DNA of 64,000 nt from an uncultured Flavonifractor sp. GTDB taxonomy: Bacteria > Bacillota > Clostridia > Oscillospirales > Oscillospiraceae. The notes beneath the pieces were generated by a model. The model was not told where the DNA came from. It saw nothing but the letters and a program-made list of their open reading frames with translations, and did not search any database. Made by a program: the position numbers and the translations under genes. Positions 1 to 64,000 of this stretch are shown piece by piece (the first letter of the stretch is position 1; every line of letters starts with the position of its first letter). The DNA lies in assembly GCA_947346365.1 (NCBI GenBank), contig CANAAV010000008.1:31879-95878 (forward strand), written 5' to 3'.

Positions 1-86
1 GCAGAATGAGCCCCACGCCTTTTTTGACGCCCCCAGAGAGGAACGGACCCGTGAATTTTTGTCTAAAGTACTGTAATCAGCCTAAA

Positions 87-118
87 AAATCCGGGAAAGC
101 ATATGCTTTCCCGGATTT
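87..118. terminator. Perfect palindrome, probable bidirectional terminator downstream of mfd
   Basis: Two 16-base arms (87-102 and 103-118) are perfectly complementary with no spacer, so the hairpin would lose a few central pairs to form a loop. It lies 40 bases past the mfd stop. The arms end in AAA/TTT, which supplies a short U-run in either direction. Bases 1-86 upstream show no gene that I can support. Confidence 0.75.
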
Positions 119-158
119 CATTTGCTAAAATTCTATGGCGCAAACGTCTGGGAGCGGC

Positions 159-3100
159 CTATTCGCCGGCGAGTTTTGCATAACGCTCCACCAGCTTCCG
201 CCCCAGCTTCAGGGCGTCCTCCCCCTTTTTCAGCCGAAGGGCCAGATAGGGCTTTTCCCCTGCGGAGAAGAGCAGGCGGCCCTGGTACTGGCCGCACAGG
301 GCACTGACCTGTTGGAGGTCAAAACGGGTGAGGTAGAAGTTGAGGCTCATCCCCTTCTGAGAAATTTCTGAGATGCCGCACCGGGCGGCGTCTGAGCGCA
401 GCAGCGCCACGGAAATGAGGTTATTGACCGAACGGGGAGGGTCCCCGTAGCGGTCAATGAGCTCGTCGGTGAGATCATCGGCGTCCGCCTCGCTGCGGAT
501 GGCGGCAAGACGGCGGTAGAGGTCCATCCGCTGCTCCGGGGAGGGCACGTAGCGGTCCGGAATGGAGGCGGCCACGCTCAAGTCGGCGGCGCACTCGGTC
601 TGCACGGGGGGCGTCTCCCCCCGCTCCTCCAGAACCGCCTCCTCCAGAAGCTTTAAGTACATGTCATATCCCACGCTGAGAAGGAATCCGCTCTGCTCCG
701 GGCCGAGAATATTGCCCGCCCCGCGGATCTCCAGATCCCGCATGGCGATCTTGAAGCCGGAGCCGAATTCCGCGAATTCGCGGATCGCACCCAGACGCTT
801 AGCGGCCACCTCGGAGAGCACCTTGCCCCGGCGGTAGGTGAGATAGGCATAGGCTCTCCGGCTGGAGCGGCCCACCCGGCCCCGAATTTGATGCAGCTGC
901 GCCAGGCCCATTTTGTCCGCATCTTCGATAATCAGGGTGTTGACGTTGGAGATGTCGATGCCGGTTTCGATGATGGTGGTGCACACCAGTACGTCTACTT
1001 CTCCCTCGCTCATACGGGTCATGACGTCGTTGAGCTCCTCCTGGCTCATCTTTCCATGGGCCACGGCTACGGCGGCGTCCTCCCCCAGCAGGCTTTGGAT
1101 GCGCCCGGCGGTCTGGGTGATGGTCTCCACCCGGTTGTGGAGGTAATAGGCCTGCCCGCCCCGCTCCAGCTCCCGGCGCAGAGCGTCGGAGAGCACCCCC
1201 CAGTCGTGCTCCAGCACATAGGTCTGCACCGGCTGGCGGTCCAGGGGGGGCTCCTCCAGGGTGGACATATCCCGGATGCCGGACAGGGCCATGTTCAAAG
1301 TGCGGGGGATGGGGGTGGCGGACAGGGTGAGCACGTCCACCTGGCGGGAGAGCTCCTTGAGCCTCTCCTTGTGGGTGACGCCGAAACGCTGCTCTTCATC
1401 CACCACTAAAAGCCCCAAGTCTTTAAATTTTACATCCTTTTGCAGCAGACGGTGGGTGCCGACGAGCAGATCTACCCCTCCGTTCTCCACCCGGCGGAGG
1501 GTATCCTTCATCTGGGCGGCGCTGCGGAAACGGGAGACCACGTCGATTTCCACCGGGTACTTAGCGAAGCGCTGCTTGGCGCTTAGAAAATGCTGCCGGG
1601 CCAGTACGGTGGTGGGGACCAGAATGGCGGCCTGCTTGCCGTCCAGAACGCACTTCATAATGGCTCGGAAGGCCACCTCTGTTTTGCCGTACCCCACGTC
1701 TCCGCACAAAAGCCGGTCCATGGGCCGGGCAAGCTCCATGTCCCGCTTGATTTCCGCGATGCAGCGCAGCTGGTCGTCGGTCTCGGCATACTCAAACTGC
1801 TCCTCAAATTCCCGCATCCAGGGGGAGTCCGGGGAAAAGGCGAAGCCCGGCTGCCGCTGCCGCTGGGCGTAGAGTTGGATGAGCCCCTTTGCCAGGTCCT
1901 TAACCGCCTTGCGGGCCCGGCTCTTGGCCTTTTCCCAGTCGCTCCCCCCCAGCTTGGAGAGCTTTTTGGTCTCCTGGGCGTCCTCACCGGCGCCGATGTA
2001 CTTGCTGACCAGGTCCAGCTGGGTGGCGGGCACGTAGAGCACGTCCGCCCCGGCATAGGCGATTTTGACATAGTCCTTTTCAATGCCGTCCACCGCCATC
2101 TTGGTCATCTCTAAAAACCGCCCCACGCCGTGGTGGGCGTGGACCACCAGGTCCCCGGGGGAGAGGTCGGCGTAAGATTTGAGCTTTTCCCGGTTGGTGA
2201 GAGCCTTGAGCTTTTTCTTTTTGGGCAGGGCACCCTGCCCCTCGGTGAGCACCGCCAAATGGGCCGAGGGATACTCCACCCCGGCGGTGAGCCCTCCCAC
2301 GGCGATCACCGCCCTGCCGTAGTCCGGCAGGCCATGGAGCTGAAAATCCACGGCGGTTTTCATGTTCTGTTCCCGCAGCAGGGCCTGAAGATTCAAAGCG
2401 CGCTGCTCGCTGCCCGAGAGCACCACCGTGCGAAAGCCGTCCCCCACATAGTGGGCCAGGTCGGACACGGCGGTCTCCAGGCTGGCGCCGTAGGAGGGCA
2501 GCTGCTTAGCCAAAAGACTGAGCAGGGTGCGGGGGGGACGGGGGCAGCTGGAGGAGGCGAAGGAGTCCAGATAGCACACCGGATAGTCCTCCAGCACGCT
2601 GCATAGCGCGTCAAAGCTCCGGGCAAATTCCGCCAGCTCTCCGGCCACAAGGCCGCTCTCCAGCAGAGTCTGGGTATCCTGCTCCAGCTGCCAGCTGTAG
2701 TGTTGCGCCCGCTCGGCTACGCGGGGACTCTCGCTGAAGCACACCACCGCGTCTGGGGGCAGGTAGTCCGCCGCGGTGGACAGGGTGGGGTAGACCAGGG
2801 CCAGATAGCGGTCCAGGGCGGGAAAGCTGCTGCCGGCAGACAGCCGCTCCCGGTCCTCCTCCAAGGTGGAGAGCAGCTTTTCAGCGCCACGCCTGCGCCG
2901 GGTCCGGGTGAGCACGCCGTCCAGCCCCTCCAGCAGTCCGGCCCAGCCTCCCGGCGCGCACTGGGGGAGCACCTCCGCGGCGGGGAGTAGCTCCGCCGCC
3001 GGGACATTTTCCACCCGCCGCTGGGTGCCGGGGTCAAAAAATCCCAGGGAATCGATCTCGTCCCCAAAAAATTCAGCCCGGACGGGGCGGCTGTGGGCGG

Positions 3101-3653
3101 GGGAAAAGAAGTCCAGAATACCCCCGCGCAGGGCGAACTGTCCCACGCCCTCCACCTGTTCGCAGCGGACGTAGCCGGCCGCGGCGAGATCCTGAGCCAG
3201 CCGGGCCAGATCGTGCTGCTCCCCCACCCGCAGCAGGCGGGCTGTCCGGGCCAAAACGGCGGGGGGCAGGGTGCGCTGCATCAGAGCTTCGACCGTGCAC
3301 ACCAGCAGGGGACATTCCCCGGCGGATAGGGCGCGCAGAGCCGACAGGCGCTTATGCTCCCACTGGCGGGAGGCTACGGCGGCGTTGTAAAAGGTGAACT
3401 CCCGGGCAAAGAGGGTGCGCACCTCCTCCCCGGTGAAAGCGCGCAGGTCCCGGGCCATCCGCTCGGCTTCCCCCTCGTCGGCGCAGAGCATGACTATGGG
3501 GCGCTCCAAGGAGCGGTGCAGTCCCGCGGCAAAATGGGCCCGGTGGACGGCGGAGAGCCCTACCGCCTCTACCGGGCAGGCGCCGCTGTCCACTGCCGCC
3601 GCCAGGGAGCGGTATTCCGGTATGTCGTTGAGGGCGGATAGGAGTTGTTTCAT
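159..3653 (-). CDS. mfd: Transcription-repair coupling factor Mfd
   Basis: A superfamily 2 DNA translocase that removes RNA polymerase stalled at lesions and recruits UvrA. At 1164 residues it has normal family length. The order is as expected: an N-terminal UvrB-like module, a CarD-like RNA-polymerase-interaction domain around the stretch SPGDLVVHAHHGVGRF, then the helicase core with Walker A GDVGYGKT and the DEEQ box (VVDEEQRFGV), SAT motif LSATPIPRT, motif VI QIRGRVGR, and a C-terminal TRCF domain. The start codon sits at 3653, with the gene reading away from the upstream helicase-loader gene across a 119-base gap holding a hairpin. No frameshift or missing motif was seen. The identity is secure from family knowledge. 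Confidence 0.97.
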   Translation of the reverse strand: MKQLLSALNDIPEYRSLAAAVDSGACPVEAVGLSAVHRAHFAAGLHRSLERPIVMLCADEGEAERMARDLRAFTGEEVRTLFAREFTFYNAAVASRQWEHKRLSALRALSAGECPLLVCTVEALMQRTLPPAVLARTARLLRVGEQHDLARLAQDLAAAGYVRCEQVEGVGQFALRGGILDFFSPAHSRPVRAEFFGDEIDSLGFFDPGTQRRVENVPAAELLPAAEVLPQCAPGGWAGLLEGLDGVLTRTRRRRGAEKLLSTLEEDRERLSAGSSFPALDRYLALVYPTLSTAADYLPPDAVVCFSESPRVAERAQHYSWQLEQDTQTLLESGLVAGELAEFARSFDALCSVLEDYPVCYLDSFASSSCPRPPRTLLSLLAKQLPSYGASLETAVSDLAHYVGDGFRTVVLSGSEQRALNLQALLREQNMKTAVDFQLHGLPDYGRAVIAVGGLTAGVEYPSAHLAVLTEGQGALPKKKKLKALTNREKLKSYADLSPGDLVVHAHHGVGRFLEMTKMAVDGIEKDYVKIAYAGADVLYVPATQLDLVSKYIGAGEDAQETKKLSKLGGSDWEKAKSRARKAVKDLAKGLIQLYAQRQRQPGFAFSPDSPWMREFEEQFEYAETDDQLRCIAEIKRDMELARPMDRLLCGDVGYGKTEVAFRAIMKCVLDGKQAAILVPTTVLARQHFLSAKQRFAKYPVEIDVVSRFRSAAQMKDTLRRVENGGVDLLVGTHRLLQKDVKFKDLGLLVVDEEQRFGVTHKERLKELSRQVDVLTLSATPIPRTLNMALSGIRDMSTLEEPPLDRQPVQTYVLEHDWGVLSDALRRELERGGQAYYLHNRVETITQTAGRIQSLLGEDAAVAVAHGKMSQEELNDVMTRMSEGEVDVLVCTTIIETGIDISNVNTLIIEDADKMGLAQLHQIRGRVGRSSRRAYAYLTYRRGKVLSEVAAKRLGAIREFAEFGSGFKIAMRDLEIRGAGNILGPEQSGFLLSVGYDMYLKLLEEAVLEERGETPPVQTECAADLSVAASIPDRYVPSPEQRMDLYRRLAAIRSEADADDLTDELIDRYGDPPRSVNNLISVALLRSDAARCGISEISQKGMSLNFYLTRFDLQQVSALCGQYQGRLLFSAGEKPYLALRLKKGEDALKLGRKLVERYAKLAGE

Positions 3654-3695
3654 AGCTTACCTCTCTGGTGCGTCTATTTTGGACAGCATACCACA

Positions 3696-3728
3696 CCCCG
3701 CCGTAAATAGTCCGTCGATACGGCGGGG
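3696..3728. repeat. Inverted repeat between helicase loader and mfd
   Basis: Arms of 10 bases (3696-3705 and 3719-3728) are perfectly complementary with a 13-base loop. On the minus strand it lies between the end of the dnaC-like gene (3773) and the mfd start (3653). There is no clear U-run, so it may be a weak terminator or an mRNA-processing hairpin. Confidence 0.45.
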
Positions 3729-3772
3729 CGCGGTGAAACGTATGGGTGTGAAGTGCTGGCGGAATCAGGCTC

Positions 3773-4777
3773 TCAGAGCCGCTGCTTGCGCAGCAGGCGG
3801 ATGTCCTCCCCAAAAAAGGGGAGCACCCGGTACTCCCCCTCCAGCCGGGAGGCGGTCTGGGCGGCATAGCGTCCGCGCACCTCGTCTATGGACAGGTTGG
3901 AGGAAATTACGGTTCGCTGCTCCCCCATAAGGCGGGTATTGACGAGGGTGTACAGGGCTGACTGCACAAAGGGGGTGGTCAGCTCGCTGCCCAGGTCGTC
4001 CAAAATCAGCAGGTCACAGCCCAAATACCGCCGGGTTTCGTCCTTGGCCTGGGCGGTGTCTGCCCTATCCCGGGAGAACTTTTGCTCCTCAAACTGGGTG
4101 AAAATATTCACCGCCGTGTCATATACCACGGAGAAGCCGCGCTCCGACACCGTGCGGGCAATGCAGGCGGAGAGGAAGGTTTTGCCCAGTCCCGGCGCGC
4201 CGGTGAGAAAGAGGTTGCGAAAAGGAAATGTTCCAAATTTGTGGGCGTAGCTGAGGCAAATTTCGTAGATAAACTCCATATTGGCCCTGGGGGAGAGGTC
4301 CTCCCCAGGCCAGGGGGAGTCGCTGTAATAGTAGGGGGAGAAGGTGTCGAAGGACTGCTCCCCCAGGTCCAGCAGCTTGGACAGCTCCCGAATCTGCTCC
4401 TGCGCGCACAGCTGGCGCAGGCACTGGCACATGGAGGCCCCCACCCAACCGGAATCCCTGCACTTGGGGCAGGCGGGGAGGTCGTCCAGCGCGCCGGCGG
4501 GATAACCGTTTTCCTCCAGTACAGCGGCCCGCTCGGCCTGAAGGGCCAGATTTTGCTCCCGCACCGCCTGGATGGCGGGGGCCGGGTCGCCGCCGGAGCG
4601 CAGGGAGGCGGCAATGATTTGGGAGATGGTCCCCCGCAGCTGCCGGTCGATCTCCGCCAGACGGGGAAGGGAACGGTAGATTTCCGCCCGGAGGCGGTCT
4701 TGCTCCCGGGTCCGGCGCTCCCGCTGCTCCTCCAAGCGGCGGACCGCCCGGCGCAGTACGCTTGGCTCATATGCCAT
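3773..4777 (-). CDS. DnaC/DnaI-type replicative helicase loader (AAA+ ATPase)
   Basis: This protein probably loads the DnaB-type helicase during replication initiation or restart. At 334 residues it has a coiled, charged N-terminus (about 1-90), then a four-cysteine zinc-binding segment (CPKCRD...CQCLRQLC, about 102-125). An AAA+ core follows with Walker A GAPGLGKT and Walker B LLILDDLGSE. The sensor-like segment VISSNLSIDEV near the C-terminus fits DnaC/IstB-family ATPases. The start is an ATG at 4777, three bases after the stop of the DnaD-domain gene, so the two are co-transcribed. The pairing of DnaD and DnaI homologues is typical of Firmicutes primosome loci. IstB is excluded because there is no transposase next to it. 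Confidence 0.88.
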   Translation of the reverse strand: MAYEPSVLRRAVRRLEEQRERRTREQDRLRAEIYRSLPRLAEIDRQLRGTISQIIAASLRSGGDPAPAIQAVREQNLALQAERAAVLEENGYPAGALDDLPACPKCRDSGWVGASMCQCLRQLCAQEQIRELSKLLDLGEQSFDTFSPYYYSDSPWPGEDLSPRANMEFIYEICLSYAHKFGTFPFRNLFLTGAPGLGKTFLSACIARTVSERGFSVVYDTAVNIFTQFEEQKFSRDRADTAQAKDETRRYLGCDLLILDDLGSELTTPFVQSALYTLVNTRLMGEQRTVISSNLSIDEVRGRYAAQTASRLEGEYRVLPFFGEDIRLLRKQRL

Positions 4778-4780
4778 GGC

Positions 4781-5743
4781 TTACTCTCCCTCCTTTTGGC
4801 GGCGCATGAATTCCCGCATACGCTGCATATCTTCCCGCACCCGCTGTTCCGCCTGCCCAGGGGCCTCCGGCCGGCCGGAGGCGGGACGGCTGCGGCCGGG
4901 CTTGTCGCCGGCCTCAATCTCTGCCAGGGTGTGCAGGTTCTTCTTATGCCACAGGCATAGGATGCCGTTCATGTACTTCCAATCCATGGACTGTTTTTTT
5001 ACGATGGTCTTTTCGTAGGCCAGCCGAATAGCGTCATCCCCAAAGCCCATGTCCGTCCAGGCGGCAATCCACTGCCGCTCCTGCTTGACCAGGGGGCGGG
5101 GTTTTTGGTCCAGCAGGCGCAGAATCTCCCCCTCCCGGGTGCGCAGAAGCGCCAGACGCTTCAGGTGCTGCTCGGCGGCCTCCGGCGTATCCACACCCTG
5201 CCGCCGCCAGACGAAGGCCTCTTTTTGGATTTGAGACATGCGGGGCCGGCGTCCGGGGCCGTATTTGCGCTCGAATTCCTCCACACACCAGCTCACCAGC
5301 AGGCAGATGACCTCCGCCGGCAGGGCTAAGTAATCGTACAGGGTGTACAGGCTGCGCAGGTCGGCGTTGGAGAGAATTTTGCCCAGCCGCCGCTGGACCT
5401 CCGCCACCAGGCCGGGAAAGGGGGATGCGGCGTCCTCCAGCTCCCGGTTCAGGTCGGCGGCAGTATATTCCGGCGGGCTCACCGGCTCCGGCGGCATGGC
5501 GGGCTCCGGCGGCGGTCCCTGGCGCGCAAGGCCCAGGGAGGCGAGCAGCGCCAGGGCGGCGTCCAGCCGCACCCCGTCCCAGCCGAAGGCCCGGCGGGCC
5601 CGGTCCGGAGAGGCGTCCTCCCCGTGGCGCAGCAGCCACAGATAGAGCAGCGCGGCGTCTCCGCTGCCGGAGCGCAGCAGATGGTCCGCCGCGCCGGCGG
5701 ATAGAGAAACCACCTCTCCGGGACGTAAAAGCTCCAATGCCAC
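4781..5743 (-). CDS. DnaD-domain primosomal protein
   Basis: A probable primosome component that remodels DNA and helps load the helicase. The C-terminal part contains a DnaD/DnaB2 domain: the helical stretch ending in WIAAWTDMGFGDDAIRLAYEKTI and the signature-like MDWKYMNGILCLWHKKNLHT. The N-terminal ~90 residues are a winged-helix-like segment (LEWLLRHGEDASPDRARRAFG-type pattern), and the middle is proline-rich. I start it at GTG 5743, because a GGAGG lies 8 bases upstream; the open frame extends to 5785 but that start has no ribosome binding site. It is translationally close to the helicase loader downstream (3-base gap). Function is from family knowledge. Confidence 0.85.
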   Translation of the reverse strand: MALELLRPGEVVSLSAGAADHLLRSGSGDAALLYLWLLRHGEDASPDRARRAFGWDGVRLDAALALLASLGLARQGPPPEPAMPPEPVSPPEYTAADLNRELEDAASPFPGLVAEVQRRLGKILSNADLRSLYTLYDYLALPAEVICLLVSWCVEEFERKYGPGRRPRMSQIQKEAFVWRRQGVDTPEAAEQHLKRLALLRTREGEILRLLDQKPRPLVKQERQWIAAWTDMGFGDDAIRLAYEKTIVKKQSMDWKYMNGILCLWHKKNLHTLAEIEAGDKPGRSRPASGRPEAPGQAEQRVREDMQRMREFMRRQKEGE

Positions 5744-5853
5744 AGGGTTTGCCTCCTCTCTTGCACGGGATGGGGAAAATATCATACAGCCAGTGCGGCT
5801 ATTCTACCATGAAGCGCCTCCGGTTTCAAGCGGGAAAAGGCGCGCAATACCCA

Positions 5854-5883
5854 TTGACAGAAACGCGGGAAGGCTTTTATAAT
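5854..5883 (+). promoter_or_regulatory. Sigma-A-type promoter of kamB-kamC
   Basis: TTGACA at 5854-5859 and TATAAT at 5878-5883, separated by 18 bases, lie 130 bases upstream of the kamB start. Both hexamers match consensus. The ~120-base leader that follows has no recognised riboswitch. Confidence 0.75.
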
Positions 5884-6013
5884 AATAAATTGAAAGAAAT
5901 CCTGCGGGCAGCGGGCCGGATGAAAGCAATTTCTAAATTTTTGAAGCGGCCCATGCAGAAATGGGGGCGCGGCCCCCAAATCAAAGCGTCGGCAGACGCC
6001 TGGAGGTTTGCGT

Positions 6014-7018
6014 ATGAAAAAGCTCCTGGCCCCCCTGGTGGGGGACGCCTCCCCGGTGACCGTGATCGGCCTGTGTAAAAACGCGGGCAAGACCACGGCG
6101 ATGCGCCGGCTGATGGTGGAACTGGGGGAGGAATGCCTGGGCCTGACTTCTGTAGGCCGGGACGGAGAGGCCACAGACCTGGTCACCGGCACGGAGAAGC
6201 CAGACCTGTACATAAAAGCCGGCGACCTGTTTGCCACCGCCCGGGGTATGATGCACCTGTGCGACGTCACCATGGAGGTGTGTGCGCTGACCGGCGTCAT
6301 GACCCCTCTGGGAGAGGTGGCCGTGTTCCGGGCCCTGTCCGACGGGTACATTCAATTGGCCGGACCCTCCGCCGCCGGGCAGCTGCCTGCCCTGGCCCAG
6401 CAGTTTGCCCAGCTGGGGGCCGCCCGCGTGATAATCGACGGAGCGGCCGGGCGCAAGTCTTTGGCGGGGGCCGGGGTGGCGGGAACCGCCCTGCTGTGCA
6501 CCGGCGCGTCTCTGGACCGGGACATGGAGCTGGTGGTGGCGGAGACCGCCCACACCTGCCGCCTGTTTGCCTGCAAGCGCCCGGAGAATCCCGCCCTGTG
6601 CGCGGCGCTGGACGGGTGCGCCGGCCGGTTTGCCCTGTTTCGCCCGGACGGAACGGCTCTGGAGCTGCCCGTGGATGAGAGCGGCGCCCCCAGATGGAAC
6701 AAGTTTCCGCGGGAGGAATGCGTATTCTGGGCGGCGGGCGGCATCACGGACCCCCTGCTGAAGACTCTGGCGCGGCGGGGCGCGCCGCTGACCCTGGTGG
6801 CGGCGGACGCCACTCATATTTTGGCTGGACGCTCCGCTCTGGACCTGTTCACCCGCACGGGGGGAACGCTGCGGGTCCGCCGGGAGCTGTCCATCGCCGC
6901 CGTAGGCGCAAACCCGTGGTCCGCCTACGGCTGGCACTTTGATCCGGAGAAGTTTATAACAGCCCTCCGGCGGGCGCTCAGCCTGCCGGTGGTGAACGTG
7001 AAGGAGGAGGGCCTGTGA
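6014..7018 (+). CDS. kamB: KamB-like P-loop ATPase, putative lysine 5,6-aminomutase reactivase subunit
   Basis: It is thought to act with KamC to reactivate the B12/PLP-dependent lysine 5,6-aminomutase after inactivation; this role comes from annotation of lysine-fermentation clusters and I infer it here from position. The protein is about 334 residues. Near the N-terminus is a P-loop GLCKNAGKTT followed by SVGRDGE, and mid-protein a hydrophobic strand ending VIIDGAAGRKSL. I place the start at ATG 6014 because GGAGG sits 7 bases upstream; an upstream TTG at 6008 is also open. The stop overlaps the start of kamC, implying coupled translation. It has its own promoter, separate from kce-kamE. 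Confidence 0.78.
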   Translation: MKKLLAPLVGDASPVTVIGLCKNAGKTTAMRRLMVELGEECLGLTSVGRDGEATDLVTGTEKPDLYIKAGDLFATARGMMHLCDVTMEVCALTGVMTPLGEVAVFRALSDGYIQLAGPSAAGQLPALAQQFAQLGAARVIIDGAAGRKSLAGAGVAGTALLCTGASLDRDMELVVAETAHTCRLFACKRPENPALCAALDGCAGRFALFRPDGTALELPVDESGAPRWNKFPREECVFWAAGGITDPLLKTLARRGAPLTLVAADATHILAGRSALDLFTRTGGTLRVRRELSIAAVGANPWSAYGWHFDPEKFITALRRALSLPVVNVKEEGL

Positions 7019-8520
7019 TGGAACTGAGCTATGAGCTGCGGGAAAATTCCGGCCTGCAGTGGGTGCTGGAGCGGCTGTCGCCCATGTCGCCCTTTGGCAA
7101 GGCCGCCGGGCGGGAGCCCCGCTGGTATGCCCCCGGCGAGGAGGACGCCCTGAATGAGGAGCTGGACAACGTATCCCTGGGGCTGGAGCTGTGGAACGCC
7201 GCAGGGGGCGGGATGGCTGCCGAGGAGGAATGCGCCTGCTGCGCGGCGCCCCGGCTGGACCCCGCCTGCCTTCAGGACGCCGCCGCGGCTCTGCGGGGTG
7301 TGACCCGGTGCCTGCCTCTGTTTCACGATATCCGGGGCTCCTTTGACCGGGATCCCGGCAATCCCTTCGACCTGGTGGAGCTGTTTGAAATCAAACATTT
7401 TCTGGTCACGCTGGAACAGCTGACCCAGGCTTACACCGCGCTGCCGCCCTTCCAGGGGCTATCTTTTCCACCCATGGCGCAGGCGCTGGTGCTGGTGGAC
7501 CCGGAGGGGCGGCGGCTGCCCGCCTTCGCGGTGGTCAACGCCTATCATCCGGAGCTGGCCCCCCTGCGGGCGGAAAAGACGGCTCTGGAGAAGGCGATCC
7601 GCGCTGCCGGAGAGGGGGAGAAGCCCCCCCTGCTGGAGCGGCGGCGTGAGCTGGCAGTGCGGGAGGACCGGCTGGAACTGGAGGTGCGGGCGGAGCTGAC
7701 CCGAAAGCTCATGGCCTACCGGGAGGACTTTTTGGCGAATATGGACGCGCTGGGGCGGCTGGACCTGCTGCTGGCGAAAGCGCGGCTGGCCAAGCGCTAT
7801 CAGTGCGTCCGCCCGGTCCTCTCAAACGGGACGGCGCTCACCCTCCACGGCCTGCGCCACCCCCAGGTGGCCGGGGAGCTCTCTGACCGGGGCGAGGAGT
7901 TTACCCAGCTGGACCTGGACCTGGACGCCGGGTGCACCGTCATCACCGGGGCCAACATGGGGGGCAAGACGGTCTCCCTGCGCTCCACAGTGCTCAGTCT
8001 GCTCCTGTGCCAGTGCGGCTTTTTCGTTTTCGCCCGCTCCGCCCGGCTGCCTCTGTTCCATGAGGTGGCCTTGATTTTGGCGGACAGCGGACCGGGAACC
8101 GGTGGACTGTCCTCCTTTGGACGGGAGGTCCATCTGCTGGACCGCCTGCTGGAGCGCACGCGGGGGCGGCGGTTCTTTCTGGCTCTGGATGAATTTGCGC
8201 GGGGCACGAATCCCCAGGAGGGAGCCGCCCTGGCCCGGGCGCTGGTGCACTATCTGGGGACGTTGGACTGTATGGCTTTGATGACGACCCACTACGACGG
8301 CGTGTCCGATGTGGCGGGCGCCCATTATCAGGTGGCGGGCCTGGTGCGGGAGATCGAGGGAGACGAGGGGGAGGACCCGCGGCGCCGGATCGCCCGGCGG
8401 ATGGACTACCGCCTGCTCAGCGCGGCGCCGGGTGCGCCGTGTCCCAGAGACGCTCTGCGGGTCTGCCGGCTTTTAAAGCTGAATCCCGCCCTGATGGAGT
8501 TGTTTCAGGCGGATCTGTAG
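7018..8520 (+). CDS. kamC: KamC-like MutS-family ATPase, putative lysine 5,6-aminomutase reactivase subunit
   Basis: A 500-residue protein whose C-terminal half is a MutS-type ATPase: Walker A GANMGGKTVS, signature-loop-like GGLSSFGREV, Walker B FLALDEFARGTNP and the H-loop TTHYDG. The N-terminal half matches the helical core/lever region of MutS2-like proteins but lacks mismatch-recognition and Smr domains, so DNA repair is unlikely. Next to kamB and the lysine operon it fits the KamC reactivase subunit. The start is ATG 7018 (overlapping the kamB TGA) or GTG 7015; a GGAGGAGG lies just upstream. A 12-bp hairpin terminator follows at 8532. Confidence 0.78.
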   Translation: MELSYELRENSGLQWVLERLSPMSPFGKAAGREPRWYAPGEEDALNEELDNVSLGLELWNAAGGGMAAEEECACCAAPRLDPACLQDAAAALRGVTRCLPLFHDIRGSFDRDPGNPFDLVELFEIKHFLVTLEQLTQAYTALPPFQGLSFPPMAQALVLVDPEGRRLPAFAVVNAYHPELAPLRAEKTALEKAIRAAGEGEKPPLLERRRELAVREDRLELEVRAELTRKLMAYREDFLANMDALGRLDLLLAKARLAKRYQCVRPVLSNGTALTLHGLRHPQVAGELSDRGEEFTQLDLDLDAGCTVITGANMGGKTVSLRSTVLSLLLCQCGFFVFARSARLPLFHEVALILADSGPGTGGLSSFGREVHLLDRLLERTRGRRFFLALDEFARGTNPQEGAALARALVHYLGTLDCMALMTTHYDGVSDVAGAHYQVAGLVREIEGDEGEDPRRRIARRMDYRLLSAAPGAPCPRDALRVCRLLKLNPALMELFQADL

Positions 8521-8531
8521 CGGCTGCGGGG

Positions 8532-8569
8532 AGCCTGCCGGAGTATTTTTCGACCTTCTCCGGCAGGCT
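8532..8569 (+). terminator. Terminator after kamC
   Basis: Arms 8532-8543 and 8558-8569 form a perfect 12-bp GC-rich stem with a 14-base loop, 11 bases after the kamC stop. The U-run is weak. It separates the kamBC unit from the riboswitch-controlled operon. Confidence 0.65.
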
Positions 8570-8723
8570 TCGGCGGGCCGCGGGTATGGCCGCCGTGTTT
8601 TGCGGGATCCTAGTGAATTGCCTAAATATTCTGGATATTTTTGGATAATTTTCGTCATATCAAATAAAACGACGGTTTAATTTTCACAAATTCGTACAAA
8701 ATTTAAAACTTGAAAAATAATTG

Positions 8724-8752
8724 TTGACAAACCTATTCGGATGGACTATAGT
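8724..8752 (+). promoter_or_regulatory. Sigma-A promoter of the lysine-fermentation operon
   Basis: TTGACA (8724-8729) and TATAGT (8747-8752) are separated by exactly 17 bases, in an AT-rich stretch (8660-8780) that contrasts with the GC-rich surroundings. Transcription would begin near 8759, about 20 bases before the riboswitch P1 stem and 305 bases before the kce start. Confidence 0.85.
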
Positions 8753-8777
8753 AAATTTAGTAAAAGTGAATAACATG

Positions 8778-8951
8778 CATGGATAGAGGCGCGGAGCGCA
8801 AGGTAGCAGGCTGATGGCAAGGGCTGGCAGGCCCAAGGCAGCCTGTGAATATCCGCTCCGCCGAAGGGGGATGCGCGTTGCACGGCCCTCCCCCTGAGCC
8901 GTAAGCCCAGCGCCTACGGATTGTCATGAGAAACATGAAGCGCTATTTGTG
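8778..8951 (+). ncRNA. Lysine riboswitch (L box) aptamer
   Basis: I can draw the five-helix lysine aptamer directly. P1 pairs 8778-8786 with 8943-8951 (nine pairs including wobbles). The conserved AGAGG follows the 5' strand of P1. P2 pairs GCGGAGC (8791-8797) with GCTCCGC (8855-8861); its upper part pairs CAGGCTG (8807-8813) with CAGCCTG (8839-8845). The conserved GCCGAAG lies at 8860-8866. P3 pairs 8866-8871 with 8889-8894, P4 pairs CCGTA (8899-8903) with TACGG (8915-8919), and P5 pairs TCATG (8924-8928) with CATGA (8934-8938). It precedes a lysine-degrading operon, so the ligand matches the pathway substrate. A covariance-model search would settle it. Confidence 0.88.
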
Positions 8952-8956
8952 TCTCT

Positions 8957-9043
8957 GGGAAGATGGATTCTTCCCTGGACATGAGTAGTGCTTTTTTGTT
9001 CATGGAGGGTTGTCCCTGAAAAGGGATGCACTTAAATTTTTTA
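8957..9043 (+). promoter_or_regulatory. Expression platform of the lysine riboswitch with terminator-like hairpins
   Basis: Downstream of the aptamer are a 7-bp hairpin (8957-8963 with 8969-8975) and a second element. In the second, AGTGC (8987-8991) can pair with GCACT (9028-9032), enclosing a TCCCT/AGGGA hairpin (9013-9026), and TTAAATTTTTT follows (9032-9042). The latter looks like an intrinsic terminator placed just before the kce ribosome binding site. Which fold lysine favours cannot be read from the sequence. For a catabolic operon, read-through when lysine is bound is expected. Confidence 0.55.
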
Positions 9044-9063
9044 TCACCTGGAGGAGGAGAACG

Positions 9064-9885
9064 ATGGAAAAACTGATTATCACAGCGGCCATCTGCGGCG
9101 CAGAGGTCACCAAAGAACACAATCCCGCGGTCCCCTACACCCTGGAAGAGATGGTTCGGGAGGCGAAGAGCGCCTTTGAGGCCGGAGCGGCGGTCATCCA
9201 CGTGCACGTGCGCACCGACGACGGGACCCCCACTCAGGACCGGGAGCGGTTCCGCGTGGTACTGGATGCCATCCGCGAGGCCTGCCCCGGCGTGATTTTG
9301 ATTCCCTCCACCGGCGGAGCCACCGGCATGACCCCGGAAGAGCGGCTTCAGCCCACCGAACTGTTCCCTGAGATGGCAACCCTGGATTGCGGCACCTGCA
9401 ATTTCGGCGACGACATCTTTGTCAACGACATGCCCACTATGCGTGCTTTCGGCAAGCGGATGCTGGAGAATCACATCAAGCCCGAGTATGAATGCTTTGA
9501 GATCGGCCACCTGGATACCGTCCTGGGCATGGCCGCTAAGGGGGAGGTCCCCGGCGCGCCCATGCAGTTCAACTTTGTGCTGGGCGTCAACGGCTGCACG
9601 CCCGCCACGGTGGGCCATCTGGATTACCTGGTCAAGCAGATTCCCGCCGGCTCCACCTGGACCGTCACCGGTGTGGGCCGGGGCGCGTGGCCTATGGTCG
9701 CGGCCGGCATTGTGATGGGCGGCAATGTCCGGGTAGGCTTTGAGGACAACATCTACCTGGAGCGGGGCCGCAAGGCGGCCTCCAACGGCGAGCTGGTGGA
9801 GAAGGTCGTGGCCCTGGCTAAGCTGCTGGGCCGAGAGATCGCCACGCCCGACGAGGCCCGCAGGCTCCTCTCCCTGAGCAAGTAA
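9064..9885 (+). CDS. kce: 3-keto-5-aminohexanoate cleavage enzyme (BKACE family)
   Basis: It condenses 5-amino-3-oxohexanoate with acetyl-CoA to give 3-aminobutyryl-CoA and acetoacetate in lysine fermentation. At 273 residues it has family length (DUF849/BKACE TIM barrel). Visible zinc-site features are HVHVR near residue 48 and the EIGHLDT segment (about 150). STGGATGMTPEERL and TGVGRGAWPM also match the family. I use ATG 9064, which has GGAGGAGGAG 4-12 bases upstream; the open frame runs back to 9010 through the riboswitch terminator and should not be translated. The first gene after the lysine riboswitch, followed by kdd after an unusual 190-base spacer. Family members act on several beta-keto acids, but the context fixes this one. 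Confidence 0.93.
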   Translation: MEKLIITAAICGAEVTKEHNPAVPYTLEEMVREAKSAFEAGAAVIHVHVRTDDGTPTQDRERFRVVLDAIREACPGVILIPSTGGATGMTPEERLQPTELFPEMATLDCGTCNFGDDIFVNDMPTMRAFGKRMLENHIKPEYECFEIGHLDTVLGMAAKGEVPGAPMQFNFVLGVNGCTPATVGHLDYLVKQIPAGSTWTVTGVGRGAWPMVAAGIVMGGNVRVGFEDNIYLERGRKAASNGELVEKVVALAKLLGREIATPDEARRLLSLSK

Positions 9886-10075
9886 GCACCCGCGTTTTTC
9901 ATTGGCGCAACCCCGGTATCTTTCAAGCAAGCCGCGTATCTCAAACAAACAACTGCTCCCCAACCAGTTGAACGCAGAGGCCCCGTAAAGATACCGAAGA
10001 TCATTTCCCCAACCCGCAAGACCCGTTTCCCAAAACCCAAAGACCGAATATGTTTGAAGCAGGAGGATGATTACC
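9886..10075 (+). other. Structured, G-poor spacer between kce and kdd
   Basis: A 190-base gap within an otherwise compact operon. CGGTATCTTT (9914-9923) is perfectly complementary to AAAGATACCG (9987-9996), closing a 63-base loop that holds a small CAAC/GTTG palindrome. The segment from about 10005 to 10050 is C- and A-rich with very few Gs. It has no open frame of note. It may set kce:kdd stoichiometry by processing or act as a protein or Rho binding site; this is inference. Confidence 0.45.
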
Positions 10076-11116
10076 ATGCAGAAAAAAGGCAACAAGTACG
10101 GCGTGCACCGCGTGATCGAGCCCAAGGGCCTCATGACCCAGGCCGCCAAAAAAATTGACAACACCATGGAGTGCTGGTCCAACGAGATTCTGTGCGACGT
10201 ATCCGCTCTGAACATCGACTCCGCGTCCTTCACCCAGATTTATGAGGCCTGCGGCAAGGACCTGGGCAAGACCGAGCAGATGATTCTGGACATCGTAGGC
10301 GAGCGCGGCAAAATGCAGAACCCCGTCACCGGATCCGGCGGCATGTTCATCGGCACCGTCCGCGAGATCGGTGAGGACCTGGCCGGCAAGATCGACCTGA
10401 AGGTGGGCGATAAGATCGCCTCTCTGGTATCTCTGTCCCTGACTCCCCTGAAGATTGAGAAGATTCTGGCCATCCATCCCGAAATCGACCGGGTGGACGT
10501 ACAGGCTCAGGCCATTCTCTTTGAGTCCGGCCTGTACGCCAAGCTGCCCAGCGACATGAGCGAGGAGTTGGCTCTGGCCGCTCTGGACGTGGCGGGCGCG
10601 CCCGCCCAGACTGCCAAGCTGGTGAAACCCGGCGACAGCGTGCTGATTCTCGGCGGCGCCGGCAAGGGCGGCATGATGTGCTGCTACGAGGCCATGAAGC
10701 GCGTCGGCCCTACCGGCAAGGTTGTGGCCCTGGTGATCTGCCAGGAGGACGCCGACCTGCTCAAGAGCATGAACCTGTGCCACGAGGCCATTGTGGGCTC
10801 CGCCACCAACCCCATCGAAGTGCTGGAGAAATCCCTGGCGGTCAACGGCGGCAAGGAGTATGACGTATCCATCCTGATTGTCAACGTCCCCGCCTGCGAG
10901 ATGAGCGCCATTCTCCCCGTCCGGGACAACGGCACCGTGTACTTCTTCTCCATGGCGACCGATTTTGCCAAGGCCGCTCTGGGCGCCGAGGGCTGCGGCA
11001 AGGACGTGACCATGATCGTGGGCAACGGCTACACCAAGGACCACGCCGAGATCACCCTGTCCGAGCTGAGGGAGAACGTCCAGCTGAAGGAGTACTTCGA
11101 GAAGAAGTATCTGTAA
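10076..11116 (+). CDS. kdd: L-erythro-3,5-diaminohexanoate dehydrogenase
   Basis: NAD(P)-dependent oxidative deamination of 3,5-diaminohexanoate to 5-amino-3-oxohexanoate, the step before Kce. 346 residues. The nucleotide-binding fold is visible as VLILGGAGKGGMMCCYEAMK about residue 190; the N-terminal half is the zinc-free catalytic domain typical of this family, with GSGGMFIGTV. I choose ATG 10076 because AGGAGG lies 9 bases upstream; an ATG at 10067 directly abuts that site and is too close. Gene order kce-kdd-kamA-kamD-kamE is the standard lysine-fermentation arrangement. Alternatives such as a zinc alcohol dehydrogenase are excluded by context and motif order. Confidence 0.93.
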   Translation: MQKKGNKYGVHRVIEPKGLMTQAAKKIDNTMECWSNEILCDVSALNIDSASFTQIYEACGKDLGKTEQMILDIVGERGKMQNPVTGSGGMFIGTVREIGEDLAGKIDLKVGDKIASLVSLSLTPLKIEKILAIHPEIDRVDVQAQAILFESGLYAKLPSDMSEELALAALDVAGAPAQTAKLVKPGDSVLILGGAGKGGMMCCYEAMKRVGPTGKVVALVICQEDADLLKSMNLCHEAIVGSATNPIEVLEKSLAVNGGKEYDVSILIVNVPACEMSAILPVRDNGTVYFFSMATDFAKAALGAEGCGKDVTMIVGNGYTKDHAEITLSELRENVQLKEYFEKKYL

Positions 11117-11203
11117 ACGGAAGGCACGCGTAAGCGAGATTGCTGTCCGCACCCGCCGGACGGGGCGGACGGCCCCTATAAAAATTTGAGGAGGCAACCC
11201 ACT

Positions 11204-12469
11204 ATGAACGTTTCCCGCCGTGCAGAACTGTTTCCCAATGTCACCGACGAGCAGTGGAATGACTGGAGATGGCAGGTTGAAAACCGCATCCAGACCCTGG
11301 AGGACCTGAAAAAGTACATTGAGCTCACTCCTGAAGAGGAAGAGGGCGTCAAGGCCTGCCTGGGCACCCTGCGTATGGCCATCACCCCTTACTACCTGTC
11401 CCTGATTCAGCCCGGCGATCCCCGGGATCCCGTGCGCCTGCAGGCGATCCCCACCTCTAAAGAGCTCCATCAGTCCACCGCGGACCTGCTGGACCCCCTG
11501 CATGAGGACGAGGATTCTCCCGCTCCCGGGCTGACCCACCGCTATCCTGACCGCTGCCTGCTGCTGATCACGGACGAGTGCTCCATGTACTGCCGTCACT
11601 GCACCCGCCGCCGTTTTGCCGGCCAGAGCGACGCCGGTATGCCTGTGGATCAGGTGGATAAGGCCATTGAGTACATCCGCAACACCCCCCAGGTCCGCGA
11701 CGTGCTGCTCTCCGGCGGCGACGCGCTGCTCTGCTCCGACGAGCGCCTGGAGTACATCATTGCCAAGCTGCGTGAGATTCCTCACGTGGAGATCGTCCGC
11801 ATCGGCTCCCGTACCCCCGTGGTATGCCCGCAGCGCATTACTCCCGAGCTGTGCAACATGCTCAAGAAATATCATCCCATCTGGCTGAACACCCACTTCA
11901 ATCATCCCAACGAGATCACCGCCGAGTCCGCCGCCGCCTGCGCCCGTCTGGCCGACGCCGGCGTGCCTCTGGGCAACCAGAGCGTGCTGCTGGCCGGAAT
12001 CAACGACTGCGTGCACACCATGAAGAAGCTGGTCAACGAGCTGGTTAAGATTCGCGTGCGTCCCTACTACATCTATCAGTGCGACCTGTCCATGGGTCTG
12101 GAGCACTTCCGCACTCCTGTCAGCAAGGGCATCGAGATTATCGAGGCTCTGCGCGGCCACACCTCCGGCTTCTGCGTGCCTACCTTCGTGGTGGACGCCC
12201 CCGGCGGCGGTGGCAAGACCCCCGTTATGCCCCAGTACATCATCTCTCAGACCCCGCACAAGGTCATTCTGCGCAACTACGAGGGCGTCATCACCACCTA
12301 CACCGAGCCCGATCACTACGAGGAGACCTGCCAGTGCGAGTACTGCAAGGCTGAGCGCGAGGGCAAGCGCAAGGTGGAGCTTATGGGTGTGGCCGGCCTG
12401 GAGCGCGGCCAGCAGCTTTCCATGGAGCCCGCCAACCTGGAGCGGCATAAGCGCTCCCATCACGAGTAA
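11204..12469 (+). CDS. kamA: L-lysine 2,3-aminomutase (radical SAM, PLP)
   Basis: It converts L-alpha-lysine to L-beta-lysine using a 4Fe-4S cluster, S-adenosylmethionine and PLP. The radical SAM motif is CSMYCRHC near residue 127. The PLP-lysine region appears as APGGGGKTPVMP, and the C-terminal CQCEYC motif supplies cysteines of the structural zinc site known in clostridial enzymes. At 421 residues it matches the clostridial length. ATG 11204 is chosen because GGAGG is 8 bases upstream; the frame is open to 11186. It lacks the EF-P-specific features of EpmB, and the operon confirms a catabolic role. Confidence 0.95.
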   Translation: MNVSRRAELFPNVTDEQWNDWRWQVENRIQTLEDLKKYIELTPEEEEGVKACLGTLRMAITPYYLSLIQPGDPRDPVRLQAIPTSKELHQSTADLLDPLHEDEDSPAPGLTHRYPDRCLLLITDECSMYCRHCTRRRFAGQSDAGMPVDQVDKAIEYIRNTPQVRDVLLSGGDALLCSDERLEYIIAKLREIPHVEIVRIGSRTPVVCPQRITPELCNMLKKYHPIWLNTHFNHPNEITAESAAACARLADAGVPLGNQSVLLAGINDCVHTMKKLVNELVKIRVRPYYIYQCDLSMGLEHFRTPVSKGIEIIEALRGHTSGFCVPTFVVDAPGGGGKTPVMPQYIISQTPHKVILRNYEGVITTYTEPDHYEETCQCEYCKAEREGKRKVELMGVAGLERGQQLSMEPANLERHKRSHHE

Positions 12470-12576
12470 GCGGATATCATCCCCCTCTTTTTCACAGGCA
12501 GGACGCCGCCGTTTTCCGGCGGCGCCCTGCCGCCCCCCTACTGTGAATTAAATGGAAAGAACGGAAGTGAAGAACG

Positions 12577-14142
12577 TTGGAATCCAAGCTGAACCTTGAT
12601 TTTAAGTTGGTTGAACAGGCCCGTGCGCACGCCTCCCGCGTGGCTGACGACACCCAGCGGTTCATCGACGGCTGCACCACCGTGGCCGTAGAGCGCACCA
12701 TCTGCCGTCTGCTGGGCATCGACGGTATTGACGCCCAGGAGGTGCCCCTGCCCAGCGTGGTGGTGGACCACCTGATGGACAAGGGCGCGCTTCCCCAGGG
12801 CGCCGCCTTCTGGATCGGCAACGCTATGGTGGAAACCGGGAAGGACCCGCAGACCTTGGCTGAGGAAGTGGGCAACGGCACCCTTGATTTGACAAGCGTG
12901 CCCACCCATCCCGAGGCTGAAATCCACGCCGCGCTTGCCCCCATCGTAGAGGCCAGCCTGGCTAAAATCCGCGCCCGCCGCCAGCGCCGGGAGGACTTTA
13001 TTGCCAGCCACGGCGGCGAGAAGGACGGTCCCTGGATCTATCTGATCGTGGCCACCGGCAATATCTACGAGGACGTGGTGCAGGCCACCGCCGCCGCCCG
13101 CCAGGGCGCCGACGTCATCGCCGTCATCCGCACCACCGGCCAGTCTCTGCTGGACTACGTGCCCTATGGCGCTACGACCGAGGGCTTCGGCGGCACCTAT
13201 GCCACCCAGGAGAACTTCCGCCTGATGCGCGAGGCGATGGACAAGGTGGGCGAGGAGCTGGGCCGCTACATCCGCGTGTGCAACTACTGCTCTGGCCTGT
13301 GTATGCCTGAAATCGCAGCCATGGGCGCTTTTGAGGGCCTGGACGTGATGCTCAACGACGCTCTGTACGGCATCCTGTTCCGGGACATCAACATGCAGCG
13401 CACTCTGGTGGACCAGTCCTTCTCCCGGGCTATCAACGCCTATGCGGGCGTAGTCATCAACACCGGCGAGGACAACTATTTGACCACCGCCGACGCGGTG
13501 GAGGAGGCCCACACTGTGCTGGCCTCTCAGTTTCTCAACGAGGCGTTTGCCCTGCGGGCAGGCCTGCCCGAGGAGCAGATGGGTCTGGGCCATGCCTTTG
13601 AGATTGACCCAGATGTGGAAAATGGCTTCCTTTATGAGCTGGCGCAGGCCGAGATGGCCCGCGAAATTTTCCCCAACGCCCCGCTGAAATATATGCCTCC
13701 CACGAAATTTATGACCGGCAACGTGTTCCGGGGCCAGGTGCAGGACGCCCTGTTTAACATGGTAACCATCCTCACTGGGCAGAAGATCCACCTGCTGGGC
13801 ATGATGACCGAGGCAATTCATACCCCCTTCCTGTCCGACCGTTTCCTGGCCATCCAGAACGCCCAGTATATCTTCCGTACTATGCAGGACCTGGGCAGCG
13901 AAATTGTCTTTAAGGATGGCGGCATCATGCAAAACCGCGCCGGCGACGTGCTGAAGAAAGCCACCGACCTGCTGGGCAAGATCGAGCAGCTGGGCATTTT
14001 CGAGACGCTGGAGCAGGGCATTTTTGCCGACATCAAGCGTCCCCGCGACGGCGGCAAGGGCCTGGACGGCGTGGTAAATAAGGCTCCGGGTTACTTCAAC
14101 CCGTTCCTGGAGCCCATGATGAAAGGGGGTGCCGGCAAATGA
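12577..14142 (+). CDS. kamD: Lysine 5,6-aminomutase, alpha subunit
   Basis: The large subunit of the adenosylcobalamin- and PLP-dependent enzyme that moves the terminal amino group of beta-lysine to C5, giving 3,5-diaminohexanoate. At 521 residues it has family length and is a TIM-barrel protein; stretches such as GATTEGFGGTYATQENFRLMR and CNYCSGLCMPEIAAMGAF are characteristic. The start appears to be TTG 12577, with a modest GGAAGTGA upstream, so translation initiation may be weak relative to kamA. The gene overlaps kamE by 4 bases (ATGA), consistent with a fixed 1:1 subunit ratio. A 107-base GC-rich spacer separates it from kamA. Confidence 0.94.
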   Translation: MESKLNLDFKLVEQARAHASRVADDTQRFIDGCTTVAVERTICRLLGIDGIDAQEVPLPSVVVDHLMDKGALPQGAAFWIGNAMVETGKDPQTLAEEVGNGTLDLTSVPTHPEAEIHAALAPIVEASLAKIRARRQRREDFIASHGGEKDGPWIYLIVATGNIYEDVVQATAAARQGADVIAVIRTTGQSLLDYVPYGATTEGFGGTYATQENFRLMREAMDKVGEELGRYIRVCNYCSGLCMPEIAAMGAFEGLDVMLNDALYGILFRDINMQRTLVDQSFSRAINAYAGVVINTGEDNYLTTADAVEEAHTVLASQFLNEAFALRAGLPEEQMGLGHAFEIDPDVENGFLYELAQAEMAREIFPNAPLKYMPPTKFMTGNVFRGQVQDALFNMVTILTGQKIHLLGMMTEAIHTPFLSDRFLAIQNAQYIFRTMQDLGSEIVFKDGGIMQNRAGDVLKKATDLLGKIEQLGIFETLEQGIFADIKRPRDGGKGLDGVVNKAPGYFNPFLEPMMKGGAGK

Positions 14143-14927
14143 GCTCCGGACTGTATCAAATCCGCGACAAGGACCTGGACACCACCCTGGACCTGACGCG
14201 CCTGAAGCCCTATGGCGACACCATGAACGACGGCAAGGTGCAGACCTCCTTCACCCTGCCGGTGAAGGACGATGATAAGGGCGCGGCTGCTGCCGTGCTT
14301 ATCGCCCAGAAGATGGGCCTGGCCGACCCCAATGTGGCCCTGCGCCAGAAGCTGGACGAGAACTTTACCTTCTATGTGGTGTATGGCTCTTTGACCCATA
14401 CCGTCAATTATGATGAGATCGTGGTGCAGACTGTCACGGACGAGGTGATGGACATGCACGAGACCGACGATTTCCTGAAGGAGCGGCTGGGCCGCAAGAT
14501 GGTGGTTCTGGGCGCCTCCACCGGAACCGACGCCCACACCGTGGGCATCGACGCCATCATGAACCGTAAGGGCTTTGCCGGGCACTATGGCCTGGAGCGC
14601 TACGAGATGGTAGAGGCCTATAACCTGGGCAGCCAGATTCCCAACGACGAGTTCCTGCGCAAGGCCGCCGAGGTGAATGCCGACGTTCTGCTGATTTCCC
14701 AGACCGTCACCCAGAAGGACGTACACATTCAGAACCTCACCGAGCTCATTGAGCTGGCGGAGGCCGAGGGTGTGCGTGAAAAGTACATCTTCTGCTGCGG
14801 CGGCGCCCGCATCACCCATGCTCTGGCCAAGGAGCTGGGCTATGACGCCGGCTTCGGCGCGGGCACCTATGCCGACGACGTGGCTACCTATACCTCGAAA
14901 GAGCTGGTACGCCGCCTTGGAAAATAA
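14139..14927 (+). CDS. kamE: Lysine 5,6-aminomutase, beta subunit (B12-binding)
   Basis: The small subunit carrying the base-off/His-on cobalamin-binding Rossmann domain. The motif GASTGTDAHTVG (about residues 128-139) holds the DxHxxG signature, and the later VLLISQTVTQKD and FCCGGARITH strands complete the B12 fold. 262 residues, normal for KamE. It forms the aminomutase with KamD and would be the target of the KamB/KamC reactivase encoded upstream. The start overlaps the kamD stop. The last gene of the operon; a 20-bp perfect terminator follows, shared with the convergent transporter gene. Confidence 0.94.
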   Translation: MSSGLYQIRDKDLDTTLDLTRLKPYGDTMNDGKVQTSFTLPVKDDDKGAAAAVLIAQKMGLADPNVALRQKLDENFTFYVVYGSLTHTVNYDEIVVQTVTDEVMDMHETDDFLKERLGRKMVVLGASTGTDAHTVGIDAIMNRKGFAGHYGLERYEMVEAYNLGSQIPNDEFLRKAAEVNADVLLISQTVTQKDVHIQNLTELIELAEAEGVREKYIFCCGGARITHALAKELGYDAGFGAGTYADDVATYTSKELVRRLGK

Positions 14928-14951
14928 GCGTCTCCACCTTTCACCATTTTA

Positions 14952-14995
14952 ACAAACCAAAAGCCGCCCCTGTTAAGGGGCGGCTTTTGGTTTGT
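14952..14995. terminator. Bidirectional terminator between kamE and the convergent transporter
   Basis: Arms 14952-14971 and 14976-14995 form a perfect 20-bp stem with a 4-base loop (14972-14975); AAAA/TTTT runs inside the stem supply U-tracts both ways. The last base of the hairpin coincides with the stop codon of the transporter gene on the minus strand, so both operons end here. Confidence 0.92.
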
Positions 14996-16392
14996 CAGGA
15001 CAGCGCCGCACTGAATTTCTGCCAGTATCCCACAAGGAAAATAAGCAGCACAATAAAAGGGAGGACCCAGGTCATATAAAAACGGAACCTCCGGGGAAAG
15101 CGCACGCCGGAACCAGTGTCGCACTCGCGCAGGAAACGCTCCCAGCCCCAGCCCTGCCTGGACACGCAGAAAAGCAGATAGACCAGAGAACCCAGGGGCA
15201 GCAGGTTGTTGGAGAGCAGAAAATCCTCCAGATCCAGTACGCTGGACCCAGGACCAAAGGGGGTGAAGCCCGCCCAGAGGTTGAAGCCCAGCAGGCAGGG
15301 CAGGCTCAGCAGAAAAATAGCGGCCAGGTTTACCAGCACGGAGCGCCTGCGGCTCCATCCCCATTTGTCCATAGGGAAGGTGATGATGTTTTGAAATACG
15401 GCAATGACGGTGGAAAGAGCGGCGAAGGACATAAACACGAAAAACAGCGCACCCCACAGCCGGCCGGCGGGCATAGCGTTAAAAATGTTGGGCAGAGTGA
15501 TAAAGATGAGGTTGGGCCCGGAGTCGGGCACGACACCAAAGGCAAAGGCTGCTGGAAAGATGACCAGCCCTACGACAAACGCCACGAAGGTGTCCAGCAG
15601 TCCCACACTGATAGCCTCGCCGAACAGGCGGCGCTGCTTGCCAATATAGCTGCCGAAAATCGCCATAGCGCCAATGCCCAGAGAAAGGGTGAAAAATGCC
15701 TGCCCCATGGCCGCAAAAACGGCTTCTCCCAAACGGAAGCTGCCCTGCGCATCATACATCAGAGCGCTCAGACTGGGCTTTAGGTAAAATTCCAGCCCTT
15801 CCGCCGCGCCAGGAAGGGTCACCGACCGCACGGCCAGCACCACCAAAATTGCCAGCAGGCAGAGCATCATTGCCTTGGTGATTTTCTCCACGCCGTTTTG
15901 CAGGCCCAGGGCGCACACTCCCATGCCGGCCAGCACTACCAAGGCCATAAAAACCAGCATAACCCAGGGCTGGCCCAGCATGGTGCCAAACTGCTCCGCC
16001 ACGCTGCCGGCGTCCAGGCCGGTGAAGTCCCCGCGGGCCATTTTGACGAAGTAGCAGATCATCCAGCCGGCCACGGTGGTGTAAAACATCATCAGCATAT
16101 AGTTGCCGGCCATGCCAAACCAGCTGTACCAATGCCATTTTGTCCCGGCAGGCTCCAGCGTGTGAAAGGATACGGCGATGCTTTTCCGGCTGGCTCGGCC
16201 CACAGAGAACTCCATAGACATAATGGGCAGGCCCATAACGACCAAAAACACCAGATACAGCAGCACAAAGGCCGCCCCGCCATACTGACCGACAATGTAA
16301 GGGAAGCGCCACACATTGCCAAGTCCGATTGCGCACCCGGCGGAAATCAGGACGAAACCAAGCCGGGATGCAAAGGTCTCTCTCTCGTTCAA
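14995..16392 (-). CDS. Sodium-dependent transporter, SNF (neurotransmitter symporter) family
   Basis: An integral membrane Na+:amino-acid symporter of the LeuT type, 465 residues, with about 11-12 hydrophobic segments. The N-terminus contains the family hallmark ...GCAIGLGNVWRFPYIVGQYGGAAF..., where the unwound TM1 binds sodium and substrate, and SMEFSVGRAS. The start is a TTG at 16392 preceded by GAGAGGAG. It has its own consensus promoter and converges on kamE, sharing its terminator. The substrate is not readable from sequence. I infer lysine or another fermentable amino acid from position. Confidence 0.9.
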   Translation of the reverse strand: MNERETFASRLGFVLISAGCAIGLGNVWRFPYIVGQYGGAAFVLLYLVFLVVMGLPIMSMEFSVGRASRKSIAVSFHTLEPAGTKWHWYSWFGMAGNYMLMMFYTTVAGWMICYFVKMARGDFTGLDAGSVAEQFGTMLGQPWVMLVFMALVVLAGMGVCALGLQNGVEKITKAMMLCLLAILVVLAVRSVTLPGAAEGLEFYLKPSLSALMYDAQGSFRLGEAVFAAMGQAFFTLSLGIGAMAIFGSYIGKQRRLFGEAISVGLLDTFVAFVVGLVIFPAAFAFGVVPDSGPNLIFITLPNIFNAMPAGRLWGALFFVFMSFAALSTVIAVFQNIITFPMDKWGWSRRRSVLVNLAAIFLLSLPCLLGFNLWAGFTPFGPGSSVLDLEDFLLSNNLLPLGSLVYLLFCVSRQGWGWERFLRECDTGSGVRFPRRFRFYMTWVLPFIVLLIFLVGYWQKFSAALS

Positions 16393-16449
16393 ATAATATT
16401 CTCCTCTCTAGGGCCGTACAGGCGTAAGCCCCCAATTCGATACGACACT

Positions 16450-16478
16450 ATAATAAAAGATATCGGTGGCGCTGTCAA
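16450..16478 (-). promoter_or_regulatory. Sigma-A promoter of the SNF transporter gene
   Basis: On the minus strand TTGACA (16478-16473) and TATTAT (16455-16450) are separated by 17 bases, 58 bases upstream of the TTG start. It is divergent from the sufC promoter about 70 bases away. Confidence 0.8.
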
Positions 16479-16549
16479 CCTAAAGCGGCCCAAGGAGCGG
16501 ACGCCTTTATGGTCCCGCCGGACTTTTTTCATTTTCGCGCCCGCCCGGC

Positions 16550-16578
16550 TTGTGTTTTTCCTAGTATCGTGGTACAAT
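16550..16578 (+). promoter_or_regulatory. Promoter of sufC-sufB-thioesterase
   Basis: TTGTGT (16550-16555) and TACAAT (16573-16578) with a 17-base spacer, 39 bases upstream of the sufC ATG. It is less consensus-like than its divergent neighbour. No Fe-S regulator site was recognised. Confidence 0.65.
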
Positions 16579-16616
16579 ATCTCCAGAAAATCACAAGCAA
16601 AAGGAGCAGCTGATTT

Positions 16617-17348
16617 ATGTTAGAAATCAAGGACCTCAGCTACCAGGTGGAGGGGGAGGCCGGCCGGGGGCTGGATATCCTAAACGGCGTTTCCCTGTCT
16701 ATCGGTGAGAATAAGCTGGTGGTCATTACCGGCCCGAACGGGGGCGGAAAAACCACTCTTGCCAAGGCCATTATGGGCCTTGTGCGGCCAACGGGGGGCA
16801 GCATCCTCTGGAATGGCACGGATATTACGCAGATGGATATTACAGGGCGGGCCCGCCTGGGAATCAGCTATGGATTTCAGCAGCCCCCCAGATTTAAGGG
16901 CCTGCGGGTGCGGGACCTGCTGGCCTTGGCGGCGGGGAGCGAGAGCCTTACCCGTGAGGAGGGGTGCCAGTATCTGACCAAGGTCGGCCTGTGCGCCCAC
17001 GACTATATCGACCGGGAGGTAGACGCCTCCCTTTCCGGCGGCGAGGTCAAACGCATTGAAATTGCTACAATCCTGGCGCGGAAGGGCGGACTGATGATCT
17101 TTGACGAGCCGGAGGCGGGCATTGACTTGTGGTCTTTCGCCAAACTGACCGAGACCTTCCAGGCCATTCACCGCCGGCGGGAGGCTACGCTGCTGATTAT
17201 CTCCCATCAGGAGCGGATCATCGGTTTGGCGGACGAGATCGTTATGATCGGCGACGGAAAGGTTGCGCAGCACGGCCCCCGGGAGGAAATTTTCCCCCAG
17301 ATTTTGGCGAATACGGCGGCCGGGTGCAGCTATCTGGAGGAGGCGTGA
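16617..17348 (+). CDS. sufC: Fe-S cluster assembly ATPase SufC
   Basis: A cytosolic ABC-type ATPase that drives conformational change of the SufB scaffold during iron-sulfur cluster assembly. 243 residues. Walker A is GPNGGGKTT, the signature LSGGEVKRIE and Walker B MIFDEPEAGID; there is no membrane partner, as expected of SufC. ATG 16617 has AAAGGAG 8 bases upstream. It is followed after 2 bases by a SufB/D-like gene but not by sufD, sufS or sufU, so this looks like the reduced two-gene SUF arrangement found in many anaerobes. It would supply Fe-S clusters for enzymes such as KamA. Confidence 0.9.
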   Translation: MLEIKDLSYQVEGEAGRGLDILNGVSLSIGENKLVVITGPNGGGKTTLAKAIMGLVRPTGGSILWNGTDITQMDITGRARLGISYGFQQPPRFKGLRVRDLLALAAGSESLTREEGCQYLTKVGLCAHDYIDREVDASLSGGEVKRIEIATILARKGGLMIFDEPEAGIDLWSFAKLTETFQAIHRRREATLLIISHQERIIGLADEIVMIGDGKVAQHGPREEIFPQILANTAAGCSYLEEA

Positions 17349-17350
17349 GC

Positions 17351-18274
17351 ATGGACCAAGCGGAATGGAAATTACTAAAGGAGATTGCGGATTTGGAAAA
17401 GACCCCCCAGGGGGCCTACAACATCCGCCGCAACGGACAGCTGGATTCCCGCGGCAATACCGCTAACATTCAGATTCTGACCAAGACAGAGCCGGGAAAG
17501 TCGGGCATTGATATTCACATTAAGCCGGGCACCGTCCATGAGTCGGTGCACATTCCCGTGATTATCAGCGAAACCGGCCTGTCTGAAATGGTGTACAATG
17601 ACTTTTTTATTGGCGACGGGTGCGATGTGGACATTATTGCCGGCTGCGGCATCCATAATACCGGCTGTGAGACCAGCCAGCATGACGGAGTGCACACCTT
17701 CCACGTGGGGAAAGGCTCCAAAGTGCGCTATGTGGAGCGCCATTACGGAGAGGGACCCGGCAGCGGCAAACGCATCATGAATCCCCAGACGGTGGTCTAT
17801 CTGGAGGAAGGGGCCTCTATCGCCATGGAGACCACTCAGATCCGGGGGGTGGACTCCACAAAGCGGGAGACGAAAATTTTTGCCGGCCCCGGCGCGGAGG
17901 CTGTGGTTACCGAAAAGCTGCTCACCCACGGGGACCAGAGTGCCGAGAGCGATATGGAAATTATCTTGGAGGGCGAGGGCGCCACCGGGCGCGTGATTTC
18001 CCGGTCCGTGGCCCAAGACAGCTCCCAGCAGGTGTTTTATCCCAAGATGACTGGCAACGGCCGCTGCTTTGGACATGTGCAGTGCGACTCCATCATTATG
18101 GGAGAGGCGCGGGTCTCCTCTATTCCGGCCATTGTGGCCAACAGCGTGGACGCCCAGTTGATCCACGAGGCCGCCATAGGCCGGATCGCGGGCGATCAGA
18201 TCCTCAAGCTCATGACACTGGGGCTCACTGAGGAGGAAGCGGAGGAAAAGATTCTTGACGGATTTTTGCAGTAA
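17351..18274 (+). CDS. sufB: SufB/SufD-family Fe-S scaffold protein (short form)
   Basis: The partner of SufC. 307 residues, clearly shorter than a standard SufB (about 460-490), and it lacks the N-terminal SufB extension. The beta-helix core is visible, with the C-terminal signature ending RVSSIPAIVANSVDAQLIHEAAIGRI and the LTEEEAEEKILDGFL tail typical of SufB/D. Cysteines include those in AGCGIHNTGCETSQHDGVHTF. The start ATG 17351 is two bases after the sufC stop. Whether it acts as a SufB homodimer scaffold in a minimal SufBC system is inference from the missing sufD. The stop overlaps the next gene by 20 bases. Confidence 0.85.
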   Translation: MDQAEWKLLKEIADLEKTPQGAYNIRRNGQLDSRGNTANIQILTKTEPGKSGIDIHIKPGTVHESVHIPVIISETGLSEMVYNDFFIGDGCDVDIIAGCGIHNTGCETSQHDGVHTFHVGKGSKVRYVERHYGEGPGSGKRIMNPQTVVYLEEGASIAMETTQIRGVDSTKRETKIFAGPGAEAVVTEKLLTHGDQSAESDMEIILEGEGATGRVISRSVAQDSSQQVFYPKMTGNGRCFGHVQCDSIIMGEARVSSIPAIVANSVDAQLIHEAAIGRIAGDQILKLMTLGLTEEEAEEKILDGFLQ

Positions 18275-18722
18275 GGCCTCCGAAGAGCGGCAGGCCTATT
18301 GCAGCAGCCTGTTGCGGTATGTCCAAGACCATCCCGGCGACAGCTACTCCCGGCTGAGCCATATCACCATTACGGCGGTGGGGGACGGATGGGCGGAAGG
18401 GGAGTTGACGGTATGCCCCGAGGTGCTCAACCCCATGGGTATGGTCCATGGGGGCTGTCTGGCCACGCTGGCGGACACGGTGGCCGGCACGGCGGCCCAT
18501 TCCGGCGGACAGCGCTGCGTCACCCTAAACTGCTCCCTCAATTTTTTAAAGCCCGCGAAGGGCAGCCGGATTGTCTGCCGGGCTGTCCGGCAGAAGTCCG
18601 GGCGGACCATCCAGGTCTGCGAGGTTGTGCTGACCGACGAGCAGGGCGCGCAGGTTATGACGGGCACGCTCACCTTTTATGCCCTGGGTCCCTTTGAACC
18701 GGATTCACCCAGGGGAAAATGA
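18255..18722 (+). CDS. PaaI-type hotdog thioesterase
   Basis: Probably hydrolyses an acyl- or aryl-CoA thioester. 155 residues with the hotdog-fold pattern: the conserved NPMGMVHGGCLATLADTVAG segment (about 60-79) holds the active-site loop and central helix, followed by strands CVTLNCSLNFLKPAKG and CEVVLTDEQGAQVMTG. The start is probably TTG 18255, with GGAGG 9 bases upstream inside the sufB end, giving a 20-base overlap and translational coupling. Why it sits with suf genes is unclear. The substrate is unknown. Confidence 0.82.
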   Translation: MTDFCSKASEERQAYCSSLLRYVQDHPGDSYSRLSHITITAVGDGWAEGELTVCPEVLNPMGMVHGGCLATLADTVAGTAAHSGGQRCVTLNCSLNFLKPAKGSRIVCRAVRQKSGRTIQVCEVVLTDEQGAQVMTGTLTFYALGPFEPDSPRGK

Positions 18723-18736
18723 AACGCTTTGTATTT

Positions 18737-18770
18737 GCCGCCCCGCCGGGATTCCCGGCGGGGCGGCATT
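18737..18770 (+). terminator. Terminator of the suf operon
   Basis: Arms 18737-18750 and 18754-18767 make a perfect 14-bp GC-rich stem with a 3-base loop, then ATTTT. It lies 15 bases after the thioesterase stop and before ylbJ. Confidence 0.85.
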
Positions 18771-18833
18771 TTGGCGGGACAGGCAAGTTTTCCGCTTACA
18801 CAGCATATCCATCTGTGGTGGAGGTGAGGGGAG

Positions 18834-20021
18834 ATGTCAAAACTGCTGGGGAGGCAGCGGGTACGGGATCTGCTGCTGGGACTGGGGCTGCTGTGCGCCA
18901 CGCTGGCGCTGATGCTCTATCCAGGTCAGGCCATGCAGGCGGTCCGGGACGGGCTGTCCCTGTGCTACAATGTGATTATCCCCTCGCTGTTTCCCTTTTT
19001 TGTGCTGTCCTCCCTGGTGGTAGAGCTGGGACTGGCGGGCTATCTGGGGCGGCTGCTGGAGGGGATTATGCGGCCGGTGTTCAATGTGGGCGGGGCCTGC
19101 GCCAGCGCCTTTGCCCTGGGGTTTATCGGTGGCTATCCGGTAGGGGCAAAAACCGCTATTAATCTCTATGAAAAGGGCATGTGCACCAAGACGGAGGCCG
19201 AGCGCCTGCTGGCCTTCTGCAACAATTCGGGGCCAGCCTTTATCCTGGGAGTGGTAGGGGCCGGAGTCTTTGCCAGCAGCCGGGTGGGAGTGCTGCTCTA
19301 TCTGGCTCACGCCGCCGCTTCCGCCTGCGTGGGCGTCCTGTTCCGGTTTTATAAAACAGGCTCCGACAGGCCGGAAGGGCGGCAGCGGCCCCGCCCTCAG
19401 TTTCAGGCTCAGCGGTTTTCGGCGGCTTTTACGGGCTCTGTCCGGAATGCCTTCCTCTCTACTCTGAATATCTGTGCGTTTGTAGTTTTTTTCTCGGTGG
19501 TTATCAAGCTGCTTTTCCTCTCTGGGGTGCTGCCTGGGCTGGCGAGGCTGATGGGCGCGGCGCTGGCGCCCCTGGGGTTGACTCCGCGGTGGGCGGAGCG
19601 GCTGCTCACCGGCGCAATCGAGCTCTCCTCCGGCGTGTCCACCTTAGCGGGGGAGGGGGCCCTGGCGGGGCGGCTGTCCATGGCGGCCTTTATGCTGGGA
19701 TGGGCGGGGGTGTCCGTCCACTGTCAGGTGCTCTCTTTCATCGGGGGCAGCGGACTGTCCGTGGGGACTTATTTGGTTGGGAAACTTTTGCATGGGGGGC
19801 TGTCCGCCCTCTTTGTGGCGGGATTGACCCGGCTGATCCCCCTGGAGGCCCCGGTGTCCGCTTACTTGGCGGAACAGGTGGACGGCATCGCGGCTTTGGA
19901 CTTTCACACCGCCTTAACCATCTCCACTGTCTGCGCCTGGGTGGTATTTCTGTTTTTCCTTTTAGTGGCCGCCGCCGCGCTGCAAAAGGGGGTTGGCAAA
20001 GGGCGTGGAAGCGTGGTATAA
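18834..20021 (+). CDS. ylbJ: Sporulation integral membrane protein YlbJ (SpoVV-like)
   Basis: A polytopic membrane protein of 395 residues with about eight to ten hydrophobic helices and nucleoside-recognition (Gate) repeats. The stretch FALGFIGGYPVGAKTAINLYEKG with AERLLAFCNNSGPAFILGVVG is characteristic of YlbJ. In Bacillus this protein is needed for dipicolinic acid movement into the forespore. It supports a spore-forming host. ATG 18834 follows GTGAGGGGAG. It stands alone after the suf terminator and is followed by a small Cys-rich gene. Confidence 0.88.
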   Translation: MSKLLGRQRVRDLLLGLGLLCATLALMLYPGQAMQAVRDGLSLCYNVIIPSLFPFFVLSSLVVELGLAGYLGRLLEGIMRPVFNVGGACASAFALGFIGGYPVGAKTAINLYEKGMCTKTEAERLLAFCNNSGPAFILGVVGAGVFASSRVGVLLYLAHAAASACVGVLFRFYKTGSDRPEGRQRPRPQFQAQRFSAAFTGSVRNAFLSTLNICAFVVFFSVVIKLLFLSGVLPGLARLMGAALAPLGLTPRWAERLLTGAIELSSGVSTLAGEGALAGRLSMAAFMLGWAGVSVHCQVLSFIGGSGLSVGTYLVGKLLHGGLSALFVAGLTRLIPLEAPVSAYLAEQVDGIAALDFHTALTISTVCAWVVFLFFLLVAAAALQKGVGKGRGSVV

Positions 20022-20145
20022 TAAGCGCAAAGCAGCCGCTAAGGCGATATTTCGATAGGATTTGCGCTCCGGCGGTACCAGAAGCTGCCGCCGCGCAGGG
20101 CGCGGAGGGTTGCATTGAAAACTTTGGGCCATGGGAGGTCCCGCC

Positions 20146-20355
20146 ATGCTGTTTCAGAAAAACATAGAACCCCGCTGTGCCTACTGTGCCAGAGGCGCCC
20201 AGATGGGGGAGGACAAGATTCTCTGCGGCAAACGGGGGGTAGTCAGCCCCGGAGGAAGCTGCCGCGGCTTTAAATACGACCCCCTCAAGCGGGTGCCCGC
20301 GGTTCCTGCCCAACCGGATTTCAGCAAGCTGAAGGATGAGGATTTTAGGCTGTAA
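20146..20355 (+). CDS. Small cysteine-rich protein, unknown function
   Basis: 69 residues. Four cysteines in CAYCARG...CGKRG...GGSCRGFKYDP suggest a zinc ribbon or similar metal-binding fold. ATG 20146 has GGGAGG 7 bases upstream, and codon use resembles the neighbours, so I regard it as real. It is followed by a strong terminator at 20374. Similar short proteins are common in Oscillospiraceae genomes but I know of no function. Confidence 0.65.
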   Translation: MLFQKNIEPRCAYCARGAQMGEDKILCGKRGVVSPGGSCRGFKYDPLKRVPAVPAQPDFSKLKDEDFRL

Positions 20356-20373
20356 GACATGAACCCTGTATAA

Positions 20374-20408
20374 ACAGGCGGCCCCGCTTATAGAGCGGGG
20401 CCGCCTGT
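20374..20408 (+). terminator. Terminator after the small Cys-rich gene
   Basis: Arms 20374-20388 and 20394-20408 are perfectly complementary over 15 bases with a 5-base loop. It can also serve the decayed MFS gene on the opposite strand, which ends at 20494. Confidence 0.8.
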
Positions 20409-20493
20409 GTTTGCCGAAAGGCCTCGCAGAGTTCCCGTGCGCAGGCCGCAATGGGCTGAAAAAGGCGGCGAGGCCGCTTTTTGGACAGTCCCG

Positions 20494-21312
20494 TTATGCG
20501 CCGTGCGCCGGTCTGGCCGGCTTACCCATGCCCAGCAAGTAGAGAAGCAGCGCCGCCGCACAGCATCCGCCTCCCAAAAGGAAGGCCCGCTCCACTCCGC
20601 CTTCGGCCAAAGCGCCGAAAGCCAGGTAAACACCCATAGCGCCTAGGTCCATCAGCATGGCGTTGCAGGAAAGCTGGGTCGCCGGAGGTCCGCTCCACCT
20701 GTAGGGACAGGGATACAGGCCCCGACAGGGCCTGTACAGCCTGCAGAGCTACAACATCCGCTATGGCCGCGGCCGGAACGGCCCACAGCACCGGCAGCAG
20801 GCAGGACAAGGCGCCGGCAGCCATTAGGACGGCCACAGTCCGGCGCTCCCCCAGACGGCGCAGAAGCCGGTGGGACAGTCCGCCCGCCAAGGCAGCCCCG
20901 GTTACGGCGGCCTGGAGAACGCCAAACCACTCTTAAGGAATTCCTACCGCGGCGAACTGGAGCTGTCCCAGGAAGACGGTCACCGTCTGGGCCGTCTCCC
21001 GCAGCAGGCAGAACGCCAGCAGCAGCCGCTCCGCCAAAAAGCCTCCAAAGGATTTCGAGCGCCAGAATACGGCCTTAGACAGCGCGAACAGAAAGGAGCA
21101 TACGACGATGGTCCGCCGGTATCCCAGACGACGCCCCAGGGCACTTCCAGAGCCAGGGCTGTAAGGAGACAGGCGCTCTCAATCACCCCGATTTGCAGCA
21201 GGTCCAGGCCCGCCGCCTGACGGTACAGCGTGGCAATCGGACTGTAAAACACCAGCCCCTGTAAAAAATAGACGGCATAAAAGAGCGCAATATTGTGCCG
21301 TTCCCAATGCAT
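20494..21312 (-). pseudogene. Decayed major facilitator superfamily transporter
   Basis: The pieces line up as one MFS permease in several frames. The N-terminal piece (21312 to about 21135) begins MHWERHNIALFYAVYFLQG and ends in TALALEVPWGV. A shifted frame continues with YRRTIVVCSFLFALSK and FLAERLLLAFCLRETAQT, then hits an in-frame TAA about 20936. The same frame resumes in the loop and helices GGLSHRLLRRLGERRTVAVLMA up to LSLQVERTSGDPA. A second frame change follows near 20672, with SCNAMLMDLGAMGVYLAFGALAEGG leading to a stop at 20494. At least two frameshifts and one nonsense codon make it non-functional unless they are assembly errors. Confidence 0.8.
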
Positions 21313-21432
21313 TTGACGTTCCTCCTCCTTCGTTTGGGCACGCTTTGCGCCCGCTCAGAGAGCAAAACACATGTTAGAAGATGGAAGATCAATTGGGACA
21401 GCTCATACTGCGCTCCTTTTAGAAAATCAGTA

Positions 21433-23265
21433 TTATATCCGCTCCAGCAGGAAGCCGGTCATAGGCGGCAGGGGGACGGCGGCGGGGAAGCGGGCCCCGC
21501 CGAGCAGGTCCCGGGTGGGCCAGGGCAGGCGCAGTGTCTGAGGGGTGCCTCCGGCGTTGACGGCGGCCACTAGGGTCTGCCCATGATGAGAGCGGGAAAA
21601 AGCCATTACGGGCCCCTCAGCCCGGAGCCATTGGAGATCACCCCGGCGCAGAGCGCCGCATTCCCGCCGCGCCTTGCCCAGGGCGGCATACCACTGCGTC
21701 AGCTCCCTGTCCTCCCGGCCCCAGGGGAAGGTGCGGCGGTTGAAGGGGTCCTCAAAGCCCTCCATCCCAGCCTCGTCCCCATAGTAGACCATGGGGGAGC
21801 CGGGAAAGGCAAACAGCACCAGGGCCCCCAGCTTCAGACGGGCCCTGCCCAGGGCGTACTGCTCCGGACTCATGCGGAACCGGGCCCGCCAGTCCCGGCT
21901 CTCCGATCCGCAGGGAGAGCCCACCCCCAGGAGGGTGAGAATGCGGGGAGTGTCGTGGGTGCCCAGGAAGTTCATCGCGGAGGAAAAAGCGAAGGGGGGG
22001 TAGTTCTCACGCAGGGTCTCCATAGCCTCACGGAACACAGCCGCGTCCTCCCCCAGCAGGAAGGATACCAGGCTGTTGCGGAAGGGGTAGTTCATCAGCC
22101 CGTCGCAGTGGCCCCCCAGGATGTGCTTGCGGCGGACGCCGTAGGCGATCTTGGTGGTGCCGTCCTCCCACACCTCGCCGATGACCACGGCGTTGGGCTT
22201 GGTCTCCCGGACGGCCTGGTGCAGCTCGTGGACAAAGCTGTCCGGCAGCTCGTCCGCCACGTCCAGCCGCCAGCCGTCGGCCCCGGCCCGAAGCCAGCGG
22301 CGGACGATGCTGTCTTTCCCGCAGATGATATACTCCCGGTAGGAGGGATCGTCCTCGTTGACACTGGGCAGAGAGTAGATGCCCCACCAGCTCTCATACT
22401 CGCCCGGCCACTGGCGGAACTGATACCAGGCGGCGTAGGGACTGTGCGGGGACTGGACCGCCCCTACGCCGGGATAGGAGCCGTCGCCGTTGAAATAGCG
22501 GCTGACAAAGCCGGTGTGGTTGAACACGCCGTCTACGATAACGTGCATCCCCAGCGTATGGGCCGCCTGGCACAGGGCGGAAAACTCCTCGTTGCTCCCC
22601 AGCATGGGATCAATTTTCTCGTAGTCCCCGGTGCCGTAGCGGTGGTTTTCCGGAGCCTCAAATACCGGACAGAAGTAGAGGGTTTCCACCCCCAGGGAAT
22701 GGAGGTAGGGGAGCTTTTCTATCACTCCGGCCAGACTTCCGCCAAAGAAATCCCGGTTGCGGATCTCGCCGTTGGCATCCGGTCGGTAGTCCGGCTCTTC
22801 CTCCCAGCTGGTATGGACGCTGCGCCCGCCCACCATACCGGTGGGGTCGGGTACTTGGACGCGGCGGAAGCGGTCCGGAAAGATCTGATAGGTGCAGCCC
22901 TCTCCAAACCAGGCGGGGACTTGGCTGCTGCCGTCGTACACGGTGAGCTGATATTCCCCCAGCTCTTGAACGTCCCCGTTGAGCCCCTCCAGGCGGAGGG
23001 AATACCACACCAGCCCTACATAGTCTTCGGTGGGCAGCACGCCGGAAAAAAGGTCCCGGTTTCCCTCCAGCCCAGCCCAGGGCAGGAGAATACGGACCAG
23101 CTCATCCTCTGGACGGCTTTCAAAACGGGCGGTGAGCACTGCGCGGGAAAATCCCGCCGAGCGGGGGGGCCGCAGGGTAAAATATACGCTGGTTCCGGAG
23201 GGAACCGCACCGTAGGGGCGCTTATAGTCGGGGCTGCGGGAATCGAAAACCGGTATATTCTCCAA
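21433..23265 (-). CDS. GH13 alpha-amylase family glycoside hydrolase (neopullulanase/cyclomaltodextrinase-like)
   Basis: Probably a cytosolic alpha-glucan or maltodextrin hydrolase; no signal peptide is visible. 610 residues: an N-terminal beta-sandwich domain (about 1-125), then the catalytic barrel. Conserved regions are visible in order: I DGVFNHTG, II GWRLDVADE with the nucleophile Asp, III VIGEVWED with the acid Glu, and IV FLGTHDTPR with the second Asp. A C-terminal beta domain ends the protein. It starts at ATG 23265, 38 bases after the stop of the PBP2 gene, in the same direction. Subtype assignment within GH13 is from domain layout and is less certain than the family. Confidence 0.9.
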   Translation of the reverse strand: MENIPVFDSRSPDYKRPYGAVPSGTSVYFTLRPPRSAGFSRAVLTARFESRPEDELVRILLPWAGLEGNRDLFSGVLPTEDYVGLVWYSLRLEGLNGDVQELGEYQLTVYDGSSQVPAWFGEGCTYQIFPDRFRRVQVPDPTGMVGGRSVHTSWEEEPDYRPDANGEIRNRDFFGGSLAGVIEKLPYLHSLGVETLYFCPVFEAPENHRYGTGDYEKIDPMLGSNEEFSALCQAAHTLGMHVIVDGVFNHTGFVSRYFNGDGSYPGVGAVQSPHSPYAAWYQFRQWPGEYESWWGIYSLPSVNEDDPSYREYIICGKDSIVRRWLRAGADGWRLDVADELPDSFVHELHQAVRETKPNAVVIGEVWEDGTTKIAYGVRRKHILGGHCDGLMNYPFRNSLVSFLLGEDAAVFREAMETLRENYPPFAFSSAMNFLGTHDTPRILTLLGVGSPCGSESRDWRARFRMSPEQYALGRARLKLGALVLFAFPGSPMVYYGDEAGMEGFEDPFNRRTFPWGREDRELTQWYAALGKARRECGALRRGDLQWLRAEGPVMAFSRSHHGQTLVAAVNAGGTPQTLRLPWPTRDLLGGARFPAAVPLPPMTGFLLERI

Positions 23266-23303
23266 AACAAATCGTCCTTTTTATAGGATTTGGGCGGTTT
23301 ATG

Positions 23304-25400
23304 TCAGTGTAATAATGTGTTCTCCGTGTCAACCGACTCGGGTGTGCTCTCAACGCTAAAGTAGTAGCGGATGATCTCGGCGGCGGCCCTGGCCAGGTAG
23401 CCGCCGGAGCCTCCGCCTTCCACCACCAGGGTGATGGCGATCTGCGGCTCGTCATAAGGTGCGAAGCAGACGAGCACCGCGTCGGCCTCCAGCTCAGAGG
23501 CTACCTGGGCGGTGCCGGTTTTGGCCCCCACCTCGACAGGGAGATCTTGGAAATAGCGGTATACGCTGCTCTCCGGGTCGTTGGCGACGCGCCACATGCC
23601 GTACTTGACCGCCTCCAGGTTTTCCGGGTCCAGATCCAGCCGGTTGGCGCCGGTGGGCTGGCTGTCGTAAAGCGTCTGGGAGTAGTCGTTGGATTTCACC
23701 GAGCGCAGCAGGTGGGGGGTGTAGTGATAGCCGCCGTTGACCAGGGTGGCGATATAGTTGGTCATCTGCAAAGGGGTGCACAGAGTGTCACCCTGACCGA
23801 TGGAGGCGGTAAGCAGCAGTCCGCCGTACCAGGTGTTGCCGTGGCGCTGGCTGGTTTCAGGTCCCGCCACCTGCCCGGTGTACTCACCCAGCTCAAAGCC
23901 CGTGGACTGGCCCAGACCGAACAGGGCGGCATACTGGTCCACACGCTCGATACCCAGCCGATGGCCAACGGTGAAAAAGTAGATGTTGCAGGAGTCCCGC
24001 AGGGCGTCGGACAGATTCTCCCGCCCGTGCCGGCCCCCGTACTGCCGGTAGTACCAGCATTGGGGGTGGTAGTCGCCGTAAGGGTAGTGCTCCTCCTCCT
24101 GCAGCATGAGATAGCCGGTGTCCTGAATCCGCTCTGTGGCGGTGACAACTCCCTCCTCCAGTCCCGCAATGGCCACCAAGGGCTTAAACGTGGAGCCGGG
24201 GGAGTACAGGCCCATGGTGGCCCGGTTCACAAAGGGATGCAGCGGGTCCTGGCTGGCGGCGGCATACAGGGCGGCGTCGGAGTAGACCGTGGCCAGATCG
24301 TAGTCCGGGTAAGACGCCATGGCCAAGATGCCGCCGTCCCGCACGTCCTCCACGACAATGGCGCCGCCCTCTTTATCCTCGGATTCCAGCTCGCCAATGG
24401 TGCGGGAGAGGACCTCCTCAACCTTTTCCTGAAGCGTATTGTCCAGGGTAAGGATTACGTTTCCGCCGGGTTCCGGCTCAACCGTCCAGCTTTCGCTTAC
24501 CACTTTTCCGCTGGTATTCAGCTCCACGGTGCGCACGCCGGGCTTGCCCCGGAGATACGCCTCAAAGGCCCGCTCCACGCCGTCCCGGCCCACGGTGTCA
24601 TTTACATTATAACCCAAATCCCGGTAATAGGGCCAGTCCTCCCGTTGAATAGAGGCCACCCGTCCCAAAAGGTGCGGAGCGGCGGTGGTTTCATACTGGC
24701 GGACGGTAGTGGCCTGAATGCGAATGCCGTCCAGCCCGTGCTCCTTTACGGTGGAGATAAAATCAATGTCCACGTCCTGGGTGAAAATATATTCGTTGTA
24801 ATTGATGTCCCGGCGGCGCAGGTCCAGCTCGTAGAGCACACCCACCACCGCACGGGCGTCCTGCTCAGAAAGGGACTCGTCAATTTCATAGTAACCGCGC
24901 AGGGCCTGCATCAGTCTTTCAGGCGTGGGCTCGCTCTCCCCCAGCTCCAAAAAACCCTGGCGCTGGAGGGGCAGAGCCACCAGCAGGCGGTTGAGATAGG
25001 TGGGGGTGCTCTGCTGCGCCAGCGTCGCATCCCGGCTGGAGACGCTGTAGGGCTCGGCGGTGGTAAAGGAAAAGGGGGCCTGCTTGGAAAGTGGAAAAGT
25101 GTCGCTCCACTCCTGCCCCTGGGTGCGGCAGATGGAGATCAGCTCCAGCAGATTGGCGTTGCGCTGGGCCTCTTCCCCCATCATGGAGGTATCTAAGGTC
25201 ACCTGATATGTGGCCCGGTTGGAGACCAGCACCCGGCCGTAGCGGTCCAGAATTTCTCCCCGGGCAGCTTCCACGGTCTCCCGGTTCGTGATTCTCCGCA
25301 CAGATACGCCCTGATAATAGGCGCCGTTGACCACCTGCAGGTCATAAAGCACCCCCGCAAAGGCCCCCAGCAGCAGCGCTGTCAGGGCCACAATAAACAC
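23304..25400 (-). CDS. mrdA: Penicillin-binding protein 2 (elongation transpeptidase, MrdA-like)
   Basis: A membrane-anchored peptidoglycan transpeptidase of the elongasome. Nearly 700 residues: an N-terminal membrane helix (FIVALTALLLGAFAGVLYDL), a pedestal/dimerisation domain with RGEILDRYGRVL, and the transpeptidase domain with SPGSTFKP (SxxK), SCN and KTGTAQ. GTG 25400 would be the first standard start but it lies at the edge of the membrane helix and has no ribosome binding site. The frame is open upstream to ATA 25430, which gives EGKRFQRRL as a normal positively charged cytoplasmic tail and has GGGGAGG 10 bases before it. The true start may therefore be the ATA. Last of the mre operon genes. 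Confidence 0.92.
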   Translation of the reverse strand: MFIVALTALLLGAFAGVLYDLQVVNGAYYQGVSVRRITNRETVEAARGEILDRYGRVLVSNRATYQVTLDTSMMGEEAQRNANLLELISICRTQGQEWSDTFPLSKQAPFSFTTAEPYSVSSRDATLAQQSTPTYLNRLLVALPLQRQGFLELGESEPTPERLMQALRGYYEIDESLSEQDARAVVGVLYELDLRRRDINYNEYIFTQDVDIDFISTVKEHGLDGIRIQATTVRQYETTAAPHLLGRVASIQREDWPYYRDLGYNVNDTVGRDGVERAFEAYLRGKPGVRTVELNTSGKVVSESWTVEPEPGGNVILTLDNTLQEKVEEVLSRTIGELESEDKEGGAIVVEDVRDGGILAMASYPDYDLATVYSDAALYAAASQDPLHPFVNRATMGLYSPGSTFKPLVAIAGLEEGVVTATERIQDTGYLMLQEEEHYPYGDYHPQCWYYRQYGGRHGRENLSDALRDSCNIYFFTVGHRLGIERVDQYAALFGLGQSTGFELGEYTGQVAGPETSQRHGNTWYGGLLLTASIGQGDTLCTPLQMTNYIATLVNGGYHYTPHLLRSVKSNDYSQTLYDSQPTGANRLDLDPENLEAVKYGMWRVANDPESSVYRYFQDLPVEVGAKTGTAQVASELEADAVLVCFAPYDEPQIAITLVVEGGGSGGYLARAAAEIIRYYFSVESTPESVDTENTLLH

Positions 25401-25469
25401 AAGCCTGCGTTGAAAACGCTTTCCCTCTATGGCTCAGCCGCCTCCCCTCTGTTGCATATGCGGTTTTCC

Positions 25470-25982
25470 CTACAAAACGGTCTTTTTGGGCACCCGCTGG
25501 AACACCCAGTAGAATAGGCCGTACACCGGCAGGACGAAGACCATGGACCACGCGATTTCCGGCAGGGCCACCGCCAGCAGGGCCTCCAGGGGGGCAGCCC
25601 GCTGAAGCAGGCGCACCAGGATGCGCACAGCGTCGATAGCCGTCAGGGCGCCCAGAGAGCACAAAAGACACCCCGCCAGGTTTTGCCGCAGGGCATACCG
25701 GGACAGGGCCCCGGCGCACACTCCGATCAAGCACAGGCCCAGGGTCATGCCTCCATCGGTATCGTGGTAGGCCGCGTCGCATAAAATGCCCGTGAATAGG
25801 CCGAAACCGCCTCCCGCTGTGGCCCCCTCTAGCACCGCCACCGCCACTGCCGCCAAGGGCATCAGCATGGGGGAGACGCCCAGCACGGGAAAGCGGTTGA
25901 GCACATATAGCTCCAGCAGCCACACGGGGAGGGCGGCCAGGGCGTACACGCCCCATTTAATCATAAAATCACTGCGAGTCAC
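25470..25982 (-). CDS. mreD: Rod shape-determining protein MreD
   Basis: A small polytopic membrane protein of the elongasome, 170 residues with about five hydrophobic helices; position between mreC and PBP2 is diagnostic because MreD is poorly conserved. The start is GTG 25982 with GGAGGAG close upstream, or ATG 25964. It lies 84 bases after mreC. Confidence 0.85.
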   Translation of the reverse strand: MTRSDFMIKWGVYALAALPVWLLELYVLNRFPVLGVSPMLMPLAAVAVAVLEGATAGGGFGLFTGILCDAAYHDTDGGMTLGLCLIGVCAGALSRYALRQNLAGCLLCSLGALTAIDAVRILVRLLQRAAPLEALLAVALPEIAWSMVFVLPVYGLFYWVFQRVPKKTVL

Positions 25983-26066
25983 GGCGCTCCTCCTCTCCCG
26001 CCGGAATCCTGACGGTTTTCAAACAAACGCTAAAGCCCCTGCCGGGCAGGTGGCATAACCTAACGG

Positions 26067-26909
26067 CTATTCCACAATTTCAAAACTTTTGATGACAAAA
26101 ACCTGCTTGAGGCTTTCCAGGTCGGTTTCCGGCTGGACGACCGCATACCGGGTTACGCCGGAGGCCTCCGTATGAACGTCCTCCACGTGGCCCACCACCA
26201 ATCCGGGCGGGTAAATCCCACCCCGGCCGGAGGTGGACACCAGGTCCCCGGCGATGAGCTCGCTGTTTTCCGGCAGGTAGGACAGCTTCAACCTGCCCTG
26301 GCCCATGAGGGTGAAATCTCCCTCTAAAATTGCCGCCTCGCCGGTGCGGGTGAGCTGGCCGCCCAGCTCTGTATTGGAGTCGATCAGCGTGGACACGGTG
26401 GACCAGTTCTCTCCCACCTGGGTGACAATTCCCACCATGTGCCAGTACTCGTCGACCACGCAGTCGCCCGGCTCCACGCCGGAGGAGCTGCCCTTGCTGA
26501 TGGTGAAGGCCGACTCCCAATTAGAGTGAGAGCGGGCGGTGACCATGGCGGATTCCTCCTCAAACTCCCGTTTGCTGGGCCGCAGGTCCAGGTGGTTGCG
26601 CAGGCGCTCGTTTTCCTGAAGAGCGGCGTCCGCCTGGCGGGCGGTTTCCTCCAGTTGGGCAATGCGCTGCTTGAGCTCTTCATTTTCCGTCTTGAGCTGT
26701 TCCCGCTCAAATGCGTCGCTGTAGCGCTCCCCGGTCCAGTTGGCAAAGGCGCTGATGCCGTTGCGCACCGGCGTGGCCAGAATTCCCGCCAGGTTGGACA
26801 GCGGATCGGCAAAGCCGCCGAATAAAATGGAACACACTGCCGTGACCAGGGCCAGCAGGACGGCGGCGGTCAAAATCAGCAGGCCGTTATTGCGGAAAAA
26901 GTCCTTCAC
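26067..26909 (-). CDS. mreC: Rod shape-determining protein MreC
   Basis: A bitopic elongasome scaffold facing the cell exterior. About 280 residues: a membrane helix (LLILTAAVLLALVTAVCSILFGG), a coiled coil rich in E/Q/L (about 70-110, LKTENEELKQRIAQLEETARQ), then the double beta-barrel with SSGVEPGDCV and TSGRGGIYPPGLVVG. I start it at GTG 26909, which has GGGGAGG 8 bases upstream and overlaps the maf stop by 4 bases; the frame is open much further upstream but that region is the maf gene. mreB is not in this cluster. Confidence 0.92.
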   Translation of the reverse strand: MKDFFRNNGLLILTAAVLLALVTAVCSILFGGFADPLSNLAGILATPVRNGISAFANWTGERYSDAFEREQLKTENEELKQRIAQLEETARQADAALQENERLRNHLDLRPSKREFEEESAMVTARSHSNWESAFTISKGSSSGVEPGDCVVDEYWHMVGIVTQVGENWSTVSTLIDSNTELGGQLTRTGEAAILEGDFTLMGQGRLKLSYLPENSELIAGDLVSTSGRGGIYPPGLVVGHVEDVHTEASGVTRYAVVQPETDLESLKQVFVIKSFEIVE

Positions 26910-27505
26910 ACGTTTGACCTCCCCGCCGAGAGCGCAAGACAGTCTATACCCAGCCGGGCGAGCATCTGTCCCAGCCGGCACACCGGAAGGCCCATGACAT
27001 TGTAATAATCCCCCCGGATGCCGTCTACCAGCAGAGCCCCGCATCCCTGGATGCCGTAAGCTCCGGCCTTATCCATGGGCTCGCCGGTGGCCACATAGCA
27101 GGCGATCTCCTGAGAGGAGAGGGGGCGGAAGGACACCTCGGTGCTCTCATGCTGCGTGTCCCGCGCGGCGCCCCGCAGCACCGTCAGGCCGGTATAGACC
27201 TGATGCCGCCGGCCGGACAGGGCGCGCAACATCTGCGCGGCCTCAGCCTGATCCACCGGCTTGCCTAGCACCCGGCCCTCCAGGGCCACCACCGTGTCGG
27301 CGGCAATCAAGATATCCTCCGGCTGGGCCAGGGCCTGAGCAGCCAGGGCCTTCTCCAAAGAGATCCGCTCCACCAGCTGCGCCGGAGGGAGGGAACGGTC
27401 CATGCGCTCGTCAATATCGGGGGCCAGAATGCGAAAGCCGGTCAACCCCATCCGTTCCAGCAGCTCCCGCCGCCGGGGGGACTGGGAAGCTAAAATCAGC
27501 GCCAT
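26906..27505 (-). CDS. maf: Maf-family nucleotide pyrophosphatase
   Basis: A house-cleaning dNTP pyrophosphatase of 199 residues. The N-terminal signature LASQSPRRRELL (about 4-15) contains the phosphate-binding motif; DIDERM, ADTVVALEGRVLGKP and GAYGIQG are all conserved Maf elements. ATG 27505 follows AAAGGAGG. It sits between dut and mreC, a usual place in Firmicutes, where Maf has been linked to septum formation. Overlaps mreC by 4 bases. Confidence 0.93.
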   Translation of the reverse strand: MALILASQSPRRRELLERMGLTGFRILAPDIDERMDRSLPPAQLVERISLEKALAAQALAQPEDILIAADTVVALEGRVLGKPVDQAEAAQMLRALSGRRHQVYTGLTVLRGAARDTQHESTEVSFRPLSSQEIACYVATGEPMDKAGAYGIQGCGALLVDGIRGDYYNVMGLPVCRLGQMLARLGIDCLALSAGRSNV

Positions 27506-27537
27506 GGCGGCTCCTCCTTTTTATCCGCTTGTCCGCG

Positions 27538-27993
27538 TCAATTTCCCGTAGAGCCCAGCCCGCCGCTTCCCCGCTGGGTGGGGGGCAGCTCGTCCAGCTG
27601 CGTTATTTGGGCGCGGCCCACAGGCAGTATCATCAGCTGGGCGATCCGGTCCCCAGGCTGGACGGTATACGGGGTATCGGATTGATTGATAAGCCCCACC
27701 CGAATCTCCCCGCGGTAGTCGCTGTCAATAACCCCCACACCGTTGGAGAGGGAGACGCCGTGCTTGATGCCCAGTCCCGAGCGGGCGCAGACCAGCGCCA
27801 CCCACTCCGGCCCGGGCAGGGCAATGGCCAAGCCGGTGGGCACCGCCGCCCGGGCCCCGGGGGCCAGGGTCAGCGGCGCGTCCAGCAGGGCGGCCAGATC
27901 CATGGCGGCGGACCCAGGGGTCTGATAGGCGGGCAGCGGAACGCGGGGGTCGAGCCGTTTGATAGAGATATTTACAGGCGTGCGCATGTCCAT
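27538..27993 (-). CDS. dut: dUTP diphosphatase
   Basis: Trimeric dUTPase that hydrolyses dUTP to dUMP. 151 residues with the five family motifs visible: AMDLAA (I), CARSGLG (II), GVIDSDYRGEIRVGL (III), PGDRIAQLMI (IV) and RGSGGLGSTG (V). ATG 27993 has GGGAGG 7 bases upstream; the longer open frame to 28143 overlaps the peptidase gene and is not needed. Confidence 0.95.
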   Translation of the reverse strand: MDMRTPVNISIKRLDPRVPLPAYQTPGSAAMDLAALLDAPLTLAPGARAAVPTGLAIALPGPEWVALVCARSGLGIKHGVSLSNGVGVIDSDYRGEIRVGLINQSDTPYTVQPGDRIAQLMILPVGRAQITQLDELPPTQRGSGGLGSTGN

Positions 27994-28010
27994 AGCAAGT
28001 CCTCCCTGCT

Positions 28011-30089
28011 TCACTCCACGTCCCGGTAATACAGGCCGCGGGTGTACTCGTTGGGGCTCCAGGCGCTGCGCTCCAAATAGCGCTCCGCCGCCTGGACGCA
28101 CTCCCTGGGGTTTTCCGTGGTGAACATCAGCCGCTGGGCCCACAGGCCCAGCCGCCGGTAATCGGCGGCTTTGTCCGCCAAAAAGAGCTTCTGGGAATTA
28201 AACAGCTCATTGCGGCAGCCGGGCGCCCGCAGCACTGGAAACTGCGCGCCCTTTCGGTCGGTAAGCAGGTTCACGTTTTGGCAGTTGCAGCGTCCAGTGC
28301 GGTTTTTGATGATGCAGTTCTCGGTAATCATCAGGGGCAGGCGCCCATAGGTAATCAGTTCCACGTCGATGGATTTGGAGAGGTCACGAATCTGGGGCAG
28401 CTTCAGCTCAAAGGATACGGCGGCGGAGTGAAGGCCCAGACGCTTATATTCCTTGAGTGCCTGGGAGTTGTAGACGCCCAGACCGAAATCGCCGCGGGGG
28501 GTAAAGCCCAGAGCTTTGACGCAGGAGAGCATACCCAGGTTGCCGATCAGCGCATCCTCTACGCCCAGCTCCCGGACCTGCCGCAGTTGTTCCAGCAGGG
28601 CGCTCCACTCCCGGTCCCAGGCGACGCGGGGCAGAACAACCCCCACGCGGGTATCCGCCGTGCCGGCGGCCTTCTCCGGGTGGGCGCACAGCTCGTCCAG
28701 AGGGAGGTAGACTATGGCCGGGGCCAGGTGCAGCAGCTCCGGCGTAACCTGTTCGGCACGGCGGGCGGAGATGGTCAGCACCGGCGGCTCCCGCCGGTTT
28801 TCGTAGCGGGCCCCCGCCCGGAATTCTCCCCCGCGCCGCTCAGGCGGTGCCTGCCGCTGGCGGCTTAGATCTTCCAGCACCTGCCGGCGCAGGGCGTTCA
28901 GGGCGGAAAGGGGGAGGGAGAGCCCCTGCTCCACCAGGGCGCGGACTTTTACACAGCGAAAGGGGGTGCCTCCGGTGCGGGAGAGCTGGGCTTCAACCGC
29001 TTCCCCGGTCAGGGGGTGGCTGCGGGCGCTCTCAGGCACGGGACCCTGGGCGGTGGCCACCCGGCCCTGGCCGTCTTCCACGCCCACCTGAGCCGGCTCG
29101 TTGGGGCGGAGCATGGCGTAGAAGGTCACGTCTACCCGCTGGGCTTCGCCGCTCTGGTAGGTATTCCGGGCCTGGGCAAAGAGCTCCCGGGGGGGCTTAT
29201 CCTCCGCCCGTATGCCGAACATCTCGGGCCCTTTTTGATCCAAATAGTAGCCCTGGGTGAAGCCCTGGCGGGAGAACGCCGCCGAGAGCTGCTCCATCTC
29301 CTGCGCCGTGGGCTCCCGTCCCTCCCGAATGGCGGCGGCATAGATACGGGTGACGATGGCCACGTATTCCGCCCGCTTCATGCGGCCCTCCAGCTTGACG
29401 CAGGCCACCCCCATTTTCCTAAGCTCGTCCAGATGGGAGACCAGGGACAGGTCCTTGAGGGAGAGCGGATAGCCGTCCGCCCGGTTGTTCCAGCCGTATT
29501 TCATCCGGCAGGGCTGGGCGCACAGGCCCCGGTTGCCGCTGCGTCCGCCGATGACGCTGGATAAAAAGCACTGGCCCGAGTAGCACATGCACAGGGCCCC
29601 GTGGGCGAACACCTCAATTTCAATAGGGGCGTTTTGACAGATATACGCAATTTGGTCCCGTGACAGCTCCCGGGAAAGGACCGCCCGGCTCAGCCCCAGC
29701 CCGGCGGCCTGACGCACGCCCTCCAGGTTGTGCAGGGTCATCTGAGTGGAGGCGTGGATCGGCAGGCCGGGGGCCGCTTGGCGGAGCATACGCAGCACGC
29801 CCAGGTCCTGAATCAGCACCGCGTCGGCCCCGATGGCGCTGGCGTCGGCGGCAAGGCGGGCGGCCTCCGGCAGCTCCCGGTCGGTGAGCAGGGTGTTCAA
29901 GGTCAGATAGACCTTGGCGCCCCGCAGATGGCAGTAAGAAACCGCCGCCGCAAATTCCTCCCGGGAGAAATTCTTTGCATTGCGGCGGGCGTTAAAATCA
30001 CCGTAGCCCAAATAGACGGCGTCCGCGCCGTTTTGGACGGCGGCGGCCACCGCCTCCATGGAACCGGCAGGGGCGAGCAGCTCCAGCAT
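28011..30089 (-). CDS. Peptidase U32 family protein (two-domain, with DUF3656-type C-terminus)
   Basis: U32 proteins were named as collagenase-like peptidases, but several members act in tRNA or rRNA hydroxylation with Fe-S clusters. 692 residues. The N-terminal barrel begins LELLAPAGSMEAVAAAVQNGADAVYLG, and the U32 signature region EIEVFAHGALCMCYSGQCFLSSVIGGRSGNRGLCAQPCR carries the conserved cysteines. A further cysteine cluster, CIIKNRTGRCNCQNVN, is near the C-terminus. ATG 30089 follows GGGAGG and lies 4 bases after the zapA stop. Both the zapA adjacency and the two-domain form are usual in Clostridia. Substrate undetermined. Confidence 0.88.
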   Translation of the reverse strand: MLELLAPAGSMEAVAAAVQNGADAVYLGYGDFNARRNAKNFSREEFAAAVSYCHLRGAKVYLTLNTLLTDRELPEAARLAADASAIGADAVLIQDLGVLRMLRQAAPGLPIHASTQMTLHNLEGVRQAAGLGLSRAVLSRELSRDQIAYICQNAPIEIEVFAHGALCMCYSGQCFLSSVIGGRSGNRGLCAQPCRMKYGWNNRADGYPLSLKDLSLVSHLDELRKMGVACVKLEGRMKRAEYVAIVTRIYAAAIREGREPTAQEMEQLSAAFSRQGFTQGYYLDQKGPEMFGIRAEDKPPRELFAQARNTYQSGEAQRVDVTFYAMLRPNEPAQVGVEDGQGRVATAQGPVPESARSHPLTGEAVEAQLSRTGGTPFRCVKVRALVEQGLSLPLSALNALRRQVLEDLSRQRQAPPERRGGEFRAGARYENRREPPVLTISARRAEQVTPELLHLAPAIVYLPLDELCAHPEKAAGTADTRVGVVLPRVAWDREWSALLEQLRQVRELGVEDALIGNLGMLSCVKALGFTPRGDFGLGVYNSQALKEYKRLGLHSAAVSFELKLPQIRDLSKSIDVELITYGRLPLMITENCIIKNRTGRCNCQNVNLLTDRKGAQFPVLRAPGCRNELFNSQKLFLADKAADYRRLGLWAQRLMFTTENPRECVQAAERYLERSAWSPNEYTRGLYYRDVE

Positions 30090-30093
30090 TGTG

Positions 30094-30462
30094 TCAGCCC
30101 TCCCGGCCGCCGTCCTGAGACGGGGAAGAGGGAAGCGGCTTGCCCTGGTGCTTTTTATTTTGCAGCTTGAAGATTTCCCGTTTGGCCTCAGACAGCTCCA
30201 GCTTAATCCGGGTGGCCTCCTCCAGATATTCTTTCAGCTGGCGGCGGAGGTTTTCAGCGGCTTCGACCTCTTTGAAATATTCATCGGCGATATTGACCGC
30301 CGCCAAAACCGCGCCGTCCACCATGCTCACCTTGGCGCCGAAGAGCACCTCCTGCACCTTGGCGTCCACATGGCCTGCCACCTTCTGGATGTAATCGGCC
30401 TCTTCCGTGGCAACCAGAGTATATTCCTGCCCGGCAATGGTTACACAAACGCGGTTTTTCAT
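30094..30462 (-). CDS. zapA: Cell division protein ZapA
   Basis: Promotes FtsZ filament bundling at the division ring. 122 residues: a globular N-terminal domain (VTIAGQEYTLVATEEADYIQKVAGHVDAKV) and a C-terminal coiled coil (about 60-105). ATG 30462 has GGGAGG 8 bases upstream. First gene of the zapA-U32-dut-maf-mreCD-PBP2 operon and preceded by a clear promoter at 30509-30537. Confidence 0.9.
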   Translation of the reverse strand: MKNRVCVTIAGQEYTLVATEEADYIQKVAGHVDAKVQEVLFGAKVSMVDGAVLAAVNIADEYFKEVEAAENLRRQLKEYLEEATRIKLELSEAKREIFKLQNKKHQGKPLPSSPSQDGGREG

Positions 30463-30508
30463 GGCTGGTCCTCCCGATCATTTGTTTGCGGTTTTCGCCC
30501 TTTCTTTT

Positions 30509-30537
30509 ATCATAACACGGATATGTCTGCCCTACAA
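30509..30537 (-). promoter_or_regulatory. Promoter of the zapA operon
   Basis: On the minus strand TTGTAG (30537-30532) and TATGAT (30514-30509) have a 17-base spacer; the start would be about 40 bases upstream of zapA. Confidence 0.65.
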
Positions 30538-30731
30538 GAGAGAAATGAGGATTTTTAAGCGCCTCAAGCCTGCGGCGGCGCGTGAGGAAAGCGGTTTGTG
30601 CGGGGAGCAGTCTGCGAGACCGCCAAGACAGACCCGGACGGCGGACTGTTCGCATTATAGCATGGTTTTCACAGGATTTAAAATAAAATCTCCGTAAATT
30701 TTGCGCCTCTAGCTTTTGCGCGGCGGCGGTC
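30538..30731 (-). other. Gene-free segment between ncRNA candidate and zapA promoter
   Basis: No protein frame is convincing. On the minus strand a TATAAT lies at 30662-30657 with a poor -35, followed by sequence able to fold (GCGCC/GGCGC near 30565-30590, then TTAAAAA). It could be a second small RNA or just spacer. I cannot assign it. Confidence 0.3.
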
Positions 30732-31075
30732 TAAAACAAACCCCCCGGCTATCCAACGTAGCCGGGGGGTTACTCCTGGACCTGCGGTTCGATCACTCGC
30801 CTTACCTCCGCTTTCTACAGATTGCGCCGCTTCTAAACTGCCGGATTCTTCCCTGTGGTCACCTGTCTCCTGCAACAATACGGCACGCCGGCTTCCGTCT
30901 TCAACGATGCTTCGCTTCAGAGGGTCATACCTGAGTGCATCCTAAACAGATTCGGTTTGTTCGGAACATGTGCTGACGGGGAGGGGCGCGTCTTTAAAAG
31001 CTGCCGCGCTGAGAAGGAAGAACGGATTCTTACACAATGAGCTGCTCAGCCCATGGGACTCACTCCCTTCTTTCT
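30732..31075 (-). ncRNA. Candidate structured non-coding RNA of about 340 nt, family not recognised
   Basis: Transcribed on the minus strand from a perfect promoter (31110-31082) to a strong terminator (stem 30771-30760 with 30750-30739, then TTTGTTTTAG). Between them there is no supported protein frame, and short hairpins are evident near the 5' end (GGGA/TCCC, TGAGC/GCTCA and AAGAA/TTCTT). I compared it by eye with RNase P, tmRNA, SRP RNA and T-box leaders and saw none of their signatures. 6S RNA lies next to zapA in gamma-proteobacteria, so a 6S-type RNA is worth testing, but about 340 nt is long for it. It could also be an unusually long leader ending in an attenuator. Confidence 0.5.
30739..30771 (-). 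terminator. Terminator of the ncRNA candidate
   Basis: Perfect 12-bp stem (30739-30750 with 30760-30771) and a 9-base loop, followed on the minus strand by TTTGTTTTAG. Confidence 0.88.
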
Positions 31076-31081
31076 GTCTGT

Positions 31082-31110
31082 ATTATACGACATCTGGCGG
31101 CGCTTGTCAA
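31082..31110 (-). promoter_or_regulatory. Perfect consensus sigma-A promoter upstream of the ncRNA candidate
   Basis: TTGACA (31110-31105) and TATAAT (31087-31082) with exactly 17 bases between them, on the minus strand, 34 bases after the mnmA stop. It is the best promoter match in the window, and no gene starts within 600 bases downstream. Confidence 0.9.
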
Positions 31111-31143
31111 GCGTTTTTGTTTGATTTGTCTATTTTTAACGGC

Positions 31144-32175
31144 TCAAGCGGTGATCCAAGCGCTGCCCAGGACGGCCTGACCCCGGTAGAACACCGCAAG
31201 CTGGCCCGGTGTGGGCGCGCGGGCGGGCACGGCCGTATGCACCAGCACGTCTGCGCCTGACGGGGAGATTACGGCAGGGAGCTCCGTCTTGGAGTGGCGC
31301 AGGCGGACGGTGACCTCCATGGGACCGCCCAGAGCGTCTATCGCGATCCAGTTGGGCTGAATGCAGCGGATGGCGGCGGAAAACGGGCCGGTTCCGCCGG
31401 AGAGGACCACCCGGTTTTCTTCCGGCTGAATGGCGCAGACAAAGTACCGGTGGGGGCCGGACACGCCCAGCCCCCGCCGCTGGCCCAGGGTATAGTGGTG
31501 GATGCCCTTATGACGGCCCAGCAGGTTTCCCTGGGGATCCACAAAGTCCCCGGGAGGCGGCGTCCCACCCCGCTGGTCCAGCCAGGCGGCATAATCGCCC
31601 TCGGGAATGAAACAGATTTCCATGCTGTCGGGCTTTTCCGCTACGGGAAGATCAAAAGCTTGGGCCAGCGCCCGCACGCCGGCTTTCTCATAATTTCCAA
31701 GAGGAAATATTACTTTGCGTAATTGCTCCTTGGTGAGTCGGGAGAGCATATAGGATTGGTCGTTGGCGGGCATGCCCCGCAGCAGAGCGCCGTTTTCCGC
31801 CCGGGCATAGTGCCCGGTGGCCACCCATTGGGCGCCAATGCGCTCAGCCAAGGCCAGCAGAGCGGGAAATTTGACCAGGCGGTTGCACCGGGCGCAGGGC
31901 AGGGGGGTGCGTCCGGCCAGGTAGTCCGCGGCGAAGGGGGCGCACACGTGCTCCTCCAAGGCGGCGCGGATATCCGCCGCCTCAAAGGGCAGGCCCAGAC
32001 GCTCCGCGACCGCGGCGGCATCGGCGCGGCCGGCCTCTCCCAGGCCGGCGTCCAGATACAGGCAGTATACCTCCCAGCGCTCCATCAGCAGCCGGGCGGC
32101 GACCGCGGAGTCCACCCCGCCGGACAGGCCAAGAACCACCTTGGGCCGGCGGCCGGCCGTGTGTGCCTGTGCCAT
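31144..32175 (-). CDS. mnmA: tRNA-specific 2-thiouridylase MnmA
   Basis: Thiolates U34 of Lys, Glu and Gln tRNAs. 343 residues. The ATP-PP loop SGGVDSAV is near residue 18, the first catalytic cysteine lies in PLPCARCN and the second in MEICFIPEGDY, and the C-terminal barrel includes HHYTLGQRRGL. ATG 32175 has GGGAGGG 7 bases upstream and shares one base with the mnmG stop (TAATG), so translation is coupled; the open frame extends upstream within mnmG but is not coding. MnmA and MnmG modify the same wobble uridine, which explains the pairing. Confidence 0.95.
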   Translation of the reverse strand: MAQAHTAGRRPKVVLGLSGGVDSAVAARLLMERWEVYCLYLDAGLGEAGRADAAAVAERLGLPFEAADIRAALEEHVCAPFAADYLAGRTPLPCARCNRLVKFPALLALAERIGAQWVATGHYARAENGALLRGMPANDQSYMLSRLTKEQLRKVIFPLGNYEKAGVRALAQAFDLPVAEKPDSMEICFIPEGDYAAWLDQRGGTPPPGDFVDPQGNLLGRHKGIHHYTLGQRRGLGVSGPHRYFVCAIQPEENRVVLSGGTGPFSAAIRCIQPNWIAIDALGGPMEVTVRLRHSKTELPAVISPSGADVLVHTAVPARAPTPGQLAVFYRGQAVLGSAWITA

Positions 32176-33998
32176 TAGAATCCCTCCCGCTGGTTCTTTT
32201 CCAAATAGATCATCAGTACCGCAATGTCCGCCGGGGATACCCCGGAAATCCGGCTGGCCTGCCCCAAATTCAGCGGACGGATTTTTTCCAGCTTCTGCCG
32301 GGCCTCCAGCCGCAGACCCTCCATGGACAGGTAGTCCAGCTCCGGCGGCAGGCGGCGCTCCTCCATGCCCCGCTGCTCCTCCACCTGGCGCAGCTGCCGG
32401 TCGATGTATCCCTGGTATTTTACCGTGATTTCCACCGCCTGGCACACCTCCGGAGGAAGAGGGGGGCGGGCGGGGTCGCTGGGGGCGAGGCCGCCGTAGC
32501 TGTTTTCCGGGCGGCGGAGCAGGTCCACCAGGCGGCCCTGGGCGGTCCCCGTGTGCTCCAGCCGGCGGATTTCCGCCTCTACGGCGGCGTATTTTTCCTT
32601 CACCCGCCCGTACCGGGCGGCGTCTATCAGTCCCAGCGCATGACCCACGGGGCACAGCCGCTGGTCGGCGTTGTCCTGCCGGTGGAGCAGGCGGTACTCG
32701 GTCCGGGAGGTCATCATGCGGTAGGGCTCGTTGGTGCCCTTGGTGACCAGGTCGTCGATGAGCACCCCAATATACCCCTGGTCCCGCCGCAGAATCAGGG
32801 GGGGGCGGCCCAGCAGCTTCAGCGCGGCGTTCGCGCCCGCCACGAACCCCTGGACGGCGGCCTCCTCATAGCCGGAAGAGCCGTTAAACTGGCCCGCGCC
32901 GTAAAGTCCCCTAATCCGCTTGTGCTCCAAGGTGGGCAGCAGCTGAGTGGGGTCGGCGCAGTCGTACTCGATGGCATAGGCGCAGCGGGTCATCTCCGCC
33001 CGCTCCAAACCGGGGATGGTGCGCAGCAGCGCCGCCTGCACATCCTCCGGCAGGGAGGAGGACAGGCCCTGAATATAAAGCTCCTCGGTGTTCAAGCCCA
33101 TGGGCTCGATAAAAAGCTGATGCCGGGGCTTGTCCGCAAAGCGGACCACCTTGTCCTCAATAGAGGGGCAGTACCGGGGCCCCACTCCCTCGATCACTCC
33201 GGAAAACAGGGGGGAGCGGTAGAGGTTGGAGCGGATAACGTCGTGGGTGGCTTGGCTGGTATAGGTCAGATAGCACACCGCCCGGTTTACAGGGGCCTGC
33301 TTTGTCTCAAAGGAGAAGGGCAGCGCCTGCGCGTCCCCTTCCTGGCGCTCCATTTTGGAAAAGTCCACGCTGCGGGCGAGCACACGGGGGGGCGTGCCCG
33401 TCTTAAACCGCCGCAGGGCCACCCCCAGCCGCTCCAGACTTTCGGTGAGGGCCAGGGCGGGAGCCAGCCCGTCCGGGCCAGAGGAGCGGGACACATCCCC
33501 CACAATGGTACGCCCGCCCAGATAGGTGCCCGAGGCCACCACCGCCGCCCTGACCCGGTACACCGCCCCGTGGGCGGTGCAGACGGCGCAGACGGCGTCG
33601 TCCTGCGTGCGGATGTCCACCACCTCCGCCTGCTTGACGAAAAGGTTTTCCTGCCGCTCCAGGGTGTGCTTCATGACCTCCTGATACCGCCGCCGGTCGG
33701 CCTGGGCCCGCAGGGACCACACCGCCGGACCCTTGCCCCGGTTGAGCAGGCGGTACTGGATGCATGCCGCGTCCGCCGCGCGGGCCATCTCGCCGCCCAG
33801 GGCGTCTAACTCCCGGACCAGGTGCCCTTTTCCGGTGCCGCCGATGGCCGGGTTGCAGGGCATATTGCCCACGGCGTCCAGATTGACGGTGAAGCAGACC
33901 GTCCGCAGTCCCATCCGGGCGGCGGCTAAGGCCGCCTCAATGCCTGCGTGGCCCGCGCCGATCACCGCGATGTCATAGGTCCCAGCTTGATACTCCAT
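32175..33998 (-). CDS. mnmG: tRNA U34 carboxymethylaminomethyl synthesis protein MnmG (GidA)
   Basis: With MnmE it installs the cmnm5 group at U34. 607 residues, close to family length. The FAD-binding motif [17 protein letters not shown] is at the N-terminus, and family signatures [15 protein letters not shown] and [15 protein letters not shown](F) are present. ATG 33998 lies 20 bases after the lipid kinase gene and just before mnmA, so the three genes form an operon. Confidence 0.96.
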
Positions 33999-34018
33999 GT
34001 TATATCTGCCTTTACAGT

Positions 34019-34909
34019 TTACTTTCCGTAGACGATGCGCACCGCCTGGGCGCAGTTTTGAATTTCCGCTTGCCGGGGGGAGCCGCCGTATTCACCGTCC
34101 AGGGTCCAGGGCAGCTCATCCGGACAGGTGATATTCAAATGAGAGGTGCGCAGGCTGACGACCAGCCCGTTTTCGTCCGGGGCCATTTGCAGCAGGGCCC
34201 GGATGACCGCCTGGAGCTGGACGGCGTTTTGGGGCAGGCGCACCAAAACGCACTCAAAAAGACCGTCGTCCAGCTTGACGGTATCGGCGGGAGCGCCTTT
34301 AAAACCTCCTACCGACACCGTGTTGGACACCATGCCGTAGCAGAACTCCCCCTCCTCCACGCCGCCATCGTGCTCCACGGTGAGGGGATAGGCCTGGATA
34401 GAGCCCAGCCGGGTGGCCCCCTCCAGGACATAGGCCAGATGCCCAAAGAGGTTTTTGAATTGCTGGGGGGTGTTATAAGAGACGTCCGTAAAGGCCCCAA
34501 AGGCCGCCACGTAAATAAAGGTGCGGTCGTTAAAGCGCCCGATATCCACCGGCCTGGGCACTCCGGCGGCGGCGGTCTGGGCCATAGCCGCCATGCCCCG
34601 GGGCAGGGAGAGGTTCTTGGCAAAGTCATTGGTAGTGCCTGCGGGAATATACCCGACCTCCGGACGGTCCTGACGCCGCATCAGACCCGCCACGACCTCG
34701 TGCAGGGTGCCGTCTCCGCCGGAGCAGACAATCCGGTCGAATTCTCCCGCCCGCTCCAGAGCGGCGGCGGTGGCGTCTCCCGCACCCTGGGTGGGGCGGA
34801 CCGTTACATCCCATCCGGCTTTAACAAAGGCGTCCAGTACATCGGCCAGATGGTTTTTCAGCAGCCCTTTTCCCGCGTGGGTATTGTAGATAAACAGCAG
34901 CTTTTTCAA
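34019..34909 (-). CDS. Diacylglycerol kinase-family lipid kinase (YegS/BmrU type)
   Basis: Phosphorylates a lipid such as diacylglycerol. 296 residues. Hallmarks: N-terminal YNTHAGKG, nucleotide-binding [14 protein letters not shown], and the downstream [15 protein letters not shown] motif. ATG 34909 follows a GGAG. First gene of the operon with mnmG and mnmA; the promoter is at 35001-35028. No functional link with tRNA modification is apparent. Confidence 0.9.
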
Positions 34910-35000
34910 AGAGCTCCCCTCCGAACAGAATTTCAGTGCGCCGCCTGTGCGTTTTAACAGCTTCGAACAAGCCCCGGAGCTTCAGCGGCTGAATACAACC

Positions 35001-35028
35001 ATTATACAGGGATTCACCGGAAAAACAA
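35001..35028 (-). promoter_or_regulatory. Promoter of lipid kinase-mnmG-mnmA operon
   Basis: On the minus strand TTGTTT (35028-35023) and TATAAT (35006-35001), spacer 16 bases, about 90 bases before the lipid kinase start. Confidence 0.68.
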
Positions 35029-35107
35029 CACTTCTTTTATGAACGGACTGGAAATTCTGCCCTCAGCGCTCCACCGGTCCGGATGGGAAAAAATTTTATG
35101 AAATCCG

Positions 35108-35136
35108 TTGCACTTTGTCCCGCGCTGCGGTATAAT
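35108..35136 (+). promoter_or_regulatory. Promoter of typA
   Basis: TTGCAC (35108-35113) and TATAAT (35131-35136), spacer 17 bases, about 50 bases before the typA start. Confidence 0.75.
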
Positions 35137-35192
35137 ACGAGGTCGAGCTTTCAAAAATATTCTGTTAAGATAATGATTCGAGGTGCACGGCT

Positions 35193-37016
35193 TTGCAGGA
35201 CAGCAAACTGAGAAATGTAGCGATTATCGCCCACGTTGACCACGGGAAAACCACGCTGGTGGATGAGATGCTCAAGCAGGGGGGCATTTACCGGGAGAAC
35301 CAGGCCACCGTGGACCGGGTTATGGACTCCAACGACCTGGAGCGGGAGCGGGGGATTACCATTCTGGCCAAAAATACCGCCGTCCATTATAAAGATGTAA
35401 AGATCAACATTGTGGATACGCCGGGCCACGCCGACTTTGGCGGCGAGGTAGAGCGGATCCTGAAGATGGTCAACGGCGTTATTCTTCTGGTGGACGCCGC
35501 CGAGGGCCCCATGCCCCAGACCCGTTTTGTGCTGTCCAAGGCCCTGGAGCTGGGCCACCGGGTCATCGTGGTGGTCAACAAGATCGACCGCCCGGACCAG
35601 CGGATCCACGAGGTGGTGGACGAGGTGCTGGAGCTGCTGCTGGATCTGGACGCCACCGACGAGCAGCTGGATTCTCCCATGCTCTTCTGCTCCGGAAGGC
35701 AGGGGACGGCTTCCTACTCCCCCGAGGCGGAGGGCAAGAATCTGGTTCCCCTCTTTGAGACTATTTTGGACTATATCCCCGCCCCGGAGGCGGACGTGCA
35801 GGCGCCCTTCCAGATGCTGGTTTCCTCCATTGATTACAACGAGTTTGTAGGGCGCATCGCCATTGGGCGCATTGAGCGGGGGGAGATTAAGCAGAACCAG
35901 GAGATTGCCGTGTGCAATTTCCACAGCCCGGACCAGCCCGCTAAGAAGGCCAAGGCGGTGGCGCTGTACCAATTTGACGGCCTGGGCCGGGTGGCGGTCA
36001 CCGAAGCCTCCGCCGGAAACATCATCGCCATGAGCGGCATCGGAGACGTGACCATCGGCGACACCGTCTGCGCCCCCGACGCTGTGGAGCCCATTGAGTT
36101 TGTCAAGATTTCCGCCCCCACGATTGAGATGACCTTTTCGGTCAACGACTCCCCCTTCGCCGGACGGGAGGGCAAGTTTGTCACCTCCCGCCAGCTGCGG
36201 GAGCGGCTGTTCCGGGAGACGCTGAAGGATGTGTCCCTGCGGGTCAGCGAAACGGATTCCACCGACTCCTTCAATGTGGCCGGCCGGGGGGAGATGAGCC
36301 TGTCCATCCTCATCGAGACCATGCGCCGGGAGGGATACGAGTTTCAGGTGTCTCCCCCCCGGGTGCTCTATCAGGAGATCGACGGGAAGCGGTGCGAGCC
36401 AATTGAGCGCCTGGTGGCCGACGTGCCCGCCGATGCAGTGGGCGCGGTGATTGAAAAGATCGGCTCCCGCAAGGGCGATTTGGTAGAGATGACTCCCGTG
36501 GGCGAGCGGATGAAGCTGGAGTTTTTAGTGCCCGCCAGGGGATTGTTCGGCTACCGCAACGAATTTTTGACCGACACCAAGGGAGAGGGCATCATGGCCT
36601 CGGTGTTTGACAGCTATGCGCCGGTGAAGGGGGAGATTCAGCGGCGCAACTCCGGCTCGCTGGTATCTTTTGAGACCGGCGAGAGCGTCACCTACGGACT
36701 GTTCAACGCCCAGGAGCGGGGGGTGCTCTTTATCGGAGCGGGCGTGCCGGTGTACGCAGGTATGGTGGTGGGAGAGACCCCCAAGCAGGAGGACATTTCG
36801 GTCAATATCTGCAAAAAGAAGCAACTGACCAATATGCGCGCCTCCGGCTCCGACGAGGCCCTGCGCCTGATGCCCCCGCGGCAGCTGAGCCTGGAGCAGT
36901 GCCTGGAATTTTTGGCGGACGACGAGCTGCTGGAGGTCACGCCGGAGAACCTGCGCCTGCGCAAGCGCATCCTCAGCCATGCCGAGCGCATGAAGGCCCT
37001 CAAGGGCGGAAAATAA
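35193..37016 (+). CDS. typA: Ribosome-associated GTPase TypA/BipA
   Basis: A translational GTPase acting on ribosomes, linked to stress and ribosome assembly. 607 residues, standard length. G1 is AHVDHGKTTL, G2 lies in RERGITI, G3 is DTPGHADF and G4 NKIDRPD. Domains II, III, V and the BipA-specific C-terminal domain (NAQERGVLFIGAGVPVYAGMVVG) follow. The start is TTG 35193 with GAGGTG upstream. A monocistronic gene with its own promoter; a hairpin follows at 37031. Confidence 0.96.
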   Translation: MQDSKLRNVAIIAHVDHGKTTLVDEMLKQGGIYRENQATVDRVMDSNDLERERGITILAKNTAVHYKDVKINIVDTPGHADFGGEVERILKMVNGVILLVDAAEGPMPQTRFVLSKALELGHRVIVVVNKIDRPDQRIHEVVDEVLELLLDLDATDEQLDSPMLFCSGRQGTASYSPEAEGKNLVPLFETILDYIPAPEADVQAPFQMLVSSIDYNEFVGRIAIGRIERGEIKQNQEIAVCNFHSPDQPAKKAKAVALYQFDGLGRVAVTEASAGNIIAMSGIGDVTIGDTVCAPDAVEPIEFVKISAPTIEMTFSVNDSPFAGREGKFVTSRQLRERLFRETLKDVSLRVSETDSTDSFNVAGRGEMSLSILIETMRREGYEFQVSPPRVLYQEIDGKRCEPIERLVADVPADAVGAVIEKIGSRKGDLVEMTPVGERMKLEFLVPARGLFGYRNEFLTDTKGEGIMASVFDSYAPVKGEIQRRNSGSLVSFETGESVTYGLFNAQERGVLFIGAGVPVYAGMVVGETPKQEDISVNICKKKQLTNMRASGSDEALRLMPPRQLSLEQCLEFLADDELLEVTPENLRLRKRILSHAERMKALKGGK

Positions 37017-37030
37017 GAGAAAAAGCCCAC

Positions 37031-37065
37031 GGGCGGTCGGCGGAGCTTTCCTGAGCCGGCCGCCC
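37031..37065 (+). terminator. Hairpin after typA
   Basis: Arms 37031-37041 and 37055-37065 pair over 11 positions with one G-U wobble, 15 bases after the typA stop. A U-run is missing, so the terminator call is moderate. The rest of 37066-37200 holds nothing I recognise. Confidence 0.5.
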
Positions 37066-37200
37066 ATAGGGCTGGAGCTGATGCTGCAAGCGTGGGTCAA
37101 TTTGTCCGCTAAATGCCTCCCTTCGCGGCTGTTTGGATCTGCCCCAACACTGAAATTAAGCGCGGTTTTTATTGAGAAATTAGGTCCAGGGCTAAATGTC

Positions 37201-37229
37201 TTGCTTTTTCCCTGGAAAAGGAATATAAT
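37201..37229 (+). promoter_or_regulatory. Promoter of the chemoreceptor gene
   Basis: TTGCTT (37201-37206) and TATAAT (37224-37229) with a 17-base spacer, 93 bases before the ATG. No flagellar sigma-D type site was seen. Confidence 0.65.
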
Positions 37230-37321
37230 ATTTTCTCCATTATATGGATTTCCCTCTTTAAGGAGGCCCCCCTCAAAAGGGATCAAGGCCGAGAGAAAAA
37301 ACAGTTGTAGGGAGCATGATT

Positions 37322-39376
37322 ATGAAACGAGAAAAGGGAGCGTCCGTAAGGCCCGGCGCGGTCCGGCGTGAGTGGGGCATTACGGGAAAGCTGGCGTCGG
37401 CCATTGTAGTAAGCGTCGTCATCGCGGTGGCGATCTTATTTGCTGTGGTCTATATTCAGATGTCTAGCGCACTGCTGGACAAGAGTGAAAATTTGCTTCA
37501 GACGACCACCGACCGGACAGTCCAGGAGACCAGGGCCTGGATGAACAGCACCCTGACCATGCTGGAGACGCAGCGGGACACCATCGAATACGAGGACATG
37601 GACGTGCCTGAAATGACGGAGTATATCAAGCATACCGTCGATCAGAACGACGCCTATCCCGCCGGGCTGTATGTAGCCCTGACGGACGGCTCGCTGTACC
37701 ACGCTACCTTTGTGCCGGGGCCCGACTTTGACGCCACAGCCAAGAGCTGGTATCAGGACGGCCTGAATTCAGAGGCCTTTCTTTTAGGCGACGTGTACTT
37801 CGACGAGGACAGCCAGTCCTATGTGGTGGGGGCGTCCGGCGTGCTGAAGTCCCGGCACGGCGCGGTGCGCGGCGTCGCCGCGGCGGACGTGTATTTGGAT
37901 TCCATCTCCAAGATCGTCAGCCAAGTCCGGATTGAGGACACCGGCGGCATTTTCCTGGTGGACACCAGAACGAACACCATTATCGGCCATCAGGATGCGG
38001 AGATTACCGGGCAGCGCCTGAGCGAACTAAGCGAGGGCATGTACGCCTATGCCAACGATCAAATTGCCTCCGGAAAGACTGGGCTGTCTCTCTATGAAAA
38101 TACATATATCCTTGTAGAGAATATTCCCGACAGCGACTGGACAGCGGTGGCCTACGTATCCAGGGGAGAAGTTCTAAAGGAACTCCACCAGCTGACCCTA
38201 AACATGCTGCTGGTGGCGGTCCTGGCCGTGCTGGTGCTCATCGTCCTGGTGGTGGTGCAGGTCCGCCGGGTGATCGGCCGTCCGGTTCAGGAGCTGAGCC
38301 TTGCGGCGACGCGGATCGCGGAGGGTGAGCTGGACCAGGAGATCCATTACCAGTCCAAGGATGAGCTGGGCGTATTGGCCCACGACTTCAACCAGGTGAC
38401 CCTGCGCCTTCGGGACTATGTAGACTATATTCAGGAGATATCCGATAAGCTGCGGGAAATCGCTGCGGGGAATCTGGCGTTCACCCTGAAGTATCGATAC
38501 ACCGGGGAGTTTGCGAAGATCAAAGCCGCGCTGGAGGAAATATCCCGTTCCATGAGCAATACGATGGGCCAGATTAACGCCTCCGCGGGGCAGGTCTCCG
38601 CTGCCAGCAATCAGGTCTCCATGGGCGCCCAGGCCCTGAGCCAAGGCGCCATGACCCAGGCCAGCTCTATGGAAGAACTGGCGGCCACCATCACGGATAT
38701 CTCAAACAGCGCCAAAAAGACCACTGCCGCCGCTGGAGAGGCAGGGCGCTTCGTCAATCAGGCCGGCGGACAGCTAGGCGTCAGCTTAGAGCACGTCAAA
38801 GAGCTCAACGACGCTATGGAGAAGATCTCCAGCTCCTCTGAGGAGATTTCTAAGATCCTCACCACCATTGAAAACATCGCCTTCCAGACCAACATTTTGG
38901 CGCTGAATGCCGCCGTGGAGGCCGCCCGGGCGGGTGCGGCTGGGAAGGGGTTCGCCGTCGTGGCCGACGAGGTGCGGGACCTGGCTACCAAATCTGACGA
39001 GGCAGCCAAGGCTACGAAAGACTTGATTGAGGGTTCTATCGCCGCCGTCAATGCGGGCAGACAGGCGGTGGGGAATGTTACCAAATCCCTGGAGGAGACC
39101 AGCGTTTCCGCCGGGCAGGTCACCGCCCAGATGGACATTGTGGTGGAAGCGGTGACCAACCAGACCGCCGCTATCGCCCAGGTCACAGAGGGCATTGACC
39201 AAATCTCCTCTGTAGTCCAGACCAACAGCGCCACTGCTCAGGAAAGTGCCGCTGCCAGCGAGGAGCTGTCTGCTGAGGCTGCCAGCTTGAAGCAGATGGT
39301 AGCACAGTTTACTCTCGCGGGGGACCGGAAAGATGCGTTTTCGGACTCAGGTCGAGCAGCCGTTCTCAGAAGATAG
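37322..39376 (+). CDS. Methyl-accepting chemotaxis protein with extracellular dCache-type sensor
   Basis: A transmembrane chemoreceptor, 684 residues. One membrane helix (about residues 22-45, [19 protein letters not shown]), an extracellular double-Cache-like sensor (about 50-285, with the [16 protein letters not shown] segment typical of dCache_1), and a second helix ([19 protein letters not shown]). HAMP and a long cytoplasmic coiled coil follow, with the conserved tip [25 protein letters not shown]-rich methylation helices are on both sides. I use ATG 37322 (GGGAG 7 bases upstream); ATG 37316 is also open. The ligand is not readable. It implies motility or a related chemotaxis pathway in the host. 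Confidence 0.92.
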
Positions 39377-39418
39377 AACTGGTTTTCTTGCTGCCTGCGG
39401 CTATCTTGTCTGAAAAAT

Positions 39419-39449
39419 GGAAAAATGCCCCAATAACGGGCCTTTTTCC
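39419..39449 (+). terminator. Terminator after the chemoreceptor gene
   Basis: GGAAAAA-t-GCCC (39419-39430) pairs with GGGC-c-TTTTTCC (39438-39449); the stem's U-rich 3' side acts as the tail. It is 42 bases after the stop. Confidence 0.7.
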
Positions 39450-39643
39450 ATCTGGACGGCGGGGTTTCTCCTTGAAGTCCGCCGGGATTCCTGCGTCAAA
39501 ACCCCTTGCCGGCTGAAAAAATCTCTCTCCCTTGGGCATGGTTCCATGTTTCAGACAAGGCCTAAGCCGTAGTATCCCGCGGGAGAACGTGGCCGGCCGC
39601 GTTCCCAACGGTATTGGCTGTTCTCCAAAGGTGGCTAACGTGT

Positions 39644-39676
39644 GTTTTCTCCGGCGGCCTGTGCGCCGGAGAAAAC
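39644..39676. terminator. Hairpin in the chemoreceptor-phospholipase intergenic region
   Basis: A perfect 13-bp stem (39644-39656 with 39664-39676) with 7-base loop and TTTT/AAAA inside the arms. The 435-base gap 39377-39811 also contains a weak promoter-like TTGATT/TATGAT pair (39742-39769 area) before the next gene and nothing else I can support. Confidence 0.5.
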
Positions 39677-39811
39677 GCTTTTCGCGCCGCAAATGCGCGC
39701 GCCGCCGGGCCGCGCTGGGGAATGCTGCATTTTTTGATTTCTTTCTCTTGACGCATATGATATACTGTGTAAAAAAGCAAATAGAATTTGCGGCAAAAGG
39801 ACGAGGGAGCT

Positions 39812-40657
39812 ATGCCCAATTATTATGCGCATCTGAAATTTGGAGACAGGGTTCTGGCGGATCTGCCGGAGGACCTGGCAAAAGAGATCCGGCGGGAGCG
39901 GGCGGCGTTCCAGCTGGGCTGTCTGGGACCGGACCCTTTGTTTTTTTACCAGCCTATCCGCCCAAACGCCGTCCGGCGGGAGGCGGTGTGGATGCACCGC
40001 GGCTCCGCCCTGCCGGCGGCCCAGCGGCTGCGCCAAGCCGTTGAGGAAGATCTGCCCATGGCGGTGGGATACAGCGCGGGCTTTTTGTGCCACCTGGCGC
40101 TGGACAGCGCCTGCCACGGCTATGTGGATGAGCGGGCCGCCGAGGGCCCCATCTGCCACATGGCGATAGAGGGAGAGTTTGACCGGATGCTGATGCTGGA
40201 CGACGGGCTGGATGTGACGTTGTGCTCCCACCTGCCCTCTCCGCCGGAGGACCGGCGGGTCTGGAACGCCGCCGCGCGGGCCTATGCCCATGCCTCCCCC
40301 GCCCAGCTGCGGCAGGCGTACCGCTCTATGGCGTGGCTGACGGGATTTTTGGCCCGCTCCTGCGGCACGGGCAGGGGAAAGGTCATTGACGTGGTGAGTA
40401 AAATGCTGCCCATCCCCTCCTCCAAGGGCATTGCCCTGCCGCCGGAGCCCCATCCCTCGGCGGCGGAGAGCAACGCGGATTTGGACCGTCTGCTGGAAGA
40501 GGCCGTGCCGGAGGCGGCGGAGCAAATTTCCGCCTTTTTTCAGCGGATATGTACACAAGAGCCGGTCCCCGCTTGGTTTGACCGGGATTTTAAGGGCAAT
40601 CCGCCCCATGCCGTCCCGGTCCGCCGGCGCAATTTCCAGCGGTATTTTACAACATAG
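39812..40657 (+). CDS. Zinc-dependent phospholipase C-like protein
   Basis: 281 residues of the Zn_dep_PLPC family. The N-terminus MPNYYAHLKFGDRV and the central GFLCHLALDSACHGYVD place the histidines and aspartates that bind zinc in family members. No signal peptide is seen, so it may act in the cytosol, and enzymatic activity in these short clostridial homologues is unproven. ATG 39812 has GAGGGAG 4 bases upstream. It is the last host gene before the prophage; its terminator is intact, so the phage inserted just outside the transcription unit. Confidence 0.8.
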   Translation: MPNYYAHLKFGDRVLADLPEDLAKEIRRERAAFQLGCLGPDPLFFYQPIRPNAVRREAVWMHRGSALPAAQRLRQAVEEDLPMAVGYSAGFLCHLALDSACHGYVDERAAEGPICHMAIEGEFDRMLMLDDGLDVTLCSHLPSPPEDRRVWNAAARAYAHASPAQLRQAYRSMAWLTGFLARSCGTGRGKVIDVVSKMLPIPSSKGIALPPEPHPSAAESNADLDRLLEEAVPEAAEQISAFFQRICTQEPVPAWFDRDFKGNPPHAVPVRRRNFQRYFTT

Positions 40658-40680
40658 TGCCAGAAGTAAACGGCAGTGGT

Positions 40681-40725
40681 AAGACGCCGCCCTCCAAAGA
40701 AATTTTCTCTGGAGGGCGGCGTCTT
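40681..40725. terminator. Terminator after the phospholipase C-like gene
   Basis: A perfect 16-bp stem (40681-40696 with 40710-40725), loop rich in A and T, 23 bases after the stop. It is the last clearly host element. Confidence 0.85.
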
Positions 40726-40765
40726 GTGCTGAGAGCTGTCAATTCTGGGCTGTGGTGATCGTGAT

Positions 40766-40843
40766 TGTAGCGCGACAAAATTTTTGAGAAACTCGGACAG
40801 CGAAAATGAGAAAAAATAGCGGATTTCTTAGAAGTAATTCTAA
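40766..40843. other. Possible Mu-like terminal sequence (right end of the phage)
   Basis: Starts TGTAGCGCGAC at 40766 and contains two loosely similar A-rich blocks (GCGACAAAA... at 40771 and GCGAAAATGAG... at 40800), then a CTTAGAA/TTCTAAG hairpin at 40827-40844. Mu-family ends begin with TG and carry repeated transposase-binding sites. The match is by position and look only; the exact end cannot be fixed without the other end. Confidence 0.4.
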
Positions 40844-40948
40844 GCCCGCCCGCTTGCGGCGACGGCCCCCAGAATGGGGAGCGGCCCCCGCAGGAGGGCG
40901 GGCGTTATAGGGCCCCCGGAGAAGCGGCACACGCCGCCCCCCGGGGCC
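40844..40948. terminator. Hairpin cluster at the end of the phage late operon
   Basis: GCCCGCCC (40844-40851) pairs with GGGCGGGC (40896-40903). A second long, imperfect GC-rich hairpin spans 40911-40948 (GGCCCC... with ...GGGGCC, inner GCGGC/GCCGC). They lie just beyond the last late gene stop (40970) and probably end late transcription. The second is followed by GTTTT on the plus strand, so it could also stop transcripts entering from the host. Confidence 0.55.
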
Positions 40949-40969
40949 GTTTTCATTGTGGGTGGCCGG

Positions 40970-41503
40970 TTACTCGCCCTCGGGCTCCCCGGGCCCGTCC
41001 TGGGCTTCCTGGGGGGCTTCCTGGGCCGGTTCCGGCTCCTGGTATTCCTCCCAGCCGTAAACGCCCGGCTCCCAGACGTTGGAGGCTGCGCTGGAGACCC
41101 ACCTCTTGCCGTTGTGGGTCACCTTCGCCCCCTGGTCGTAGGCGTCATGCGCCCCGATAGGCTGAATCCACTCCGGGAACTCCTCCAGGGGGTTGCCGAT
41201 GCGCGTCCACATGGAGGGCGTGGCCGAGGGCTTGGTATTCTGGCCAGCGTCCTTGACGTCGTGGATGGAGCGATAGAGCTGGCCCTCGTCCTGGACGATG
41301 TCGCCCGCCTTGCCCCGCCAGTTTTCATCCCACGGGGTGAAGAGGTCGGGGTACTCGGAGATCGTTGTCTCGTCGAGCTGCTGCTCCTGGGCCATCTTGA
41401 CGAACATGATCTCCGCGACGGCCTGGGCGGAGCTGCTCCGGCGAGCCGCCCGGTTCAATTCCCCGATAGACCGCTTCGGGGTCAGATACTGCACGTTGCT
41501 CAT
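40970..41503 (-). CDS. Tail-associated protein with CBM5/12-like C-terminal module
   Basis: 177 residues. The C-terminal part (about 80-155) repeats the spacing of chitin-binding-type modules: aromatic and Gly residues in WIQPIGAHDAYDQGAKVTHNGKRWVSSAASNVWEPGVYGW. An acidic, E/P/Q-rich tail follows. The N-terminal part (KRSIGELNRAARRSSSAQAVAEIMFV) is helical. Such modules are common at the end of phage tail-fibre regions, where they may bind surface glycans. ATG 41503 overlaps the upstream tail-protein stop by 4 bases. The last gene of the late operon. Confidence 0.65.
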   Translation of the reverse strand: MSNVQYLTPKRSIGELNRAARRSSSAQAVAEIMFVKMAQEQQLDETTISEYPDLFTPWDENWRGKAGDIVQDEGQLYRSIHDVKDAGQNTKPSATPSMWTRIGNPLEEFPEWIQPIGAHDAYDQGAKVTHNGKRWVSSAASNVWEPGVYGWEEYQEPEPAQEAPQEAQDGPGEPEGE

Positions 41504-43356
41504 TCGTAGGCACCTCCAAAGCCAGAAATAGAAACTTCGCCCTCATAGCCCTCATTCTTGGTGATGGTGAAGCGGATGTTGACGCCCCACTTGTCCGCCG
41601 TCTTGGTCTTGTTGGTGAAGTTATAGACCCGGTTAATCGCCACCATGGGGGTGATGTCCTCCCAGGTGGGCTCGGCGTCGAAGGCGTTGTTACAAGCCTC
41701 CACCAGAGCCGCCGCGCCCTCGATATGCCATGTCGGGGTGACCAGCACCTTGGATGCGGCCTCGTCCGTCTCCTCCGGCTCATTGAGCTGGAAACAGATG
41801 ACGCTCTCCTTCTTGGAGAATGTCCAGACCCGCACCGAGGTGGCGAAGTTGCCGTCCACGGCCTCCACCCGGAGCTGGTGGTTGCCATTGGTAAGCATGA
41901 GCCACCTCTCCCGAGTGAGCTCGATGGTCTCCTCTTGCCCCAGGGTAGCCTGATAGCTCCTGATCTGCACGTCGTCCACGAACTCGGTGACGACCACGTT
42001 GTCGCCCTCGATATCGGTGACGGTGTACTTCTCGGCGAAGCTGCCTGTCTTGTGGCCCAGGGCCATATCCTGGCCGGAGATTGCCGGTGCGCTGTTGGTG
42101 CGTTTGAAGGTGAGCCTCCGGTAGCTGGTGCCACCCTTGCCGTCCGTGACCATGATGGTGATGGTGTTGACGGAGTTGAGGTCGAGGGTGTAGAGCTTCT
42201 CAGAGGTGATCGCCACGCCAAGGGGCTCGCCCTTGGGGGCGTTGTTGATCGTGCGGATGGTCTCATCGTTGAGCTGCTCCGTCACGGTGAGGGTGTCGCC
42301 GTCCGCGTCGTTGACGGTATAATCGTAGGTGAAGCCCAGGTTTTTATCTCCCAGGTTGCCATCGACGCCGCTGATGGTGGGTGCGCTGTTGGTTCTGGTA
42401 AATGTCCACGTCCTGGTGGCCGTCCCGCCCTTGCCGTCGGTGACCACGACCTTCACGGTATGCGTCCCAAGGGACAATTCATCGACCGGGACGGAAATGG
42501 TATATACAAAATTTCGCGTCGGGCCGAACGACTTCGTCGTTCGGCCATCGATCGACTCCGTCGCCGTTAGCACGTCGCCGGAGTCGGGGTCGTCGACGCT
42601 GTACTGTATCGTGAAGTTGGTGTTCTTATCACCCAGATTGCGGTCACTGTCAGAGATCAGAGGGTCAGTGTTCAGGATTTCAAGGACGGGGCGAAAACCG
42701 ACGTACACGTCCCGATTCGTTGCACGGTCGTAGTTCCAGTAGCGGGCCGACACCCAGCCGCGAACCGCACGAAACGACGAATTTCTAGAATATACCTCTT
42801 GACACCAAGAGTAGCAGCCCATCCAATTCCAGAACTGATTGTGGGCACTCGTCTTGTCGGCAGCGGCGAGGGAGGTGTCCAGGTCGGACGATGTGGGGGC
42901 CGGGAGGCCGGTGATAACCTCCTCGCGGGTGATGAACCTGTCCCACTCGTTATTGGTGGGCGAGCCTCCCGCATATACGTCGCTTCCCCTATAAGTGCTG
43001 CCACCCGTCAGAACGCGGCACTTATAGGTCGCCCCGTCGATGGTGACGGTCTTGCCGGTGATGTAGCCCTGTTCGTTCAGATCGTTCCAGGAAACAGAGA
43101 CCAGGATGTTCCGGTCGCAGATCAGGAGGGTCTTGCTGCCGTCCTTGATCTTGTGCCACTGGAGCTTGTTGGCGTCCGCTGCCGGGGTGCTGCCGAGTGT
43201 GTAGTTTGCCATGCTCCCGCTCATTTGCGGGATGTCGCCGACGCCGCAGCCGCTATACGGCTCTGAGTCAGGACGCCAGGGCTTTGTGGGCCTTTTCAGT
43301 ATCGTACCGTTGTTGTAAAATCCGCCGAGCTTGACGAGGCCGAGATATTGCGCCAT
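41500..43356 (-). CDS. Large tail protein: lectin-like domain plus three Ig/cadherin-like repeats; probable DGR target
   Basis: 618 residues from ATG 43356, which has AAGGAG 7 bases upstream. N-terminal ~230 residues: TVTIDGATYKCRVLTGG..., NNEWDRFI, W-rich NQFWNWMGCYSWCQEVY and the ending VYVGFRPVLEIL, the layout of C-type-lectin-like/FGE-like folds used as displayed binding domains. Then three ~95-residue repeats (about 230-520), each with NSAP.ISG.D, GD..TVTE and VTDGKGGT elements. The C-terminus (DITPMVAINRVYNFTNKTKT) is unlike them. The reverse transcriptase gene lies immediately upstream and overlaps it by 89 bases. Probably the receptor-binding or adhesive tail protein. Its variable region would be internal, not C-terminal as in the best-known DGR targets. 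Confidence 0.75.
   Translation of the reverse strand: MAQYLGLVKLGGFYNNGTILKRPTKPWRPDSEPYSGCGVGDIPQMSGSMANYTLGSTPAADANKLQWHKIKDGSKTLLICDRNILVSVSWNDLNEQGYITGKTVTIDGATYKCRVLTGGSTYRGSDVYAGGSPTNNEWDRFITREEVITGLPAPTSSDLDTSLAAADKTSAHNQFWNWMGCYSWCQEVYSRNSSFRAVRGWVSARYWNYDRATNRDVYVGFRPVLEILNTDPLISDSDRNLGDKNTNFTIQYSVDDPDSGDVLTATESIDGRTTKSFGPTRNFVYTISVPVDELSLGTHTVKVVVTDGKGGTATRTWTFTRTNSAPTISGVDGNLGDKNLGFTYDYTVNDADGDTLTVTEQLNDETIRTINNAPKGEPLGVAITSEKLYTLDLNSVNTITIMVTDGKGGTSYRRLTFKRTNSAPAISGQDMALGHKTGSFAEKYTVTDIEGDNVVVTEFVDDVQIRSYQATLGQEETIELTRERWLMLTNGNHQLRVEAVDGNFATSVRVWTFSKKESVICFQLNEPEETDEAASKVLVTPTWHIEGAAALVEACNNAFDAEPTWEDITPMVAINRVYNFTNKTKTADKWGVNIRFTITKNEGYEGEVSISGFGGAYE
42522..42546. repeat. Perfect inverted repeat inside the tail gene, downstream of the putative variable region
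   Basis: Arms of 11 bases (42522-42532 and 42536-42546) with a 3-base loop (GAA on the coding strand). It encodes part of the first Ig-like repeat. A hairpin or cruciform shortly after the variable repeat is known to aid DGR homing in Bordetella phage; here it lies about 139 bases after the variable region, further than in that model. Confidence 0.7.
42685..42795 (-). other. Putative DGR variable region of the tail protein (residues about 188-224)
   Basis: This segment encodes SRNSSFRAVRGW...RDVYVGFRP, at the place where lectin-fold DGR targets vary, and ends in the GFRP motif usual at that boundary. The DNA differs in composition from its surroundings (AT-rich at 42780-42800). I did not find a matching template repeat, so the boundary and the call are inference. 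Confidence 0.45.
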
Positions 43357-44527
43357 AAGGTAGCTCTCCTTCCACTTTGATGAAGCGGTAGGGCGCGAAT
43401 ATCTTCGTCGCCAAATTGTAGGCACTTGCCCAGCGGGCAAAGCCGAGCCAGGAGTTGACTTCTTGCTGTATCTCCTTGCACGTCTTCTTGCCCTCCCTCA
43501 GCTTCGCAATCATAGCCTTGACCCGTCGCTTCTGCTTCCGCTTGGATTGCGTCCGAAGCTCCAGGTGCGTGGCTTTAATTTTGTAGCCGTAGGCGTTCAC
43601 GCCCTGCCGCAAATAGAATATTTTCGTCTTGCTGTTGAGATCAAGATGCAGCTTGTCTTTGACGAACTGCTTGATCTTCGCAAGCCACTCCCTCGCGGTC
43701 TCTTTGTTCGGCGCAATGATGACGGCGTCGTCGGCGTATCGCCTATAGAGCTTTGCCCCGAGGAAGCGGATGCAGAACTGATCGAGCTCATTGAGGGTAA
43801 TATTTGCGAAGTCCTGGGAGCTGACATTCCCCAGGGGGACGCCCTTTTCTCCTTCAGGGCTGGAGTCGATCACTTTGCAAAGAAGGCGATAAAAGCGGAG
43901 GAGGTCTTCGTAACGCTCCGGGTGCTTCTTTCGTAGCTTCTTGAACCGCTTCGCCAGGAGCCTTTTCAAGACTTGGCGGTCGATAGAATAGAAAAACTTT
44001 TTCACGTCGATCTTTATGACGGCAGCTTCGTCGCCCCACTTCATCCGGGCGACCCTCATGTCGTGCTGCACATCCAGCGCGGCCCGGATGGGCCCTTTCC
44101 CGTAAAGACACGCATAGGAGCGGTCTACAAATACGGGCCGGTAGATGTCCTGCAAGGCTTCATGGACGGTAGTCTGCACGATCTTGTCCCGGAGCTTTGG
44201 AATGTGGAGGCTGCGCTCCTTTGGCTCCGTGATCGTCCTGTGACGATAGGAGCCAGGGATATACTCCTTCTTTCGTTGATCTGGGTCTGGCCGCGCTTTG
44301 ATCGCCGTGAGCTCACGCCATAGTTGGACATTATTCACTTCGGAGAAGAGGTCGTATAAGACCGCCTCCCGAGTGTATTTCCGCTGCCCTCGGAGCGCGT
44401 TTTTATAGCTGGCCCCGATAGTATCCCACCCAACCATCTCCTCGTATGGTCTGAGCGGCATAATTGGCGGAATTATAGGGTGCTTGACCTTCTGCGCTGT
44501 CTTTACTAAAATGGGGAATTTCGTCAT
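43268..44527 (-). CDS. Reverse transcriptase of diversity-generating-retroelement type
   Basis: 419 residues from ATG 44527, which has AAGGAAAGGA about 7 bases upstream; the frame is open further, to 44806, but without support. RT motifs in order: R(H)RTITEPKERSLHIP (finger region), IKIDVKKFFYSID (first catalytic Asp about 174), GVPLGNVSSQDFANI (about 229-243) and YADD (264-267), then NAYGYKI. The GNxxSQ form of motif 4 in place of the usual QGxxxSP is the mark of DGR enzymes, which copy a template repeat with A-specific errors into a target gene. Group II intron features (X/maturase, En) are absent. The last 29 codons overlap the tail gene. No avd-type accessory gene is evident. Confidence 0.87.
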   Translation of the reverse strand: MTKFPILVKTAQKVKHPIIPPIMPLRPYEEMVGWDTIGASYKNALRGQRKYTREAVLYDLFSEVNNVQLWRELTAIKARPDPDQRKKEYIPGSYRHRTITEPKERSLHIPKLRDKIVQTTVHEALQDIYRPVFVDRSYACLYGKGPIRAALDVQHDMRVARMKWGDEAAVIKIDVKKFFYSIDRQVLKRLLAKRFKKLRKKHPERYEDLLRFYRLLCKVIDSSPEGEKGVPLGNVSSQDFANITLNELDQFCIRFLGAKLYRRYADDAVIIAPNKETAREWLAKIKQFVKDKLHLDLNSKTKIFYLRQGVNAYGYKIKATHLELRTQSKRKQKRRVKAMIAKLREGKKTCKEIQQEVNSWLGFARWASAYNLATKIFAPYRFIKVEGELPYGAISRPRQARRILQQRYDTEKAHKALAS

Positions 44528-44760
44528 TGTGGCATCCTTTCCTTTTGAGAACGGCTTGGCACCTATGACGCGGGTTGTTACCCACATTGTAGACCTCCCC
44601 CCACCTTCCCAATACGAGAGGGCCGGGCAGAGCTTGGTCACTGTTTTTACGCCGTCAAAGACAAGGCGAAGGATTACCTCTCCCTTGAAGTATAACAAGG
44701 ACTCGCCAGTAAAGCCGTAGCCGTACCAGCAAGGGGTAGACGTCCCTTTCCAGGAATATC
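44528..44760 (-). other. Unexplained 233-base segment upstream of the reverse transcriptase
   Basis: It is the only sizeable gap in the tail-fibre region. It is open in the RT frame but has no start with a ribosome binding site, and the two other frames give only short peptides. A small GGGT/ACCC hairpin lies near 44567-44580. In many DGRs the template repeat and its RNA lie here, but I could not align it to the putative variable region. Confidence 0.5.
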
Positions 44761-45078
44761 TCAGCCTTCTTCTGCAGGGTAGACGGTTCCGCCATAGCCG
44801 ACGCACCTCGCTTTCCTGATGCGTTCGATCTCGGCGATGTCCCCGTAAAACTCGAAGCCGTAGTCAGTGAGCTTGACCGTTGCCGGTTCGCCCGTGATGG
44901 AGCTGCGGCCCTCTATGGTCAGGCTGGCCTCGCCGGTGAGCTTCAGGCCATCCCTGGTGATGAGGGCCAGTTCGTCCCGGGGACGCCGCTGGCAGCTTTC
45001 GCATACCTGGGAGAGCCCACTGAAGAAATTCCCGAGGATGCAGCTCGCTTCTTTACGGGTGCAAGCGACCCTATACAT
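44761..45078 (-). CDS. Small phage protein with CxxC, fibre region, unknown function
   Basis: 105 residues from ATG 45078, which overlaps the preceding gene by 8 bases. It has a CESCQ pair near residue 28 and a beta-rich C-terminal half (LTGEASLTIEGRSSITGEPATVKLTDYGFEF). No family recognised. Likely a tail or fibre accessory protein by position. Confidence 0.55.
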   Translation of the reverse strand: MYRVACTRKEASCILGNFFSGLSQVCESCQRRPRDELALITRDGLKLTGEASLTIEGRSSITGEPATVKLTDYGFEFYGDIAEIERIRKARCVGYGGTVYPAEEG

Positions 45079-45382
45079 AGATTTTCCGCGCCACGGGGTC
45101 ATAGATGCCGGACGCGATTGCCACGGACGTTACGGAGACAAAATTGATGAGAAAGACGTTATTGACCATGTTGTTCAGGGTCGCGTCCTTCAGCACCTTG
45201 ATCTCACGCTGCGCGTCCGCGATCTGGCTGTCATGCAGGATAATGGTCTCCCGGTTCTGCCAGATACCGTCGTCCATGTGGTTCATGTTCGTCTGGCTCA
45301 CGGGCGTCCCTTCCTGGATGACCTCCTCGGTGATGATGTCGACCACATGGTCGAGCCATCCAATGCGCTCATAAGACTCCAT
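45071..45382 (-). CDS. Phage tail fibre-region protein with fibre N-terminal-like element
   Basis: 103 residues if started at ATG 45382 (GGAGG 12 bases upstream); ATG 45412 is the longer alternative. It contains TPVSQTNMNHMDDGI, a short element seen near the N-termini of many tail-fibre proteins of Firmicutes phages, then a helical stretch (LHDSQIADAQREIKVLKDA) and a hydrophobic C-terminal segment (MVNNVFLINFVSVTSVAIASG). Probably links fibres to the baseplate. Function inferred. Confidence 0.55.
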   Translation of the reverse strand: MESYERIGWLDHVVDIITEEVIQEGTPVSQTNMNHMDDGIWQNRETIILHDSQIADAQREIKVLKDATLNNMVNNVFLINFVSVTSVAIASGIYDPVARKIYV

Positions 45383-45701
45383 TGCTGCTTTCGACCTCCA
45401 TTTCTTTGACATTATATTTGAAGGCTACATAGAGCCCCTTGCCCGGTGTTTTCGTGAAGACCCGGTCGTCGGCCTTGGCGACGATGTCGCCGTCCTTATC
45501 CACCAGCTCCACGTTGGCCACGTCCCCGATGACGGTGTCGTCGAAGTAGATATAGACCCGCACGTCGGAGCCGTTGACCATGGTGCGGAACGGGGGGACA
45601 GTTTTCGGTTCTCCGTTCAGGGTATAGTTGGCGTGGTCGATGGAGTCGACAAAACGCCGCCCGATCTTCTGGATGCCGAGGTCAGTGAGTGTTTTCGCCA
45701 T
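45369..45701 (-). CDS. Hypothetical phage fibre-region protein
   Basis: 110 residues, ATG 45701 directly after the stop of the upstream gene. Beta-rich, with a PPFRTMVNGSDVRVYIYFDDTV segment and a compact Ig-like look. No family that I can name with confidence. The position between a gp48-type protein and fibre-linker proteins suggests a fibre or baseplate-decorating role. Confidence 0.55.
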   Translation of the reverse strand: MAKTLTDLGIQKIGRRFVDSIDHANYTLNGEPKTVPPFRTMVNGSDVRVYIYFDDTVIGDVANVELVDKDGDIVAKADDRVFTKTPGKGLYVAFKYNVKEMEVESSNGVL

Positions 45702-46805
45702 TTAGCGTCCGCCTCCTCTGGAATGTGTTGTATTTGAGCAGCGGGCCGACCGGGAGCACCTCAAGTATTCCTTGACGCCCTGCTGCGCCTTGGAGCCCGC
45801 TGTGAGCCCGGAGACCAGCCCCTTGTAGGTGGTGTTCTCCCCGAAGCAGTAACACTGCGGAGAGGCCGTAAAGGTGCCGATCTGCGGGAAGGTGACGTCG
45901 CTGGCCTCCGTCCGGCCCTGGGGGTTGATGGTCGAGGCGATGACGCTGCCCACGCCGCCGTTAATGTCGGTGGTGGGGGAGCAGCGGGTCGGCTCGGCGC
46001 ACCTGAGATATACCTTGATGCCGCGCTGCTCCTGGGATGCCGCTGCAAGGATAGAGCACAGCCCAGCATATAGGGTATATTCGCCGTAATGATAGAACTC
46101 CTCCGAGGCCGCGATGGTACCGGCTCTCGGGATATTGACGTCGCCGGACTCCGCCCGGTCGCCGATCACGATGTCCGACTTCAGGAGATAGCCGATGCTG
46201 GCCACATGGGGCCACACGCCGCAGACGAGCTGGTTGCAGCGGGGATAGTCGGAAACGCCCCGCTCCAGCCGGGAGAGCAGCAGGATGGTGTTGCCGCTTT
46301 CCGTCCCATAGAACGGTCTGCTGCTGCCCTCCTTGACCTTGCGAACCTCAGCGTCAATGACGGCGAGGTTGTTGACGCCGCTCTGCTTGCGGCCCTTCAG
46401 GAAGATAATAAACTCCGCCCAGTGTTCCGGGTCTTGTTCATAGACCGGCTCGATACGGCTCTGCTCATAGCCCAGAGCCGCGAGGACGTAGAGGATACCC
46501 TGGCGGGTGCCGCTCCACTGTGAAATAATGCCCTTCATGCAGAGCCGGGTGCGGTACGCCTCCGCATCCTCCCCCTCCAGCCTGGGCATATCGCGGTCTT
46601 GGCCGTGGACAGGGAGCATGACCTCCGACGCGCTGGCGACGTTGGCCTCGTCCCTGACCCGGAGGATCGCCGTCTTCAGATCATCGAACTCCCGCCCGAT
46701 GACCCGGAAGAAGATAGCGAACTGGTTGACTGCCCGGCGTCCTTTTTTCAGCGGAGCAAACAGAAGGTCGAACATATACTCGCCGAAGGTGTCAAACCGT
46801 TTCAT
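45702..46805 (-). CDS. Mu gp48-type tail/baseplate protein with duplicated C-terminal unit
   Basis: 367 residues. The N-terminal ~160 residues (KRFDTFGEYMFDLLFAPL..., VMLPVHGQDRDMPRLEGEDAEAYRTRL, GTRQGILYVLAALGYEQ) fit the tail-protein-I/gp48 group that closes the baseplate J ring. The C-terminal part carries two related units of about 55 residues (AGTIAASEEFYHYGEYTLYAG...YLRCAEPTRCSPTT and IGTFTASPQCYCFGENTTYKG...YLRCSRSARCSNTT), each ending in a YLRC..S.RCS.TT motif. The duplication is unusual and may bind fibres. ATG 46805 follows the J gene by 4 bases. Confidence 0.75.
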   Translation of the reverse strand: MKRFDTFGEYMFDLLFAPLKKGRRAVNQFAIFFRVIGREFDDLKTAILRVRDEANVASASEVMLPVHGQDRDMPRLEGEDAEAYRTRLCMKGIISQWSGTRQGILYVLAALGYEQSRIEPVYEQDPEHWAEFIIFLKGRKQSGVNNLAVIDAEVRKVKEGSSRPFYGTESGNTILLLSRLERGVSDYPRCNQLVCGVWPHVASIGYLLKSDIVIGDRAESGDVNIPRAGTIAASEEFYHYGEYTLYAGLCSILAAASQEQRGIKVYLRCAEPTRCSPTTDINGGVGSVIASTINPQGRTEASDVTFPQIGTFTASPQCYCFGENTTYKGLVSGLTAGSKAQQGVKEYLRCSRSARCSNTTHSRGGGR

Positions 46806-46809
46806 CCGG

Positions 46810-47940
46810 TCACTCCCTTCTGACCGTCACGGAAACGGCCCCCAGGATGATGACCTTGTCCTTGTCCAGCTTGACGTCCTGCTCCGGGGCCGCGATTTTG
46901 ACGTTGGTAATGTCGCGGTAGCCACTGCGGATTGCGTGGTTGATGTCTGAGAGGGTAAGCTCGTAGAGCTTGCGGCCCTTGCGGACGGCCAGGAGCTCCG
47001 CGAGGATGGAGTGGACGCGGCCCTTGATCTCCTCGTCAGTCGCCGCGTCAACGGTGGTGACGGTGACGCTGATGTCCTGGGCCACGGTGACGGATGACTT
47101 CACCAGGATATTATCATACGGCCCGGCGATCTTGTCAACAGCTTCCCGGACAAGTTTCAACAAACCTTCCGTCGCCTCGCCCGCCGTCCCCGTGACGATG
47201 ACGTCCACGGTGCCCTGGCCCCGGGGGTGGTCGCAGTCCGCCTGGGCGAACAGGACGCCGGGGACGCCCTCCGCTGTGTTGATAAATGCGTCCTCGATCG
47301 CCCGCTGCGCCAGCTCCGACCAGGAGCGGAGGGTGCGCGTCCTTGCGCTCTCGTCATCCTCGGTATCGCTGCCCTCCCGGGTTATCCAGTCCTCGCCGTT
47401 GCTGATCTCCACCTCGCCGATATAGGTGAGGGACGTGGTGATCTGGCCTTGGGGGACATTGTAGCGGGTGCCCTCGTTCTCGGCCTCCACCAGCACGTCG
47501 ACCGTCCGGGCCCCTTTCTGGAGGACGGCGGGCTCCAGAGAAAAGAAGCGCAGCTCCTCGCCGTTAATGTCCAGGGCGGTCTTGAATACCTGCCCCTTGG
47601 CGATTTTGACCGCCTCGCCCTCCATATCCAGGCGGGTGACGGTTACAAGGCCCTGGGCCTTCTGCGCCCGCTTGCGCTTCTTGGAGTAGTCCGCCATCTT
47701 CAGGTCAAGCCATATCCCGGTGGCATGGGAAACGAACATATTATTTAAAACCAGCCGGAGCAGCTCAATGACCTCGATCTTGATACGGAGCGCAATCATG
47801 AGCATGGTGTGAAAGACGCCGCCCGAGTGAAAGTTGGTGATGACGAAGCCCTCGTTCTTCAGCTCCTCCACCTTAGCGTCCCGCAGTTCCTCCAGGCTGG
47901 GAACCGGGAGAACAGCGTCAAGGGTTTTCTTGTCGATCAT
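46810..47940 (-). CDS. Baseplate J-like protein (Mu gp47)
   Basis: A baseplate wedge protein of 376 residues. Typical Baseplate_J features: N-terminal helical segment with LNNMFVSHATGIWLDLKMADY, then the beta domain VTVTRLDMEGEAVKIAKGQVFKT and the central GVPGVLFAQADCDHPRGQGTVDVIVTG. Overlaps the gp46-type gene by 4 bases and is followed by the gp48-type gene, the normal order. Confidence 0.9.
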   Translation of the reverse strand: MIDKKTLDAVLPVPSLEELRDAKVEELKNEGFVITNFHSGGVFHTMLMIALRIKIEVIELLRLVLNNMFVSHATGIWLDLKMADYSKKRKRAQKAQGLVTVTRLDMEGEAVKIAKGQVFKTALDINGEELRFFSLEPAVLQKGARTVDVLVEAENEGTRYNVPQGQITTSLTYIGEVEISNGEDWITREGSDTEDDESARTRTLRSWSELAQRAIEDAFINTAEGVPGVLFAQADCDHPRGQGTVDVIVTGTAGEATEGLLKLVREAVDKIAGPYDNILVKSSVTVAQDISVTVTTVDAATDEEIKGRVHSILAELLAVRKGRKLYELTLSDINHAIRSGYRDITNVKIAAPEQDVKLDKDKVIILGAVSVTVRRE

Positions 47941-48347
47941 TCTGCGATCACCTCCACGCTGACCGCGTCGATAACGATATTGAGCGTTCTGGCTTCATCC
48001 TCTCCCGCGAAGCGGAAGGTGCAGCGGAGCCGGGCGGTATCGTCGGCGCGGGTGATTGTTATGCCGATAGTTTCCGGGAGAATGACCTCCCGCCTCTGTA
48101 GCTTGCTTTTGACGCGCTGCGTCATTTCCAGGCGGGTGAGCTCAGTGTCCTCTGACTGTATGAAGTCGTAGAGGCCCCAGCCGAACTCGGCGTCGTAGAA
48201 CAGATCACCCGGCTGCGTGAGGGCCTCCAGAACGATATTCTGATAGAGGCAGTCCAGCCTGGAGCACAGGGGTGCGTCCCCGTCCGCCGCCTGGGTGAGC
48301 TGCCAGGAGTCATCCAGGCGGATGTCGGTATCTTTCAAGCCCGTCAC
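47937..48347 (-). CDS. Baseplate wedge protein, gp25/W-like (Mu gp46 position)
   Basis: 136 residues with the gp25-like core: ENIVLEALTQPGDLFYDAEFGWGLYDFI and a later LRCTFRFAGEDEARTLNIVI strand pair. It overlaps neighbours by 4 bases each side, consistent with coupled translation of wedge proteins. Confidence 0.8.
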   Translation of the reverse strand: MTGLKDTDIRLDDSWQLTQAADGDAPLCSRLDCLYQNIVLEALTQPGDLFYDAEFGWGLYDFIQSEDTELTRLEMTQRVKSKLQRREVILPETIGITITRADDTARLRCTFRFAGEDEARTLNIVIDAVSVEVIAE

Positions 48348-48703
48348 AACCGCACCTCCCCGATAATCGCCGGGGCCAGCTCGCCATAGGGTAGCGCGAT
48401 CGCCACCATCGCCCCCTGCTGGAACTGCTTCTTGGACTTGATCTGGGGGAGGGCCGGGAACGCCTTGTCAGGGCTCCCGAAGCGGTCGAGGACAGTGAGC
48501 TTGTACTCATACCAATGAGCCACGATATGGCCCCGGAAGCTGCCCCCGGTGTCATCGTTGAAGATGACCAGCTCCTTGATCTCGTAGGTATCGAGCTTCT
48601 TTACCGAGTCCACCTTTGCGAAAACGACGGTGGGGAGCTTCAGATGCGGATAGTCCACGGCGATGGATTTCTTGACGATTGACTTGACCATTTCCTCAAG
48701 CAT
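48344..48703 (-). CDS. Baseplate spike/OB-fold-like protein (Mu gp45 position)
   Basis: 119 residues, beta-rich. QGAMVAIALPYGELAPAIIGEVRL at the C-terminus resembles the OB-fold strand pattern of spike-type proteins, but it is shorter than Mu gp45 and lacks an obvious needle tip. Assigned mainly by its position between the hub and gp46-type genes. Confidence 0.55.
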   Translation of the reverse strand: MLEEMVKSIVKKSIAVDYPHLKLPTVVFAKVDSVKKLDTYEIKELVIFNDDTGGSFRGHIVAHWYEYKLTVLDRFGSPDKAFPALPQIKSKKQFQQGAMVAIALPYGELAPAIIGEVRL

Positions 48704-48726
48704 TGACGCGCCCCTCCTTTCTGCGG

Positions 48727-49497
48727 TTAGAAGTAGATATAGGTGCGGATGAAGCCGGAGTCGTTGGTGGTGGACACCACCTTCAGCACCTCCTGCTCCC
48801 CGCTAATCTGGGGGTGGATAAGGTTGATTTTATGGGAGTGTTTGACGAAGGGCGCGGAGACTGTCTCCAGCTCCCACACGCCGCCCGCCCGGGTCAGGTT
48901 GATAATATTGACCCCATGCTCGAAGGTGTAGACCTTGCTCTGCTCCGGCTTCTCGTCCCAATAGAACGTGCCGCCAGAGAAGAAAAAGGGCACCTTGAGC
49001 CCCCAGGCCGCATTGACGGTGTTGATCGCCTGGACGACGCTCTGCTCCCGGATGGGGAGCATCTTCCGCTTCGGGTACCCCTTCGAGGCGAGCTTCATCT
49101 TGGAGAGCCCAGCCTTAGAGAGGAAGAAGGAGATCATCTCCTGGGGCGTAGTGTTCAGGAAGGTGTCGTTGATGATGGTCTCCTCCAGGAGCAGCATCTC
49201 GTCCTTCAAGTTGACCTCGTTGATGTAGGCCCCGCCGTCGTACTCCTTGGCGACAAAGCCGGAGAAAACCTCATCCAGAGAACCGTTGTAGCCCATCTGG
49301 ATGGAGCCGGGGGCCTTGCGCGGAAGGGCGACCTTCGGACGGAACTGCTCCGTGAAGCGGATTTTTGCCCAGTCAAAATAGGATGACTTGGCGGAGTATA
49401 TTTCGACCTCGATGCCCTTGTCGAAAGAGTAGCCTCCGGCTTGGGCCGCGATCTGCGGATAATAGAGCTCTGTTGTTTCCACGGTGCGCCTCCTCAA
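48727..49497 (-). CDS. Baseplate hub protein (late control gene D / Mu gpP-like)
   Basis: 256 residues. It has an N-terminal beta domain (FDWAKIRFTEQF, YNGSLDEVFSGFVAKEYDGG), the helical linker TPQEMISFFLSKAGLSKMKL and the later QAINTVNAAWGLKVPFFFSGGTFYWDE region typical of gpD/gp44-type hub proteins. Starts at ATG 49497, overlapping the upstream gene by 4 bases. Confidence 0.7.
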   Translation of the reverse strand: MRRRTVETTELYYPQIAAQAGGYSFDKGIEVEIYSAKSSYFDWAKIRFTEQFRPKVALPRKAPGSIQMGYNGSLDEVFSGFVAKEYDGGAYINEVNLKDEMLLLEETIINDTFLNTTPQEMISFFLSKAGLSKMKLASKGYPKRKMLPIREQSVVQAINTVNAAWGLKVPFFFSGGTFYWDEKPEQSKVYTFEHGVNIINLTRAGGVWELETVSAPFVKHSHKINLIHPQISGEQEVLKVVSTTNDSGFIRTYIYF

Positions 49498-50099
49498 TAT
49501 GGCATTTGCGACATAACCTTGTTTAAGGCGGCGGTCGCCGCGCCGGTGACCATGTCACTGGCGGGCGACTTGCCCCGCTTGGTTCCCAGGTATTGCTGAT
49601 AGTCCGGGTTAAGGTTGCTCGCTGCCGCTGTCGCAGCCTTGGCTTTGCTGCTGGCGGACGAGCCCCCGGAACCACCCGAGCTGCTGGTTGCTGTAATGGT
49701 CTGGGGAATGTATTCCCACAGCTCCAGGCTTGCCGTAAGCTGCGACTTCTTGTTCTCCCCCTTATGGGTGAGCTTCTTGAAGATGACCTTCTCAATGCCG
49801 TGGGCTGCTGTGTCCTCGCTGACGATGGGAATGGGCTGCGGGACATTCTGACCCGGCTTTCGGAATATCTCACGCAGGACGGCGTACCGCTCGTATTTGG
49901 TCTGGCTCTCGGTGTCGTCGATGATGAGCTCGATGATAACCTTGGCGTCCTCATAGCCGGTGGCCTGTTTGGGCTTGGTCGCGCTGCCTTCAACCTCCTG
50001 CTCGTCTACCTTTGCCGTCTCCGTGACCTCAATGCTTTTGATAAGGCCAGGGAGGACGACCCCGTTGAGCTTGATACGTTCGTCTTCAATGAAGATCAT
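49494..50099 (-). CDS. Tail/baseplate protein (position of Mu gpN)
   Basis: 201 residues. The N-terminal half is beta-rich (IKLNGVVLPGLIKSIEVTETAKVDEQ), the middle has VIFKKLTHKGENKKSQLTASLELWEYIP, and a low-complexity Ser/Gly/Ala linker (about 138-165) precedes a short C-terminal tail. It lies between tape measure and hub genes, where DNA-circularisation/tail gpN proteins occur. I do not recognise a named domain with certainty. Confidence 0.6.
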   Translation of the reverse strand: MIFIEDERIKLNGVVLPGLIKSIEVTETAKVDEQEVEGSATKPKQATGYEDAKVIIELIIDDTESQTKYERYAVLREIFRKPGQNVPQPIPIVSEDTAAHGIEKVIFKKLTHKGENKKSQLTASLELWEYIPQTITATSSSGGSGGSSASSKAKAATAAASNLNPDYQQYLGTKRGKSPASDMVTGAATAALNKVMSQMPY

Positions 50100-50116
50100 G
50101 GTCGTCCCCCCTTTCC

Positions 50117-53026
50117 TTATGCCGGGCTCGGTACGGCGTCCGGGTCGTCGTCGCCGTTGCCGTTGCTGTAGTCCTCGACTTCCTTCAGCAGCGAGAGCAG
50201 CGTCTGCAAGTCCTTAATCTTCTTCAGATCGACCTGCATGATGAGCTTTTGAATGATGACCTGCTTGCCGCCGCTGCTGGAGCCATCGCCTTCGGCGGTG
50301 TCGGTGTCCTCGCTGCTGCGGTCGCCGCCGATGTTGACCTTGGCGACCGGCTCGCGCTGCAAGGCCACCTTTGCTTTCTGGAGCCCCTGCTCCATTGCGT
50401 CGGCGGGGGCGTCCTGGGCCAAGGTCAGCCCGTGGGCGTAGGTGGTCATGGTACGCTGGCCCGATAGGGTCAGGGTGGAGAGCGGGCCCTCCTTCGCGTC
50501 GGAGAACGGGAGGAGGTTGCGGATTTTCTGGAGCCCGCCCTTGACCGCGTCCACTGCGCCGGAGAAGGCTGAACGGATACCGTTGGCGAAAGTGCTGACG
50601 ATCTTCTTGCCGGAGTCGAAGAACCACGTCACGGCCCCCGTGACCGTGTTCTTGATATTGCCCAGGCCGGTCATAAAGGCCGACCCAGCCTCGGTGAATT
50701 TCTGGCCGATGCCCTGAACGATGCCGCTCATGGTGGACGTGAACTTGCCGCCGATCTCGGAGAGCTTTCCTCCGGTGAGATTGTCCAGGAAGGTGAAGCC
50801 CGCCGTGTAGTAGCCCTTAACGCCCTCCATCGCAGCGGCGGCGATGCCTTGGACTCCGCCGCCATGTTGCTCGTAGGCCGTCCGCATATTCCCCAGCTTC
50901 TCGCTGACCGTGGCTCCTGCTGCGTCCAGAATGCTGCCGACTGTGCCAGTGATGGGAGATAATTTCTCAGAAAACTTGTCCTTGATTGCGGTCAATTTGC
51001 CGCCTGTGAGGTTGTCCAGGAAATTGTAACCCGCGCCGAAGACGCCCTTGACCCCCTCGACCGTGGCCGCTGCCGCGCCTCGGATGCCGCCGCCGTTCTC
51101 CTCGTAGGCGGCTTTCAGGCCGTCCAGCTTCCCCCCGGTCAGGCTGTTCAGGGTGTTGAATCCAGCCTCGGTGATGCCCCGGACGCCCTCCATAGTAGCC
51201 GCTGCCACGCCCCGGATGCCGCCGCCGTTCTCCTCGTAGACGGCCTTCAGCTCACCCAGCCGCTGCGCTGCCGCGTCCTTCAGCCCGGAGAGCTTGCCCC
51301 CGGTGAGATTGTCCAAGAAGGTGTACCCGGCTGTGTAGACGCCCTTGACGCCCTCCATCGCAGCCGCTGCCGCGCCTCGGATACCGCCGCCGTGTTCCTC
51401 GTAGGCTCGCTTCATGTTGTCCAGCTTCTCCTGGACGGTGGCTTTCGCCGCCCCCAGGACGCGCCCGATCACGCCGCCGATCGCGCCGAAGATATTCCTG
51501 GCGACCTCCAGGGCTGCGCCCAGCTTCTCCTTGAAGAAGCCCAGAATTGCGTTGACGCCGTTGCGGAACCACTCGCACTTGTTGTAGAGCAGCACCAGGG
51601 CCGCTATGAGGGCCACGATGCCTATGACTATCCAGGTCACGGGGTTGGCGAGCAGGGCCGCTGTAAAGCTCCACACGGAGCCTATAAGCGGTGCCAGTGC
51701 GCCCTTCGCCAATAGGAACCCCGCCTTGAGTATCTTGAAGGCGGAGACCGCCTTGGTAATGACGAGGCCGACGCCGCCGACGACCGCGATCACGGTGCCC
51801 GCCACGGTGAGGAAGCCGCCGATCGCCAGCACGATGAGCATGATGATCTTGACGAGCTCCTTGTTCTCCTCTATCCAGGAGGCGACCTTGGTGAGCACTT
51901 GCTCCCCCTTCCCCATGAGGTCGTTGACCGTGGGGAGGAGGCTGTTGCCTATGGACTCCGTCACGTTGTGGATGCGCTGCTGCAAGCGAGCGAACCGCTC
52001 CGGTTCGGTCTCCTGGATAGCAGACGCCATATCCTGGGCGACTCCGGTGCCCTGACCCATCGCGTCGTAGAGGTTGAGGATATTATCCTGCAAGTCCCCG
52101 GTCTTGGAATACAACAGGTCGATGAGGGCGACGGCTTCGGTGTCCCCGAAAGCCTTTTGCAGCTCCATCTTCTCAGCGGCGTCCATTGTCTCGCCGAACT
52201 TGCCCCGAAGCTGTTCGAGGATTTCAGGCATAGACAGGAGCTGATTGTTGGCGTCAAGGAAGGAGAGGCCCAATGCCTCGCCGCCTTTCGCCGCCGAGCG
52301 GAGGAAGGCTTTGTACTTTGTACCGGCTTCCGCCCCTCCCATGGTGGCTTGCAGCATACCGAGGATTGCAAGCTGTTCCTCCAGAGGGACGTTGGCGGTG
52401 GTGGCCGACGCGCCCAGGCTCTGGATGCCTTGGGCCATGCCGGTGCCGGACGTCTTGAACGCCCGGACGCTTTCCGCTATTCCAGCCGAGAACATTTCCC
52501 CGAACTGGATGTCGGTGAGATCGTCGTAGTAGCCCTTATAGATGCCGTAGCCGGTGGCGAACAGGGAGGTCATTTCCGAGGCCGTCGACTTGGTGGCCTT
52601 GGCGGTCAGGGCTGCGAGAGCGGTAAACTCGGCGACGCCCTCGTCCGACAGGGACGATATGCCGCTCTTGATGTCATAGGCCGCGCTGATGAAGTCGGCC
52701 TTTGTGGTGCCGCTCCACTGGTCGGAGAAGTTTCGGGCCGCACTCTCCAGCGCGTCCAGGTCTTCCACGCCCAGGGAGGCCAGCTCGCCCAAGGCCCGGC
52801 GTGTTTCAAACGTGGCTTCTACGGGGGCGAGCACTGCGCTGGTGATCTGGGAGCCAGCCCCCTGCATCGCAGTGCCCGCCTTGATGAATCCGCCGAAGGT
52901 CTGCCCCAGCGCGTCCAGCTTGGACACGTCCGCCCCCACGCGGGAGGCGATGCCAGCCAGCGGGCCAGAGAGGTGGTCGACCATGTTCATGACAAGCGAC
53001 AATTTGAAGATGGATTCTAAGCTCAC
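50117..53026 (-). CDS. Tail tape measure protein
   Basis: 969 residues. The N-terminal 400 residues form the phage-related tail-tip TMP region (TKADFISAAYDIKSGISSL, GYGIYKGYYDDLTDIQFGEMFSAGIAESV, TMGGAEAGTKYKAFLRSA). A hydrophobic block with three to four membrane-like helices follows (about 390-500), then four tandem repeats (about 540-760), and a helical C-terminus. The start is GTG 53026 with GGAGGTGAG 10 bases upstream, a few bases after the end of the frameshifted chaperone frame. The length should set tail length; by the usual ~1.5 angstrom per residue this gives roughly 145 nm, an estimate only. Confidence 0.92.
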   Translation of the reverse strand: MSLESIFKLSLVMNMVDHLSGPLAGIASRVGADVSKLDALGQTFGGFIKAGTAMQGAGSQITSAVLAPVEATFETRRALGELASLGVEDLDALESAARNFSDQWSGTTKADFISAAYDIKSGISSLSDEGVAEFTALAALTAKATKSTASEMTSLFATGYGIYKGYYDDLTDIQFGEMFSAGIAESVRAFKTSGTGMAQGIQSLGASATTANVPLEEQLAILGMLQATMGGAEAGTKYKAFLRSAAKGGEALGLSFLDANNQLLSMPEILEQLRGKFGETMDAAEKMELQKAFGDTEAVALIDLLYSKTGDLQDNILNLYDAMGQGTGVAQDMASAIQETEPERFARLQQRIHNVTESIGNSLLPTVNDLMGKGEQVLTKVASWIEENKELVKIIMLIVLAIGGFLTVAGTVIAVVGGVGLVITKAVSAFKILKAGFLLAKGALAPLIGSVWSFTAALLANPVTWIVIGIVALIAALVLLYNKCEWFRNGVNAILGFFKEKLGAALEVARNIFGAIGGVIGRVLGAAKATVQEKLDNMKRAYEEHGGGIRGAAAAAMEGVKGVYTAGYTFLDNLTGGKLSGLKDAAAQRLGELKAVYEENGGGIRGVAAATMEGVRGITEAGFNTLNSLTGGKLDGLKAAYEENGGGIRGAAAATVEGVKGVFGAGYNFLDNLTGGKLTAIKDKFSEKLSPITGTVGSILDAAGATVSEKLGNMRTAYEQHGGGVQGIAAAAMEGVKGYYTAGFTFLDNLTGGKLSEIGGKFTSTMSGIVQGIGQKFTEAGSAFMTGLGNIKNTVTGAVTWFFDSGKKIVSTFANGIRSAFSGAVDAVKGGLQKIRNLLPFSDAKEGPLSTLTLSGQRTMTTYAHGLTLAQDAPADAMEQGLQKAKVALQREPVAKVNIGGDRSSEDTDTAEGDGSSSGGKQVIIQKLIMQVDLKKIKDLQTLLSLLKEVEDYSNGNGDDDPDAVPSPA
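50760..51410 (-). repeat. Four tandem repeats in the tape measure gene
   Basis: Four copies of a unit reading YE(E/Q)xGGGIRGxAAAxxEGVKG...AGYxFLDNLTGGKL. Copies begin near 51405, 51240, 51105 and 50885 on the minus strand and are spaced by about 45-75 residues. DNA similarity is high enough (for example GAGATTGTC-like stretches at FLDNLTGG) to allow recombination that changes tail length. Confidence 0.8.
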
Positions 53027-53043
53027 ACTGCTCTCACCTCCAT

Positions 53044-53642
53044 TTACGAGGAGAACACTTCGCTGATCGCTCGAGCGAGGATGTCCTTCTCCATCTCTTG
53101 GACGACGCGAGCCTTTGCCACATAGTCCAGAAATACGCCGATGTCGCTGATTGCTTCAGGGTCAAATTGCTCTAAGAGAGGCAGGGGAAGGAAGCGATAT
53201 ATCTCCAGGAGCCCTGTTTCTATAGCGTTCTCCCTGACCCCCGCGACCTTCTCCCTTAGAGTTTCTTCAAATTTACCGCGTTAGTCAGGCCCAGGATGTC
53301 CGTGAGCTTGCCGCCGATCGCAATGGCCACGCCGGGATAGGTCTCGGCGTCGGCGGTGAGCCTGGCTTCATCCTCTTCCACCACGGCGTCCAGCATGAAC
53401 CGTTTGCTGGCCTTGGATGCGCCGATCTGGGCCAGCGTTTTGACGTAGCGGTCATAGCTGGCCACGCTGGGCCGCTTGAAGCGGTAAACGAGCTCGACCT
53501 CGTTCTCGTCGTCCTCGGAGACCGTCATGCCGATGCGGTAGACCTTGCCGTACTTCGCCTTCAGCTCCTCGTCGCTGGCCAGCTTGGGCGCAGCGGAGGA
53601 AATGGGGTTATCTTTCATGTTTTCCATGGGGGTGTCCTCCAT
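53044..53642 (-). CDS. Tail assembly chaperone, long form made by -1 frameshift (G-T type)
   Basis: Reading the upstream 128-codon frame to AAT-TTG (codons 124-125) and slipping back one base continues in a second frame as KFEETLREKVAGVREN... for about 74 more codons to TAA 53044, just before the tape measure gene. The downstream frame has no start codon of its own with a ribosome binding site. The layout copies lambda G/GT and Mu gp41. The long form would bridge the tape measure protein to the tube during tail assembly. Confidence 0.8.
53256..53642 (-). CDS. Tail assembly chaperone, short form
   Basis: 128 residues from ATG 53642. Acidic N-terminus, then KYGKVYRIGMTVSEDDENEVELVYRFKRPSVASYDRYVKT and a helical region. 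It resembles short tail assembly chaperones by size, charge and position between the tube and tape measure genes. The frame ends at 53256; a slippery heptamer lies five codons earlier. Confidence 0.78.
   Translation of the reverse strand: MEDTPMENMKDNPISSAAPKLASDEELKAKYGKVYRIGMTVSEDDENEVELVYRFKRPSVASYDRYVKTLAQIGASKASKRFMLDAVVEEDEARLTADAETYPGVAIAIGGKLTDILGLTNAVNLKKL
53268..53274 (-). promoter_or_regulatory. Programmed -1 ribosomal frameshift site A_AAT_TTG
   Basis: Reading minus strand from 53274, the heptamer AAATTTG fits X_XXY_YYZ exactly in the frame of the chaperone gene (AAT is codon 124, TTG codon 125). The zero frame ends three codons later and the -1 frame is open for 74 codons. Confidence 0.85.
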
Positions 53643-53667
53643 TTCTCAATTATTCTGGGAATAACGC

Positions 53668-54105
53668 TCAGGCGGGCTCCAGGCCGTCCGTGACGATGCC
53701 GCCGACGATCATCATGTCGATGTCCACGGTCAGGCCCTTGTCGCCCTGGGCGGCTTTGTGGCTTCGCTTGGTGAGCTTGACGATCTTCAGCTCGTCCATG
53801 TGGGTCTTCTCCCCCTCGTTGGCGTAGGAAACGACGATGGAGGGGATGGTCAGTTTGTAGAAGGGGATGCCCTGGGATTTACACCATTTCAGGAACTCCT
53901 CGTAGTCGTCCCGGAGCAAGGAGATTTTCCCGGAGGACTTATAGTTTCCGGTGCCATAGCCGCGAGGCCGGTGGCCGTATCCGTAGGATTCCTCCATCTC
54001 CATCTCGTCGTCGTAGCTGATCTCCTGCACAACGAGAGCCAGACCGGGGAACTTGACGTCGACGTCGCCCCAGTCGTAGGCTTTGCCGTTTACTTTGAGG
54101 CTCAT
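53668..54105 (-). CDS. Probable tail tube protein
   Basis: 145 residues, beta-rich, with the long central loop MEMEESYGYGHRPRGYGTGNYKSSGKISLLRDD typical of tube proteins of contractile phages. It follows the sheath gene by 21 bases and precedes the chaperone gene. Assigned by fold-like pattern and position (Mu gpM equivalent). Confidence 0.8.
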   Translation of the reverse strand: MSLKVNGKAYDWGDVDVKFPGLALVVQEISYDDEMEMEESYGYGHRPRGYGTGNYKSSGKISLLRDDYEEFLKWCKSQGIPFYKLTIPSIVVSYANEGEKTHMDELKIVKLTKRSHKAAQGDKGLTVDIDMMIVGGIVTDGLEPA

Positions 54106-54126
54106 AGTCTCTTATCCTCCCTTCTG

Positions 54127-55572
54127 TCACGCAGTGATCGGGGCGCGGCCCAGGTCGATCTCCACCTCGCGGATGTAGCCCCTGGAGAGGTAGCGGATTT
54201 TGACCCGCATGGTCTCGTCCTCCAGGAACGTCTCCTCGTGCCCCTCCTTAACGATGATCTCATAGGAGCTGATCTCCTTGTTCTTCACCATGCGGTCGAG
54301 AGGGGTGGCGATGAACTTCGCCCGGGCCTCCAGCTCGCCCTGGATGTCCGTCAGGTCAATGTCGTCATTCTTGAACAACAGAGCCTTCTTCCGGGTCTCC
54401 CGGACGATCTTGTTCCTGACGCGCACGTCCTCGGCGTAGCGGTAGTCGCTCCCGTCCGGGCACATCATCTTGGTGTGGTAGACGTAGAGGTCGTCCAGAC
54501 CGTCGTACTCCCGGAAGGTCAGGTACCCAGCCACGTCCAGGAACTCGATGATGGTATTATCGTAGCCAGCCGGGATAAGCTCCAGGAGCTGCGTCTCCGG
54601 GAAGCCGTAGCCCGCCTCGGGCTGGGTCTTGCCGATGGAGACCTGGACGGGGGCCTTGGCGTAGCGGCCCGACACCAGCCCGGCGAGGTTGACATTCTGC
54701 GTGGTGCCGTCCAGCCGGACGAGCTTGCCCCAGGCCGCACAGACCTGGATGTCGGTGTTCTTGATCTTCTTCCGGTTCGCTTCCATCTGAAACGCCCAGT
54801 CGTGGAGGTCGCCGTCCACGTCCGCCTGGGGGAACGCCGCCTCCAGCAGAATAAAGGCAGGCTTGTGGTAGACGTTCATGAGCTCCTTCTGGGCTTCGCT
54901 CATAGCTTGCCAGAGGGGGAGGGTGCTCTCCCCAACAATGTGGATGAACTCAAACTCCTGCGTGAACTCCTTCAGCCTGTCTACTGCTGCCAGTACGTCG
55001 CCGTTGGTCATAGCCGGGGCCGTGGAGCTGAAGGTGAAGGTGTCACCCACCAGGAAGGAGCTGGGCTTCTGGTCGACCTCCGCTGCCTCGGCGAACTGGA
55101 CGGTCAGGCCCGTCCCCTCCAGGGCGTAGGAGCCGGTCACAGGGACGGTGATCTCGTCGGTGAAGCTGTGGCCTCCATTGATGGAGGCTTTGAAGGCTGC
55201 GGTGTTCAGCCCGCCCTGGGCGGTGATCTGGATAACCACCTGGAAGGCGTTGGTGGGGGAGCCGTCCACGGTCAAGCTGCCTCCGCCATCCCCCTCCTGC
55301 ACCACGGGGGCCAGAGTGCCCGCCGTAGTTGCGGCGACCGGGAGGCAGAAGATGCGGGCCGCGCCGCCCTGGACGGCGTCCATGGTGGCGTCCGCCAGTG
55401 GGGACAGGCCCAGCCGACCCCTGATCTTGGCGGCGTCCATGTCGCCGGTGATGATGATCGGCGTGTCGGACACCACGGGCGAGGCCCCGATCTTGACGCT
55501 CAGCCCGTCGCCGGTGGCGGTCGCAAAGCCGAGCAGACCGTCAGAAATGATTGTCTTAACGTCTCTAAGCAT
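54127..55572 (-). CDS. Contractile tail sheath protein (Mu gpL equivalent, DUF2586-like)
   Basis: 481 residues. It starts MLRDVKTIISDGLLGFAT and ends in the conserved C-terminal beta domain (LDRMVKNKEISSYEIIVKEG, VKIRYLSRGYIREVEIDL) expected of sheath subunits. The central domain (FEFIHIVGESTLPLWQAMSE) matches DUF2586-type sheaths. It shows the phage is a myovirus. Confidence 0.85.
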   Translation of the reverse strand: MLRDVKTIISDGLLGFATATGDGLSVKIGASPVVSDTPIIITGDMDAAKIRGRLGLSPLADATMDAVQGGAARIFCLPVAATTAGTLAPVVQEGDGGGSLTVDGSPTNAFQVVIQITAQGGLNTAAFKASINGGHSFTDEITVPVTGSYALEGTGLTVQFAEAAEVDQKPSSFLVGDTFTFSSTAPAMTNGDVLAAVDRLKEFTQEFEFIHIVGESTLPLWQAMSEAQKELMNVYHKPAFILLEAAFPQADVDGDLHDWAFQMEANRKKIKNTDIQVCAAWGKLVRLDGTTQNVNLAGLVSGRYAKAPVQVSIGKTQPEAGYGFPETQLLELIPAGYDNTIIEFLDVAGYLTFREYDGLDDLYVYHTKMMCPDGSDYRYAEDVRVRNKIVRETRKKALLFKNDDIDLTDIQGELEARAKFIATPLDRMVKNKEISSYEIIVKEGHEETFLEDETMRVKIRYLSRGYIREVEIDLGRAPITA

Positions 55573-55578
55573 TGCTTC

Positions 55579-55809
55579 TTAGCCTCGCTTTCCTTGGGGT
55601 GCGCCCATGGGGGCCCCGGTAAAATCGGCAACCGCCTGGAGGAACGCCTCCTCGGTCATAGCCCTGCCGGGCTTCCAGTCATTCGCGGCACATACGCCAG
55701 CGAAGATGGGCCGCGTAACCTTGTGCTTCTCCCGGAGCGTATCAATCGACAGCAGCTCCTGGGGCTGCGCCGCTGCGGGCGCAGCTTCCGGCTTGCTTCT
55801 ACTCGCCAT
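55579..55809 (-). CDS. Small conserved phage protein (Mu gp38 position)
   Basis: 76 residues; an Ala/Pro/Gln-rich N-terminus and a helical C-terminus (IDTLREKHKVTRPIFAGVCAANDWKPGRAMTEEAFLQAVADF). Overlaps the gp37-type gene by 11 bases and ends 6 bases before the sheath gene. No function known to me. Confidence 0.6.
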   Translation of the reverse strand: MASRSKPEAAPAAAQPQELLSIDTLREKHKVTRPIFAGVCAANDWKPGRAMTEEAFLQAVADFTGAPMGAPQGKRG

Positions 55810-56320
55810 CTGTATTCTCCTTTCCGTTTATTTTCTCGATCTCGACCACCTCGACGTGGGTCAGCGGCCCGAAGTCCGTGTCCTTGTAGACGCCGCCGTT
55901 GAAGGTGACCGTCACGCGGACGGCGACCTGGGCCTTGAGCAGCGCGTCCTCGGTATCGACCCACTCCACGCCCTCTATCTCCAGCGGGACGAAATTCCCG
56001 TCGACCGTGATGCCACGGTCAAGTAGCGAGACGAACTTCTCCAGCATAGCCTCCACGGTGTCGTCTGTGTAGTCGCCTATGAGTACAACGAAGGTGACAG
56101 CCCGGTCAAAAACCTTGCGCCGTTTGTGTTTCGCTCCCTCTTCATCCCTAAATCGCTTTTTGGAGCCGTTTCGGGCGTAGGCTTCCCGTTCAAACAGAAC
56201 TGCACCGATGTGGGACTCTTGGCTTTTCTGGAGGGCTTTCAGGGCTGTGTACGGTCTCGACTTGAGCCCCGCCGCCACCAACTTCTCCAGGAGGTATTGC
56301 TTGCTTTGCCCGTAGAGCAT
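55799..56320 (-). CDS. Mu gp37-like protein (DUF1834 type), possible tail terminator
   Basis: 173 residues. Alternating strands and helices (VFDRAVTFVVLIGDYTDDTVEAMLEKFVSLLDRGI, AQVAVRVTVTFNGGVYKDTDFG) fit the gp37/tail-terminator fold. Position between gpG and sheath genes agrees. ATG 56320 follows the gpG stop by 3 bases. Confidence 0.7.
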   Translation of the reverse strand: MLYGQSKQYLLEKLVAAGLKSRPYTALKALQKSQESHIGAVLFEREAYARNGSKKRFRDEEGAKHKRRKVFDRAVTFVVLIGDYTDDTVEAMLEKFVSLLDRGITVDGNFVPLEIEGVEWVDTEDALLKAQVAVRVTVTFNGGVYKDTDFGPLTHVEVVEIEKINGKENTDGE

Positions 56321-56323
56321 GGG

Positions 56324-56815
56324 TCAGCCCTCCCTTCCGATGAAGTCCTCCACGGTGGCCTTCATCTCCTGCATATCTTCGTCCGACAGGCCGAGGAAGG
56401 GCCGGGCCGGGATTTTGACGCGCACCTGTTTCTTGGAGACCCACTTGCCGTTGTACTGGAACCGCAGCACTTTCTTCCTGCGGGCCCGGATGGTGCGCCC
56501 AGGCTCACCGAACTGATGGGTCGCTGCGTGTTTGGCGTTGGTGCCGACCGCAAAGCCGGAGGCGTCCGATCTCGCGTGGATGGAGTTGCGGAGCTGGGCG
56601 GTCTTGACCAGGGTCTTGCCGCCCTCCAGTATTGCCCGCTTGGAACTCTTCCACCTCCGCCCGTCCGGGCCCTTGCTCTGCCGGAAGCGTTCCAGGGTTG
56701 ACTCCCGGACGCCCTGGGCGAGTGCGGCGTTGATACTGCGGCGGTCGATCTCGGAGAAGCTCCGTATCCTGCGGAGCATAGCTCGGGTGTCACCTTCCAG
56801 GCGGATGTCGTACAT
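56324..56815 (-). CDS. Virion morphogenesis / tail completion protein (Mu gpG, P2 gpS family)
   Basis: 163 residues. Family marks: INAALAQGVRESTLERFRQSKGPDGRRWKSS, then LRNSIHARSDASGFAVGTNAKHAATHQFGEPG and PARPFLGLSDED. ATG 56815, 3 bases after gp36. Joins the head and tail. Confidence 0.88.
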   Translation of the reverse strand: MYDIRLEGDTRAMLRRIRSFSEIDRRSINAALAQGVRESTLERFRQSKGPDGRRWKSSKRAILEGGKTLVKTAQLRNSIHARSDASGFAVGTNAKHAATHQFGEPGRTIRARRKKVLRFQYNGKWVSKKQVRVKIPARPFLGLSDEDMQEMKATVEDFIGREG

Positions 56816-56818
56816 AGC

Positions 56819-57277
56819 TCACATCCCCCTCATCTGCCCCCGGCTGAACAGCCGGGGGTTTGACTTGACGGTGAAGCCGATCGCGGCAGCGGCAGCGGGG
56901 TCGCCATCAGCATCGGCCCCGATGGAGACCTTGCCCTCCGCCACCAGGGTGAGGAACTTGACCGCCGCATTGTAGCGGTTGAGGTAGGTCTTCTGATCTG
57001 TCCCCTCGTCGATGCCGATGCGGGAGAACAGGTTATAGACCGCGATGTCCTTTGAAAACTTGTTGATGACCTTGGGGACAGGGGCGAGAGGGACGGCGTA
57101 CCTTTTAGCGAGGTAGCCGTCGATCTCGCCGTCCGCGTCGGCGATCGCCGCGTCAATGATGGGGGCGACCAGCTCCTCCCGCTTCGCGGGCTCCTCAATA
57201 AAGGTGTCCCCGATGATCGCGTTGAGGGCGTCGTCCTTTATCATCTCCCGAACTTCTGCCCTGGTGCTGTAGCTCAT
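56819..57277 (-). CDS. Mu gp36-like protein (DUF1320), head-tail connector region
   Basis: 152 residues. All-helical N-terminus with IDAAIADADGEIDGYLAKRYAVPL and FSKDIAVYNLFSR, the DUF1320 signature. Located after the major head protein as in Mu. Probably an adaptor at the portal. Confidence 0.87.
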   Translation of the reverse strand: MSYSTRAEVREMIKDDALNAIIGDTFIEEPAKREELVAPIIDAAIADADGEIDGYLAKRYAVPLAPVPKVINKFSKDIAVYNLFSRIGIDEGTDQKTYLNRYNAAVKFLTLVAEGKVSIGADADGDPAAAAAIGFTVKSNPRLFSRGQMRGM

Positions 57278-57294
57278 GCCGCCCCTCCTCTCCG

Positions 57295-58188
57295 TCAGTC
57301 AGCAGCCCCGGTGCCGTCAGAGCCGAAGGCCATCTGCCAGAAGCCGAAGCCCACGTTGCCGCGGCTGTCCGCACCGTAGAGGAACTGTTTCTTCATGAAC
57401 ACGTTCTCGTCAGTCTCCTGGGTCTTGGAGACGAATTTGGCCTTTTTTCTCTGCTGGTAGATCAGCGGCTTCACGGGCCGGTTGGTGCAGAGCAGGAACC
57501 AGGAGGAGTCGTGACCGGCGAGCTGGGGAACGACCACGGGCTTCGCGGTGCCCTGCATGGTGTTCTTGGTGCCGTTCACGAAGTCGGCGACCAGAATGTC
57601 CCGGGCCTCCTTCTCCAGAGCGGGCGGGACGATCAGCTTATCCGGGACAAGGTTCAGGGCCCGGCCCTTGCTGTTGGTGAGGGACATGATTGCGGTGCGG
57701 GCCGCAATATAGGCGTCCATACTCAGCTTGGCGTGGCTCATGTTGGAGACGGTCTTCTCGCCGATTTTGTGGGCGGCGGAGAAGAACGGCTGGCCGTCGA
57801 AGCACTTCGCCGTGAAGCCGTCGGCCAGCAGCTTGAAGATCAGCTCGTCCGGGTGCGTCGCCGCCGACTGCGCCAGCATTTCAATCCGCACATTGTAGAT
57901 GCCCAGCTTATCGTCCTCGATTGCGTTGCGGTCGACGCCCACGGTCAGCTCGAAGTCCTTGTTCTTGATGGTGTAGTCGCTGGCGGTGAGGTTCTGCACC
58001 TCACGGTCGCCGATCCACTCCCTCATGCCCGGGATGTCACCCAGCCAGGCGTAGGTCTCCGAGTCGGTGGTGGAGGGGATGACGGAGGCAATCTCGGTGT
58101 ACATCGGCTGCACTTCCGTCAGGGCCTTGTTGAAGATGGTGTTAAACGCGACATAGATGCCGCGCAGGGTCTGGGGGTTGATAACCAT
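57295..58188 (-). CDS. Mu-like major head (capsid) protein gpT
   Basis: 297 residues. MVINPQTLRGIYVAFNTIFNKAL and SETYAWLGDIPGMREWIGDREVQNL are characteristic of gpT (HK97 fold). The C-terminus ends with FLYGADSRGNVGFGFWQMAFGSDG. Preceded by protease and decoration-like genes. Confidence 0.93.
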   Translation of the reverse strand: MVINPQTLRGIYVAFNTIFNKALTEVQPMYTEIASVIPSTTDSETYAWLGDIPGMREWIGDREVQNLTASDYTIKNKDFELTVGVDRNAIEDDKLGIYNVRIEMLAQSAATHPDELIFKLLADGFTAKCFDGQPFFSAAHKIGEKTVSNMSHAKLSMDAYIAARTAIMSLTNSKGRALNLVPDKLIVPPALEKEARDILVADFVNGTKNTMQGTAKPVVVPQLAGHDSSWFLLCTNRPVKPLIYQQRKKAKFVSKTQETDENVFMKKQFLYGADSRGNVGFGFWQMAFGSDGTGAAD

Positions 58189-58212
58189 AACGCATTATCC
58201 TCCTTTTGTTCG

Positions 58213-58653
58213 TTAGGTGCTGGCGGCGGGGGCGGTCAGGCCGTTGCCGATCTCCACGGCGACGCCGTTGTCGTCGACCCGGATAACCAGCCCGGCGACC
58301 GAGGCTCCGGTGGCCAGGGCGGTCACGGTCTGGTCGTCCTGGATATAGCAGGGCTTGAGAACGTGGCCCGCGCCGACCTTGTTGACAGCGGTGCTGGTGT
58401 TGGCGTAGACGAACACGCCCCGGGTGACCCGGATGACCAGCTCACCGTCGCCGCCCGTGTTCTCCACGGTCTCCTCGGCCCGGCCCGCCGCTGTCAGGCC
58501 CGCCGCCTTCTTCCCGGGGATAGCGTAGCCGTCCGCGTCCAGGGCGACCAGGGCCCCCTGGTAGATGGTGGTCTTGGCCTTTACCGGCAGGACGAGCTGT
58601 TTGCCGCCGTTCATGATCTCAGTGGTATCTCTCGCGTTAGCCAAAGCTCCCAT
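58213..58653 (-). CDS. Head decoration-like / capsid cement protein
   Basis: 146 residues, beta-rich, with GALVALDADGYAIPGKKAAGLTAAGRAEETVEN and VTRGVFVYANTS, a pattern of DUF2190-type capsid cement proteins. Six bases after the protease gene. Role in capsid stability is inferred. Confidence 0.7.
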   Translation of the reverse strand: MGALANARDTTEIMNGGKQLVLPVKAKTTIYQGALVALDADGYAIPGKKAAGLTAAGRAEETVENTGGDGELVIRVTRGVFVYANTSTAVNKVGAGHVLKPCYIQDDQTVTALATGASVAGLVIRVDDNGVAVEIGNGLTAPAAST

Positions 58654-58659
58654 AGTGCC

Positions 58660-59682
58660 TTACTCCTCCTTCCCGTATTTCTCCAGGTCTTCCTGGCTGA
58701 CGCCCAGCTGCTTGCAGACCAGCGTGGTCGCCTCGTCCGGCTTGTCGGACTTGAGGGCCACGGTGCCACCCAGGTCGATCTCGCCCATGGGGACGACCTG
58801 GGGGGCCTTCTCCACGAACGCGCCGAAGCCCTTGGGGTCGGCCAGGGCATAGCTCCGGGCCCAGTCCTTCTGCGCCGGGGTGATCTTGCCCGCCCTCAGA
58901 GCCAGGATGACGGCCTCGTCCGCGTCCCGCTGGGCGTTCTGTTGCTTCAGGGCCTTCAGCTCCTCCAGCACGTTGACGCCGTCAATGGTGCCGCCCTTGA
59001 GCTCCATGATCTTCGCGGTCACATCCTCGGCGGGGGCCCCGGCCTTCAGGCCCAGCAGCTCGCAGACCGCTTTGTTGGCGACGGTGGCCTCGTCCCCGGG
59101 CTGCTTGCCTTCCTTGAGGCTCTTGTTCTCGGCGACCATCGCCTGGAGAGCCTCCATGATCTGCTCCTCGGTGGCGTCCGGGCCAAGGCCCAGTGCCGCC
59201 GCCAGCTTCTGCATATCCATGTTCTCGTGTCCTCCTTCAAAATTATCTGAGTTGACGATCGGGGTCATGTTCTCGATCGCAGGGGTGTTGGTCAGGGCCA
59301 GGGAGTGCAGCCCTATGGCCTTGTTGTCCGTCTTGCGGACATTGACCACGGGGGAGAGGTAGCGGTATTCCTTATTCTTCAGATACTCCGCTCCCCGGGG
59401 TGTCCACTCAACAACGGCCACGATGTTCCCGCCCTCCAGCTTCAGCTCCTTCACCCAGCCAGCGGCGGGGGCCTCGACTCCCTTGAGCGTCTGGTGTTCG
59501 TAGTCCACCACCAGATCGACGCCGCGCTGGGCGATCTGTGCCTTCATCGCCTGGAAGCTGCCCTCGTCCACATCAAACTCGCCCTTGGAGCTGACGACGT
59601 GGCCCAGGGGGAGGACGGTGATGGTTTCCGGGGCTCCCGTGAGCTCCACGCCGCCGCCCTTCAGAATAAAAAAGTCCTTCAT
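58660..59682 (-). CDS. Mu gpI-like prohead protease/scaffold
   Basis: 340 residues. The N-terminal protease domain contains DLVVDYEHQTLKG, WTPRGAEYLKNKEYRYLSPVV and SLALTNTPAI, all marks of Mu gpI. The C-terminal half is helical and acidic (about 180-300), like a scaffold segment. In Mu an internal start makes the separate scaffold gpZ; an internal Met near residue 175 (MDMQKLAAALG, preceded by GAGGACAC) could do so here. Confidence 0.9.
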   Translation of the reverse strand: MKDFFILKGGGVELTGAPETITVLPLGHVVSSKGEFDVDEGSFQAMKAQIAQRGVDLVVDYEHQTLKGVEAPAAGWVKELKLEGGNIVAVVEWTPRGAEYLKNKEYRYLSPVVNVRKTDNKAIGLHSLALTNTPAIENMTPIVNSDNFEGGHENMDMQKLAAALGLGPDATEEQIMEALQAMVAENKSLKEGKQPGDEATVANKAVCELLGLKAGAPAEDVTAKIMELKGGTIDGVNVLEELKALKQQNAQRDADEAVILALRAGKITPAQKDWARSYALADPKGFGAFVEKAPQVVPMGEIDLGGTVALKSDKPDEATTLVCKQLGVSQEDLEKYGKEE

Positions 59683-59817
59683 TTTCCGGTGTCCTCCTTC
59701 ATGCTTGCGCCGCGCCCCGTTATAACGCCGTTAGTACGCCCCACAACGCCCCCCGGGGCCCTGCCCCGTAACTTTACCCTCCCCGGCGTCGGCGTTGCTG
59801 TGTGGGCCCCTGTGCGC

Positions 59818-60525
59818 CTATTTGGGGGCTCCCTCCTTTTGCCGGGCTTGGTAGACTTTCACCAGCGGCTCCGGGTAGTCCTTCAGGTCGGGCTCGAAGC
59901 GTACCTTTGCCGGGTTGGTGCCGAAGTGCGGGTCGGGCGCGACTGCCGGGAATGAGGTCTCCACAGTCAGCCCCCGCTGCTCCACCTGACGCTTGGAGAG
60001 CGTCCTTACAGTGCAGCGACACTTGAAGCCGTTGGGTGGGAACCAGACATTCCAGACGGGGGAGTCTGCCGGGAAGACGCGCCCGTCCATCTCCAGGTGG
60101 CTGGGGCGGGTGTGGGAGTCGTTGACCGCGTCGTACTGCCAGAAGGGACGCAGCTCCATGACGGCGGGGTCGGTCATTTGCTGGTAATGGCCCACATTGT
60201 AGGCCGTCTGGATATTGGTGCGGAAAATCAGGTCGGCCTGCTCCGGGTTGAGCCCCTCATAGCCCTCCGACTCCAGGAAGTCGTTCATGTTGGCCTGGAA
60301 CTCCTGGAGGGTGCTGCCCTCCTCCAGCGCGGAGAGCAACTCGTCGTAGAACTTCTTGAGGATTTGGGCCTTGGTGTAGCCGCTGACGGTGAAGGCCAGG
60401 GCCCGGTATTCCTCGGCGATCTGATAAAAGATCTCCGCCGTAACCGGGACGCGCTCCTTGAAGTAGTCCACAGCCTCCTGGAAGGTCATGTCCTCCCGGC
60501 TGAAGATCGTGTCAATGCCGTCCAT
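59818..60525 (-). CDS. Minor head protein gpF (Mu F / SPP1 gp7 family)
   Basis: 235 residues. The family signature is present: FRTNIQTAYNVGHYQQM, then DSHTRPSHLEMDGRVF and FPPNGFKCRCTVRTLS. Overlaps the portal gene by 14 bases. A 135-base GC-rich gap with hairpin-forming CCCCGG/CCGGGG lies between this gene and the protease gene. Confidence 0.92.
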   Translation of the reverse strand: MDGIDTIFSREDMTFQEAVDYFKERVPVTAEIFYQIAEEYRALAFTVSGYTKAQILKKFYDELLSALEEGSTLQEFQANMNDFLESEGYEGLNPEQADLIFRTNIQTAYNVGHYQQMTDPAVMELRPFWQYDAVNDSHTRPSHLEMDGRVFPADSPVWNVWFPPNGFKCRCTVRTLSKRQVEQRGLTVETSFPAVAPDPHFGTNPAKVRFEPDLKDYPEPLVKVYQARQKEGAPK

Positions 60526-62107
60526 CTTCCAGGGCCCTCCCCTCCAGGTTGGCGTACACCATAACCTTCTGGAGCAGCTCCTCCGCCTGGGTGACGTCCA
60601 TCGCCTTATAGAGCTCGGCGACAGCCTTCTCGTCCTCCATCATGTCCCGGAGCTCCTCCAGGCTCCCTGCGTTCTCAATTATTTTGAGAATTGGGGCGAA
60701 GGCTTTCTTGAAGCTGCCAGCTCCGCGCCTGACGGCGGCGTCGGCCAGCCGGTCGATATGCGCCTGGGTGCCGGGCCCTGCGTCGGCCCCGGCCTTCAAC
60801 GCGATGGTCGGCGCGGGCAGTTCCTGTTTGAACGGGAGGACGCCCGGCCCCGCTGCGGCCCGGGGTGCGGCGACCTCCTCGTCGGCCTCCGGCTCCGGGA
60901 TGCTGAACTTCTTGTAGATGTAACTGGTGGGTACCCGCAGCCCGATCTTCCCGATGAGCACGTCCAGGATGTTGGCGGTCTGCTCCAGGTCTTCCCCTTC
61001 CTCGCAGTCAAACTGTATCTTGGGGATGCGCTTGTCCTCACCGAAGTTGAAGATGCACAGGGGCCGGATGAGGTCACGCCGGAGGGTGGAGGCCAGGGCC
61101 TTGCAGTCAGCCACGGTCAGGTCGTGCCGGACGTCGTTGTGGGTCTTGCTCTGGGCGTAGCTGCCGCCGCCGCTGTCCGAAGTGAGGGTCTGGCCCAGGA
61201 TAGCCTTGCTGATCTGCTCGTCGCAGTAACGGGCCAGCCGCTCATAGAGGTCGGTGGAGCTGGTCTTCTCCGTGGTAATGAAGTCGATGGTGGTGCCGTC
61301 CGGTATGATGCCCGCCGCGTCCGCGCCGATCTGGATGAGGGCTTGCATGAGGGCCAACTTGTCGGCCTCGCTCGCCCCGGGCGCATACTTGCCCAGCCGG
61401 AGCGGGAGGCCATAGACCTCGGCGAAGCTGACCCAGTCCTTCAGGTCGTAATTCTTGAATAGGTACATCCAGGCCACGACCCGGAGGATACCCGCCCGGG
61501 AGGTGTGCCCGCTGCGGGCCTTGTACCTGTGGACGATGAACTTGTTCGCCGGGAGCAGCAGCCCCTCGGAGTGCTCCTGGGTGCGTACCTTGAATGAGTC
61601 GTCCAGGCTGTCCCAGAAGAACCGCTTCTGGTGCCGGGACTTGATCTGAGTGACGACGACGTGCCCCTCGTCATAGCCCCACATGATCTCCGAGACGGCG
61701 AAGCCCTTTCCGATCGCGTCCAGCAGATCGTTCTCCACGTCCTCGAAGCCCTCCATGCCGCCGAGCTGCTCCTCGATGAAAGCGGCGATCTCCTTGTCCC
61801 GGGGGTCGTCGCTGAACGGGATGATCTCGAAGTCCAGCCCAGTGACGGCGTTCTTCCGGGTCTGAAGCTGGCTGAACAGGTGGGGGTCTTTCTCCTCCAT
61901 CTCCTCAAACAGCTCCATCTGCCGCAGCACGTCGCCCGCGTCGGCTTCCTTGAGTATCTCCGCCAGCTTGACGGGCGTGAGGCCGTTGCTGGGATATTCG
62001 CTGTATTTGTCCGTCACGTGGGCGACGGCGATCTCCTGGATGTCAGGACGGCGCAGGGGTGTGGGCGGGGCCTGGGCGTTCTGACGCTGCCGTTTTCTTC
62101 TGCTCAT
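60512..62107 (-). CDS. Portal protein (DUF935, Mu gp29-like)
   Basis: 531 residues. Elements of DUF935 portals: LTPVKLAEILKEADAGDVLRQMELFEEMEEKDPHLFSQLQTRKNAV, GFAVSEIMWGYDEG and QISKAILGQTLTSDSGGGSYAQSKTH. Forms the DNA entry vertex. ATG 62107 overlaps the methylase stop by 4 bases. Confidence 0.94.
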   Translation of the reverse strand: MSRRKRQRQNAQAPPTPLRRPDIQEIAVAHVTDKYSEYPSNGLTPVKLAEILKEADAGDVLRQMELFEEMEEKDPHLFSQLQTRKNAVTGLDFEIIPFSDDPRDKEIAAFIEEQLGGMEGFEDVENDLLDAIGKGFAVSEIMWGYDEGHVVVTQIKSRHQKRFFWDSLDDSFKVRTQEHSEGLLLPANKFIVHRYKARSGHTSRAGILRVVAWMYLFKNYDLKDWVSFAEVYGLPLRLGKYAPGASEADKLALMQALIQIGADAAGIIPDGTTIDFITTEKTSSTDLYERLARYCDEQISKAILGQTLTSDSGGGSYAQSKTHNDVRHDLTVADCKALASTLRRDLIRPLCIFNFGEDKRIPKIQFDCEEGEDLEQTANILDVLIGKIGLRVPTSYIYKKFSIPEPEADEEVAAPRAAAGPGVLPFKQELPAPTIALKAGADAGPGTQAHIDRLADAAVRRGAGSFKKAFAPILKIIENAGSLEELRDMMEDEKAVAELYKAMDVTQAEELLQKVMVYANLEGRALEDGRH

Positions 62108-62766
62108 TCCACAGCCTCCTCAACACGCCGCTGCGCGATCTGGTAGTAGTCGTCGTCCAGCTCCACGCCGATAAACCGCCGCCTGGTCTTCTTGGCGGCG
62201 ACCAGGGTGGAGCCGCTCCCGGCAAAGGGGTCGAGGATGAGGTCGCCGGGCTTGGTGACGCTGGTGATAAGGTTGGCCAGGAGACCCACGGGCTTCTCGG
62301 TGGGGTGTACCATCTGAGAGCTGTTGAGCTTTTGGAAGGTAACAAGGTCTTTCGGGCGGTGCCCGGGAAAGCTGAACTTGCCTTTGACCGCAAAGATGAT
62401 ATTCTCATGGGAGGGGGCGAACGCCGCCTTGGTATCGCCCATGCCGTGAAATACCTTGTCCCAGATCACTTCGCTCTTGACCTGGAAGCCCGCCAGCTTC
62501 ATCGCGTCGATGAAGGTCTGCTGCACGTCCCAGCGGGTGAAACATACCAGGGAGCCCCGGCCAGACTCCCCGGATTTGAGAACCCGGAAGGCGTCATAGA
62601 GGAACCAGATAAAGGGCGACTTGTCGTTCTTGATTTTGGCCCCGGTCTGGGAAACGTAATTGATACCATAGGGCGGGTCGGTGATGATCGCGTCCACGCT
62701 CCCCGCCTCCATGCCCCGGAGCACTGTGAGGCTGTCGCCGTGGATGATGGTGTTCTCTTGGATAAT
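62104..62766 (-). CDS. Phage DNA methyltransferase (N4/N6-type, beta-class order)
   Basis: About 220 residues. Catalytic motif IV DPPYG comes first and the SAM-binding motif I DPFAGSGST later (motif order IV-I), with KPVGLLANLI before it, as in beta-class amino-methylases. The usual starts (GTG 62724) would cut off IIHGDSL, which belongs to the conserved N-terminus. The frame runs on to ATT 62766, which has AAGGAGG 8 bases upstream, right after the terminase stop. I therefore favour ATT initiation. No restriction enzyme is nearby, so it may protect phage DNA or modify it before packaging. Its place between terminase and portal is unusual. Confidence 0.88.
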   Translation of the reverse strand: MIQENTIIHGDSLTVLRGMEAGSVDAIITDPPYGINYVSQTGAKIKNDKSPFIWFLYDAFRVLKSGESGRGSLVCFTRWDVQQTFIDAMKLAGFQVKSEVIWDKVFHGMGDTKAAFAPSHENIIFAVKGKFSFPGHRPKDLVTFQKLNSSQMVHPTEKPVGLLANLITSVTKPGDLILDPFAGSGSTLVAAKKTRRRFIGVELDDDYYQIAQRRVEEAVE

Positions 62767-62779
62767 AGCTCTCGCCTCC

Positions 62780-64000
62780 TTAGTAGGCTCCGCGCCGGAA
62801 GTCCAGGGCGCGGGCGACGACGCTTTTGTATTCGACCCTCCGACCGACCTTGATGTCCAGGGCCAGCTTCACGGCCATCTGGAGCCCGTCCGGGGCGTCG
62901 TCGTTCTTGCCCATAGGGTACTCAGTCATTTGCTTCAGGAGGGTCTTGTGCTTCTTGCTGAACTTGACGTAGCCGTTCTTGACGAAGGGCTGCAGCGACT
63001 GGATGCGGGCGTCTTTATTCTGGGTGCTGTTGATCTCCTCAATGGGAAGGTATTCGCCAGCCTCCGCCGCCCGCTGCCGCATGATCTCCGCGAAGTAATA
63101 CTGGAACTGCACCGTCTCCACGCCGAATTTGTAGTAGGGCCGTTTGAAGTCCCGCTTCAGGCGGCGGCTCGCCTCCAGCGCGTCCTCGATAATCTGGTCG
63201 GGCTTTCGCCGGGCCACGTCCGCGATCACGACGTAGATATAGCCGGTGACGGTATCCTTGGCCAGCGCGAAAATGGAGCTGGTGTCCGACTTCTTGTTCT
63301 TGCCCAGGGAGGGGTCGTTGGCCCCGATGAACAGGAAGCGGGGGTCAGAGAAGTCCGGCTGCTGCTTCCCGTCGTCGTCCCAGAAGTCAAACCACTCCTC
63401 CTGGAAGGTGCAGTTTTCCGGGTCGATGGGGTCGTTCTGGATTTCGCTGTTGAAGCTGGCCTCGCCCTCGGAGATGCGGATAACCATGAGGTCGTAATAG
63501 GACAGCTTTTCTTCCCAGAGGACGGCGGTGCCCTCCAGCATCGCCTCCCGGTTCGCCTCGTAGAAAGCCTGGGCCTCGTCCTGCCGGTTCTCGTTGGCAA
63601 GGTCGGTGAAGATGTTCTCCCAGGCGTCCCAGAGCTCGCCGTTGGCGGCGAAGCTGATGACGCCTCGGTACTTGACCGCCTTGTAGCTGGGGTTTTTGGC
63701 GACGTTGGCCAGCAGTGCGTCAAAGTGCAGCAGCGTCCCGATGTAGACGATGTCCGTATAGGTGTCGCCAGCTTTGGAGACCGCCTTATAAAACCAGTCC
63801 CGGAGCTTCTTGCGCTGCTCCGGCGTGTTGACGTTCTCGTCGTTCTCCAGATCGTCGCAGACGATGAGGTCGGGCCTCCACTGCTTGTGGCGGCGTCCAC
63901 GGATTTTCTTACCGGAACCGATCGCCTCGATCTTGACCCCGTTGGCGGTCAGGATGACCGACGACTTCCAGACCTTCCCCTCCAGCTCCCCGAAGTCCTC
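62780..64000 (-). CDS. Terminase large subunit (5' part beyond window)
   Basis: 407 codons are visible, cut by the window edge. The Walker B region WRPDLIVCDDLEND marks the ATPase end; then the motif III-like YIGTLLH, and the RNase H-like nuclease with FIGANDPSLGKNKKSDTSSI and the closing NDDAPDGLQMAVKLAL. It packages DNA into proheads. The N-terminal Walker A lies to the right of the window. Confidence 0.93.
   Translation of the reverse strand, partial: EDFGELEGKVWKSSVILTANGVKIEAIGSGKKIRGRRHKQWRPDLIVCDDLENDENVNTPEQRKKLRDWFYKAVSKAGDTYTDIVYIGTLLHFDALLANVAKNPSYKAVKYRGVISFAANGELWDAWENIFTDLANENRQDEAQAFYEANREAMLEGTAVLWEEKLSYYDLMVIRISEGEASFNSEIQNDPIDPENCTFQEEWFDFWDDDGKQQPDFSDPRFLFIGANDPSLGKNKKSDTSSIFALAKDTVTGYIYVVIADVARRKPDQIIEDALEASRRLKRDFKRPYYKFGVETVQFQYYFAEIMRQRAAEAGEYLPIEEINSTQNKDARIQSLQPFVKNGYVKFSKKHKTLLKQMTEYPMGKNDDAPDGLQMAVKLALDIKVGRRVEYKSVVARALDFRRGAY

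What the first reader, a model, noticed from the sequence alone, without database searches (positions are those of the whole stretch)
41500..44527. Probable diversity-generating retroelement in a Mu-like prophage, with the reverse transcriptase upstream of its target
The RT has YADD and the GNxxSQ form of motif 4 seen in DGR enzymes and none of the group II intron domains. It directly precedes and overlaps a tail protein whose N-terminal lectin-like domain ends in GFRPVLE, the classic setting of a DGR variable region. Two things differ from the textbook system: the order is RT then target, and the variable domain is internal, followed by three Ig-like repeats. I could not see a template repeat or an avd gene near the RT.
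Basis: partly seen in the sequence, partly recalled or inferred. Interest (0 to 1): 0.85.

Follow-up and report, generated by a model that had tools for sequence, protein, structure and literature searches.

The report
Phage diversity generator missing its template
A gut bacterium carries a virus with a known machine for rapidly rewriting one of its own proteins, but here a small deletion appears to have removed the machine's template and a helper gene, probably leaving that protein fixed in its last-written form.

Summary
[quoted passage not shown] The prophage is a relative of Mushuvirus mushu, whose DGR is published and was reported active (order avd-TR-RT-target, variable region inside the target gene). 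Among 22 relatives with the region upstream of RT visible, 22 carry avd and a TR (20) or TR-like stretch (2), including two metagenomic sisters 97-98% identical to the window. Relative to those sisters the window lacks 454 bp: all but the first 23 codons of avd, plus the whole TR, with 2 bp of microhomology at the junction. The window's variable region (42687-42779) differs from the sisters' TR at 9 positions, 9 of 9 at template adenines (P = 1.8e-7), so it is a product of past mutagenic homing. RT and target ORFs are intact. No second TR copy was found in the assembled host genome (85.8% complete). Most likely: a known kind of DGR disarmed by deletion, with an idle RT. Not excluded: rewriting by a template from a co-resident relative; one relative (L011) has a variable region that fits another phage's TR better than its own.

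The parts
43268..44527 (-). DGR-type reverse transcriptase, intact ORF, 419 aa, YADD, GNVSSQ
   Evidence: about 72% identical to Mushu RT, about 99% to sisters L009/L010
41500..43356 (-). DGR target protein (Hoc-like decoration protein in Mushu), 618 aa, N-terminal variable domain then Ig-like repeats; start overlaps the RT gene by 89 nt
42687..42779 (-). variable region (VR), residues 193-224 of the target: SSFRAVRGWVSARYWNYDRATNRDVYVGFRPV
   Evidence: 9 of 9 mismatches to the sister TR are at template A (P 1.75e-7); coordinates
44655..44795 (-). avd remnant: first 23 codons of avd then a foreign frame, 46 aa in all
44727..44730 (.). deletion junction: 454 bp (rest of avd plus entire TR) absent relative to L010 (and L009); 2-bp microhomology (CT)
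40766..64000 (-). Mushu-like (Mu-type) prophage, right end near 40766, cut by the contig end at 64000

Best explanation
This is a Mushu-type diversity-generating retroelement disarmed by a deletion. In intact relatives the TR RNA, between avd and RT, is copied by the RT (with Avd) into adenine-mutated cDNA that replaces the VR in the middle of the adjoining virion-protein gene. In this prophage 454 bp carrying the TR and nearly all of avd are gone, with 2 bp of microhomology at the junction. RT and target remain intact, so the phage keeps the VR sequence last written before the loss, and the RT has no template of its own. Shown: homology, deletion relative to sisters, A-only mismatches, intact RT and target ORFs, no second TR copy in the assembly. 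Inferred: that homing no longer happens, that the loss is recent, and that the target works as a virion decoration or adhesion protein.
For: Collinear alignment with sisters L009/L010 at 97-98% on both sides of the gap, which is 454 bp against L010. TR identical in L009 and L010; window VR 9/9 mismatches at A, L010 VR 14/14, L009 partial VR 3/3; window vs L010 VR 9/9 differences at TR-A positions. avd found in 22 of 22 relatives with that region visible; TR-VR pair in 20, TR-like stretch in the other 2 (L012, L013, cut inside RT). 229 of 239 TR-VR mismatches at A over the 19 of those loci given. Own genome: L010:4900-6010 matches only at 3-447 and 900-1111 plus the VR. RT dN/dS 0.13 vs L010 (7 synonymous, 3 nonsynonymous changes) and 0.07 vs L009 (9 and 2). 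Mushu DGR reported active (PMC5883640, passages).
Against: The genome is a fragmented assembly, 85.8% complete, in 44 contigs; the contig ends at window 64000 within the prophage, so a TR elsewhere cannot be excluded. The junction is seen in one assembly only (1 of 400 family genomes, the own one; 0 exact hits in viral contigs). No reads were available. An intact RT with few nonsynonymous changes could mean it still has a use, although the counts are small and the changes may predate the loss.
Confidence: 0.85

Rival explanations
1. The deletion is an assembly artefact and the real prophage carries an intact Mushu-type DGR.
For: Metagenome assemblies of DGR loci may collapse: sister contig L068/L050 joins TR directly to the right flank of VR, losing RT and the target N-terminus. 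A 99.9% identical contig piece in another genome (L014) starts about 16 bp right of the junction.
Against: The junction is not at TR/VR and has only 2 bp of shared sequence, too short for a k-mer assembler to join without spanning reads (general knowledge).
Confidence: 0.12
2. The locus stays diversifiable in trans: its RT uses TR RNA and Avd from a co-resident or superinfecting relative. (Not exclusive of the best explanation.)
For: RT and VR are intact. In L011 the VR fits the TR of L010 (0 of 9 mismatches off A) better than its own TR (5 of 15 off A), while other segments are 74-82% identical.
Against: No such template in the assembled genome. The second DGR in the same genome has a TR that aligns with this VR no better than chance overall (local score 10; 38 of 300 shuffles reach it), although the best piece is 13 of 16 identical bases at the 3' end of both. 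L011 could also be explained by gene conversion or a chimeric contig.
Confidence: 0.1
3. RT of another class (group II intron, retron or defence RT) beside a phage protein, unrelated to diversification.
For: Many RT profiles match: NCBIfam group_II_RT_mat 112 bits, Drt3a 62 bits, retron St85 59 bits; 70 PADLOC families, best 94.5 bits (that library lists no cut-offs).
Against: All 5 NCBIfam matches lie below their curated cut-offs (112 vs 300; 62 vs 200). The closest phage RTs stand beside avd and TR-VR pairs.
Confidence: 0.01

Closest known systems
DGR of Faecalibacterium phage FP_Mushu / Mushuvirus mushu (MG711460, BK063464; PMC5883640)
   Same: Same gene order around RT and target, RT-target overlap of 86-89 nt (window 89), VR inside a Hoc-like protein; RT about 72% and target about 80% identical
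   Different: Mushu has full avd and a TR; the window lacks both
IMG/VR sister contigs L009 (3300035326_000337) and L010 (3300005460_000133)
   Same: 97-98% nucleotide identity; window VR fully explained by their TR
   Different: They keep the stretch with avd and TR; their VRs differ from the window's
Degraded DGRs in cyanobacteria (PMC7517822, two passages seen)
   Same: DGR parts surviving after loss of others: RT alone in Anabaena sp. 90; remnant TR-VR homology without RT in a paralog (all3226)
   Different: Here RT and target both persist and only TR and avd are gone, in a phage with near-identical intact sisters for comparison
Bordetella phage BPP-1 DGR
   Same: RT similarity (26.9%, E 2e-23)
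   Different: BPP-1 order is target-avd-TR-RT and its VR is terminal in mtd (recalled); here RT precedes target and VR is internal

Membership tests
Diversity-generating retroelement | DGR-type reverse transcriptase | tested here: met
   PHROG 1423 346 bits; best PDB hit 8ub7; brt hit; nearest phage RTs belong to avd/TR/VR loci
Diversity-generating retroelement | Variable region in a target gene, differing from a template at adenines | tested here: met
   9 of 9 mismatches at A, but against the sisters' TR
Diversity-generating retroelement | Template repeat in cis | tested here: not met
   None found in window or assembled genome; present in sisters L009/L010
Diversity-generating retroelement | Accessory gene avd (where the lineage uses one) | tested here: not met
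   Only 23 of 119 residues remain; sister L010 avd scores bAvd 104.5 bits
Diversity-generating retroelement | Active mutagenic homing | not testable with these tools
   Needs reads or a lysogen
Diversity-generating retroelement | C-type-lectin fold of the variable domain (common, not universal; recalled) | tested here: inconclusive
   No sequence match; structure prediction switched off
Mushu-like Mu-type prophage | Collinear late genes and right end | tested here: met
   26 of 28 Mushu proteins given matched in order; 25 of them near full length, Avd 23 residues only; two small downstream proteins unmatched
Mushu-like Mu-type prophage | Mu-type transposase | tested here: inconclusive
   Contig ends before that region; transposase A not found in the genome at E 1e-20, without a positive control

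The most novel reading that the evidence does not exclude
DGR variable regions in this phage group can be rewritten by templates of other phages. A phage that has lost its own template, like this one, would then be a recipient that still changes when a relative shares the cell. The L011 variable region, matching L010's template at 73 of 73 non-A positions inside surroundings that are 74-82% identical, would be a trace of such cross-phage writing.
Probability: 0.15. Interest if true: 0.7.

Novelty: new member of a known kind. Interest (0 to 1): 0.38.

Why it matters
It explains why an RT and a classic variable domain sit side by side with no template: the template was deleted. With near-identical intact sisters it is a natural before-and-after pair for asking whether DGR loss freezes a phage's variable protein, and a caution that an RT beside a variable-looking domain does not prove a working DGR. 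The L011 case suggests a testable route by which phages might share templates.

Tried and rejected
Template in the window or genome: a full-length A-tolerant scan of both strands of the window found only the VR itself (next best 28 of 93 positions off A); the earlier scan listed mostly the VR itself on the minus strand and is weaker. Self-comparison of 40600-46000 and of 40000-52000 gave no TR-VR pair. A whole-genome DNA search found the VR plus two chance-level pieces of 15 and 19 bases. The second RT in the genome (C6, 31% identical) belongs to a separate complete DGR on another prophage (11 of 11 mismatches at A).

Deletion shared by a lineage: junction 27-mer, 0 exact hits in viral contigs; junction 25-mer with up to 2 mismatches, only the own genome among 400 family genomes. 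In 'phages' 4 records matched the junction region, Mushu-type, each in two pieces. L014/G309 (99.9% identical piece) starts beyond the junction and is uninformative. The RT searches gave 4 of 400 family genomes and 3 of 394 order genomes at E 1e-100, own genome included; the genus search had only the own genome.

Loci dropped from the 22: L063 and L064 (RT 28-29% identical, another DGR type); L048, L053, L059, L061 (no RT region); L056 and L068 (no RT); L014 and L016 (start after the junction). L029, L036, L037, L040, L041, L045, L050-L052, L055, L057, L058, L060, L065-L067 are other stretches of contigs already listed. The 22 are not independent: L001 and L002 are one species and L038 and L047 are close. 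One search left out L009 (partial VR), L012 and L013. One search compared 15 TRs, leaving out L042, L043, L046, L049.

Errors of mine: one search's TR-VR statistics were off by one base and were redone. One search's 'hyb==TR10 False' comes from an offset mistake; the letters printed agree with the TR up to its 3' end. For L011, one search counts 10 of 16 mismatches at A and 10 of 15, because the stretch was set differently.

Literature: six searches and 'find' passages only of PMC11792537, PMC5883640, PMC10805732, PMC8144416, PMC6199706, PMC12629997 and PMC7517822. I saw no description of this deletion there; no paper was read whole.
Full report
What is there. On the minus strand of the window lies a reverse transcriptase gene (43268-44527) followed by a 618-residue protein (ATG at 43356, stop at 41500) that starts inside the end of the RT gene, an 89-nt overlap. 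The RT belongs to PHROG 1423 (346 bits). Its best solved-structure match is 8ub7, 'Reverse transcriptase' (E 1e-26; that this is the BPP-1 DGR enzyme is recalled). The nearest phage relatives are Mushuvirus mushu records and a faecal contig, MT836657, at about 72% identity. The second protein is about 80% identical to the Mushu 'Hoc-like head decoration' protein.

The prophage. Of 28 Mushu proteins compared, 26 match the window in order, 25 of them near full length. Avd matches over 23 of 119 residues only, and two small downstream proteins have no match; a 177-residue ORF with a carbohydrate-binding module (CBM_5_12) stands in that place. The right end of the phage is near 40766. The window's right edge is the end of contig C8, so the left part of the phage is not seen.

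Where the template went. In Mushu the order is avd, TR, RT, target. Self-comparison shows a ~93-nt TR between avd and RT and its VR in the target, with mismatches almost only at template adenines: 14 of 14, 11 of 11 and 11 of 12 in L001-L003. Two IMG/VR contigs, L009 and L010, are 97-98% identical to the window on both sides and carry these parts. Compared with L010 the window lacks 454 bp, with a two-base ambiguity at the junction: all of avd after codon 23 and the whole TR. Searching the host genome with the L010 stretch gave the two flanking pieces and the VR, nothing else.

The variable region is a written copy. The TR is identical in L009 and L010. The window VR (42687-42779) differs from it at 9 of 93 positions, all 9 at template A (20 A in the TR; hypergeometric P 1.75e-7). 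L010's own VR differs at 14, all at A. Window and L010 VRs differ from each other at 9, all at template A. Read in the VR frame, the TR gives SSNRAVRGWVSARNWNNNNATNRNVNVGFRPV, asparagine-rich as DGR templates usually are (recalled).

Is the loss usual? I examined 22 relatives with the region upstream of RT visible: L001-L003, L009-L013, L015, L028, L033, L034, L038, L039, L042, L043, L044, L046, L047, L049, L054, L062. All 22 have avd (in L044 split by a frame break). 20 have a TR-VR pair (partial VR in L009). L012 and L013 end inside RT and have a TR-like stretch. Over the 19 loci given to, 229 of 239 TR-VR mismatches are at A; 6 of the 10 exceptions are in L011. The window is the only locus found with RT but without avd and TR. 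Other damage exists in the group: L003 (MT836657, marked unverified) lacks about 136 bp inside its RT gene relative to the window; L068 has the TR running straight into the right flank of the VR, without RT (possibly an assembly collapse); L056 has no RT and a different target N-terminus.

How it most likely works now. With no TR and no Avd, the RT has nothing of its own to copy, so the target should stay as last written. RT remains open, with dN/dS 0.13 against L010 (7 synonymous, 3 nonsynonymous changes) and 0.07 against L009 (9 and 2), which fits a recent loss but does not prove one. That the deletion is real rests on the junction: 2 bp of microhomology should not mislead a k-mer assembler in the way TR/VR repeats can (general knowledge). 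Reads were not available.

A possible complication. L011, a relative that is 74-82% identical to L010 in seven segments along avd, RT and target, has a VR that matches L010's TR at 73 of 73 non-A positions but its own TR at only 67 of 72. The two TRs differ at 7 positions; the VR equals L010's TR at 6 of them, and at the seventh L010's TR has A. Because two of the 7 are A in L011's TR, only five positions discriminate. The 60 nt left and right of the VR are 46/60 and 50/60 identical to L010, so the foreign tract is confined to the VR. As a control, among 15 loci compared with 15 TRs the own TR leaves the fewest (or equally few) mismatches off A in 13; the exceptions are L011 (5 against 0) and L047 (1 against 0 for its close relative L038). 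Cross-phage templating, local gene conversion or a chimeric contig could each explain L011. If templating, a TR-less phage like this one could still be rewritten. The same host genome carries a second complete DGR on another prophage (L030), but its TR aligns with this VR no better than chance overall (38 of 300 shuffles reach the score; the best piece is 13 of 16 bases at the 3' ends).

Comparison with what is known. The Mushu DGR was described in PMC5883640, which reports an Avd homologue in Mushu, a Hoc-like target and read variability at the VR (passages). PMC11792537 found a less clear signal in Mushu and discusses temporary inactivation (passages). PMC10805732 found the DGR target to be the main divergent site between ancient and modern Mushu (passages). 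Partly degraded DGRs are known in cyanobacteria (PMC7517822, passages). So the kind is known; the new part is this template-less derivative with near-identical intact sisters. As a DGR it fails two tested features (TR in cis, avd), so it is best filed as a remnant of a Mushu-type DGR, not as a functional member.

Noticed in passing
L011:5689-5781 (TR) and 7767-7859 (VR): The VR fits the TR of another phage (L010; 0 of 9 mismatches off A) better than its own TR (5 of 15 off A), inside surroundings 74-82% identical: possible cross-phage templating, gene conversion or chimera.
   Followed up: partly
L030:4663-7951 (G000 contig C6): A second, complete DGR in the same genome on another prophage: FGE-sulfatase-type target, bAvd, TR, RT; 11 of 11 mismatches at A.
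   Followed up: partly
L068:3353-3892 (same contig L050, L040): A sister contig (98.6% to L010 over 5.1 kb) in which the unmutated TR runs directly into the right flank of the VR, with RT and target N-terminus missing (about 2.06 kb); TR-VR recombination or assembly collapse.
   Followed up: partly
window 43268-43356: RT and target genes overlap by 89 nt in different frames; 86-89 nt in 10 of 11 relatives checked and 62 nt in one. GenBank annotation of Mushu starts the target later.
   Followed up: partly
L003:6850-6930 (MT836657): The RT gene lacks about 136 bp relative to the window (residues about 290-334 unmatched), so this relative keeps avd, TR and VR but probably has a broken RT, or an assembly error.
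   Followed up: no
window 40970-41503: 177-residue ORF with CBM_5_12 carbohydrate-binding module downstream of the target, where Mushu has two small ORFs that find no match in the window.
   Followed up: no
window 45711-46049: The P2-I-like tail protein matches the C-terminal part of its Mushu relative twice; sister L010 shows the same internal duplication.
   Followed up: no
L056:4022-5910: A Mushu-like phage stretch without RT or avd match, whose target keeps the C-terminal domains but has another N-terminus.
   Followed up: no
L014:1735-1760: In another genome of the family a 99.9% identical phage piece stops inside the target gene and continues into DNA without match to these phages; truncated prophage or chimeric contig.
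   Followed up: no
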